Assembly (NCBI GenBank): GCA_903970435.1
Contig: CAJCIS010000007.1
Coordinates: 1 to 38,456 of the forward strand
Direction: 5' to 3'
Source: Acidobacteriota bacterium
Lineage (GTDB): Bacteria; Pseudomonadota; Alphaproteobacteria; Acetobacterales; Acetobacteraceae
Length of the DNA: 38,456 nucleotides
Shown: positions 1-38,456 of the stretch, piece by piece
Layout of the letters: each line of letters opens with the position of its first letter
Position numbering within the stretch: the first letter of the stretch is position 1
Translations under genes and position numbers: made by a program
Notes under the pieces: model-generated
The model's database searches: none
Seen by the model: only the letters and a program-made list of their open reading frames with translations
Told to the model about the DNA's origin: nothing

Positions 1-114
1 AATGATCCTGCGTCAAAGGCCGGACACATGACCGCATTCGAACCAACGCCAGCATCGCGCGATCTACTTGAACCCTGCGGGCCGTCCACACATGGTATTA
101 TTCCTTTGCCTTGC
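1..114. other. Left edge, no gene seen
   Basis: This stretch lies downstream of the minus-strand GIN-domain gene. I see no convincing coding frame, hairpin or repeat in it. Short plus-strand frames that begin here run antisense through the GIN gene and are composition shadows. Confidence 0.4.
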
Positions 115-909
115 CTACTCACCGCCGATCGAAACCGTCCCCACGCCGCTCACATCCTTGGTGACGGTTCCTGTAACCTTCGCGATCTTGACGTTGCTAA
201 TGCCGGACACTTCGATGGAAGCGTCGCCCACAGTGGCGCCTATCGTTATGTTTGACGTGCCACTGCTCGACAGCGTCAGCTTGCCGATCGTGCCTTTGTC
301 GAATTGAACTGAACCGCGCCCGGAGAGTTCCATCGATGCGGCGCCGACAGTGCCGCCGGCGATATCGAGGCTGCCGAGCCCGGAAAGGCTCGCCTGCAGC
401 GCACCGGACATTTGCGTCACGGTCACCGCACCGGTCCCGCTCAAATCAAGGCTCAAGGCGCCGGTCTTGCCGGCCTGCACATGAACCGCGCCACTCAGAT
501 CCAAATTGAGCGGACCGCCAACGTCGCCCACCTGGTATTCCGCCTGGCCGCCCTCATCGATGCCGAGCCCGATGCCGGGTGCCACATGAATATTCAATAC
601 GAGGGTGGGCCTAAAATCCATGCTCAGTCCCGGCCGCCAGCAGCGTTCCGGCACCGACAATTTCGCGGGATCGCCGCCGGCCAGCACCAGCTGGCTGGTT
701 TCCTCCTCATGGTCGGCGACCGCGTCCACCGTCACTTGCGCACCGATTGCGGCGTCTGGCGTAATGACAACCTGGCGGGCGCAAGGCGAGTCGATTTCCA
801 GGCGTGTGGCCGGGGCGCTCAAATGACGCGTGGCGGCGTGCGCGGTGCCGGCTGCCAACAGGGGCCAGGCGAATGCTGCGAACAAAGGGGCGCTGGGTGG
901 GTGGGGCAT
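115..909 (-). CDS. Secreted GIN-domain (DUF2807-like) protein
   Basis: A 264-residue exported protein. Residues 1 to about 26 form a signal peptide: a hydrophobic Ala/Leu/Phe stretch ending in AHA-A. The rest is a run of about 20-residue pseudo-repeats with the pattern LSGxGxVxV or ASLSGLGSLDI, rich in Gly, Ser, Thr and Val. This is the signature of the GIN / putative auto-transporter adhesin head domain (DUF2807), which folds as a right-handed beta-helix. Two Cys residues lie before the repeats. Such proteins are periplasmic or surface-exposed and their function is unsettled. It stands alone and is divergent from the TetR gene, with about 230 bases between their starts. The family call rests on the repeat pattern; no enzymatic residues are visible. 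Confidence 0.8.
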   Translation of the reverse strand: MPHPPSAPLFAAFAWPLLAAGTAHAATRHLSAPATRLEIDSPCARQVVITPDAAIGAQVTVDAVADHEEETSQLVLAGGDPAKLSVPERCWRPGLSMDFRPTLVLNIHVAPGIGLGIDEGGQAEYQVGDVGGPLNLDLSGAVHVQAGKTGALSLDLSGTGAVTVTQMSGALQASLSGLGSLDIAGGTVGAASMELSGRGSVQFDKGTIGKLTLSSSGTSNITIGATVGDASIEVSGISNVKIAKVTGTVTKDVSGVGTVSIGGE

Positions 910-1108
910 TCACGTGTCTCCCGGGTGAGGAACTAGGCCAGGACCTTGGTGCACGGTTTATGCCAACGCTTTGAAAGCGGGCGTTTATGGGCATCGGGAC
1001 GGCCCGGCGTGGCGAATTTTGCCATATGTTGGCAAGGAATATGACACGCGACGCCATAGTTGGGGTCAGCGCGAAACGCTTGACACCGGGCAAACATTGT
1101 GGCCACAC

Positions 1109-1126
1109 TTAACGACCGTTCGTTAA
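1109..1126. promoter_or_regulatory. Probable TetR operator (palindrome)
   Basis: TTAACGACCGTTCGTTAA has perfect 7-base arms (TTAACGA / TCGTTAA) around a 4-base centre. It ends 14 bases before the ATG of the TetR gene. The size, symmetry and position are those of a TetR-family autoregulatory operator. Binding by this regulator is inferred. Confidence 0.65.
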
Positions 1127-1140
1127 TTATAAGAGCACCG

Positions 1141-1707
1141 ATGTCGTCGCGCGGGCGTAGCAAACGTGAAGTGATCAAGGCGCAGGCGTTGCTGCTGTTC
1201 GCGGCAAACGGTGTGCACGCCGTGTCGGTGGCCGACATAGCCGCGGCGTGCGACATGACCAAGCCCAATCTTTATGCCCATTTTGCGTCGAAGGAAGAAC
1301 TCGTCCGCGAATTGTTCCAACAGGGCTACCGCGATTACGGGCGCAGAATGGCCGAGGCCGCCGCCGCCGCGGGTCCATTCCGGGTCAGACTGGAGAGGCT
1401 GGTGCGGCTGATCTGCCATCTGCATGATGAGGACCGCTCGCGGTTTCGTTTCATCTTAATGGCGCAGCACGATAACCTGCATGCCATTGCGATCGATGAA
1501 CACAACCCGGTGGAAATCGTTGTGCGCGTGGTCGCGGATGCCATGGCAAAGGGCGAAATTCCCGCCCGCAACGCCGAGCTGGTGGCCGCCGGTATCGTCG
1601 GGCTGGTGGTGCAGCCTGCAACATTTCTGCTGCACGGGCGCATCGGTGCTGCGTTGAGTACGGTTGCGGACGAAATTGTTTCAATGTGCATGAGGGTGGC
1701 GACATGA
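1141..1707 (+). CDS. TetR/AcrR-family transcriptional regulator
   Basis: A 188-residue one-component repressor. Residues about 8-55 form the TetR N-terminal helix-turn-helix (ALLLFAANGVHAVSVADIAAACDM, then TKPNLYAHFASKEEL, the recognition helix with the conserved YxHFxSKEEL). The remainder is a helical ligand-binding domain of unknown specificity. I prefer the ATG at 1141 because the in-frame GTG at 1099 would place the 18-base palindromic operator inside the coding region; neither start has a strong Shine-Dalgarno. The stop overlaps the next start in an ATGA, so it is coupled to the downstream lipid-remodelling fusion and probably controls it. The ligand may be a fatty acid or lysolipid, which is inference from the neighbour only. 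Confidence 0.85.
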   Translation: MSSRGRSKREVIKAQALLLFAANGVHAVSVADIAAACDMTKPNLYAHFASKEELVRELFQQGYRDYGRRMAEAAAAAGPFRVRLERLVRLICHLHDEDRSRFRFILMAQHDNLHAIAIDEHNPVEIVVRVVADAMAKGEIPARNAELVAAGIVGLVVQPATFLLHGRIGAALSTVADEIVSMCMRVAT

Positions 1708-4700
1708 CTTCGAGACAAAGTCCCTGGCGTTTGTTGCTGCCTCTTACGGTAACGCAGGCTTGCACTGCCCTGAACGATAACATGGTGCGCAACGCCATGG
1801 TTGTTCTGTCACTGTTCCGGCTCGGCGAGGGCCGCGTCGGGGGCGGCACCGGCCTCGTTGCACTCGCGGGCGCGCTGCTGATGGCGCCCTATATTCTGCT
1901 GTCGGCGAGCGCCGGCCAAATCGCCGACCGTTTCGCCAAGCCGAAGGTTATCCGCGCCACCAAGTTCGCCGAATTGCTGCTGATGATGGGCACCGCCGCC
2001 GCGTTCGCCGTGCAGAGCGTTCCAGGTTTGCTCGCCGTCCTGTTCGGCCTCGGCGTTCAAGGTGCCCTGTTCTCGCCGGTAAAATACGGCATTCTGCCGG
2101 AGCAGTTGGCAGACGACCAGCTGGTCGCCGGCAATGGCATTATCGAAGGCGCCACATTCCTGGCCATCGTTGCGGGAACCGTACTCGGGGGCGCACTGAT
2201 CCTGGCGCCGCGCGGCATAATCTGGGTTGGCGGCATGGGCATCGCGGTCGCGCTGCTGGGTTTGTTGGCAGCCACGCGTATACCGGCGTCGCCCGCGTCC
2301 GACCCCACGCTGCGCATCGGCGTAAATCCAATAGAAGAAACCTGGCATGTAACGCGGCGCGCCATGGCCGTGCGGCCAATCCGCCGGTCCATCCTGGGGA
2401 TATCGTGGTTCTGGACTGTTGGCGCAACAATCATGACCGAGCTGCCGGTCATCATCCGCGATACATTGGGCGCACAGGGGCAGGTGCTTACCTTGCTGCT
2501 GACAATGTTCGCGGTGGGTGTTGGCGCGGGATCACTCGGCTGTGCGCGGCTGCTGAAAGGCGAAGTGTCCGCACGCTATGTGCCCTTGGCCGGCCTCGGT
2601 ATTTCCATTTTCCTGGCCGACTTTGCGCGCGCATGTGTGCGCGGTCATCCGGCTCATCTTTTCACCATCGTAAGCATGTTGTCATCGCCCGCGGGATGGC
2701 GCATGATGGCCGATCTGTTCCTGATCGCCGTCTGCGGCGGCATGTTTTCCGTTCCGCTCTACGCCATCCTGCAGGAGGCTTCCGAACCGGCACGCCGCGC
2801 CCGCACCGTGGGCGCCAACAACGTGGTCAACGCGTTGCTGATGGTGGCCGGCGCGGCCGCGGCCACGGCCCTGGCCGCGTTGGTCGGCCCCGTTGATGTG
2901 CTGGTGGCCACGGCCTTCGTGAACCTGGCTGTCGCAGCCTGGACCTTGCGCATTTTGCCCACCCGGTTCAGCCGCATTTTGCTGCGCTGGTATTTCATTA
3001 TTTTCCACCGGGCGGAGGTGACCGGGCTGGAACATTATCGGACAGCCACGGGCAAGGTCGTCATTATATCAAACCATTTGAGTTTCGGCGATGCCGCATT
3101 GATTTCGGCCTTTTTGCCGGACAGCCCCGCCTTTGCCATTCACACCCATCAGTTGCGGCAGGCCTGGGTTCGCCTGATGGCGCGGGGCGTGCGCGTTTTT
3201 CCGGTGGATGTGCGAAACCCCTATGGCATCCGGCGCATGATCGAGGCGGTGCGCGACGAGGGGCAAAAATTGGTGATTTTCCCTGAAGGCCGCATTACGC
3301 AAACCGGCGCACTGATGAAAATCTTCGAAGGCGCCGGTGTTGTGGCCGACAAGGCCGGTGCAAGAGTGATTCCCATCAGCATCGACGGCACGCAATTCTC
3401 CCCCTTCGGCCACATGGCAGGGAAATTGAAGCTGCGGTGGTTCCCGCGCGTGCGTCTGACCATCCACCCGGCCACGGACATAACGCCGCCCGACGCTGCC
3501 AACCTGGCGCCGCGCCGCCGGCGCGAACTTGTCGGGCGCGCGCTGCATGATCTGATGGTGGAGACATCGTTCCGATCGAAGGACGTCGCCAAGACGCTGT
3601 TCGCCGCGACGCTGGATGCGGCAAGGCTGCATGGCGGCCGCACCCTCATCGCCGAGGATATCAATCGCGACCCCATTTCGTTCGCCCGTGTGATTACCGG
3701 AGCGGCCGCCCTCGGCCGCGCCCTGACCGTCGGAACAAAAGCGGGCGAGGCCGTCGGCGTCATGATGCCCAACGCCAACGCCACGCTTGTGGCATTTCTC
3801 GGTCTCAGTGCGTTCGGCCGGGTACCAGCGATGTTGAATTTTTCCGCCGGTGCGGACGGCATGCTGTCCGCCTGTGCCGCCGCCCGCGCAACCATCGTCA
3901 TTTCGAGCCGCGCCTTTGTGGAAAAGGCAAAATTGGCGCAGGTGGTTGCCCGCATGCAGCCGCATGTTCAATTCATCTGGTTAGAGGATGTCAGAGGTGC
4001 CATCGGAATCCGCGCCAAATTGCGGGCCAAATGGGATGCCATGCGCGCGCGCATTTTGCCGGGTGCCTCCGGTTCACCCGATGCGCCGGCGGTGATTCTA
4101 TTTACCTCGGGCTCGGAAGGCGAGCCGAAGGGCGTTGTGCTCAGCCACCGCAACATCCTGGCAAATTGCGCGCAACTTGCGTCCGTCATTGATTTCAATC
4201 CGACGGACCGGGTTTTCACGGCTTTGCCGATGTTCCACAGTTTCGGCCTTGTCGATGGCACCCTGTTGCCGCTGTTCAATGGCGTGCGCACCTTCCTCTA
4301 TCCATCGCCGCTGCATTACAGGACGGTGCCGGCGCTGATCTATGACAGCGACGCGACGATTTGCTTCGGCACCGACACGTTCCTCAACGGCTGGGCCAAA
4401 TATGCGCACCCCTATGATTTCTACCGTATGCGGTACATATTTGCCGGCGCCGAAAAGGTTCGCGAGGAGACCAAACGCCTGTTCGCCGAAAAATTCGGCG
4501 TCCGTGTGCTGGAGGGCTATGGCGCCACCGAAACGTCCCCGGTCTTGGCCATGAATACCGCCATGCACAGCCGGCCCAACACGGTCGGGCGGTTGCTGCC
4601 TGGCATTGCCCACATGCTGGAGAAAGTGCCGGGCGTGGCAGAAGGCGGCCGGCTCTACGTCAAAGGCCCGAATGTCATGCTAGGCTATATGCGTGGCGCG

Positions 4701-5105
4701 GCGGCTGGAATTATCGAGCCGCCGCCGGAGGGCTGGTACGATACTGGCGACATCGTCGATATCGACGCGGAGGGGTTTGTCGCCATCACCGGCCGCGCAA
4801 AACGTTTCGCCAAGATCGCCGGCGAAATGGTCTCACTCGGCGCGGCGGAGGCGCTCGTCGCCGCGTTATGGCCCGAGGAACAGCACGCCGTTCTGGCCGT
4901 ACAAGATTCACGCAAGGGTGAGCAGTTGCTGCTGGTCACGACGCGCAAGAATGCCGACATGCATGACATATTGGTCTGCGCTCGATCCCGCGGCGTGCCC
5001 GAAATCGCCGTCCCGCGCGCGTTTGTGCATGTAGATGCGATTCCGTTGCTGGGAACCGGCAAGGTGAATTATCCTGCGGCACAACGGTTGGCGGAGGCGG
5101 CGTGA
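1704..5105 (+). CDS. aas: LplT-PlsC-Aas fusion: lysophospholipid transporter / acyltransferase / acyl-ACP synthetase
   Basis: A 1133-residue inner-membrane fusion for recycling lysophospholipids. Residues about 1-420 are an MFS permease like LplT, with an N-terminal ALNDNMVRNA motif and many hydrophobic helices. Residues about 430-620 are a PlsC acyltransferase with NHLSFGD (His458, Asp463) and FPEGR (Glu528). Residues about 630-1133 are an AMP-forming acyl-ACP synthetase with the P-loop FTSGSEGEPKG (from about residue 800), GYGATETSP (from about 938), YDTGDIV (Asp1016) and a C-terminal GTGKVNY whose Lys1120 matches the catalytic lysine. In E. coli LplT and Aas are separate proteins in one operon that flip and reacylate 2-acyl-glycerophosphoethanolamine. 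Here all three activities are one chain. The start is the ATG at 1704, overlapping the TetR stop; the longer frame from 1686 would add six residues with no supporting signal. Confidence 0.9.
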   Translation: MTSRQSPWRLLLPLTVTQACTALNDNMVRNAMVVLSLFRLGEGRVGGGTGLVALAGALLMAPYILLSASAGQIADRFAKPKVIRATKFAELLLMMGTAAAFAVQSVPGLLAVLFGLGVQGALFSPVKYGILPEQLADDQLVAGNGIIEGATFLAIVAGTVLGGALILAPRGIIWVGGMGIAVALLGLLAATRIPASPASDPTLRIGVNPIEETWHVTRRAMAVRPIRRSILGISWFWTVGATIMTELPVIIRDTLGAQGQVLTLLLTMFAVGVGAGSLGCARLLKGEVSARYVPLAGLGISIFLADFARACVRGHPAHLFTIVSMLSSPAGWRMMADLFLIAVCGGMFSVPLYAILQEASEPARRARTVGANNVVNALLMVAGAAAATALAALVGPVDVLVATAFVNLAVAAWTLRILPTRFSRILLRWYFIIFHRAEVTGLEHYRTATGKVVIISNHLSFGDAALISAFLPDSPAFAIHTHQLRQAWVRLMARGVRVFPVDVRNPYGIRRMIEAVRDEGQKLVIFPEGRITQTGALMKIFEGAGVVADKAGARVIPISIDGTQFSPFGHMAGKLKLRWFPRVRLTIHPATDITPPDAANLAPRRRRELVGRALHDLMVETSFRSKDVAKTLFAATLDAARLHGGRTLIAEDINRDPISFARVITGAAALGRALTVGTKAGEAVGVMMPNANATLVAFLGLSAFGRVPAMLNFSAGADGMLSACAAARATIVISSRAFVEKAKLAQVVARMQPHVQFIWLEDVRGAIGIRAKLRAKWDAMRARILPGASGSPDAPAVILFTSGSEGEPKGVVLSHRNILANCAQLASVIDFNPTDRVFTALPMFHSFGLVDGTLLPLFNGVRTFLYPSPLHYRTVPALIYDSDATICFGTDTFLNGWAKYAHPYDFYRMRYIFAGAEKVREETKRLFAEKFGVRVLEGYGATETSPVLAMNTAMHSRPNTVGRLLPGIAHMLEKVPGVAEGGRLYVKGPNVMLGYMRGAAAGIIEPPPEGWYDTGDIVDIDAEGFVAITGRAKRFAKIAGEMVSLGAAEALVAALWPEEQHAVLAVQDSRKGEQLLLVTTRKNADMHDILVCARSRGVPEIAVPRAFVHVDAIPLLGTGKVNYPAAQRLAEAA

Positions 5106-5159
5106 AGGAAGGAAGCAGTTCTTTTCTGAAGAAAGCAACCAAATAACTTTTATTTGTTG
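5106..5159 (+). repeat. Dispersed AT-rich palindromic element, copy 1
   Basis: A diverged forward copy of the intergenic element found eight times in this window: GGAAGCAGTTCTTTT, then CTGAAGAAAGCAACC, then an A/T-rich tail ending ACTTTTATTTG. It begins directly after the stop of the Aas fusion and lies between convergent genes, so it can act as a bidirectional terminator (inference). Confidence 0.6.
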
Positions 5160-5223
5160 AGGCAATCCCGAACGCCCGGGCTAAGAGCTCCAACCGTTCC
5201 GGAGGCGAGGAGCAAGAGTCTTT

Positions 5224-5550
5224 TCACCCGCTACGCTTACGCATCTTATCACGAATCATCGGCGTCGCCTGGTGGTCACCCTGGTCGGTGAATCGATCCG
5301 GAAACTCTCCGAGATTCTCTTGCAGGGACGCCTCATCGACAACTTCGCCCTGAACGGCCGTATCGCGCAGCATCGGGATTTCCACTTCGCCCGCACCGGG
5401 GCTTTCCTCAATGCCGACGAGTTCACGCGCGCGTTCCCAATATTCCAGGTCTTGCCCTAAAGGGCGACCATCATTCTCCCAAAGGTGATAGGCGCGTTGG
5501 CGAATACGCTCGGTACGTTCCGGCGTGTCTTCAAGGGGATTATCACTCAT
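5224..5550 (-). CDS. DUF2934-domain protein
   Basis: A 108-residue soluble acidic protein. The N-terminal part (about residues 8-45: ERTERIRQRAYHLWENDGRP, then GQDLEYWERARE) matches the DUF2934 pattern of small alphaproteobacterial proteins that often sit near stress and catalase/ferritin-like genes. The tail has no recognisable domain. The start is the ATG at 5550, preceded by AAGGCAG; the longer frame up to 5790 adds an arginine-rich, low-quality sequence and is rejected. It lies 109 bases downstream of yciF on the same strand with a GC-rich hairpin between them, and may share the yciF promoter. Function unknown. Confidence 0.8.
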   Translation of the reverse strand: MSDNPLEDTPERTERIRQRAYHLWENDGRPLGQDLEYWERARELVGIEESPGAGEVEIPMLRDTAVQGEVVDEASLQENLGEFPDRFTDQGDHQATPMIRDKMRKRSG

Positions 5551-5603
5551 GTTGCTGCCTTCTTGATCTGGTAAGGATGAATGTTCGCGCCCATACGACG
5601 CTA

Positions 5604-5631
5604 GCCGGGGCGCGCACGCGCGCACCCCGGC
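5604..5631 (-). terminator. GC-rich hairpin between yciF and the DUF2934 gene
   Basis: GCCGGGG (5604-5610) and CCCCGGC (5625-5631) are perfect complements, with an inner GCGC/GCGC pair around a short loop. No T-run follows on the minus strand. It may attenuate or stabilise the message rather than end it. Confidence 0.45.
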
Positions 5632-5659
5632 CCATCGGCGTTCGGACAGGCTGTTTCTG

Positions 5660-6163
5660 TCAGGCGGCCATCCGGTTGACCTTTGTCTCGGCAATATTGC
5701 TAAGCTTCTTATCGGCCGCCTTCTCTTCCGACAAAGTTTCCTGAAGCACCCGGGCGCACTCGTTGCGGCCCAGCTGAGATGCGAATGCAATTAGGGACCC
5801 GTAGCGGGAGATCTCGTAATGCTCGACCGCCTGCGCCGCAGCCAGCATCGCCGCGTCGCAAACTTCCTTGTCGCCGCAGTCGGAGATGAGTTCCTTCGCT
5901 TCGGTCAGGATTCCATCGATCGCCGGGCAGGTCACGCCCTTGGCGGGCTTGCCATGCATTTCAAACACCTTTTCCAGGCGTTTCACCTGATTCTTTGTTT
6001 CAGTCAGGTGATGCTCGAAAGCAGCCTTCAGCTCGGGGTTCGATGCCTTCTCGGCCATGGTTGGCAGGTTCTTCACGATTTGCTGCTCGGCGTAGTAAAT
6101 ATCCTGCAGCGTGTGAAGGAAAAGATCATCGAGTGTTTTGATGGGGCTTGTAAACAAACCCAT
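5660..6163 (-). CDS. yciF: YciF-like ferritin-superfamily stress protein (DUF892)
   Basis: A 167-residue cytoplasmic four-helix-bundle protein of the DUF892/YciE-YciF family, at the usual family length. Visible signatures are the opening TLDDLFLHTLQDIYYAEQQI (Glu26), the FEHHLTET helix (around residues 49-56), the AVEHYEI helix and a C-terminal EEK. These Glu/His residues lie where ferritin-like folds bind metals. The exact role is unknown; relatives are induced by general, osmotic or oxidative stress. A strong Shine-Dalgarno (GGAGG five bases before the ATG) fixes the start. Upstream is a perfect EcfG-type promoter match (6255-6280), so sigma-EcfG control is likely. The DUF2934 gene follows on the same strand. 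Confidence 0.88.
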   Translation of the reverse strand: MGLFTSPIKTLDDLFLHTLQDIYYAEQQIVKNLPTMAEKASNPELKAAFEHHLTETKNQVKRLEKVFEMHGKPAKGVTCPAIDGILTEAKELISDCGDKEVCDAAMLAAAQAVEHYEISRYGSLIAFASQLGRNECARVLQETLSEEKAADKKLSNIAETKVNRMAA

Positions 6164-6254
6164 GACGGCCTCCGTTGGTTCTACGACTGGGGTTCACGTT
6201 TTGCATGAGGCAAGCAGCTTGCAAACTTTGCAGCCATCGCTTCCACGTTCCGAC

Positions 6255-6280
6255 AACGCCTATTTCAGCTACGTCGTTCC
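6255..6280 (-). promoter_or_regulatory. EcfG-type general stress promoter of yciF
   Basis: On the minus strand this reads GGAAC (6280-6276), 17 bases, then CGTT (6258-6255), an exact match to the alphaproteobacterial EcfG consensus GGAAC-N16/17-CGTT. It sits about 92 bases upstream of the yciF ATG in the correct orientation. Function is inferred from sequence. Confidence 0.65.
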
Positions 6281-6304
6281 CTAAGGCAAGACGAATTCAC
6301 GTCA

Positions 6305-6520
6305 TTACTGCAAGCGGGTTTGGTGGGAATTCCGCCACTGCGAGGCCGATGACAGCTTCCCGTAGGAATGCTTGTCGGCTTCCGCCTTGCCGCCCTTTTC
6401 GGACGCGGATGTTTCAGAATGATGCCGGTCGCTCGTGGGCGTGCCCTTTGGTTCATCGGCGGCCGCGCCCTCGGGGATGCCGTGATCCGGCACAGGTTTG
6501 GTGTGTGTTTCCGCCGACAC
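6305..6520 (-). CDS. Small hydrophilic protein of the stress island
   Basis: A 71-residue protein with no hydrophobic segment, rich in Ser, Glu, Lys, His, Gly and Ala (for example SETSASEKGGKAEADKHSYG), probably intrinsically disordered. I do not recognise a family. It is supported by an excellent ribosome site, GGAGG six bases before the ATG, and by an upstream EcfG-like promoter (6554-6579). It is in tandem with yciF and DUF2934, and divergent from glgE. The composition resembles small stress-induced hydrophilic proteins; that is only an analogy. Confidence 0.6.
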   Translation of the reverse strand: MSAETHTKPVPDHGIPEGAAADEPKGTPTSDRHHSETSASEKGGKAEADKHSYGKLSSASQWRNSHQTRLQ

Positions 6521-6553
6521 GTGGACCCTCCGCGCATGCGCTCTACATTAATG

Positions 6554-6579
6554 AACCGCGCAACCTGCATCCAAGTTCC
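6554..6579 (-). promoter_or_regulatory. EcfG-like promoter of the small hydrophilic protein
   Basis: On the minus strand GGAAC (6579-6575), 17 bases, then GGTT (6557-6554). The -35 is perfect and the -10 keeps the GTT core with one change from CGTT. It lies 34 bases upstream of the ATG, leaving a short leader that carries the GGAGG site. Confidence 0.45.
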
Positions 6580-6683
6580 CATGGGCAGCGCCGCCGGCTC
6601 CATACACCTCTGCGGAGGAGACTTGAACACGCGCCGTCAGAATTGCCAGAAGCCCACCAGGCCCGAAAAACGGAATGATGATG

Positions 6684-6708
6684 GGAACGCCGATGCACGC
6701 CACCGGTT
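6684..6708 (+). promoter_or_regulatory. EcfG-like promoter upstream of glgE
   Basis: GGAAC (6684-6688), 16 bases, then GGTT (6705-6708), ten bases before the glgE ATG. If used, the transcript would be nearly leaderless, which fits the lack of a Shine-Dalgarno there. One base deviates from the -10 consensus. Confidence 0.4.
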
Positions 6709-6718
6709 GAATAATCCG

Positions 6719-9706
6719 ATGCCAGCCGACAGAAGCCCGATCCGCGATGCCGCTCTCGACGGTAAAGCTCCGCGCGCTTACGCCTTGGCGTTGCCCCCTA
6801 ACGTCGCCGCGTTGGAACAGGCGGCCGATGCGGCGCGTCGCCTCGGCTTTGACAGCTTGCTTGCGCTGGCCGCGAATCCCGCGGACCCTGCGTTGCAGGC
6901 TTACGGTCATGCGGCAGTGAATGAGTTCGCCCGCGCCGCGCACAACCAAGGGTTGATAGCATGGACAACTGTTTCGCTTGATCGTATTTGCTCCGATCAC
7001 GAATTGGTGGTGCAGTCGCCGGCAAAATCGTTCGGCACGCCGCCCCTTGCTCAAGCCGATGCCATCGATCCGCGCCAGCCGGTCGCGCGCGTGCGGGGTG
7101 TTGTCCGGTTGCGGCAACCATGGTGCGAGGTCGTGGGTAAATGGTGGCTGCATCAACTCGAACGGTTACGAGACCTGGGCCTTGACGGTTTTGTCCTGCT
7201 CGACTCCCACGCTGCCGGTGTCGCGCTCGCGTCAAGGCTGGTGCAGGTGGGCGAACGAATCGAAATGTTTCGAACCGCGTCGCCAGATTCGGTCGTTGAA
7301 GCCGGCAACGTGCTGCTCGGCGCGGAGTCGCGCGTTCGCGCCGCGCCGCTGCGCGCGGCAATGGCCTATGTAGGGCTGACCGCCGACGGCTGGGCGTTTG
7401 CAGAACCCAACGATGCCGGCCTGGATGCAACCGTGCTTGCTGTGAATGAAGCTTTGCGAACCCGCGGGCCGGGTGCGTCGGTGCGCCGTTGGACGGGCGC
7501 CGGCGCGAAGTTGGAAATCATTTCGCGATCAACGGACAACGGCGCGTTGCTGTTGGTGCGAAATCGCGCGCCGGCCCCGGCCGTCTGGCCACCTGAAAGA
7601 TTGCCTCCCTTGCCATGGCAACATTTTACCGCGGCATCGGGGTTCGACATGAACCGGATGGTCATTGCGCCGGGCGACGCGGTGTTGCTGCTGGCCCGTC
7701 CTCAGCCAAATGTGGTCGTGCCACCCGGGATGAAATTGGATGCGGCAACGGATCCTGCCCGGCGCGTCGTCATTACGCGCGTGTCACCGTCAGTTGATCG
7801 CGGCGCGTTCCCGGCGAAATCGGTGGTCGGCGATTGCGTGGCTATAGAGGCGGACCTGTTCGCCGATGGTCACGAGCAGTTGGCAGCTGCCGTGCTGACA
7901 CGGGCCATCGACGAAAAGGGCTGGGCCATCCAACCCATGCGTTTGGTGGCGAACGATGTCTGGAGCGCGTCCGTGCGGTTCACCCGCCTCGGCCGCCATG
8001 AAATGGTGATTGAGGCGTGGATCGACGAATGGGGTGGTTTCACGCGCGATCTTACCCGAAAAAATGATGCCGGGCAGGATGTGACGCTCGAGTTGCGCGA
8101 GGCCAGGTCGTTCATCGAAGCCGCGGCGGACAGGGCCCGCCCACAGACATCCGCGCAATTGTCGGCAACCTTGGCAGCTCTCGATGACGCGGATGCCGCT
8201 ACTTCCGTAAGCATAATATTGGCAGAGAAGCTTGCCACGGCGATGGCTGAGGCAGCCGACCGGCGGTTCCTTACGCGGAGTTTTGTCCAGCCGATCGAGG
8301 TTGAGCGAGAGGGCGCCCGGTTTGCCAGCTGGTACGAACTATTCCCGCGCTCGCAGAGCCAGGACAAGAAGCGGCATGGAAATTTTTCAGATGTCATTGC
8401 ACGATTGCCGCATATCGTGGCCATGGGATTCGATACGTTGTATTTTCCGCCGATCCATCCGATCGGGCAACGAAACAGAAAGGGGCCCAACAATTCGCTG
8501 CAGGCAGCGCCGTCTGACGTGGGTAGCCCGTACGCTATCGGTTCCGAGCTCGGGGGCCACAATGCCATTCACCCCGAGCTCGGCACGCTGGCGGACTTTC
8601 AGGCATTGATTGCCGCCGCGCACGAACAAGGCCTCGACCTCGCGCTCGATTTCGCGATCCAATGCGCGCCGGACCATCCTTGGTTGGCGGAACATCCCGG
8701 CTGGTTCGCATGGCGGCCTGACGGCACCGTCAAATATGCCGAAAATCCTCCCAAGAAATACCAGGATATCGTCAATGTCGACTTCTACGCACCGGATGCG
8801 GTACCAGAACTATGGGAAGCGCTGCGTGACGTGGTGCTGTTCTGGATAGAGCAAGGTGTGCGAACGTTCCGTGTAGATAACCCCCACACCAAACCATTGC
8901 CGTTTTGGCAATGGATGATCGCCGATGTGAAGGCCCGATTCCCCGAAGCACTTTTTCTTGCAGAGGCGTTCACGCGGCCGAAGCCCATGTATCAGCTCGC
9001 CAAGGTGGGATTTTCCCAATCCTACACGTATTTTACCTGGCGCAATGAGAAGGCGGAGCTGACATCTTACATGAACGAGCTCACGCAGACCGACGTCAGA
9101 CATTTCTTTCGCCCACATTTCTTCGTCAACACGCCCGACATCAATCCGGTGTTCCTGCAAACGGCCGGGCGTGCCGGCTTTCTAATCCGGGCGGCACTTG
9201 CCGCAACCCTCTCCGGCCTGTGGGGCGTTTATGCTGGTTTCGAGCTCTGCGAGGCCGACGCCTTGCCAGGGCGCGAAGAATATCTCGACAGCGAAAAATA
9301 CGAATTACGCCCGCGGCCGGATCGTGCGCCCGGTGATATCGTCGACGAAATCACGCACCTGAACCATCTGCGCCGTGCTGAACCGGCCCTGCAAAGTCAC
9401 CTCGGGCTGACATTCCAGGTGGTATTCAACGACAATATCCTTTACTACACCAAACAGGCGCCCGGCCATTCCGACCTTCTGCTGATCGCCGTCAGTCTTG
9501 ATCCTCATGGCGTGCAGGAGGCGGATTTCGAAGTGCCGCTCTGGCACTTTGGGTTGGCAGATGATGGGAGTGTGGACGTGGAGGATTTGGTGCGCGGCAG
9601 GCACTTCCGCTGGACCGGGAAGATCCAGCATTTACGCCTGGCGCCCGACCATCCCTACGCGATATGGCGCATAATGCCTTCTGCCGGGGCGGTGAACATT
9701 GTCTAA
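6719..9706 (+). CDS. glgE: GlgE: alpha-1,4-glucan:maltose-1-phosphate maltosyltransferase, with N-terminal extension
   Basis: A 995-residue GH13_3 enzyme that moves maltosyl units from maltose-1-phosphate to the non-reducing end of an alpha-1,4-glucan. Residues about 346-995 are the classical GlgE: an N/S domain beginning RRVVITRVSPSVDRG, then the barrel with HPIGQRNRKGPNN, FRVDNPHTKP (nucleophile Asp720), LAEAFTRP (acid/base Glu749) and NTPDINP (Asp807). The spacing of the first two equals that of the Streptomyces enzyme. Residues 1-345 are extra compared with the about 660-residue actinobacterial proteins and look like a degenerate GH13-like half-barrel without the catalytic set. The ATG at 6719 is preferred; the open frame runs back to 6368 but that part is arginine-rich and overlaps the divergent small gene. 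First gene of the operon; its stop overlaps treS by eight bases. Confidence 0.93.
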   Translation: MPADRSPIRDAALDGKAPRAYALALPPNVAALEQAADAARRLGFDSLLALAANPADPALQAYGHAAVNEFARAAHNQGLIAWTTVSLDRICSDHELVVQSPAKSFGTPPLAQADAIDPRQPVARVRGVVRLRQPWCEVVGKWWLHQLERLRDLGLDGFVLLDSHAAGVALASRLVQVGERIEMFRTASPDSVVEAGNVLLGAESRVRAAPLRAAMAYVGLTADGWAFAEPNDAGLDATVLAVNEALRTRGPGASVRRWTGAGAKLEIISRSTDNGALLLVRNRAPAPAVWPPERLPPLPWQHFTAASGFDMNRMVIAPGDAVLLLARPQPNVVVPPGMKLDAATDPARRVVITRVSPSVDRGAFPAKSVVGDCVAIEADLFADGHEQLAAAVLTRAIDEKGWAIQPMRLVANDVWSASVRFTRLGRHEMVIEAWIDEWGGFTRDLTRKNDAGQDVTLELREARSFIEAAADRARPQTSAQLSATLAALDDADAATSVSIILAEKLATAMAEAADRRFLTRSFVQPIEVEREGARFASWYELFPRSQSQDKKRHGNFSDVIARLPHIVAMGFDTLYFPPIHPIGQRNRKGPNNSLQAAPSDVGSPYAIGSELGGHNAIHPELGTLADFQALIAAAHEQGLDLALDFAIQCAPDHPWLAEHPGWFAWRPDGTVKYAENPPKKYQDIVNVDFYAPDAVPELWEALRDVVLFWIEQGVRTFRVDNPHTKPLPFWQWMIADVKARFPEALFLAEAFTRPKPMYQLAKVGFSQSYTYFTWRNEKAELTSYMNELTQTDVRHFFRPHFFVNTPDINPVFLQTAGRAGFLIRAALAATLSGLWGVYAGFELCEADALPGREEYLDSEKYELRPRPDRAPGDIVDEITHLNHLRRAEPALQSHLGLTFQVVFNDNILYYTKQAPGHSDLLLIAVSLDPHGVQEADFEVPLWHFGLADDGSVDVEDLVRGRHFRWTGKIQHLRLAPDHPYAIWRIMPSAGAVNIV

Positions 9707-12700
9707 TCGCAAAATGTCCAAGCTGCCAAGCAACCCGCTCTGGTACAAGGATGCGGTGATTTATCAGCTGCACGTCAAATCGTATTTCGACTCCGACAAC
9801 GATGGGGTTGGCGATTTTCCGGGCCTGATCCAGCGCCTGAATTACCTCGCCGAAATGGGTGTAAACTGCCTTTGGCTGTTGCCCTTCTATCCTTCGCCGC
9901 GCCGAGACGATGGCTATGACATCTCCGATTACCGCAATGTGCATCCGGAATATGGCAAACTGTCCGACGTAAAGCGTTTTATTTACGAAGCGCATGCACG
10001 CGGAATTCGCGTCATTACTGAACTCGTCATCAATCACACATCAGATCAGCATCCCTGGTTCCAGCGCGCACGCCGGGCGAAAAAGGGTTCTGCGGCGCGC
10101 AACTTCTACGTCTGGTCAGATACCGACAAGGCCTACGCGGGCACGCGCATCATCTTTCTTGACACGGAAAAATCCAACTGGACATGGGATGAAGAGGCAA
10201 AAGCCTATTTCTGGCATCGTTTCTATTCGCATCAGCCGGATCTGAACTTCGACAATCCGCTTGTGCTGAAAGCGGTGCTGTCGGTGATGCGGTTTTGGCT
10301 GGACCTGGGGGTGGACGGCTTGCGTTTGGATGCGGTGCCGTATCTGGCGGAGCGTGAGGGGACCAGCAACGAAAATCTGGAGGAAACGCACGAAATTCTG
10401 CGCAAGATACGCGCGGCGCTCGACCGTGATTACACCGACCGTGTGTTGCTGGCCGAAGCGAACATGTGGCCGGAGGATACGCAGCAATATTTTGGCCGCA
10501 ATGCCGACGAATGCCACATGGCGTTTCATTTCCCGCTCATGCCGCGCATGTATATGGCCATTGCGCAGGAAGACCGGTTCCCGATATCCGATATCATGCG
10601 GCAGACGCCGGATATTCCGGAGAGTTGTCAGTGGGCGATTTTTCTGCGCAATCATGATGAGCTGACCTTGGAGATGGTCACCGACAAGGAGCGGGACTAT
10701 CTGTGGGAAACCTATGCATCGGACCGCAGGGCACGCATCAATCTCGGTATTCGCCGTCGTCTCGCGCCATTGCTGGAGCGTGACCGGCGGCGTATCGAAT
10801 TGATGAATTGCCTGCTGCTGACCATGCCGGGAACGCCGGTTCTCTATTACGGTGACGAAATCGGCATGGGCGACAATGTGCATTTGGGTGACCGCGACGG
10901 TGTGCGCACTCCCATGCAATGGTCGGGCGATCGTAACGGCGGCTTCTCCCGCGCCGATCCCGCGAGCCTGGTGCTGCCGACCATTCAGGATCCGCTCTAC
11001 GGCTACCAGGCGGTCAATGTTGAAGCGCAATGGCGAGATCCGCATTCGCTTTTGAACTGGACGCGGCGCATGCTGGTGGTGCGCCGGCAGCATCAGGCAT
11101 TCGGCCGTGGCACACAACGTTTTCTCCGTCCCATGAACCGGAAGGTGTTGGCGTATCTGCGCGAATATGACGGCGAATCCATACTGTGCGTCGCGAACGT
11201 GTCGCGCGCCGCCCAGGCGGTCGAGCTCGATCTCAGCGAGTTTGCCGGACGTGTGCCGGTGGAGCTTTCCGGCCGGATGTCATTCCCAAAAATCGGCCAA
11301 CTCACCTACCTCATCACTTTGCCGCCCTACGGATTTGCCTGGTTCCTGCTGAGCACCGACGCAGAGGCGCCGGCATGGAGTTCGGCAACACCTGGCAGGC
11401 AGGACGAGATGTATACGTTCGTACTAAGGAACGGTCTGGCGGATATTGTCTCCGGCAAGGCGCGGCATGTGCTTCAGCACGAGTTGCTGCCTGGCTATAT
11501 CGCACAACGGCGATGGTTTCAAAACAAGGACGAAGAAGTCGGCGGCGTGGAGATCAGCGCCTTCGATGCTTTGCCGGGCGCGGGGCAGGAGGCGATGTTT
11601 GTCGAGTTGTGCTTGCACGTCAACGAGCGATTTGAGCGGTACACGCTTCCTCTTACCGTTGCGTGGGAGGATGCAACGCCGCATCCCTTTGAAGCGCCAT
11701 TGGCCCTCGCACGGGTGCGTCGCGGCCGCCGCGTGGGATTACTGACGGATGCGTTCGCCTCGCCGGTGCTGCCACGGGCCATGATCCTTGGCTTGAAAGG
11801 CAAGGCCGTGGTTGAATTGGAATGCGGCGGCCGCATCGTATGCCGCCCAACAATTGCCATGGACACGGCTGAACTGGATGACGATGCCGAAATCCACTGG
11901 CCGGGCACTGAACAAACCAACTCCACACTGCTGATTGGTCATCAGGCGGTCGTCAAGATGTTTCGGCGATTGACCGCCGGAACCCATCCTGAGGCCGAAA
12001 TGAGCCGTATGCTGACCGAGCGGGGTTTTGGCGGGGCGCCTGCCCTGCTGGGCGACATCGTGCGCATCGGCTCGGACGGCCAGGAATACACGCTCGCCGT
12101 CATGCAGAAGTTTGTCGACAATCAAGGTGATGGTTGGGCGTGGAGCCTCGACCTTCTGAAGCGCATTGTCGAGGAGGGGTCGACACCGTTCGGCCGGGAC
12201 GAATCCTCCGTGTTTGGTCCCTATACCACGTTTGCGCGCACACTGGGGCGGCGCCTTGGTGAAATGCATGCGACTTTAGCCCAGCCCAGCGAAAACCCCG
12301 ATTTCGCGCCCACCCATGCTACGTCCGACGATGTTGAGGCCTGGAGAAATCAGGCCAGCGAAGAACTTGCGCACGCCATCGACAGTTTGGCCAGCCGCGC
12401 GAACCTGTCGGATGCGGACGCCGAATTGGCGCGTGCCATTGCAAAGAATCGTTCCGGGCTATCACGGGCGATGGAACGCATGGCGTCCGGCGGTGAAGGC
12501 GCCTTGCGCATACGCATTCATGGTGATCTCCATCTGGGGCAGGTACTGGTTGCCGGCGCGGACGTGCAAATCATCGATTTCGAAGGAGAGCCCAAGAAGT
12601 CATTGGCGGTGCGCCGCGCGAAGGCTAGCCCATTCCGCGACATTGCCGGCCTTATCAGGTCTTTTGACTATGTGGCGGCGCAGATTGGCCGTAATGTCCA

Positions 12701-12974
12701 GGTGAATGAAGCCGCGACCGAAGGCGGTGCGCGCGCCGAAGACCTGTTGCAACGTTTTCGCAGCGAGGCGGAGGCGGCAATGTTGGCAGGATATGGCGAA
12801 GGGTCCGGCGACGCGTTGCCCCCCATCAACCAAGGCCTGCTCGACCTGTTTGTTTTGGAGAAGGCGGCGTATGAAATTGGTTACGAGGCTGCAAATCGGC
12901 CGGATTGGCTGGCCGTCCCGTTACGTGGTTTGGCGCGCCTGATGAACCATATCCTCGAGGAGGCGCCAGCATGA
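9699..12974 (+). CDS. treS: Trehalose synthase / maltokinase fusion (TreS-Mak)
   Basis: A 1091-residue bifunctional enzyme. Residues about 10-550 are TreS, a GH13_16 isomerase converting trehalose and maltose; catalytic residues are Asp211 ([11 protein letters not shown]), Glu253 (LLAEANMW) and Asp320 (RNHDEL). Residues about 565-1091 are maltokinase, starting [15 protein letters not shown] and carrying the kinase catalytic loop HGDLHLGQ (Asp943) and the metal site IIDFEGEP (Asp960). The kinase phosphorylates maltose with ATP, giving the maltose-1-phosphate used by GlgE. The TTG at 9699 overlaps the glgE stop; an ATG 15 bases later is an alternative start with no better ribosome site. It overlaps glgB by an ATGA, so the genes are translationally coupled. 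Such fusions are common where GlgE occurs in proteobacteria. Confidence 0.93.
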
Positions 12975-15250
12975 CAGAGGATTCCGTGGATACCTCCGGC
13001 CAGCGAGGTGACAATCAGGCGAACCTGACAGATATCGAATCAGTTTATCGGAGCGGGTTGAATGACGGACGCTTGACCGATCCACTTGCTGCGGAAGCAC
13101 TCGCCCAAGGTATCGTGGGTGACCCGTTCTCTATTCTTGGGCCACATGAGACGCAGTCCGGAACGGTCGTGCGGGCCTTCCTGCCTGGTGCCGAATCTGT
13201 GAGCGTTGTGGCGCGGGAAAATGCGGGCGTGCTGGCTGAATTGCGGCCAGAGGGGAATGCCGGACTATTTAGCGGTGTCATCCCGAACCTGGTGCCATAT
13301 ATGTTGCGCATCAAGTGGCCAGGGGGAATACAGGAGACCGAGGACCCTTACAGTTTCGGCCTGCTGCTCGGCGCGACAGACCTGTATTTGTTTTCCGAAG
13401 GAGCCCATTGGCAATTGTCGGAAAAATTTGGCGCGGCTGCAACCACCCATGAAGGGGTGGACGGGGTGCGGTTTGCTGTCTGGGCGCCAAACGCAAGGCG
13501 CGTTTCGGTTGTCGGCAACTTCAATACGTGGGACGGGCGCCGGCATACGATGCGAAAACGTATCGAGGCAGGTGTGTGGGAGCTGTTTGTTCCCCGTTTG
13601 CGGGCGGGGGAGCACTACAAGTATGAAATTCTGGGGCCGGACGGTCAGGTGCAGCCACTAAAGGCCGATCCGTTGGGCCGCCGCACCGAAGCCCCGCCAT
13701 CGACAGCTTCTGTTGTGACCGATCCCACCCCGTTTACATGGAGTGATCAGGAATGGATTGCATCACGTGCGAAACGGCAAGGTGCTGACGCACCTATGTC
13801 GATCTATGAGGTTCATGCCGGCTCATGGCTTCGCCCGGATGGCAACGCAGGGTCCGTGCTTGATTGGAGCGGCTTGGCCGAACGCCTGATACCCTATGTC
13901 GTAAGGCTCGGTTTTACGCATATCGAATTCCTGCCGATTATGGAACATCCATTTGGCGGCTCATGGGGATACCAACCGCTGTCGCAATTCGCACCGACGG
14001 CACGCTACGGGTCGCCAGCCGATTTTGCAGAGTTTGTCGATTCGTGTCACGACCAGGGCGTCGGCGTCCTATTGGATTGGGTGCCGGCTCATTTTCCAAC
14101 TGATGCTTACGGCCTGGCACTCTTCGACGGTACTCATTTATATGAACACGCCGATCCGCGGGAAGGGCTGCAACAGGATTGGAACACCTTGGTGTACAAT
14201 CTTGGCCGGACAGAAGTGCAAGGCTTCCTGATTGCCAGCGGGCTTTATTGGCTTGAGACATTTCATGTCGACGGGCTTCGCGTCGATGCGGTAGCCTCCA
14301 TGCTCTACCGTGACTATTCGCGTGGACCAGGTCAATGGACACCGAACATCTACGGCGGCCGTGAAAATCTGGAAGCGATCGCGTTCTTGAAACGCATGAA
14401 TACCGTTGTGGCGGAACGATGCCCGGGCGCCGTGACCATTGCCGAAGAATCCACAGCGTGGCCGGGCGTTTCGGCGCCGGTATCATCGGGCGGGCTCGGC
14501 TTCAGCTTCAAGTGGAACATGGGCTGGATGCACGACACGCTGAAATATTATGGGAAGGACCCGATCTATCGCTCGTGGGAACACGGGGATATTACATTCG
14601 GGTTGATCTACGCATTTTCCGAGCGCTTCGTTTTGCCGCTGTCGCATGACGAAGTCGTGCATGGCAAAGGATCGCTCTATCGGCGGGCGCCCGGCGATGC
14701 GTGGCAGAAATCGGCGAATCTGCGCGCCTATTTCAGTTTCATGTGGACGCATCCTGGCAAGAAGCTGCTATTCATGGGTGGTGAGATCGGCCAGGATCGT
14801 GAGTGGAACCATGACGGCGAAATCGATTGGGCATTATTGGATGATCCGCTTCATGCGGGCCTGCAACGCCTGGTCGGCGACCTCAACCGGCTCTATCGCG
14901 GCATGCCCGCGCTTCACGAAGGTGATTGTGAGAGCTGGGGTTTTGCCTGGGTCATCGGCGACGCTGCGGCCGATAGCGTATTCGCCTATTTGCGGCGGGA
15001 TCGGGCGGGACGGCCTGCACTCGTCGTTCTGAACATGACGCCGGCCGTCCGGGAGGATTATCGGGTTGGCGTCCCCGCCGAAGGTTTCTGGAGGGAACTG
15101 TTGAACAGTGATTCAGAGATTTACGGCGGCAGCAATGTCGGGAATGCGGGGGCCGTGCAAGCAGATCCCGTTGCGATGCACGGGCATGATTGGTCGTTGC
15201 GGCTTCGCTTGCCGCCTCTGGCGGCCCTCATCCTCGAAGGCGGCGCATGA
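12971..15250 (+). CDS. glgB: 1,4-alpha-glucan branching enzyme
   Basis: A 759-residue GH13_9 enzyme that cuts an alpha-1,4 chain and rejoins it as an alpha-1,6 branch, here on the glucan built by GlgE. Residues about 40-150 form the N1 region and about 155-270 the CBM48 domain ([24 protein letters not shown]). The barrel follows with [18 protein letters not shown] (nucleophile Asp439), TIAEEST (Glu492) and [12 protein letters not shown] (Asp560). A strong GAGGAGG before the ATG at 12971 and the ATGA overlap with treS settle the start; the longer frame from 12905 is rejected. Length is close to the 730-residue E. coli enzyme. Confidence 0.95.
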
Positions 15251-17040
15251 AGGTTCAGGGGTTGGGTGCGGGTGACCTCGCTGCGGACATGTCGGAAGGC
15301 GTGGATCCGGACAGCATTTCTTTCCGCTTCGGTCCGGTGGTGCAGGGCAACGAGGTACTGTTTCAAGTCTGGGCGCCGGACGCTCGAATCGTCTCGGTGC
15401 GCGTCGAAACTCGTTCGCCGGTCGGCTTGGTGCAAGATCAGGACGGCTATTGGAAGGTCCGGTGCGAGGCTGCGCCCGGCGATGTGTACAAATTCGACAT
15501 TGATGGTCTGATTGTGCCCGATCCGGCCTCGCGGTTTCAGCCGCAGGACACCGGCGGCCCCAGTCAAATCGTGGCACCCGACAGGTATAAATGGAAGAAC
15601 CGTTATTGGCACGGCCGGCCCTGGGAAGAGGCGGTGTTGTACGAAGCGCATGTCGGTGTGTGCGGTGGTTATGACGGTTTGCGGCACCGTTTGCCTGAGC
15701 TTGCGGCGTTGGGCATTACGGCGCTGGAACTCATGCCCATCGGGGAATTCGCGGGCGCGCGCAACTGGGGCTACGACGGGGTCATGCCGTTCGCGCCGGA
15801 CAGCGCCTATGGCACGCCCGATGATTTGCGAGCCTTGGTAGATGAAGCGCACGGCCACGGCATGATGATGTTTCTGGACGTGGTGTATAACCATTTCGGT
15901 CCGGAAGGTAACTTCCTTCCCGCCTATGCATCGCGTTTCTTTGACGAAGCAACGCCAACACCATGGGGCGCGGCCATCGATTTTCATCAGCCCGCGGTGC
16001 GGCGTTTTTTTAAGGAGAATGCGCTGTATTGGCTCAAGGAGTTTCGATTTGACGGGCTGCGGCTGGACGCAGTGCACGCCATTGCTGACCGTACTTGGCT
16101 GACAGAAATGGCGGCGCTTGTGCGCGCCAGTTTCCGGGACAGGCACGTTCACCTCGTGCTTGAAAATGAACATAACGATGCGGCGCTGCTTGGCGCTGGT
16201 TTTAATGCGCAATGGAGCGACGACTTTCATAATGTCGTGCACGTGCTGCTCACGGGGGAGACACACGCCTATTACACCGACTTTGCGGAGCAGCCGGCTA
16301 AGAAACTTGCAAGATGCCTGGCCGAGGGTTTCATCTATCAGGGTGAGGGTTCGCCAAACCACGGTGGACGCCCGCGTGGCCAACAGAGCGGGCATTTGCC
16401 GCCAACCTCGTTTGTTGCGTTTCTGCAGAACCATGACCAAGTTGGCAACCGGGCCCTGGGTGAGCGGCTGACGTTGCTCGCGCCGCCCGCGGCGTTGAAG
16501 GCGGCCATGGCATTGATGTTGCTGTGCCCGCAGATACCCATGCTTTTCATGGGTGAAGAGGACGGGGCACGCGAACCGTTCCTTTTCTTTACCGACTTTC
16601 ACGGTGAGCTTGCGGACGCCGTGCGCGAGGGCCGCCGGAAAGAATTCGCGAAATTCCCGGCTTTCGCCGATCCCCACGCACGCGAGGCAATCCCCGACCC
16701 GAATGACGCGTGCAGTTTCGAAGCCTCGCGATGGAGTGCCTGGGCGCCGGATGCGCAAGAGTGGCACGATTTCATTCAACATCTGATTTCGTTGCGGCGT
16801 AACAGCATCATACCCGGCCTACGTGGTGCGCGTGCCTTGGGCGCGGAGGTATTGGGCGAGGCGGCCGTGCAGGCAAGCTGGCGGATGGGTAACGGCACAA
16901 CCCTCATTTTGGCAGCCAACTTTGATAACGATGCGGTTTCCATGGTGCGGCCTGATCTCACGCCGTTATTCGGTTCGCTGGCGGAGGGGAATGGTCTGCC
17001 GGGCATGTCGACCTATGCGTGGCTGGCGCCCGCGCCATGA
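15247..17040 (+). CDS. treZ: Maltooligosyltrehalose trehalohydrolase
   Basis: A 597-residue GH13_10 enzyme that releases trehalose from the maltooligosyltrehalose made by TreY. A CBM48-like N-terminal domain ([16 protein letters not shown], about residues 35-115) precedes the barrel ([17 protein letters not shown] in place of the usual EIHVGTFT). Catalytic residues are Asp274 ([12 protein letters not shown]), Glu306 (LVLENEHND) and Asp397 ([15 protein letters not shown]). It starts at the ATGA overlap with glgB, with GAAGG upstream, and ends in an ATGA overlap with treY. A 553-codon open frame on the opposite strand is a composition shadow. Confidence 0.93.
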
Positions 17041-19634
17041 ATCGGTCCGCTATACCTTCGGCGACATACCGCCTGCAATTGCACAAGGATTTCACGCTGG
17101 ACGATGCGGCCGCGCAAGTCACGTATTTGGCGCAGCTTGGGATCAGCCACCTGTATCTGTCACCTATGTTGGTGGCCCGCGCGGGTTCGATGCATGGTTA
17201 CGATGTCGTGGACCACAGCCACATCAATCCCGAATTGGGTGGCGAGGCGGCGTTGCGCCGCCTTGCGGCCGCGTGTCACGCAGCTTGCCTGGGCCTCATT
17301 CTCGATATTGTCCCGAATCATATGGCGGTCGGCACGGAAAACAAAATGTGGTTGGATGTGCTGGAGAACGGCCAATCCAGCCTCTACGCCAGGGTGTTCG
17401 ATATCGACTTCGACTCACAGGATGCCGACATCGCCGGCAAGGTTGTGGTTCCCGTATTGGGGGAGCCGTATGGCCAGGCTCTGGAGGGTGGCATCCTGCA
17501 ATTAGTTGCTGATGCGGAGCTCGGGAAGCTCGCGGCCGCCTATGGGCCGCATCGCTTTCCGCTGCGGCCGGAGGATCACGACCGGATTGCGGGCGGCGCA
17601 GACATCGCGCATGCGGATTTGAGTGAGTGGAAATCGCCCCGCGCGCTGCACGCGCTGCTGGAGCGGCAGAATTTTCGCCTCTTTTGGTGGCGGGCCGCCG
17701 GTGACGTCATCAACTGGCGGCGCTTTTTCGATGTCAATGAACTTGCCGGCTTACGGGTTGAGGACGCGGCGGTTTATCAGCGCGTTCACGGCGTCATACT
17801 TCAACTTTATGCCGAAGGCGTAATCGATGGGGTGAGGGTGGACCATATCGATGGTCTGGCCGATCCTGCCGCTTATGCACGGAATTTGCGAACGGATCTG
17901 GTATCGCTGAACGAACGCCGGCCGCCGGATACGCCGCGCGACGGGCCTTATTTGGTCGTTGAAAAAATCCTAGGGCACGGCGAGACATTAGCTTCGGATT
18001 GGGGTGTAGACGGCACGAGCGGGTACGACTTCATGAACGAGGTCAATGCCGTGCAACATGACGCAGCAGGCGAGCCGATACTCGATACGCTTTGGCGCGA
18101 AGTGAGTGGCCGCTACGGCGTGTTCGATCAGGTTGAGACCGCGGCGCGGCTCGAAGTTCTGCGCGGCGGTTTTGCGGGTCAATTGGCGGATTGTGCGCGC
18201 GCCTTCGCAAAGCTCGCGCGTAGCGCGCCTGCGTCGCGCGATGTGACCGAGGAAAGTTTCCGCAGGGTTCTGGCCGCCCTGATTGCAAGATTGAGGATCT
18301 ATCGTAGTTACGCCACCGGGTTGCCGAACGCACCGCAGCCTGCACCCGGTTTTACGGTAGCTTTCGAGGCTGCGCGCGGTTCGTTGCCGGCAGACGACGC
18401 GACCTTTGATTTTCTCGGTGCGGCGTTGGCGGGACGCAGCGAGGGTGCCGAGGGTGACCGCATCACCGCCGTGCGAAGGCTCAATCAATTGACCGCACCC
18501 GTCGCTGCAAAGGCCGTGGAAGACACGGCGTTTTATCGATATGGCCGGTTATTGTCGCGCAATGACGTGGGATTCGATGCGGGACGTATGGCATTGGACG
18601 CTGATTCGTTCCTGGCGTCCGGAAAGGACCGCGCCCGTGATTGGCCGCGGGCCATGCTGACAACCGCCACCCATGATCACAAGCGCGGCGAGGATGTCCG
18701 GGCGCGGCTCGCGGTGTTGAGCGAGATCCCCGACACCTGGCGCGACATGGTTCGCCAATGGCTGGCAATGACGGAACAGGAACGCCCTGAACAAATAGCG
18801 AACGACGATGCCTATACATTGTTTCAAACCCTGGTTGGCGCGTGGCCGCTGGGGTTGAAGGCGGATGATGAGGAAGGTGTGCGTGCATTCGGTGACCGCG
18901 TGGCCGGCTGGCGCGAAAAATCATTGCGTGAGGCCAAAATGCGGTCGTCGTGGGCGGCGCCCGACGCAGCGTATGAGGCGGCGAATATCGATTGGCTGAG
19001 GGCGCTTCTCGATCGCAGCGAGGGGAGCGGCTTTCTGCATAGCGTTGCCGCGTTCGTGGCCGGCATTGCGCCGGCCGGCGCGATCAACGGCGTGGTGCAG
19101 GCCGCGCTGCGTTGTGCATGGCCGGGCATTCCAGACCTCTATCAAGGCGCTGAATTGTGGGATTTTTCGCTGGTCGATCCAGATAATCGGCGGCCCGTTG
19201 ATTACGGCGCGCGAGGCCAATTGCTAAGCGAACGGGCTTCTGATTGGGTGTCGGGCGCGGTGAAGCAACATATGATTGCGGACCTGCTCGCGCGGCGGCG
19301 CAATGATCCCGATCTGTTCACCAAGGGCAGCTTGGAGAGGCGCTCGGTTCGGGGAACGCGGCGCGGGCATATCATTGCGTTCGAACGACGGCTTGGCGAT
19401 CGGGCGGTGACCGTGGCGGCGATGCTGCATGTCGCGCAGGCGGTTCATTCGCTCGGCGCGATGCCGGGTGCCGCCTGGTGGGGCGATACGGAAGTGGAAA
19501 CGGAAGCGGGTTGGCAAGCGGCGGCCGAGTTGTTTGCGGAAGGACCCGTCTTCGTGGCCGCCGCGCAGGCGAACGCCCCGGTCGGTCCTTTCACTTCCGA
19601 CCAGTCCCTGGCCGCGGATGTTATCAATTCCTGA
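17037..19634 (+). CDS. treY: Maltooligosyltrehalose synthase
   Basis: An 865-residue GH13_26 intramolecular transglucosylase that turns the reducing-end alpha-1,4 bond of a maltooligosaccharide into the alpha,alpha-1,1 bond of trehalose. The N-terminus PSATYRLQLHKDFTLDDA is diagnostic, followed by SHLYLSP and GSMHGYDVVDH. Catalytic residues are Asp269 (VRVDHIDGLADP), Glu309 (LVVEKIL) and Asp547 (TATHDHKRGEDVRAR). The C-terminal part (PDLYQGAELWDFSLVDPDNRRPVDY) is also typical. No Shine-Dalgarno is visible at 17037, so translation probably relies on coupling from treZ through the ATGA. Confidence 0.94.
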   Translation: MNRSAIPSATYRLQLHKDFTLDDAAAQVTYLAQLGISHLYLSPMLVARAGSMHGYDVVDHSHINPELGGEAALRRLAAACHAACLGLILDIVPNHMAVGTENKMWLDVLENGQSSLYARVFDIDFDSQDADIAGKVVVPVLGEPYGQALEGGILQLVADAELGKLAAAYGPHRFPLRPEDHDRIAGGADIAHADLSEWKSPRALHALLERQNFRLFWWRAAGDVINWRRFFDVNELAGLRVEDAAVYQRVHGVILQLYAEGVIDGVRVDHIDGLADPAAYARNLRTDLVSLNERRPPDTPRDGPYLVVEKILGHGETLASDWGVDGTSGYDFMNEVNAVQHDAAGEPILDTLWREVSGRYGVFDQVETAARLEVLRGGFAGQLADCARAFAKLARSAPASRDVTEESFRRVLAALIARLRIYRSYATGLPNAPQPAPGFTVAFEAARGSLPADDATFDFLGAALAGRSEGAEGDRITAVRRLNQLTAPVAAKAVEDTAFYRYGRLLSRNDVGFDAGRMALDADSFLASGKDRARDWPRAMLTTATHDHKRGEDVRARLAVLSEIPDTWRDMVRQWLAMTEQERPEQIANDDAYTLFQTLVGAWPLGLKADDEEGVRAFGDRVAGWREKSLREAKMRSSWAAPDAAYEAANIDWLRALLDRSEGSGFLHSVAAFVAGIAPAGAINGVVQAALRCAWPGIPDLYQGAELWDFSLVDPDNRRPVDYGARGQLLSERASDWVSGAVKQHMIADLLARRRNDPDLFTKGSLERRSVRGTRRGHIIAFERRLGDRAVTVAAMLHVAQAVHSLGAMPGAAWWGDTEVETEAGWQAAAELFAEGPVFVAAAQANAPVGPFTSDQSLAADVINS

Positions 19635-19662
19635 GGGGGCGCCTTGCGCAACCAAAACGCTT

Positions 19663-19668
19663 TATAAT
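19663..19668 (+). promoter_or_regulatory. TATAAT box just upstream of glgX
   Basis: A perfect TATAAT lies in the only real gap of the operon (19635-19681). The nearest TTGCGC is just 13 bases upstream, too close for a normal -35, and the start codon would fall only about seven bases from the predicted transcript start. Weak candidate for an internal promoter. Confidence 0.2.
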
Positions 19669-19681
19669 CGTTGGAATACCC

Positions 19682-21811
19682 ATGCCAGACGGTTTTTCCC
19701 AGCAGACATCTCATACGGTGCGGCCCGGCTCGCCCACCCCCCGTGGCGCCACCTACGATGGCGGCGGGGTGAATTTCGCGCTGTTTTCCGCGCATGCGAC
19801 ACGGGTAGAATTGTGCCTGTTCGATCAGGAAGGCCGCGACGAAATCGCGCGCCTTACTTTGCCGGATTATACCGACCAGATCTATCATGGTTACGTGCCG
19901 GACCTGCAGCCGGGCCAGGTTTACGGCTACCGCGTGCATGGCCCGTACACGCCGGAGGAAGGTCACCGTTTCAATCCCAACAAGCTTCTGCTCGACCCCT
20001 ATGCCCGCGGCCATACCGGCGAGATGAGCTGGAACGATGCCTGCTACGGATATACCATCGGCGCCAAGGACGCCGATCTGACGTTCGACGAGCGGGACAG
20101 CGCGCCGTTCGTGCCGAAATGCGTTGTGGTCGATCCCAATTTCGCGTGGCAGGGTGAGCCGCGCCGGGCATTCGTGCCCTGGAACCGCACGCTGATTTAC
20201 GAAACGCATGTGAAAGGCTTTACCCAGCGCCATCCGGCAGTACCGGAACGGCTGCGCGGCACTTATGCCGGGCTGGGCTGCCAGCCGGTGATCGACTACA
20301 TCAAGTCGCTTGGCATGAGCTCGGTCGAGTTGCTGCCCATTCATACGTTCCTCGATGATAGCTATCTCATCGAAAAAGGCTTGCGGAATTACTGGGGATA
20401 TAATTCTATCGGCTTTTTTGCGCCGGACCCGCGCTATGCGTCCGACCGCGCCAATACGTTGCGTGAATTTAAGGAAATGGTCGCACGCTTCCATGATGCC
20501 GGGTTAGAAGTCATTCTCGATGTCGTGTATAATCATACCGCGGAAGGTAACGAACAAGGCGCCACCCTGTCGTTCAAGGGCATCGACAATCACAGCTACT
20601 ATCGGTTGCAAGCGGACAACAAGCGTTACTACGTCAACGACACCGGCACCGGCAACACCATGGACATGTCGCATCCCCGCGTGTTGCAGATGGTCATGGA
20701 CAGCTTGCGCTACTGGGTGGAGGAAACCCATGTCGATGGATTCCGGTTCGATCTCGGTACCATCCTGGCCCGCGAACCTGGCGGGTTCGACTCGCGCAGC
20801 GGCTTTCTGATTGCGTGCAGCCAGGACCCTTGCCTCACCAGGGTGAAAATGATTGCCGAGCCCTGGGATATCGGACCGGGCGGCTACCAGGTCGGCGGCT
20901 TTCCGCCGGGCTGGGCGGAATGGAATGACAAGTTCCGCGACACGGTACGCGATTTCTGGCGCGGTCATGCCTCGGCCGGCGACATGGCGCGCCGCGTGCA
21001 CGGGTCAGGCGACATTTATGACCACCAGGGACGCCGGCCATGGGCCAGCGTCAATTTCATTGCGGCGCACGACGGATGCACGCTGAACGACCTGGTAACC
21101 TATAACGGCAAGCATAACGAAGCCAATAGCGAAGACAACCGCGACGGCTCCGACGATAACCGGTCGTGGAATTGCGGCGTCGAAGGGCCGACGGACGACC
21201 CCGAAATCAATGCGTTGCGCCTGCGTCAAATGCGCAACCTGCTGGCATCGCTTGTGTTCAGCCAGGGCATCCCCATGCTTCTGGCCGGTGACGAGTACGG
21301 CCGCACGCAGAACGGCAACAATAATGCCTATTGCCAGGACAACGACCTGACCTGGATAGGCTGGGAGCGCAACGAAAGACAGGAGGCGCTGCTGCGGTTT
21401 GCGCAAAAAGTGACCTGGCTTCGCGCCGAACACCCCGCGCTGCGCCACGGCAGGTTCCTCGGTCACCCCACGCTGGAGGAGCAGCCACGCGATATTCTGT
21501 GGCTGAATGCCGCCGGCCATGAAATGAGTGCCGAGGATTGGGGCGATGCGGACGCGCACGCGTTCGGCATGCTGATCGATGTGCCGGGGCTCGAGGCGAA
21601 CAGTGACCGCGACGTGGTGTTGCTGGCGTTCAATGGTTGCCACGAGGACGCCGGGTTCAAATTGCCCGAATCGCCACTTGGCGGCGCCTGGCACCGGTTG
21701 CTCGATACTCATCTGGAGGAGGATGCCTGGCAAACGCCCTGCCAAGCGGGGGAATGCTACGCGTTAACCGGCCGATCGGTTGTGCTGTTTGAAGCGGCAC
21801 AGGGCAAATGA
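19682..21811 (+). CDS. glgX: Glycogen debranching enzyme
   Basis: A 709-residue GH13_11 isoamylase-type enzyme that hydrolyses alpha-1,6 branches. Its products are linear maltooligosaccharides that TreY and TreZ can convert to trehalose. It has an N-terminal CBM48 region (PTPRGATYDGGGVNFALFSA, about residues 16-110) and then the barrel with VDGFRFDLGTIL (Asp357), KMIAEPWD (Glu393) and FIAAHDGCTLNDL (Asp464). The family insert GPGGYQVGGFPPGW, AEWNDKFRD and the run LLAGDEYGRTQNGNNNAYCQD are present. The ATG at 19682 has GGAA at a suitable distance; the frame open from 19478 overlaps treY in another frame and is rejected. It is separated from treY by 47 bases. Confidence 0.95.
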   Translation: MPDGFSQQTSHTVRPGSPTPRGATYDGGGVNFALFSAHATRVELCLFDQEGRDEIARLTLPDYTDQIYHGYVPDLQPGQVYGYRVHGPYTPEEGHRFNPNKLLLDPYARGHTGEMSWNDACYGYTIGAKDADLTFDERDSAPFVPKCVVVDPNFAWQGEPRRAFVPWNRTLIYETHVKGFTQRHPAVPERLRGTYAGLGCQPVIDYIKSLGMSSVELLPIHTFLDDSYLIEKGLRNYWGYNSIGFFAPDPRYASDRANTLREFKEMVARFHDAGLEVILDVVYNHTAEGNEQGATLSFKGIDNHSYYRLQADNKRYYVNDTGTGNTMDMSHPRVLQMVMDSLRYWVEETHVDGFRFDLGTILAREPGGFDSRSGFLIACSQDPCLTRVKMIAEPWDIGPGGYQVGGFPPGWAEWNDKFRDTVRDFWRGHASAGDMARRVHGSGDIYDHQGRRPWASVNFIAAHDGCTLNDLVTYNGKHNEANSEDNRDGSDDNRSWNCGVEGPTDDPEINALRLRQMRNLLASLVFSQGIPMLLAGDEYGRTQNGNNNAYCQDNDLTWIGWERNERQEALLRFAQKVTWLRAEHPALRHGRFLGHPTLEEQPRDILWLNAAGHEMSAEDWGDADAHAFGMLIDVPGLEANSDRDVVLLAFNGCHEDAGFKLPESPLGGAWHRLLDTHLEEDAWQTPCQAGECYALTGRSVVLFEAAQGK

Positions 21812-21836
21812 TTGTCGAACCAGAAAGCCGCTTCGC

Positions 21837-21859
21837 CGCGCCGTTCCCGAATCGGCGCG
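21837..21859. terminator. Hairpin between convergent glgX and the ModE-like gene
   Basis: CGCGCCG (21837-21843) and CGGCGCG (21853-21859) pair perfectly around a nine-base loop. It sits in the 49-base gap between convergent genes. There is no T-run, so any termination may be weak or factor-assisted. Confidence 0.5.
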
Positions 21860-21860
21860 A

Positions 21861-22253
21861 TCACGCGCGTGCGCTGTCATCGGATCGGCCGGCAGGGCGG
21901 GCGAGGGCGCGTAGCGCGCTGAGTTCCGGTGCGGCCGCCTGGGCAGCCTTGGCTTCGATGCTGCGATAAAGGCCAAGGATTCTGGCACCGAGTTCGGTGA
22001 GGCTCGCACTTCCGCCGCGCGCGCCGCCCGGGGCCGCTTCCACCACGGGCGCGCCGAATTCGCGCGCGGTGGCGTCCACCAGCGTCCAGGCCCGGCGGTA
22101 GCTCATGCCCATGGCGCGGCCCGCGGCGGCAATGGAGCCCAGATCCCGAATATGTTCGAGCAGCTCGGCACGGCCGGGGCCAACGGCGACTCCGCCGTCG
22201 AGGACGACGCGCAGGTGCAGGCCGGTGTGGCCCGGGTGGCGCAGCTTTGGCAT
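21861..22253 (-). CDS. ModE-type winged helix-turn-helix regulator (DNA-binding domain only)
   Basis: A 130-residue protein matching the N-terminal DNA-binding domain of molybdate regulators: GPGRAELLEHIRDLGSIAAAGRAMGMSYRRAWTLVD (about residues 27-62) is the diagnostic segment, followed by the wing with GGARGGSASLTELG. No C-terminal MOP (molybdate-binding) domains are present, so it cannot sense molybdate the way E. coli ModE does. No mod transport genes are nearby. The ATG at 22253 is the only start outside the repeat element; a longer frame to 22415 reads through repeat DNA. No strong Shine-Dalgarno is seen. Confidence 0.83.
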   Translation of the reverse strand: MPKLRHPGHTGLHLRVVLDGGVAVGPGRAELLEHIRDLGSIAAAGRAMGMSYRRAWTLVDATAREFGAPVVEAAPGGARGGSASLTELGARILGLYRSIEAKAAQAAAPELSALRALARPAGRSDDSARA

Positions 22254-22268
22254 GGGGTGGTTCTCTTG

Positions 22269-22376
22269 AGGAAGCAGTTCTTTTTTGAAAAAAAGAACCA
22301 AAAAACTCTTGCTCTTTAGCGCGCGCCCAGACAGCAAGAGTTTTTTGTTTCTTTTTTTCAAAAAAGAAATACTTCC
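22269..22376. repeat. Dispersed element, copies 2 and 3, as an inverted pair
   Basis: A forward copy (22269-22313; GAAGCAGTTCTTTTTTGAAA, then AAAAGAACC) faces a reverse copy (22332-22376; AGCAAGAGTTTTTTG, then CAAAAAAGAAATACTTCC). The two copies are complementary over most of their length, leaving a loop of about 18 bases, so the locus could form one long hairpin. It lies between the stop of the outer-membrane protein gene and the ModE-like gene, where a terminator is expected. Confidence 0.75.
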
Positions 22377-22384
22377 TTCCTTTC

Positions 22385-23353
22385 TTAAAACGTCACCCGC
22401 GTCGTCAAAATCCAAGCATGGTTATAGGCCGGAGTTTGCTCCGTAGTATCAACATATTTCGGTGATACCGCCACTTGATAACCGCCGCCGATAATGAATT
22501 TTACCCGCTTGTAGATAACGAAACGACCCAGAATTATGCCAGGCGTGAGCAGCACCTGGTTCTTGCCGCCGCGTTCATTGCCGTTCAGCCACTTCGTGCC
22601 GTTAACCTCGAACTCCGGCCAGAAATACGTGCCAAGGTGATATTGGAACGCAATGTTGGATGCGATCGACGTGCCCAGCGTGGATTGGTTACGGAACGGG
22701 ATGGCGACGCCGATGGTCGCCTGAATGTCGAAATCGCCCCAACCTTTCCCGGCTGCGATCGTCGGCGTGACGAGCCAGGTTTTGTTGGTAAAGGCCGCAT
22801 TGCCGGACCCGGCGGTGACGCCGAGAAACGCGGTGACGATATAGTTGCCGTTTTCTTCGTTGCCGCTGAACAGGCGTTGCTTAACCACGAGAAACTGATC
22901 GTCGAGCCAGCCATTCGCGGGGTGTGCGGTGGTGCCCTTGAATTGGTAAGCGGGCGGATTGATCAACAGCTCATTCGTTTCGGTGGGAATTAGCTCGAGC
23001 CCCTTGCCGGCGTCGAAAATGTCCAGCGTGGACCCGTTGCCGCGGCTTTCCCAATATTGGTCGTAACGGACCTCCTGCTCCAGGCGGGGCGTGACGGTCA
23101 CGAGCGGCGTCATCCAGTGCGGCTGGCTGGCCTGCGCGGCTTCGACGCGGTCGAAGTAATCGGCAAAAAAATCGCCCACGTAGATTTGCGGCACGGGCGC
23201 GGGCGCAGCTTGCGGGTCGGGGGTGGTCGCCTGGGCGAAGACCTGCGGGGGCGCCGCCGCCGTCAACGGTGGCGCCGAGGATTGGGCCTGAGCGAAACCG
23301 GCCGTGGGCGCGGTGAGGCCGGCGATGAGAAGGAACAATCGGCCCGAACGCAT
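22385..23353 (-). CDS. Outer-membrane beta-barrel protein, porin/transporter-like
   Basis: A 322-residue exported protein. Residues 1 to about 24 are a signal peptide (RSGRLFLLIAGLTAPTAGFAQAQ). A Pro/Ala-rich linker follows (to about residue 60). The rest shows alternating polar and aromatic beta-strands such as VKFIIGGGYQVAVSP and AWILTTRVTF, and the chain ends in Phe, the usual outer-membrane insertion signal. I do not recognise a substrate; proteins like this are annotated as hypothetical or transporter-like in Acetobacteraceae. The start is at 23353, where the signal peptide begins; the frame reaching 23413 adds 20 residues upstream of it. Confidence 0.75.
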   Translation of the reverse strand: MRSGRLFLLIAGLTAPTAGFAQAQSSAPPLTAAAPPQVFAQATTPDPQAAPAPVPQIYVGDFFADYFDRVEAAQASQPHWMTPLVTVTPRLEQEVRYDQYWESRGNGSTLDIFDAGKGLELIPTETNELLINPPAYQFKGTTAHPANGWLDDQFLVVKQRLFSGNEENGNYIVTAFLGVTAGSGNAAFTNKTWLVTPTIAAGKGWGDFDIQATIGVAIPFRNQSTLGTSIASNIAFQYHLGTYFWPEFEVNGTKWLNGNERGGKNQVLLTPGIILGRFVIYKRVKFIIGGGYQVAVSPKYVDTTEQTPAYNHAWILTTRVTF

Positions 23354-23499
23354 CGCTTGGCATCCCTTATCGTTATGTCCGACGGGATATAACCAAGTGC
23401 GAAACGGTGGCAAGGGCGCCGCGCCAAAACGCCGGCGGTCGCGCCCTGAATGTCACAGGCGGCCGTTGGGAACCTGCGCGCGTGTGCTATATCGTAGGT

Positions 23500-24084
23500 A
23501 TGGACGCTCTTGCCGCGGTGCCGCTTCGCATGTCCGTCGATGAGTTCCTGGCATGGGCGCCGGGGACCGCCGAGCGGTGGCAGCTCGTGGACGGGGTGCC
23601 GCAGGCGATGTCGCCGCCGACCCGCATCCATGGCTGGCTTCAGGGTGAGCTTGGCCGTTTGATAGCTAATCATCTTCGCACCGGCCCGTCCGGTTGTTCG
23701 ATGATCGTCGGCCCCGGCATCGTCCCGCGGGTGATGGCCGAGCATAACATGCGGGTGCCGGACCTGGCCGTGACGTGCTCGCCGAACGACCGGGACGAGC
23801 GGGCGTTGACCGACCCGGTGCTGATCGTGGAAATCCTGTCGCCCAGCAACCAGGGGCAGACCTGGACCAATGTGTGGGCCTACACGTCCATTCCCAGCGT
23901 GCAGGAGATCGTCGTGCTGCGGTCCGACCGCGTGGCAGCCAGCTTGCTGCGCCGCCTGCCGGACGGCATGTGGCCGGAGCGGCCGGACGAAATCGGCGAC
24001 GGCACACTTGCGCTGCAGAGCATCGGTTTCTCGGTGCGGCTGATGGAGTTGTACATCACCACGAAGCTGTACCGACCCGGCTGA
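23500..24084 (+). CDS. Uma2-family protein (DUF820, PD-(D/E)XK nuclease fold)
   Basis: A 194-residue single-domain protein. The N-terminal MSVDEFLAWAPGTAERWQLVDG, the RIHGWLQGEL helix, VPDLAV (Asp88) and VEILSPSN (Glu111) are the standard Uma2 signatures and form the presumed metal-binding site of a restriction-endonuclease-like fold. The biological role is unknown; the family is abundant in cyanobacteria and scattered in proteobacteria. The ATG at 23500 starts just before the conserved domain. It is divergent from the outer-membrane protein gene and 46 bases upstream of ppc. Confidence 0.85.
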   Translation: MDALAAVPLRMSVDEFLAWAPGTAERWQLVDGVPQAMSPPTRIHGWLQGELGRLIANHLRTGPSGCSMIVGPGIVPRVMAEHNMRVPDLAVTCSPNDRDERALTDPVLIVEILSPSNQGQTWTNVWAYTSIPSVQEIVVLRSDRVAASLLRRLPDGMWPERPDEIGDGTLALQSIGFSVRLMELYITTKLYRPG

Positions 24085-24130
24085 CCGGCTCGTGAGCGCA
24101 TTCTGGCACGGGCGGTGCTAGATACGCCGC

Positions 24131-26950
24131 ATGGCCGACGATCTCCATCCCGATAGTTCCGCCGCCGTCGATCTGCTGAGCCAGATGGCGCGGGCGCGGG
24201 ACCGGGCGCAGGAGGATCCGTTCGGCAATCCGGTGCTCACGGTCGCGCTGGCGATCAGCCGGCAGATGGATGAGGGCGAGCTGACCGTCAGCCAGGTCGC
24301 GGCGCTAATCCGCGAATTGCGCGATTCGGCGTTCGCCGGCCGGGCGCGGCGGCTGGCGGCGTATGTCGGCCTGCGCGATTCCGGAAAGGCCGGCGACACC
24401 CGCGCCGGTGACGACCGGGCGGGCGCGGTGTTCGCAGCCCTCGCAGCCACGCTGGTGCGGCCCGATCCGGCGGACAGCCCGGTGCAATTGGCGCAATTTC
24501 GGGCGTCGGTGGAGCGCACAAGGTTCGCGGCGGTGTTCACGGCGCACCCCACCTTTGCCCATTCCGCCCCGATTTTTCATGCGCTGGCCGAAATGGCGAG
24601 CGGCCGGGCGGCCGATGTGTGCTTCGTCTCGCACCGGCCCGAGCCCACCACCCTCGCGCACGAATTCGCGGCCGCGCGCATTGCCATCACCCATGGGCGC
24701 GACGCGCTGGACGGCTTCAACCGCGCCCTGCTCGCCGAGGCGCAGGGCGCGTGGCCGGACCGCTGGTCCGACCTGCTGCCGCGGCCGGTGGTGCTGGCCA
24801 GCTGGGTTGGTTACGATACCGACGGGCGTACCGACATCGGGTGGTGGGATACGTTGCGCTTGCGGCTGGTGATGAAGCTGGCGCAATTGCAGCGGATCGC
24901 GGGGCAGGTGGCGCATGTGCCGCAGGCGGGCGCGCTCGGCCGCCGGCTGGCATGCGCCGTGGACGCGGTGGAGGCGCAAATCGCCGCGTGTCCCACCCAG
25001 AACGATCCCGACCAGACGGAGAATTTCGCGCGGGCGCTGGTGGGGCGGCGCGACGAGGCAGTGCTGAGCCCGGTGGTGCTGGCGCCGCTGTTCGGCGCCG
25101 CCATGAAAGCGGCCGACGCGGACGGCCGCATGGACCTGGCAGTGGCGCGCGCCGGCCTGTTCGGCCACGGAATGTCGCTGGCGCACACGCATGTGCGGCT
25201 GAATGCGACTCAGGTGCATAATGCGGTACGCCTGCGGCTGGGGCTGGAAGATCCGCCGGCCGATCGGGCGCGGCGCCGCACCTTGCTCGCGGCGCTGAAC
25301 CAGGCGCTGGACGCGGTGCAGCCGCAACCGATGAATTTCGGCGGATTGCTGGCGGAACGCGCGTCGGCCACCAAACTGATGATGGTGGTGGCGCAGATCA
25401 TCAAGCATATCGATGCCGCAACGCCGGTGCGCTTTCTCATTGCAGAAACGGAAAGCGGGGCGACATTGCTCGCCGCCCTGTGGCTGGCGCGGCTGTTCGG
25501 CATCGACCAGCTGGTGGAAATCAGTCCGTTATTCGAAACGGCCGACGCGCTGGAGCATGGCAGCCGGCTGGTGGAGGAAGCGCTGCGCAGCCCGCACTAT
25601 CGCGCCTATTTGCGCGACTGCGGAAGGCTGTGTTTGCAGTTCGGCTACAGCGATTCGGGGCGCTATGTGGGCCAGATCGCGGCAAGCTACCTGATCGAGC
25701 GGCTGCGCATGAAGGTCGCGGACCTGATGCAGCGCTATAATCTGACCGACGTGGAACTGGTATTGTTCGATACGCATGGCGAAAGCATCGGCCGCGGCGG
25801 CCATCCGGGCTCGTTGCTGGACCGGTTGCGTTATCTGTCGCCGGCCAAGGCGCGGCGGCGGTTCGCGGACGCCGGGATCGAGGTGCGGGAAGAAAGCGCG
25901 TTTCAGGGCGGCGACGGATTTGCCCTGTTCGGCACACCTGAGTTGGCACGTGCCTGTGTTGCGGTGATTGCGACTCATGCCTATGGCCGCACCACCGCGG
26001 CGGGCGACACGATTTACGACGAGCCGGATTTCGCCGCCGATTTTTTCGCAACGGTGGGCGTGGCCATGCATGAGCTGGTGGAGGATCGGGGGTATGCCGC
26101 GCTGCTGGGCGCATTCGGGCCCGCCCTCCTGGACCCTACCGGCAGCCGGCCGAGCGCGCGGCAGAGCGACAGCGGCGGCCCCGCCGTTATCAAACACCCG
26201 CGCGAGTTGCGCGCGATTCCAAACAATGCGATTCTGCAACAACTAGGCTGGTGCGCGAACAGCTTGCAGGGTGTGGGGACGGCAGCCGCGCGCAACCCGG
26301 AACAATTTGCCGAAATGCGGGAGGGCAGCGCGCGGTTTCGCCGCGCGCTGGATTTCGTCGATCACGCGCTGAAACATTCGGATCTGGATGTCTTGCGGGC
26401 GGTGATTGCCATGATCGATCCGGGAAGCTGGCTCGATCGGGCGGCGCATGCGCACTTGCCGGGGCGCGCCCGGGCGCTGGCCGATGTCGCCGGCGCGTTG
26501 GAGCTGCTGGATTTGTGGGCGCCGGCGCAGGCCATGTTTCGCAGATTGCAAGCCGATCATGTAAGATTGCGCGAAGCCTGGCCGCGCGCGCCGCAAATGG
26601 AAACGCAGGAAATGCTGCTGCACGCGCTGCGCATTTCGCTCATCGGGCGCATCTGGCTGCTGGCCACCGGGGTGCCGGAGTTTTCGCCGCGGCACGGCAT
26701 TACCCGCGATGCGTTGCTGTTGCGTATCCTGCGGCTTGACGTGCCCGGAGCGCTGAGCATTCTGGCGGAGGTGTTTCCGGCCAGTCCCGATCCCGCGGCG
26801 GATCGCGACTATGCCGAGCCGGCGGGGCCGCGCGCCGCGGCGACATATCGGCGCGAGCATGAACGGATATTTGTGCCGTTGGCCCGGCTGTTTGGGTTGG
26901 TGAGGGAGATCGGGACGGCGGTGACACATCATGTGGGGGCGTTCGGGTAA
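24131..26950 (+). CDS. ppc: Phosphoenolpyruvate carboxylase, divergent
   Basis: A 939-residue PEP carboxylase, adding bicarbonate to PEP to make oxaloacetate and refill the TCA cycle. Bacterial-type landmarks are FTAHPT (His139, equivalent to E. coli His138), SPLFET (metal ligand Glu469), GYSDS (metal ligand Asp508), SIGRGG (Arg555, equivalent to Arg587) and LRAIP. The enzyme departs from the consensus at functional spots: TAHPTE reads TAHPTF, GYSDSxKD reads GYSDSGRYV, and the FHGRGGS loop reads FDTHGES, so the positions of E. coli His579 and Arg581 are Asp547 and His549. It may be a distinct subfamily with altered kinetics, or a paralogue with changed activity. Length is in the usual range. 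No clear Shine-Dalgarno. Confidence 0.85.
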   Translation: MADDLHPDSSAAVDLLSQMARARDRAQEDPFGNPVLTVALAISRQMDEGELTVSQVAALIRELRDSAFAGRARRLAAYVGLRDSGKAGDTRAGDDRAGAVFAALAATLVRPDPADSPVQLAQFRASVERTRFAAVFTAHPTFAHSAPIFHALAEMASGRAADVCFVSHRPEPTTLAHEFAAARIAITHGRDALDGFNRALLAEAQGAWPDRWSDLLPRPVVLASWVGYDTDGRTDIGWWDTLRLRLVMKLAQLQRIAGQVAHVPQAGALGRRLACAVDAVEAQIAACPTQNDPDQTENFARALVGRRDEAVLSPVVLAPLFGAAMKAADADGRMDLAVARAGLFGHGMSLAHTHVRLNATQVHNAVRLRLGLEDPPADRARRRTLLAALNQALDAVQPQPMNFGGLLAERASATKLMMVVAQIIKHIDAATPVRFLIAETESGATLLAALWLARLFGIDQLVEISPLFETADALEHGSRLVEEALRSPHYRAYLRDCGRLCLQFGYSDSGRYVGQIAASYLIERLRMKVADLMQRYNLTDVELVLFDTHGESIGRGGHPGSLLDRLRYLSPAKARRRFADAGIEVREESAFQGGDGFALFGTPELARACVAVIATHAYGRTTAAGDTIYDEPDFAADFFATVGVAMHELVEDRGYAALLGAFGPALLDPTGSRPSARQSDSGGPAVIKHPRELRAIPNNAILQQLGWCANSLQGVGTAAARNPEQFAEMREGSARFRRALDFVDHALKHSDLDVLRAVIAMIDPGSWLDRAAHAHLPGRARALADVAGALELLDLWAPAQAMFRRLQADHVRLREAWPRAPQMETQEMLLHALRISLIGRIWLLATGVPEFSPRHGITRDALLLRILRLDVPGALSILAEVFPASPDPAADRDYAEPAGPRAAATYRREHERIFVPLARLFGLVREIGTAVTHHVGAFG

Positions 26951-27004
26951 GAAGAAGGCGGGGGGATCGGGAGGGGACGCATGACCTCCCTTAAGTAATA
27001 GGTT

Positions 27005-27044
27005 CTAAGGACTTGTCCTTAGCGGGGTCCAGGGGCAGAGCCCC
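27005..27044. repeat. Two small hairpins, probable dispersed GC-rich repeat
   Basis: CTAAGGAC-TT-GTCCTTAG (27005-27022) is a perfect 8-base inverted repeat. It is followed by GGGGTCCAGGGGCAGAGCCCC, which contains GGGGC-AGA-GCCCC (27032-27044). Flanking purine/pyrimidine runs (GAAGAAGGCGGGG at 26951 and CCTTCTTTCTTC around 27047) are nearly complementary, so the whole ppc-permease gap can fold on itself. From memory, similar GGGGTCCAGGGG...GCCCC strings recur in Acetobacteraceae genomes; I see only this copy here. Confidence 0.5.
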
Positions 27045-27072
27045 GGCCTTCTTTCTTCTTTCCGGGGGGCCA

Positions 27073-28524
27073 ATGTCCGTATTCAGCACCAAATCCGTCG
27101 CCGCCATGCTCGCTTCCGCCGAGCCCGACGAGCACGGTCATCGCCTCAGCCGAACGCTCGGCCTGCGTAATTTGGTTGCGTTCGGCGTCGGCTCGGCCGT
27201 TGGCGTGTCGCTGTTTGTGCAGACGGGACCGGAGGCCGCCACCCACGCCGGCCCCGCCGTGGCGCTCTCATTCGTTTTGGCCAGCATCGCGTGCTTGTTT
27301 GCGGCCCTGTGCTACGCGGAATTCGCCGGGTTGGTGCCGGTCGCCGGCAGCGCCTATTCCTACGCGTACGCCACCATGGGCGAAGGGATCGCCTGGATGA
27401 TCGGCTGGTGCCTGCTGCTGGAATATCTGATGAGCGGGTCATTGGTGGCCATCGGCTGGAGCGGTTATTTCAGCGCAACCCTGGCCAATTTCGGCCTTCA
27501 TTTGCCCGCCTCCATTTCGGGCGCACCGCTGGCCGTGACGGCCGACGGACATGTCTACGCCAGCGGCAAAATTGTCGATCTGCCCGCGGTGATGGTAACG
27601 CTGTTCGTCGCCTGGCTCATCATGCGCGGCACCGAGCTTTCTGCCAAGGTGAACGACGTCGTGGTGGGCATGAAAGTGCTGGCCATCATTGCCATCGTCG
27701 TCGGCGCAATTCCCTTCATCAGCCCGCACCGCTGGGTGCCGTTCATTCCGCACAACACCGGCTTTAGCGGCAATTTCGGCGTCAGCGGCGTCATGCGATC
27801 GGCGGGGATCCTGTTCTTCGCCTATGTCGGATTCGATTCCATCTCCACGCTCGGCCAGGAAACCAAAAATCCGCAACGGACCATACCGCTGGCCCTGCTG
27901 ATTTCGCTGGCGATATGCGTGGGGCTGTACGTATCGGTGGCCATGGTCATGACGGGAATTGCCGATTACCGCACCTTGAACGTGGCCGATCCGATCGCCG
28001 AGGCACTGCGCGCGCAAGGACACAAGCTCGACTGGGCGCGCTGGTGCGTCAGCATCGTGGCCATCTTCGGGCTGATTTCCGTGCTGCTGGTAACGTTGCT
28101 GGGTCAGGTGCGGATATTCTTCGCCATGGGGCGCGACGGGCTGCTGCCGCCGGCCTTCGCCGCCATTCACCCGGTGTACAAAACCCCTTACATCGGCAGC
28201 ATCGTGACGGGTCTGGGTGCGGCCCTGTTTGCCGGCTTGTTTCCACTGGATCTGCTGGGCGATCTCGTTTCGATCGGCACCCTGCTCGCGTTCGCCGTCG
28301 TATCCATCGGCGTGCTGGTGCTGCGGCGAACCATGCCGGACGCGCATCGTCCCTTCCGCACGCCGTTCATGCCGTTCACGCCGATTGCGGCGGTGCTGTC
28401 GTGCATGGCGCTGATGTGGTCATTGTCGAACGGAACGTGGTGGCGCCTGGCGCTTTGGCTGGCGATTGGGGCCGCGGTGTATGCCGCCTATGGGGCGCGG
28501 CATTCCAAGTTGCGGGATGCGTAA
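27073..28524 (+). CDS. APC-superfamily amino acid permease
   Basis: A 483-residue inner-membrane transporter with about 12 hydrophobic segments. The opening HRLSRTLGLRNLVAFGVGSAVGVSLFVQTG matches the first APC helix and its unwound GxG region, with a non-standard VSLFV in place of GIGIFV. SAYSYAYATMGEGIAWMIGW, FFAYVGFDSISTLGQETKNPQRTIPLAL and ILLVTLLGQVRIFFAMGRDGLLP are typical of the cationic amino acid (CAT/YfnA-like) subgroup. Substrate not determined. The ATG at 27073 follows a G-rich GGGGGG ribosome site; the frame from 27013 begins inside the upstream repeat and is rejected. Confidence 0.88.
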   Translation: MSVFSTKSVAAMLASAEPDEHGHRLSRTLGLRNLVAFGVGSAVGVSLFVQTGPEAATHAGPAVALSFVLASIACLFAALCYAEFAGLVPVAGSAYSYAYATMGEGIAWMIGWCLLLEYLMSGSLVAIGWSGYFSATLANFGLHLPASISGAPLAVTADGHVYASGKIVDLPAVMVTLFVAWLIMRGTELSAKVNDVVVGMKVLAIIAIVVGAIPFISPHRWVPFIPHNTGFSGNFGVSGVMRSAGILFFAYVGFDSISTLGQETKNPQRTIPLALLISLAICVGLYVSVAMVMTGIADYRTLNVADPIAEALRAQGHKLDWARWCVSIVAIFGLISVLLVTLLGQVRIFFAMGRDGLLPPAFAAIHPVYKTPYIGSIVTGLGAALFAGLFPLDLLGDLVSIGTLLAFAVVSIGVLVLRRTMPDAHRPFRTPFMPFTPIAAVLSCMALMWSLSNGTWWRLALWLAIGAAVYAAYGARHSKLRDA

Positions 28525-28576
28525 GGAAGCAAGCAAGCAGTGCTTTTTTTAAAAAAAGAACCAACAAACTTTTGCT
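28525..28576 (+). repeat. Dispersed element, copy 4
   Basis: A forward copy starting directly after the permease stop: AAGGAAGCAAGCAAGCAG, then TGCTTTTTTT AAAAAAAGAACC and ACAAACTTTTGCT. The GGAAGCA head is partly triplicated (AAGC repeated). It is shared between convergent genes. Confidence 0.65.
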
Positions 28577-28609
28577 CCACGCGCTGCGGTCAGGCAACGC
28601 GTGGAGCAA
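28572..28609. terminator. 12-base stem hairpin between convergent genes
   Basis: TTGCTCCACGCG (28572-28583) and CGCGTGGAGCAA (28598-28609) pair perfectly around a 14-base loop. For the minus-strand gene ending at 28615 the stem is followed by AAAAGTTTGTTGG and then TTCTTTTTTT from the repeat element. It is a good intrinsic-terminator candidate, strongest for the minus strand. Confidence 0.65.
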
Positions 28610-28614
28610 TCGAT

Positions 28615-29112
28615 TTACTTCAGGCCGCTGGTCAGGGCCTTGCCCGGGGTCACGTGAGCGTCCTTGCCCGACTTGGCCCAGGTCACCGGGAACTGGCCGT
28701 TGGAATCGGTCAACGTGCCCGACGCGGCCTTGCAACCCGAGAACGTCATGGCTTCCGTGAAGGTGGAAACGCAGTCCGTGCCACCGGTCGCATAGGTGCC
28801 GGTCACGCCAAAGGCACCCTTCTTCACCTTTGTCAGCTTGAGCGAGTACGGGTCCTCGCAACCTGAATTGGTGTAGGTGCCCTTTTTGCCGCTTTTCTTA
28901 ATGCTGAATGAGCCGCCGATGTCGTCGGTCCATTTGCCGGCGGTCGAGCAAACCTTGGGCGCCTCAACAGGCGCCGCGTGCGGAATAACGATCGCGGGCG
29001 CCGAACCCGGAACGTAGTTCCTGCTCAGAGGTGATGTAGAAGCCGCGTGCGCGGCGCCAACAGTCAGCATACCGATTGCGGCCAGTGTGGCCGCGCCGAA
29101 TATATGTTTCAT
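28615..29112 (-). CDS. Small secreted four-cysteine protein
   Basis: A 165-residue protein with a signal peptide (KHIFGAATLAAIGMLTVGAAHA, cleavage near residue 23). The mature part has four Cys (in KVCSTAG, SGCEDP, TDCVST, SGCKAAS), enough for two disulfides, and many small beta-like segments (GSFSIKKSGKKGTYTNSG). I do not recognise a family; it looks like a compact periplasmic or extracellular beta protein. The ATG at 29112 has GGGGA seven bases upstream; the longer frame to 29247 is not supported. A short inverted repeat (CTGCCA-N6-TGGCAG, 29133-29150) lies just upstream. Confidence 0.75.
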   Translation of the reverse strand: MKHIFGAATLAAIGMLTVGAAHAASTSPLSRNYVPGSAPAIVIPHAAPVEAPKVCSTAGKWTDDIGGSFSIKKSGKKGTYTNSGCEDPYSLKLTKVKKGAFGVTGTYATGGTDCVSTFTEAMTFSGCKAASGTLTDSNGQFPVTWAKSGKDAHVTPGKALTSGLK

Positions 29113-29380
29113 GAGATATCCCCACCCGGTAACTGCCATTGAGTTGGCAGCCGGTGCGTTACATTGTGCTACATTCCGCGACAATGGCAATCCCCTGACG
29201 CGGCACCAAACATATATTTGAACATCAAGGGCAGCGCCTGACCACACCGCGTCGTTGCGAAAATTAGACTATTGAGAGCGGACCGGGGCCGCGGATGCAG
29301 ACGGCCCGCCCACCCCAACCGCAGGTTGTTGTCGCCCGGCGGGAAGGGCGGTAGGCTCGTATCGTATCCCCTGGATTGAA

Positions 29381-31069
29381 ATGGTCACAATGCATCATGA
29401 ACCGGTCTGCCTGCGTCGCGTGCGTTCTGCCGGCCTGGCCATGCTGCTGGCTTGCGTCATGAGCGGCGCGGCCGATGCGCAGGCGCACGCCGCCAACCCG
29501 GCGCAGCCGGACACCCGATTGCAAACCGGTCCGCTCGACCTGCAGGGCCGCACCCTGGCCGACCTGTCCGCGCAATTGCAGGCCGGGCACCTCACATCCG
29601 CGCAGATCGTGAAATATTATCTCGACCGGATCGATGAAATCGACCGCAACGGACCGAAATTGCAAGCCGTGCTCGCAGTCAACAACGGCGCGATGGACGC
29701 AGCGCGGGCGCTGGACGCGGAACGCAAGGCCGGCCATGTGCGCGGCCCCCTGCACGGATTGCCTGTGCTGATAAAGGACAATATCGAAACGCGAGAGCCG
29801 ATCCCGACCACCGCGGGGTCGCTGGCGCTGGCGGAGAACATGACGCATCGCGATGCACCTCTGGTGGCCAGGCTGCGCGCCGCCGGCGCGATCATGCTCG
29901 GCAAGACCAACCTCAGCGAATGGGCCAATTACCGCAGCACGAGCGCCATTTCGGCCTGGAGCGGGGTCGGCGGCCTGACCCGCAATCCCTACGGGCTGGA
30001 TCGCACGCCGTGCGGGTCATCGAGCGGCAGCGGCGCGGCCATCGCGGCCAGCCTCGCCGCCGGCGCCGTGGGAAGTGAAACGGACGGATCGGTGACGTGC
30101 CCTGCCTCGATGAACGGCATCGTCGGTCTGAAGCCGACCCTGGGCCTGGTGTCGCGCACGCATATCGTACCGATTTCATCGAGCCAGGACACCGCGGGTC
30201 CAATGGGCCATAGTGTGACGGACGTCGCCATGCTGCTGACAATCATGGCCGGCAGCGACCCCGACGATCCCGCAACCGTCGATGCGGACACGCATAAAAC
30301 CGATTACACCACGGCGCTGAAGCCCGATGCGTTGCACGGCAAGCGGCTGGGCGTGATGCGGTTCGAGGCCGGCTTCAATCCACAGACCGATATCGTGTTC
30401 TCCCACGCGCTCGACGTGCTGCGCGCGGCCGGCGCCGAACTGGTGGAAATCGACAAGCTGCCGGGGCTCGAAGCCCTTGGCGACGCCGAGAAAATCGTAC
30501 TGTCGTTCCAGTTCAAGGCCGGCATCAATGCCTATCTGGCAACAACACCCAAAACCGTCGCCAGCCGCACGCTGGCCGATCTCATTGCGTTCAACAACAG
30601 CCGCCCGGCGCGGGAATTGGGCCTGTTCGGACAGGAACTGTTCGAAAAATCGCAGGCCACGCCAGGATTGGACGACCAGGCCTACCGGAAAGCCCTGGCG
30701 CTTTCCAGAACCCTCGCCGGCCCGCAGGGCATCGACATGATGCTGGCGAAATATCATCTCGATGCGCTGGTGGCGCCCACCGCGGGGCCGGCCTGGGTGG
30801 TCGATACCGTCAACGGCGACCCGTCGATCGGCAACACGCCCACTTTGCCGGCGGTGGCGGGCTATCCGCATCTATCGGTGCCGATGGGGCAGGTCCTGGG
30901 ATTGCCGGTCGGGCTCTCCATCGTCGGGCCGCAATGGGCGGACGCCGCGGTGCTGGCGTACGGCTTTGCGTTCGAACAAAAGCTTGGATTTGTGGCGCGC
31001 CCGCGCTTTGATGCCCACCTGGTCAGCGTTCCGGCGCTGGACGACCTGTTCACGCCGTACTATCGCTAA
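29381..31069 (+). CDS. Exported amidase (amidase-signature family)
   Basis: A 562-residue amide hydrolase of the amidase-signature superfamily. The Ser-cisSer-Lys triad is visible: Lys132 in LPVLIKDN, the cis-Ser about 214 in CGSSSGSG and nucleophile Ser237 in TDGSVTCPASMNGIVGLKPT. The first about 33 residues form an export signal (GLAMLLACVMSGAADA). It contains LLAC, a possible lipobox, so either a lipoprotein or a soluble periplasmic protein is possible. The substrate cannot be read from sequence. The start may be the ATG at 29381 or the in-frame ATG at 29390. The following small gene lies 23 bases downstream, so they may be co-transcribed. Confidence 0.88.
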   Translation: MVTMHHEPVCLRRVRSAGLAMLLACVMSGAADAQAHAANPAQPDTRLQTGPLDLQGRTLADLSAQLQAGHLTSAQIVKYYLDRIDEIDRNGPKLQAVLAVNNGAMDAARALDAERKAGHVRGPLHGLPVLIKDNIETREPIPTTAGSLALAENMTHRDAPLVARLRAAGAIMLGKTNLSEWANYRSTSAISAWSGVGGLTRNPYGLDRTPCGSSSGSGAAIAASLAAGAVGSETDGSVTCPASMNGIVGLKPTLGLVSRTHIVPISSSQDTAGPMGHSVTDVAMLLTIMAGSDPDDPATVDADTHKTDYTTALKPDALHGKRLGVMRFEAGFNPQTDIVFSHALDVLRAAGAELVEIDKLPGLEALGDAEKIVLSFQFKAGINAYLATTPKTVASRTLADLIAFNNSRPARELGLFGQELFEKSQATPGLDDQAYRKALALSRTLAGPQGIDMMLAKYHLDALVAPTAGPAWVVDTVNGDPSIGNTPTLPAVAGYPHLSVPMGQVLGLPVGLSIVGPQWADAAVLAYGFAFEQKLGFVARPRFDAHLVSVPALDDLFTPYYR

Positions 31070-31092
31070 GGCCACACCTGCACGGAGGCATC

Positions 31093-31317
31093 ATGTCGCC
31101 CACGTTCAACGTCATTTGCAGTTTCGCCCTCACCTATGGCTTTCCCATGGCGTTTGCGGCGCGCGAGTTATGGGTGCTCAACCGCAACGAGGGCCGAGGC
31201 GACGGCGGTGACCGCGCGCCGGTGGCGCCAAAGCCGCTTCCCGACTGCCTGATTCCCAAACTCGCCCCGAAAGCGCTCCAGGATCGCCAACGAGAGGACG
31301 CCCTCGAACTGGTCTGA
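31093..31317 (+). CDS. Small membrane-anchored protein of unknown function
   Basis: A 74-residue protein with one N-terminal hydrophobic segment (about residues 7-24, VICSFALTYGFPMAFAAR) and a charged, proline-rich tail ending in QREDALELV. The ribosome site GGAGG five bases before the ATG is excellent. I do not recognise a family. It follows the amidase closely. Confidence 0.65.
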   Translation: MSPTFNVICSFALTYGFPMAFAARELWVLNRNEGRGDGGDRAPVAPKPLPDCLIPKLAPKALQDRQREDALELV

Positions 31318-31350
31318 ATGCGCCGGCTGCCCTCCGGGATTGCATCAAAA

Positions 31351-31392
31351 GCAAAAGTCTTTTGGTTCTTTTCTTCAGAAAGGAACGGCTTC
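31351..31392 (-). repeat. Dispersed element, copy 5
   Basis: A reverse copy: GCAAAAGTCTTTTGG, then TTCTTTTCTTCAGAAAGGAAC and GGCTTCTCC. The two arms still pair but with several changes. The open frame of the following MFS gene reads through this element, giving a spurious basic N-terminal extension. Confidence 0.6.
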
Positions 31393-31442
31393 TCCCCCTT
31401 TTGCTTTTGAACCCCCCCAACCCTCCGTCCCAACAGGTGCCG

Positions 31443-32603
31443 ATGGTGCTGCTGGGTAGCCTGGCCGTCACCGGCATCGGCCAAACCTTGCTTTACGCGC
31501 TGTTACCACTGGCAAGTCGCCGCCTAGGCCTCAGCACCGGCCATAGCAGCCAGGTTTTCGCCTTGTCCGCATTACTTTGGAGCCTCTCCAGCCCGTTCTG
31601 GGGCCGGGTGGCCGACCGCACCAGCGGCGTGAAGATTCTCATGTTTGGCATGCTGGGGCAGGGGCTTTCCAACCTGGCGGTGGGGCTGACGATCCTGGGC
31701 GCGTTGCGCGGCATGGTGCCGCACCTGGCGGTGTATCCCGCGCTGCTGGTGCTGCGGGGGATCAACGGCGTGCTGGGCAGCGCGGTGCTGCCGTCGGCAC
31801 AGGGGTTGGCGCTGCGCACCGCACCGGGCAAACCCAGGATTGCCGTGGTGGGGTCGGTCGCGACGGCCTGGACCGTGGGCACCATGACGGGCCCGGGATT
31901 TGCCGCGGCGCTCGCGCCGCTCGGCTTGGCGGCACCGCTGCTGGTGGCGGCCGGCCTGGCCGCGGCGGCGTCTGCCGTGCTCGCGCTGCGCACCGGCGGC
32001 GGCGCGCCGGTGGCAGCGACATCGTTTCGCAGCCCACATGCGCTGCGCATGATCCGCCGGCGCATCTGGGGCTACATGCTCATGCAGTTGGCGGTGGGCA
32101 CGGCGAGCGCCATCGTTTCGCAATCCACCGGATTTTTCGTGCAGGACCGGCTGGGCCTGTCGGCGCACCAGGCGGTGACCGTCACGGGCATTGCCCTCAG
32201 CGTGCTCGCCGGTTGCAACATCGGTGGCCAGATTTTCGCCATCCGCTTGCGGCCGAGTGCCACAGCGCTGATCGCCGGCGGCGCCCTGGCGGTGACGTTG
32301 GCCGGCCTCGCCGCGGTGCTGGTGCAGTCGCAAGCCGTGCTGGTGCCGGCGCTGGGCGTCGTGGGCGCCGGTTTTGGCGCCGTAACGCTCGGCCTGTCCA
32401 CCGCCGCGTCGCTTCTGACGCGGTCGAGCCAGCAAGGCGCAGTCGCGGGCACGCTGGCGTCCGCCGGCAGCCTGGGCGCGATCGTCAGCGCGCTAGCCGT
32501 GATGCCGTTTTATGAAAACTATACGTCGCTGCCGTATCTGACGGCGGCGGGGCTGTGCGCGTGTGTGGGAGCGGGAAGTCTGTTGGCACCAAGGCAAAAG
32601 TAG
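31443..32603 (+). CDS. MFS permease
   Basis: A 386-residue major facilitator superfamily transporter with about 12 hydrophobic helices. The loop between helices 2 and 3 reads FWGRVADRTSGVK, the MFS motif A variant GxxxDRxGxx. A central charged loop (SFRSPHALRMIRRRIWG) separates the two six-helix halves. Substrate unknown; the shape is that of a drug or siderophore exporter (inference). I place the start at the ATG at 31443, because codons back to 31362 lie in repeat DNA; a start nearer 31400 cannot be excluded. The stop codon is the first base of the next repeat copy. Confidence 0.8.
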   Translation: MVLLGSLAVTGIGQTLLYALLPLASRRLGLSTGHSSQVFALSALLWSLSSPFWGRVADRTSGVKILMFGMLGQGLSNLAVGLTILGALRGMVPHLAVYPALLVLRGINGVLGSAVLPSAQGLALRTAPGKPRIAVVGSVATAWTVGTMTGPGFAAALAPLGLAAPLLVAAGLAAAASAVLALRTGGGAPVAATSFRSPHALRMIRRRIWGYMLMQLAVGTASAIVSQSTGFFVQDRLGLSAHQAVTVTGIALSVLAGCNIGGQIFAIRLRPSATALIAGGALAVTLAGLAAVLVQSQAVLVPALGVVGAGFGAVTLGLSTAASLLTRSSQQGAVAGTLASAGSLGAIVSALAVMPFYENYTSLPYLTAAGLCACVGAGSLLAPRQK

Positions 32604-32683
32604 TTCTTTTTTGAAAAAGAACCACGAAACTAATAAATCAAAAGTTTTTTGTTTCTTTTTTTCAAAAAAGAAATACTTCCTTC
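32601..32683. repeat. Dispersed element, copies 6 and 7, as an inverted pair
   Basis: A forward copy (32601-32632, TAGTTCTTTTTTGAAAAAGA then ACCACGAAACT) faces a reverse copy (32638-32683, AAAAGTTTTTTGTTTC then CAAAAAAGAAATACTTCC). It is the same arrangement as at 22269-22376 with a much shorter loop. It lies between the convergent MFS and rpmB genes and overlaps the MFS stop codon. Confidence 0.75.
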
Positions 32684-32695
32684 TTGTCTTCCTTC

Positions 32696-32992
32696 CTAAG
32701 CCGCCGCCCGCTTAGCCGCCGCCCGCGCAATCCGCCGCTTCAGCGACTGCGCCGCCTCCGGAAGATCACGGTTCGGCGTGGTGCTCAAAAACGCATCCAA
32801 TCCCCCGTTATGCTCGATCGTGCGCAGCGCTTGCGTGCACAGCCGCAGCCGCACCGACGTGCCGAGCGTGTCGGACAGCAGCGACGTCTCCTGCAAATTG
32901 GGCAGGTAGCGGCGGCGGGTCTTGTTGTTGGCGTGGCTGACGTTGTTGCCCGTCAGAACGCCCTTGCCGGTGAGCTGGCAGCGGCGGGACAT
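32696..32992 (-). CDS. rpmB: 50S ribosomal protein L28
   Basis: A 98-residue L28, a structural protein of the large ribosomal subunit. [34 protein letters not shown] is the standard L28 N-terminus; the alphaproteobacterial C-terminus [12 protein letters not shown] is also present. The ATG at 32992 is fixed by the family N-terminus, with GAGG upstream. Normally monocistronic in alphaproteobacteria; here divergent from the Pat-like gene. Confidence 0.95.
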
Positions 32993-33087
32993 GTCCGTGG
33001 TCCTCGATGGTCGTACAAAAGCAGACGGGGAGACCCCGCCGGGAAGCGGCGGGGTATGGGCAAATCGCGCGCCGGCGTCAAGCGTCA

Positions 33088-35448
33088 ATGAACCGCGCCA
33101 CACCGGCCGGCCCGCTTCATGCTACGCAGCGCACGCAACCGCGCGGTGCCGACGTGACGATCATCCGGCCCAAGAAGCAATTCTCCGTCGATCGGCTCTA
33201 TGCGCCAAAAAGCGTGGTGGTGATCGGCCCGGACACGCAAGAGGGCCGATGCGTGCTCGCCAACATGGCGCAGGCGAAATTTCAGGGCACCACCTATGTG
33301 GTCGGCGCCGGGAACGGCCAGTTCGCCCGCGTGGCGGATCTGCCGGAAGCCCCGGACCTGGCGATTCTGGCGTGTCCGCCGGTCGCGGTGGCTGGGCATA
33401 TTCATGCGTTGGCGGCGCGGGGCACGCGCGCGGCCATTGCGGTCGGTCACGTGGACGACCTGGCGCCGCTGGCGCGCACCTCCGGCGTGCGCGTGCTCGG
33501 GCCGCACTCGTTCGGCATTGCGGTGCCGCGGCTCGGGCTGAATGCATCGCTCGCTCACCTGCCGGTGCCCCCCGGCCGGGTCGCGCTGCTGACCCAAAGT
33601 GCCTCGCTGGCGCGCGCCGTGCTGGACTGGGCCGCCCCCAACGGCGTGGGTTTTTCCCACATCGTCGGCGTTGGCGGCAACACCAACATGGGCTTCGGGC
33701 TGGCGCTCGACTGGCTGTCGCGCGATCCCGACACCGGCCTGATCCTGGTGGACATACGCCGCGTGCGGGAGCGGCGGGCATTCATTTCCGCGGCCCGCGC
33801 GGCGTCGCGCCTGCGCCCCGTGGTCGCGATCCGCCCCGGTGGATGGCTCATGGACCCCACCGGCCAGGCCGACGCCGTGTTTGCCGCCGCGCTGAACCGC
33901 GCCGGCGTGTTCGTGGCCCGCCACCTCGACGAATTTCTCGCTGCCGCGGAAACGCTGAGCCGCAGCAAGCCCGCCCACGCCGAGTCGCTGGCGATCGTCA
34001 CCAACGCCATCGGCCCCGGCCGCCTCGCGGCCGATGCGGCGCTGCAGGCCGGCATAAACCTCGCGATCTTGCCGCCAGCCGCGCAGAATGCCATGGCCTC
34101 GAGCTTGCCGGCCGATCTGGTGTTCGGCCTGGTGTACGCCCGCAGCGCTGCCGCGACGCACGTGGCCGAGCTCGCCGCCATGGTCAGTGCCGTGCCCAAC
34201 GTCGGCGGCGTGCTGGTGCTGCTGGCGCCGAACGGCGACGGCGACGGCGCCGCAATGGAGGCGGTGATTGCGGCCGCTTCCGTCGCCAGGCTGCCGGTGC
34301 TGGCATGCGTCATGGGCGAGACGACGGGCGCGGCGCATCGCCGGCGGCTGGCGGAGGCCGGATTGCCCGCGTTCGCCACGCCGGAGCAGGCGGTGCACGC
34401 CTTCTGCCACTTGCTGCGCGACCGCAGCGCCCGCCTGGCCGCCCGCGAACTGCCCGGCCGCCGCGTGCTGGACGTCGCGCCCGACCATGCGGTGGTCGCT
34501 GCCCGTTTTGCCGCCGCGCGCGCCGAAGGGCGCGACCGGCTGACCGAGGCGGAAAGCGCCGATGTCCTGGCCGGCTACGGCCTGACGCAGCAAGAAGGCG
34601 CGGCACCCGGCGTGACGGCGGCGCTCCGGCTGCACGACGACCCGACATTCGGGCCGGCGCTCGCACTTTCGGTCGGCGCCGGCACGGCGCACTACGAACT
34701 GCCGCCGCTCAACCTGCCGCTGGCGCAAAATCTTGCCGCCCGCGCCGGACTGGCGGAGCCGGAGGCCGCGGCCATGGCGCGCCTGCTGGTGCCGGTAAGC
34801 CAGCTGGTGGTGGACGAGCCGCACATCGCCACGCTGGAAATCGCACCTTTGAACATCGGCGCCGAGGTGGTGTATTTCGGGCGCGCGGTCATCGGCTTGC
34901 GGCCGCCGGGCCGCAGCGCGGAGCTGTCGATCACACCGTACCCGGAATATTTAACCGGGACGTATGTGGCGGCCGGCGAGCGGTTCACGATCCGTCCGAT
35001 CCGTCCGGAGGATGCGCAGGCGCATGCCGCGTTGATGGCGCGCCTGCCGCCGGAGGATTTGCGGTTTCGTTTTTTCACCGCCCTGCGCGAGTTGTCGCCC
35101 GAGCAGATCGTGCGGCTGACGCAAATCGATTACGAGCGCGAGATGGCTTTTCTGGCCGTGCGGGAGAGCGACGAGGCGAGTGTGGGCGTGGCACGTCTGG
35201 TGCGTGAAATGGGCGAGGCGCGCGGCGAGTTCGCCATTCTGGTAGAGCCCGCCGTGAAGGGCAGGGGCCTGGCAAGGCATCTCATGGAGCGCCTGATGGC
35301 GTGGGGCCGTCAAGCCGGCCTGCAGGAAATTGCCGGCACCGTCCTAGCCGACAACCACCCCATGCTAGGCTTCGCAAGGCGCCTGGGCTTTACGATCCAC
35401 CACCTTCCCGAAGACCCCGAAATCGTAGAAGCCGTAATGACCCTATAA
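33088..35448 (+). CDS. Pat-like protein acetyltransferase (acyl-CoA synthetase-like domains + GNAT), ATP-grasp region shortened
   Basis: A 786-residue protein with the architecture of protein lysine acetyltransferases such as Pat/YfiQ. Residues about 25-140 are a CoA-binding Rossmann domain (KSVVVIG, then [11 protein letters not shown] where LGPNCLG is usual). Residues about 150-440 are succinyl-CoA-ligase-like domains ([17 protein letters not shown], then [11 protein letters not shown]). Residues about 480-610 correspond to ATP-grasp, but the part with the Lys/HKSDVGGV motifs is absent and only the end remains ([30 protein letters not shown]). Residues about 630-786 are a GNAT domain with the acetyl-CoA loop [11 protein letters not shown]. 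Family members are usually about 880-900 residues. The ATG at 33088 is a compromise; a GTG at 33154 is possible, neither with a good ribosome site. Confidence 0.8.
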
Positions 35449-35450
35449 AA

Positions 35451-35492
35451 GCAAAAGTTTTTTGGTTCTTTTTTTCAAAAAAGAACTACTTC
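35451..35492 (-). repeat. Dispersed element, copy 8
   Basis: The cleanest reverse copy: GCAAAAGTTTTTTGGTTC, then TTTTTTTCAAAAAAGAAC and TACTTC. It starts two bases after the stop of the Pat-like gene and lies between convergent genes. Stem GTTCTTTTTT/AAAAAAGAAC with a tiny loop. Confidence 0.75.
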
Positions 35493-35496
35493 TTTT

Positions 35497-35847
35497 CTAT
35501 ACCCCCGGCATAGGAACAACCTCCAAAATCTCGATCGATGCCCCAGGCATATGAAAATGCGGATGTCCCTCCATCAGCCTCACCGCCGCATCCTTCGACT
35601 CCGCTTGCAGAACAGAATACCCCGAAACCGCGCTGTGCGCCGCCGCCGCCCCCGCCGCATCCACCCGCACCGCACCCCCCAGCGGCGCACCCAGATCCAC
35701 AATGGCGTCCTTACATTTCGCATGCCACGCCTGCCACAGCGCCATCCCCGCCTTCATCTGCTCCGGGCTGGTATTGGCAATCGCCTCCGCCGTCGATTCC
35801 CCGGCCGCCGCTGCCTCCGATTGATACAAAACCACGAACTTTTTCAT
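35497..35847 (-). CDS. YCII-domain protein
   Basis: A 116-residue protein of the YCII/DGPF-like superfamily (ferredoxin-like fold): KKFVVLYQSE at the start, a middle SPEQMKAGMALWQAWHAKC helix, then SGYSVLQAESKDAAVRLMEGHPHF and IEILEVVPM, where the HPHF stretch holds the usual His. Function is not established; relatives accompany sigma factors or act as small enzymes. GGAGG seven bases before the ATG at 35847 settles the start. Confidence 0.85.
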   Translation of the reverse strand: MKKFVVLYQSEAAAAGESTAEAIANTSPEQMKAGMALWQAWHAKCKDAIVDLGAPLGGAVRVDAAGAAAAHSAVSGYSVLQAESKDAAVRLMEGHPHFHMPGASIEILEVVPMPGV

Positions 35848-35882
35848 TGCGTTACCTCCGCGTTGTCGTGCCGCGATAAAAC

Positions 35883-36074
35883 TCACCAAAAATGCTTGAT
35901 AATGGGTGCGAGACGATCCGCCGTATCATGCATGTCGGTGATCGTGCCCGCAACCGCCGCCTGCGCGGACTTCCACAGCTTGTAGGCGTCGGCGAGCAGC
36001 GAGACACCGGCCTCGGTCAGCGCAACGCGCCGTGCCGATGCCGCCGCACAGGCCGCGTTGGAATGGTTTGCCAA
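35883..36074 (-). pseudogene. C-terminal remnant of a MarR-family regulator
   Basis: The segment RRVALTEAGVSLLADAYKLWKSAQAAVAG matches the wing and following helix of MarR-type regulators (typical RRVALTEAGRALLAEA). The upstream part, which should encode the dimerisation helices and recognition helix, is not found in any frame between 36075 and 36400. The remnant keeps its stop and lies 35 bases upstream of the YCII gene start. Probably a truncated, non-functional gene. Confidence 0.5.
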
Positions 36075-36491
36075 CCATGCGGGGCTGGATGTGTCTGGGG
36101 CGCGGGGCGGTCATCAACTTGACGCCCCTGCTGTCTCGGCGTGGGCCTAACGCGAAGGGCTGGCAGAATTTTCTCCGCACTTAATCCGCCGCCCGCACAC
36201 CGCCACTCTGTTCGCACGGCCTCGCCGCCATGCTCAGTAGATTTCAGTCTGGCTGCGTGGACCTTGTTGGCGACTGTCCGGCGATGCTGTTCCCCGCCGG
36301 GCGAGTGAGCTAGCCTTGCCCCGAAATCCTGTCGCAAGGCCTTCGGCGCCGATGATCGTTCGCCCATCATAGCACACCGTCGAACGGAAACCGTCGACAT
36401 CTAGAAACCATTGACTGCGCGTCCAAACTGATCTATTCTAGTTCAAATTCCGTTCAAATTGCGACGGTAATAAAAACTCGGGGAGCAAACA
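36075..36491. other. Non-coding stretch upstream of the GloVer gene
   Basis: No convincing gene. The 127-codon minus-strand frame here has an arginine/histidine-rich shadow composition and no family features. Base composition turns more AT-rich after about 36400. The end holds a tandem direct repeat (36441-36462) and a GGGGAG ribosome site for the next gene. Confidence 0.5.
36441..36462 (+). promoter_or_regulatory. Tandem 11-base direct repeat, possible response-regulator box
   Basis: GTTCAAATTCC (36441-36451) is followed at once by GTTCAAATTGC (36452-36462). Two near-identical units on an 11-base period, about 30 bases before the GloVer start codon, have the geometry of OmpR/PhoB-type binding sites. 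The cognate regulator is unknown. Confidence 0.35.
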
Positions 36492-37628
36492 ATGCTAGGT
36501 ACTAACGGTCTCGCCGCACTGGCCTGTTTCGTCCTAGCGCCTGCTGTTATGGATGGGCAGACCATGACCTTCCCCTACAACTTCCAAGGGGGCACGGACG
36601 GAGGCTTGCCTTCTGGTGGGTTGACGTACGTTGCTGGTTCCAACGGGGGGGATGGTATGCTCTATGGAACCACCACCGGACTGGGCACAAGTGCTCCCGG
36701 AGGAACCATTTTCTCGTTAGATATTGTAACCCATGCGTTTACCACCCTCTACACGTTTCAAGGTGGCGCAGATGGAAGCACGCCAACGGGGTCGCTAACC
36801 CTTGTGGGCAGCATATTTTATGGCACAAGCTCCGGAGGCGGTCCGTTCGTCAATGACTGCTATAAAGCAGGCAATGGCGGCTGTGGCACCGTGTTTTCGT
36901 TTGACCCCGCCACGAATAAAAAGACCATTCTTTATTCTTTTAAGGGCAACAAAAGTCCCGCAGACCCGTATTATTCGCAGGGCGGCGGCCTCGTTTACCA
37001 AAACGGCATTCTCTATGGCACCACCCAAGACATCCCCCATAGCAGGCTTTGCGGCAGCATCTTCGGCCTCAACGTCACAACTGGCGCACTTGTCGAATCT
37101 CCTTTCGGGGGCAATAATTGTGCGATTCTGGAATCCGGACTTACGTTGTTCGGCAATGCTTTCTACGGTGTCGGCGGAAGCGATATGTATTCCCGTACTT
37201 TCAGCTACGCTATCGGCGGCAAAATTAAAATTCTAAGTTACCAACAGGCGAATGTAGGCGCCTATGCCATGACCGCACAGGGAAACTATCTTTTCGGAAG
37301 CGGCGCAGCCTTCAATCCTAAAAAAGGGAAGAAAGGCACCGACATCTCGTACGCGGCATTGAATGCTGGCCCTGCGACTCCCGTCGGCACCACCATCTAC
37401 GGTTTTACTTCGGGTGCCAATGGGTATGGCGGCATCGGCGCGTTCGATATCACCTCGGGTGTGACCGCCGATCTATATGACTTCAAAGGCTCGGACGGCG
37501 CGCAGCCGACCGGCGGGGCAATAATGGTGAATGGTGCGCTTTATGGCGTGACTTTCACCGGCGGGAATCCCGCTTGCACTTATGGCGGCGCTATCGGATG
37601 TGGCGTCATCTACATGTTGAAACCGTAA
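36492..37628 (+). CDS. Secreted GloVer-repeat protein
   Basis: A 378-residue protein built of repeats of the Gloeobacter/Verrucomicrobium type (choice-of-anchor GloVer repeats). Each unit reads like GGTIFSLDxxTxxFTTLYTFQGGADGxxPxGSLTxxGxxFYGTTxxGG. I count about five units, some degenerate (near residues 30-70, 70-115, 130-175, 180-215, 320-375). A short hydrophobic N-terminus (AALACFVLAPAVMDG) is a probable signal peptide. Relatives are surface or extracellular beta-propeller-like proteins of unknown role. The ribosome site GGGGAG six bases before the ATG is strong. Codon use is clearly more AT-rich than in the rest of the window, which with the neighbouring mobile-element debris suggests horizontal acquisition. 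Confidence 0.82.
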   Translation: MLGTNGLAALACFVLAPAVMDGQTMTFPYNFQGGTDGGLPSGGLTYVAGSNGGDGMLYGTTTGLGTSAPGGTIFSLDIVTHAFTTLYTFQGGADGSTPTGSLTLVGSIFYGTSSGGGPFVNDCYKAGNGGCGTVFSFDPATNKKTILYSFKGNKSPADPYYSQGGGLVYQNGILYGTTQDIPHSRLCGSIFGLNVTTGALVESPFGGNNCAILESGLTLFGNAFYGVGGSDMYSRTFSYAIGGKIKILSYQQANVGAYAMTAQGNYLFGSGAAFNPKKGKKGTDISYAALNAGPATPVGTTIYGFTSGANGYGGIGAFDITSGVTADLYDFKGSDGAQPTGGAIMVNGALYGVTFTGGNPACTYGGAIGCGVIYMLKP

Positions 37629-37631
37629 AAT

Positions 37632-37654
37632 GCGAGACGACTGTTTCGTTTCGC
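37632..37654 (+). terminator. Hairpin just after the GloVer stop
   Basis: GCGAGACGA (37632-37640) and TCGTTTCGC (37646-37654) form a 9-base stem with one G-U pair and a five-base loop, three bases after the stop codon. No strong T-run follows. Confidence 0.45.
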
Positions 37655-38320
37655 AAAGACATTGTTGGGCGTCAAAACTTGATGTCCATTTCGCTATAGG
37701 GCAACCAAAAAGGGGAAAAGCCCCCATAAGGCTACTTGGTGCTGCTGCCTTCGTCCAATGTCTTGCTCTCCTGCCTCGATAACCGTTGCCGTGACCACTG
37801 CCACGCTGGCTGGCGGCTCTGCGAGAACGGCGGACGTTGGGGCGCTCGCCCGCGCTATCCTCCAAGACCAGCGTCGGAGTTAGTCTCACTGATGCGCTCT
37901 GACAACGGTGCCGCGCATACTCAATTGTTTTCGCTGGCGGCGATGCTCGGTGGATGTCTCACAAGAGCAGGCCGAAGCGAGACAGCGCCGCGCCGAAGGT
38001 GCCACACTCAAGGAGTTGGCCCAGAGCTACAACGTGGGGGCGGCGACGATTTCGAGGCTTGGGACATAAAATAGTATCGCCACTTCCGCCGCGTCGTTTT
38101 GAACCAGGTGGCATTTAAACAGGCCCGTTCATCTCAGCCGCACAGGGCGACTCACGTTATCAGATGCCAAATGACTTGCACGCGATTGATCTGGCGAATT
38201 GGACCGCAGGATATGCTTGAGTTGCAAACAACTTTGCATGTTAACCGCCTGATCTGGATATCGTCGCTGCCAATCGACGAGGAGGGGCCAACTCGTCGTG
38301 TCGTAGAGGACCTAGACTAG
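37655..38320. other. Decayed intergenic region with mobile-element debris
   Basis: Apart from the recombinase tail at 37950-38069 I see no recognisable gene. Frames of 70-110 codons exist on both strands but have no ribosome site and no family features. Confidence 0.45.
37950..38069 (+). pseudogene. C-terminal remnant of a serine recombinase/resolvase
   Basis: This frame encodes VDVSQEQAEARQRRAEG, then ATLKELAQSYNVGAATISRLGT and a stop. It is the helix-turn-helix tail of a Hin/Tn3-type resolvase (typical ARxxxAEGxTLxELAxxYNVSxATISRL). The catalytic N-terminal domain with its Ser is not found upstream in this or another frame, so this is a relic. Confidence 0.6.
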
Positions 38321-38456
38321 CAGGCTGCTGAAAAACCCCTTGTCGCGACGCGGGCGTATCGGATTCTGTTGAGGCCTGCCCCAGCTTTCGAGGAGCCCAT
38401 GCGCGGCGCGGACCACCACAATGAGCGGCTTTTTAGTTACGTGCGGCCGGATAGCC
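38321..38456 (+). mobile_element. Left end of an IS5/IS1182-type insertion sequence (truncated by the window)
   Basis: An end-like sequence (GGCTGCTGAAAAACCCC, from 38323) is followed 60 bases later by the start of a transposase gene. The flank just outside reads CTAGACTAG, so a short CTAG target site is possible. The right end and the exact terminal repeat are outside the window; the boundary is approximate. Confidence 0.65.
38399..38456 (+). CDS. IS5/IS1182-type transposase, N-terminal fragment
   Basis: The first 19 residues read MRGADHHNERLFSYVRPDS and continue past the window edge. This opening (MRG[AS]D...LFSYV) is characteristic of IS transposases of the IS5/IS1182 type. GAGGAG lies three bases before the ATG. 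Whether the gene is intact cannot be seen. Confidence 0.7.
   Translation, partial: MRGADHHNERLFSYVRPDS

Follow-up and report, generated by a model that had tools for sequence, protein, structure and literature searches.

An undescribed family of small hydrophilic proteins with a conserved motif and a recurrent EcfG-type promoter

The window, a stretch of 38,456 nucleotides from a genome placed in the Acetobacteraceae, contains a small minus-strand gene whose product is of a known kind and belongs to an undescribed family that is defined by a motif. The frame is almost certainly a real gene, and it is very probably under EcfG-type control. The best reading of the gene, which we hold with about even confidence, is that it encodes an EcfG-controlled, hydrophilin-like general-stress effector with a conserved docking motif. 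The sequence-only reading from which this work started had suggested a new small protein of the stress response, and that suggestion was strengthened by conservation across genera, dN below dS among family members, an ECF-type promoter and recurring stress-response neighbors. At the level of sequence, the case consists of the family itself, its coding constraint, the motif, the promoter enrichment and the neighbors. General stress regulons hold many unnamed small proteins; this one has a motif by which to define it and a promoter that recurs, and with about 30 genera covered it can be annotated and tested. The features discussed below are as follows.

6305 to 6520, minus strand: small-protein coding sequence, 71 codons plus stop, GTG start at 6520 (open reading frame list, homologues)
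6410 to 6457, minus strand: conserved family motif DEPKGTPTSDRHHSET, residues 22 to 37 (two family alignments)
6308 to 6409, minus strand: C-terminal tail, residues 38 to 71, not conserved (first alignment, Pfam)
6527 to 6531, minus strand: ribosome-binding site GGAGG, with a 6-base spacer to the GTG (sequence)
6554 to 6579, minus strand: EcfG-type promoter of the small gene, −35 GGAAC (6579 to 6575), N17, −10 GGTT (6557 to 6554)
6255 to 6280, minus strand: second EcfG-type site, GGAAC-N17-CGTT, 91 bases before yciF
6684 to 6708, plus strand: third EcfG-type site, GGAAC-N16-GGTT, facing the glgE frame
5660 to 6163, minus strand: yciF-type gene, DUF892 ferritin-like (Pfam, E 9.4e-62)
6623 to 9706, plus strand: glgE, maltosyltransferase, with an in-frame ATG at 6719 and an alternative TTG start at 6623 (GlgE_dom_N_S, E 4.3e-49)
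5110 to 5155, 22269 to 22314, 22335 to 22386, 28532 to 28577, 31352 to 31403, 32598 to 32690 and 35452 to 35503, both orientations: copies of an AT-rich repeat (sequence)

The small gene and its family

The 71-codon open frame was found as described, running from 6520 down to 6305 on the minus strand with the stop codon included, but the start codon is GTG and not the ATG that had been claimed. The GGAGG reported six bases before the start is present at 6531 to 6527, and the third-position GC content of the frame is 0.72, against 0.61 and 0.54. Since 81 frames of at least 60 amino acids overlap positions 1 to 14000 of the window, the frame is unremarkable by its length alone; what raises it above chance is the conservation of homologous frames, the profile matches in genomes that had played no part in building the profiles, and the promoter found across the family.

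We searched 299 genomes of the window's family with the single protein and obtained weak matches outside its own genome (best E 1.2e-5); 74 of the 299 matched at an E of 0.1 or below, mostly as noise. A first alignment, A1, was assembled from the window protein and 12 short frames that carried the motif and were picked by inspection, which amounts to a selection; a thirteenth motif locus (L008) was noticed but left out. This choice was checked afterwards by running profiles on genomes unused in the building and on a sample of the class. In such unused genomes, the A1 profile gave E values of 2.4e-13 (G272), 2.6e-10 (G186), 3.0e-10 (G018) and 5.0e-9 (G081). A second profile, A2, covered the core motif of 36 members; locus L116 had been dropped before it was built, and L114 gave no match. 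The alignments of family members yield the motif DEPKGxP[T/N/S]SDRxxTET, in which R32 and E36 are invariant among the 36 aligned sequences and P28 is present in at least 90% of them. Only this core is conserved, the N terminus and the tail varying freely, and the tail of the window protein is longer than that of the other 12 sequences in the first alignment.

At an E of 0.005 or below, the A2 profile matched 62 of 397 genomes of the window's family, its own included, spread over 33 of 102 genera; both counts are slightly high, because the match in G185 (E 0.002, locus L255) looks false on inspection and the L116 member (G117) looks doubtful. The class sample of 385 genomes returned two matches, both within the window's family, and none outside it. 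As far as sampled, the motif family appears restricted to this family of genomes. Among five loci from named genomes, members occur in Acidisoma silvae, Acidisoma cellulosilyticum and Acidisoma sp. L85, a genus that NCBI places in the Acidocellaceae, Acetobacterales. The genome of the window has one copy, a second candidate being nonsignificant (E 0.265). No model in Pfam or NCBIfam matched the window protein. Eight further members were likewise without a match in Pfam, and NCBIfam gave one nonsignificant line (E 8.7) for them. The plasmid collection contained no family match, PHROGs returned a single weak line of no meaning (E 0.038), and in the literature we recognized no paper that names the motif or the family, searches with pieces of both motifs discussed here returning none.

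Conservation in related genomes, which had been proposed as a check, was evident in that one frame is kept across genera. A dN/dS below 1, the other expectation, held among the members and could not be extended to the window copy. In all 22 close member pairs, which come from fewer loci and are not independent, dN was lower than dS (ratios between 0 and about 0.5). The window copy is in none of them: no DNA match to 5660 to 9706 was obtained in the sole genome from the same genus, which is 66% complete, and for this reason the window copy has no dN/dS value of its own.

Promoter and general stress response machinery

The upstream element GGAAC-N17-GGTT was present as described, at 6579 to 6554 and 33 bases before the start. 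Across the window, GGAAC-N16/17-[C/G]GTT occurs 3 times, against 1.11 expected, and 11 of 100 shuffles reach 3; the three sites all lie within 454 bases (6255 to 6708), before yciF, the small gene and glgE. The site at 6684 to 6708 ends 10 bases before the in-frame glgE ATG at 6719 and may be a stress promoter giving a nearly leaderless transcript.

Inspection by eye of the regions upstream of 36 members revealed GGAAC or GCAAC, 16 to 17 bases and then CGTT or GGTT. Within 90 bases of the start, GNAAC-N16/17-SGTT was found in 13 of the 36 members of this first set, whereas random places in those loci would lead one to expect 0.15; 90-base stretches there carry the pattern at a rate of 0.42%. 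Because the pattern had been read by eye off this set and was one of six forms tried, the held-out members provide the only fair test. Applied in the same form, it was present in 8 of the 22 held-out members, compared with 4 of 305 other genes (Fisher 4.5e-8). The held-out set began as 23 loci, of which L104 was dropped for want of a clear start; two of the rest (L098 and L111) had been in an earlier scan, and 8 of the remaining 20, all new, carried the pattern. L214 was scored as a miss, the start used for it lying inside a response-regulator gene. Starts of the control genes were taken from a crude gene caller, and two of the four control matches, the pyridoxamine-oxidase-like gene and ecfG of L108, are probably true EcfG targets that were left in the control count. 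In the held-out loci, random 90-base stretches carried the pattern at 0.82%, a figure to which short loci contribute the family's own upstream regions.

Overall, GNAAC-N16/17-SGTT precedes 21 of 58 members in 13 of 30 genera, related species not being independent, and the fixed pattern is absent from the other 37. Where it occurs, the site begins between 33 and 70 bases ahead of the start, the median being 52. A relaxed form, pattern C, which admits NNAAC and CGCT, is found before 36 of the 58 and was chosen after the held-out set had been seen. The stricter GGAAC-N16/17-CGTT was rejected as a family feature, with 0 of 40 first loci and 4 of 22 held-out loci. In the genome of the window, this strict form shows no excess (47 sites versus 116 for the reversed pattern) and lies outside every predicted frame in 5 of 30 loci examined; strict sites stand before yciF and, as judged by eye, a HisKA-type sensor kinase-like gene, and a gene 238 bases after another is presumably trehalose-6-phosphate synthase. 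Three of the five members from genus g78 (L081, L089 and L096) have no CGTT or GGTT box and show, by eye, GGYAA(C/A) followed by CATATC in a similar place.

In the established PhyR-NepR-EcfG cascade of the alphaproteobacterial general stress response, stress activates PhyR, which titrates NepR and thereby frees EcfG. All three genes, on which an EcfG regulon depends, are present in the genome of the window: its NepR scored over the Pfam cutoff, an ECF sigma gene follows it, and a PhyR gene is on the opposite strand. Two GGAAC-N16/17-GGTT sites point toward phyR; the variant found before the small gene is also the one that stands before phyR. Of 30 member genomes searched for NepR, 22 gave a detection, 18 of them over the cutoff, and 8 gave none; NepR went undetected in the four genus g78 genomes searched. 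Besides these, upstream of divergent NepR-like genes in L156, L158 and L168, the EcfG-type site forms a near-perfect inverted repeat, GGAACGGGCCC...GGGCCCGTT, of which L174 has a looser version. The available part of a study of Sphingomonas melonis records GGAAC-GGTT forms among EcfG-dependent genes and GCAAC-N16-CGTT for general stress protein 26 (PMC6599016), and GGAAC-N16-CGTT is given for Rhizobium etli in the part available of another paper (PMC3892343). The GGAAC/GCAAC and CGTT/GGTT/CGCT forms seen here may broaden the promoter description that can be applied in this bacterial family.

Gene neighborhoods

The small gene had been placed between yciF and a trehalose/glucan operon, and the annotation agrees: downstream on the same strand are the yciF-type (DUF892) gene and a DUF2934 gene, and glgE, treS-maltokinase and glgB lie divergently on the other side. 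Sixty member loci, of which 40 extended to at most 12 kb and 20 to about 3 kb, were searched with glgE, treS, glgB, yciF and DUF2934 from the window and with phyR, nepR and ecfG from its genome. Matches were obtained in 4 loci (L108, L115, L102 and L107), and the other 56 had no match to the window neighbors or to phyR, nepR or ecfG. Synteny in relatives, another expectation of the sequence-only reading, was therefore upheld in part: a few genera share neighbors, but with only 4 of 60 loci sharing any, shared neighbors were rejected as a family-wide feature.

L108 matched glgE, a treS-type gene, phyR, nepR and ecfG. Here the small gene follows a pyridoxamine-oxidase-like gene and adjoins phyR, a HisKA_2 kinase gene, a PRC-barrel gene and nepR-ecfG; on its other side, one gene without assigned identity is followed by those for GlgE and a maltokinase-type protein. 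In L115, from a different genus, which matched phyR, nepR and ecfG, the small gene faces a gene that resembles, by eye, the pyridoxamine-oxidase-like gene of L108, and then come phyR and nepR-ecfG. In L102 and L107, from two further genera, a DUF892 gene precedes the small gene in the same orientation, with about 100 bases between them in L107. Our estimate for EcfG control was raised by these loci, since they place the small gene beside phyR-nepR-ecfG in a second genus and beside a yciF-type gene in two more. By eye, other loci have sugar-nucleotide and aminotransferase-like genes, chemotaxis-like and acetyl-CoA-synthetase-like genes, or aldo/keto-reductase-like genes, and single loci have a ferritin-like, YflT or pyridoxamine-oxidase-like neighbor. 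A contig of G003 with a piece of glgE contained no family member within the 9 kb examined.

Apart from these genes, the window carries the AT-rich repeat listed above. Its copies are about 46 to 52 bases long with the core ...TTCTTTTTTTCAAAAAAGAA..., occur in both orientations and in some cases form long inverted repeats, and translated stretches of similar appearance occur in another contig of the genome.

Composition, possible functions and known systems

The sequence-only reading had described a charged, probably disordered product. The 58 members measured, which include the partial frame of L214, are 47 to 101 amino acids long (median 63). Every one lacks cysteine, has a GRAVY below −1 (window protein −1.37) and is predicted by the charge-hydropathy rule to fall on the disordered side. 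Glycine exceeds 6% in 47 of the 58 and reaches 8.5% in the window protein. Hydrophilins are defined by more than 6% glycine and a hydrophilicity index above 1; with a GRAVY below −1 as a stand-in for that index, the window protein qualifies on both glycine and hydrophilicity. AlphaFold, run on the single window sequence, gave a pLDDT of 65.6, a pTM of 0.20 and a helix at residues 58 to 70, a model that is compatible with disorder and neither proves nor excludes it.

The preferred reading would run as follows. Under stress, PhyR would become active and titrate NepR, leaving EcfG free to transcribe the small gene from GGAAC-N17-GGTT, a site that is seen and whose use we infer. The product would be a small, soluble, disordered, hydrophilin-like protein that accumulates with YciF and with the trehalose or glucan produced by the adjacent operon and may help to protect proteins or membranes during drying, osmotic stress or stationary phase. 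Promoter and neighbors together assign it to the proteins that cells produce under stress or once growth ceases. The conserved segment would make a specific contact with a partner in addition to this protection, which is probable because DEPKGxPTSDRxxTET seems too constrained for a purely space-filling protectant. Taken by itself, a protective, hydrophilin-like role falls somewhat short of even likelihood. A disordered protein encoded beside a trehalose/glucan operon suggests a partnership of the Hsp12 type. In yeast, as reported in the available part of PMC6054528, full tolerance of drying comes from trehalose and the small disordered hydrophilin Hsp12 in combination, and another hydrophilin, Stf2, does not work in this way.

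The same motif can be given more weight. The conserved segment may be a short linear docking motif for one partner, which could be a chaperone, a regulator, a protease adaptor or some surface of the stress machinery; the remaining sequence would then be no more than a linker, and the protein would act as an adaptor instead of a bulk protectant; the restriction of conservation to about 16 residues between a variable N terminus and tail, the occurrence of the motif on the tail of a receiver-domain protein and its junction with a second motif (both described below) all point that way. We give this reading tentative standing, as no partner is known, the response-regulator case is single, and 47 of 58 members have a composition that fits a hydrophilin. 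That receiver-domain fusion (L261), together with the positions near phyR-nepR-ecfG in L108 and L115, would also accord with a small regulatory protein acting in feedback on the general stress response, for example on PhyR, NepR or a sensor kinase. We regard such feedback as improbable: phyR, nepR or ecfG was found in 2 of 60 member loci, 20 of them only about 3 kb long, and Pfam detects no resemblance to NepR.

Two further alternatives were considered. In the enterobacterial yciGFE genes, the KGG-repeat stress protein YciG is encoded before yciF, and the small gene has the same position and strand relative to its yciF-type neighbor and an EKGGKA at residues 41 to 46. A remote relationship to YciG is nevertheless scarcely credible, given that neither the whole protein nor the tail matched in Pfam at E values up to 10 (HMMER filters drop most weak matches), that none of the other 12 sequences in the first alignment has this tail, and that L102 has a separate YciG-like frame, so both kinds occur side by side. 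This frame, at 4290 to 4601 on the plus strand of L102, is recognized by eye from KGGQHSGGG; the DUF892 gene comes immediately after it, and the family gene another 0.7 kb along that strand. That the frame is open by chance, or belongs to an RNA gene, and no protein is made would be in keeping with how common frames of this length are in GC-rich DNA, with the GTG start and with the lack of a close relative in which the exact locus could be compared; conservation of the protein motif across genera, an excess of synonymous change among members and a correctly spaced ribosome-binding site make it very improbable. The EcfG-controlled, hydrophilin-like effector with a docking motif is the reading we retain.

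The motif also occurs beyond the small proteins. In L261 (2229 to 3218, plus strand), a receiver-domain response regulator carries the family motif RPTGMPTSDRHATETAH in its C-terminal tail, and several members join the family motif to a second short motif, FPASDPP. This second motif was found in 35 of 240 class genomes at an E of 0.01 or below, that of the window included. It is a class-wide short motif (DEALEESFPASDPP) of small hydrophilic proteins (L234, L245, L232, L233 and others), present as a tandem pair in L232 and L233. It stands at the C terminus of an OsmC-type protein in L234, with L239 alike by eye, and the small FPASDPP protein of the window's own genome has no Pfam match. The same promoter type precedes FPASDPP genes in L236, L242 and L248 among the loci listed, and with the site before only these three we make no promoter claim for such genes. 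The L261 tail and the FPASDPP fusions favor a motif with a life of its own. A speculative proposal, which we consider unlikely, makes DEPKGxPTSDRxxTET a modular peptide tag that serves the general stress response in the window's family; if true, the motif would mark small disordered proteins made under EcfG and a response-regulator tail, would be paired with the class-wide FPASDPP, itself a tag on further proteins such as the OsmC-type one, and such tags would recruit stress proteins to a common partner or assembly.

Among known systems, hydrophilins and LEA proteins such as yeast Hsp12 share with the family a small size, glycine content, strong hydrophilicity, predicted disorder and apparent regulation by stress; the small gene, moreover, adjoins trehalose/glucan genes in the window and has them close by in L108. 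The family differs from these proteins in its defining motif and its lack of a Pfam match, and a protective role in its case is putative. YciG and other KGG-repeat proteins resemble the window protein as small hydrophilic proteins encoded beside yciF, but a match to the KGG family is absent. The EcfG-dependent hypothetical proteins of Sphingomonas melonis Fr1, compared by description and not by sequence from the available part of PMC6599016, have the same promoter type near the start, whereas in the class sample the family motif was limited to the window's family. The FPASDPP proteins are linked to the family through fusion with the EPKGxPTSDR motif in several members and through a short, hydrophilic context; they extend across the class, whereas the family motif, as far as sampled, is restricted to the window's family.
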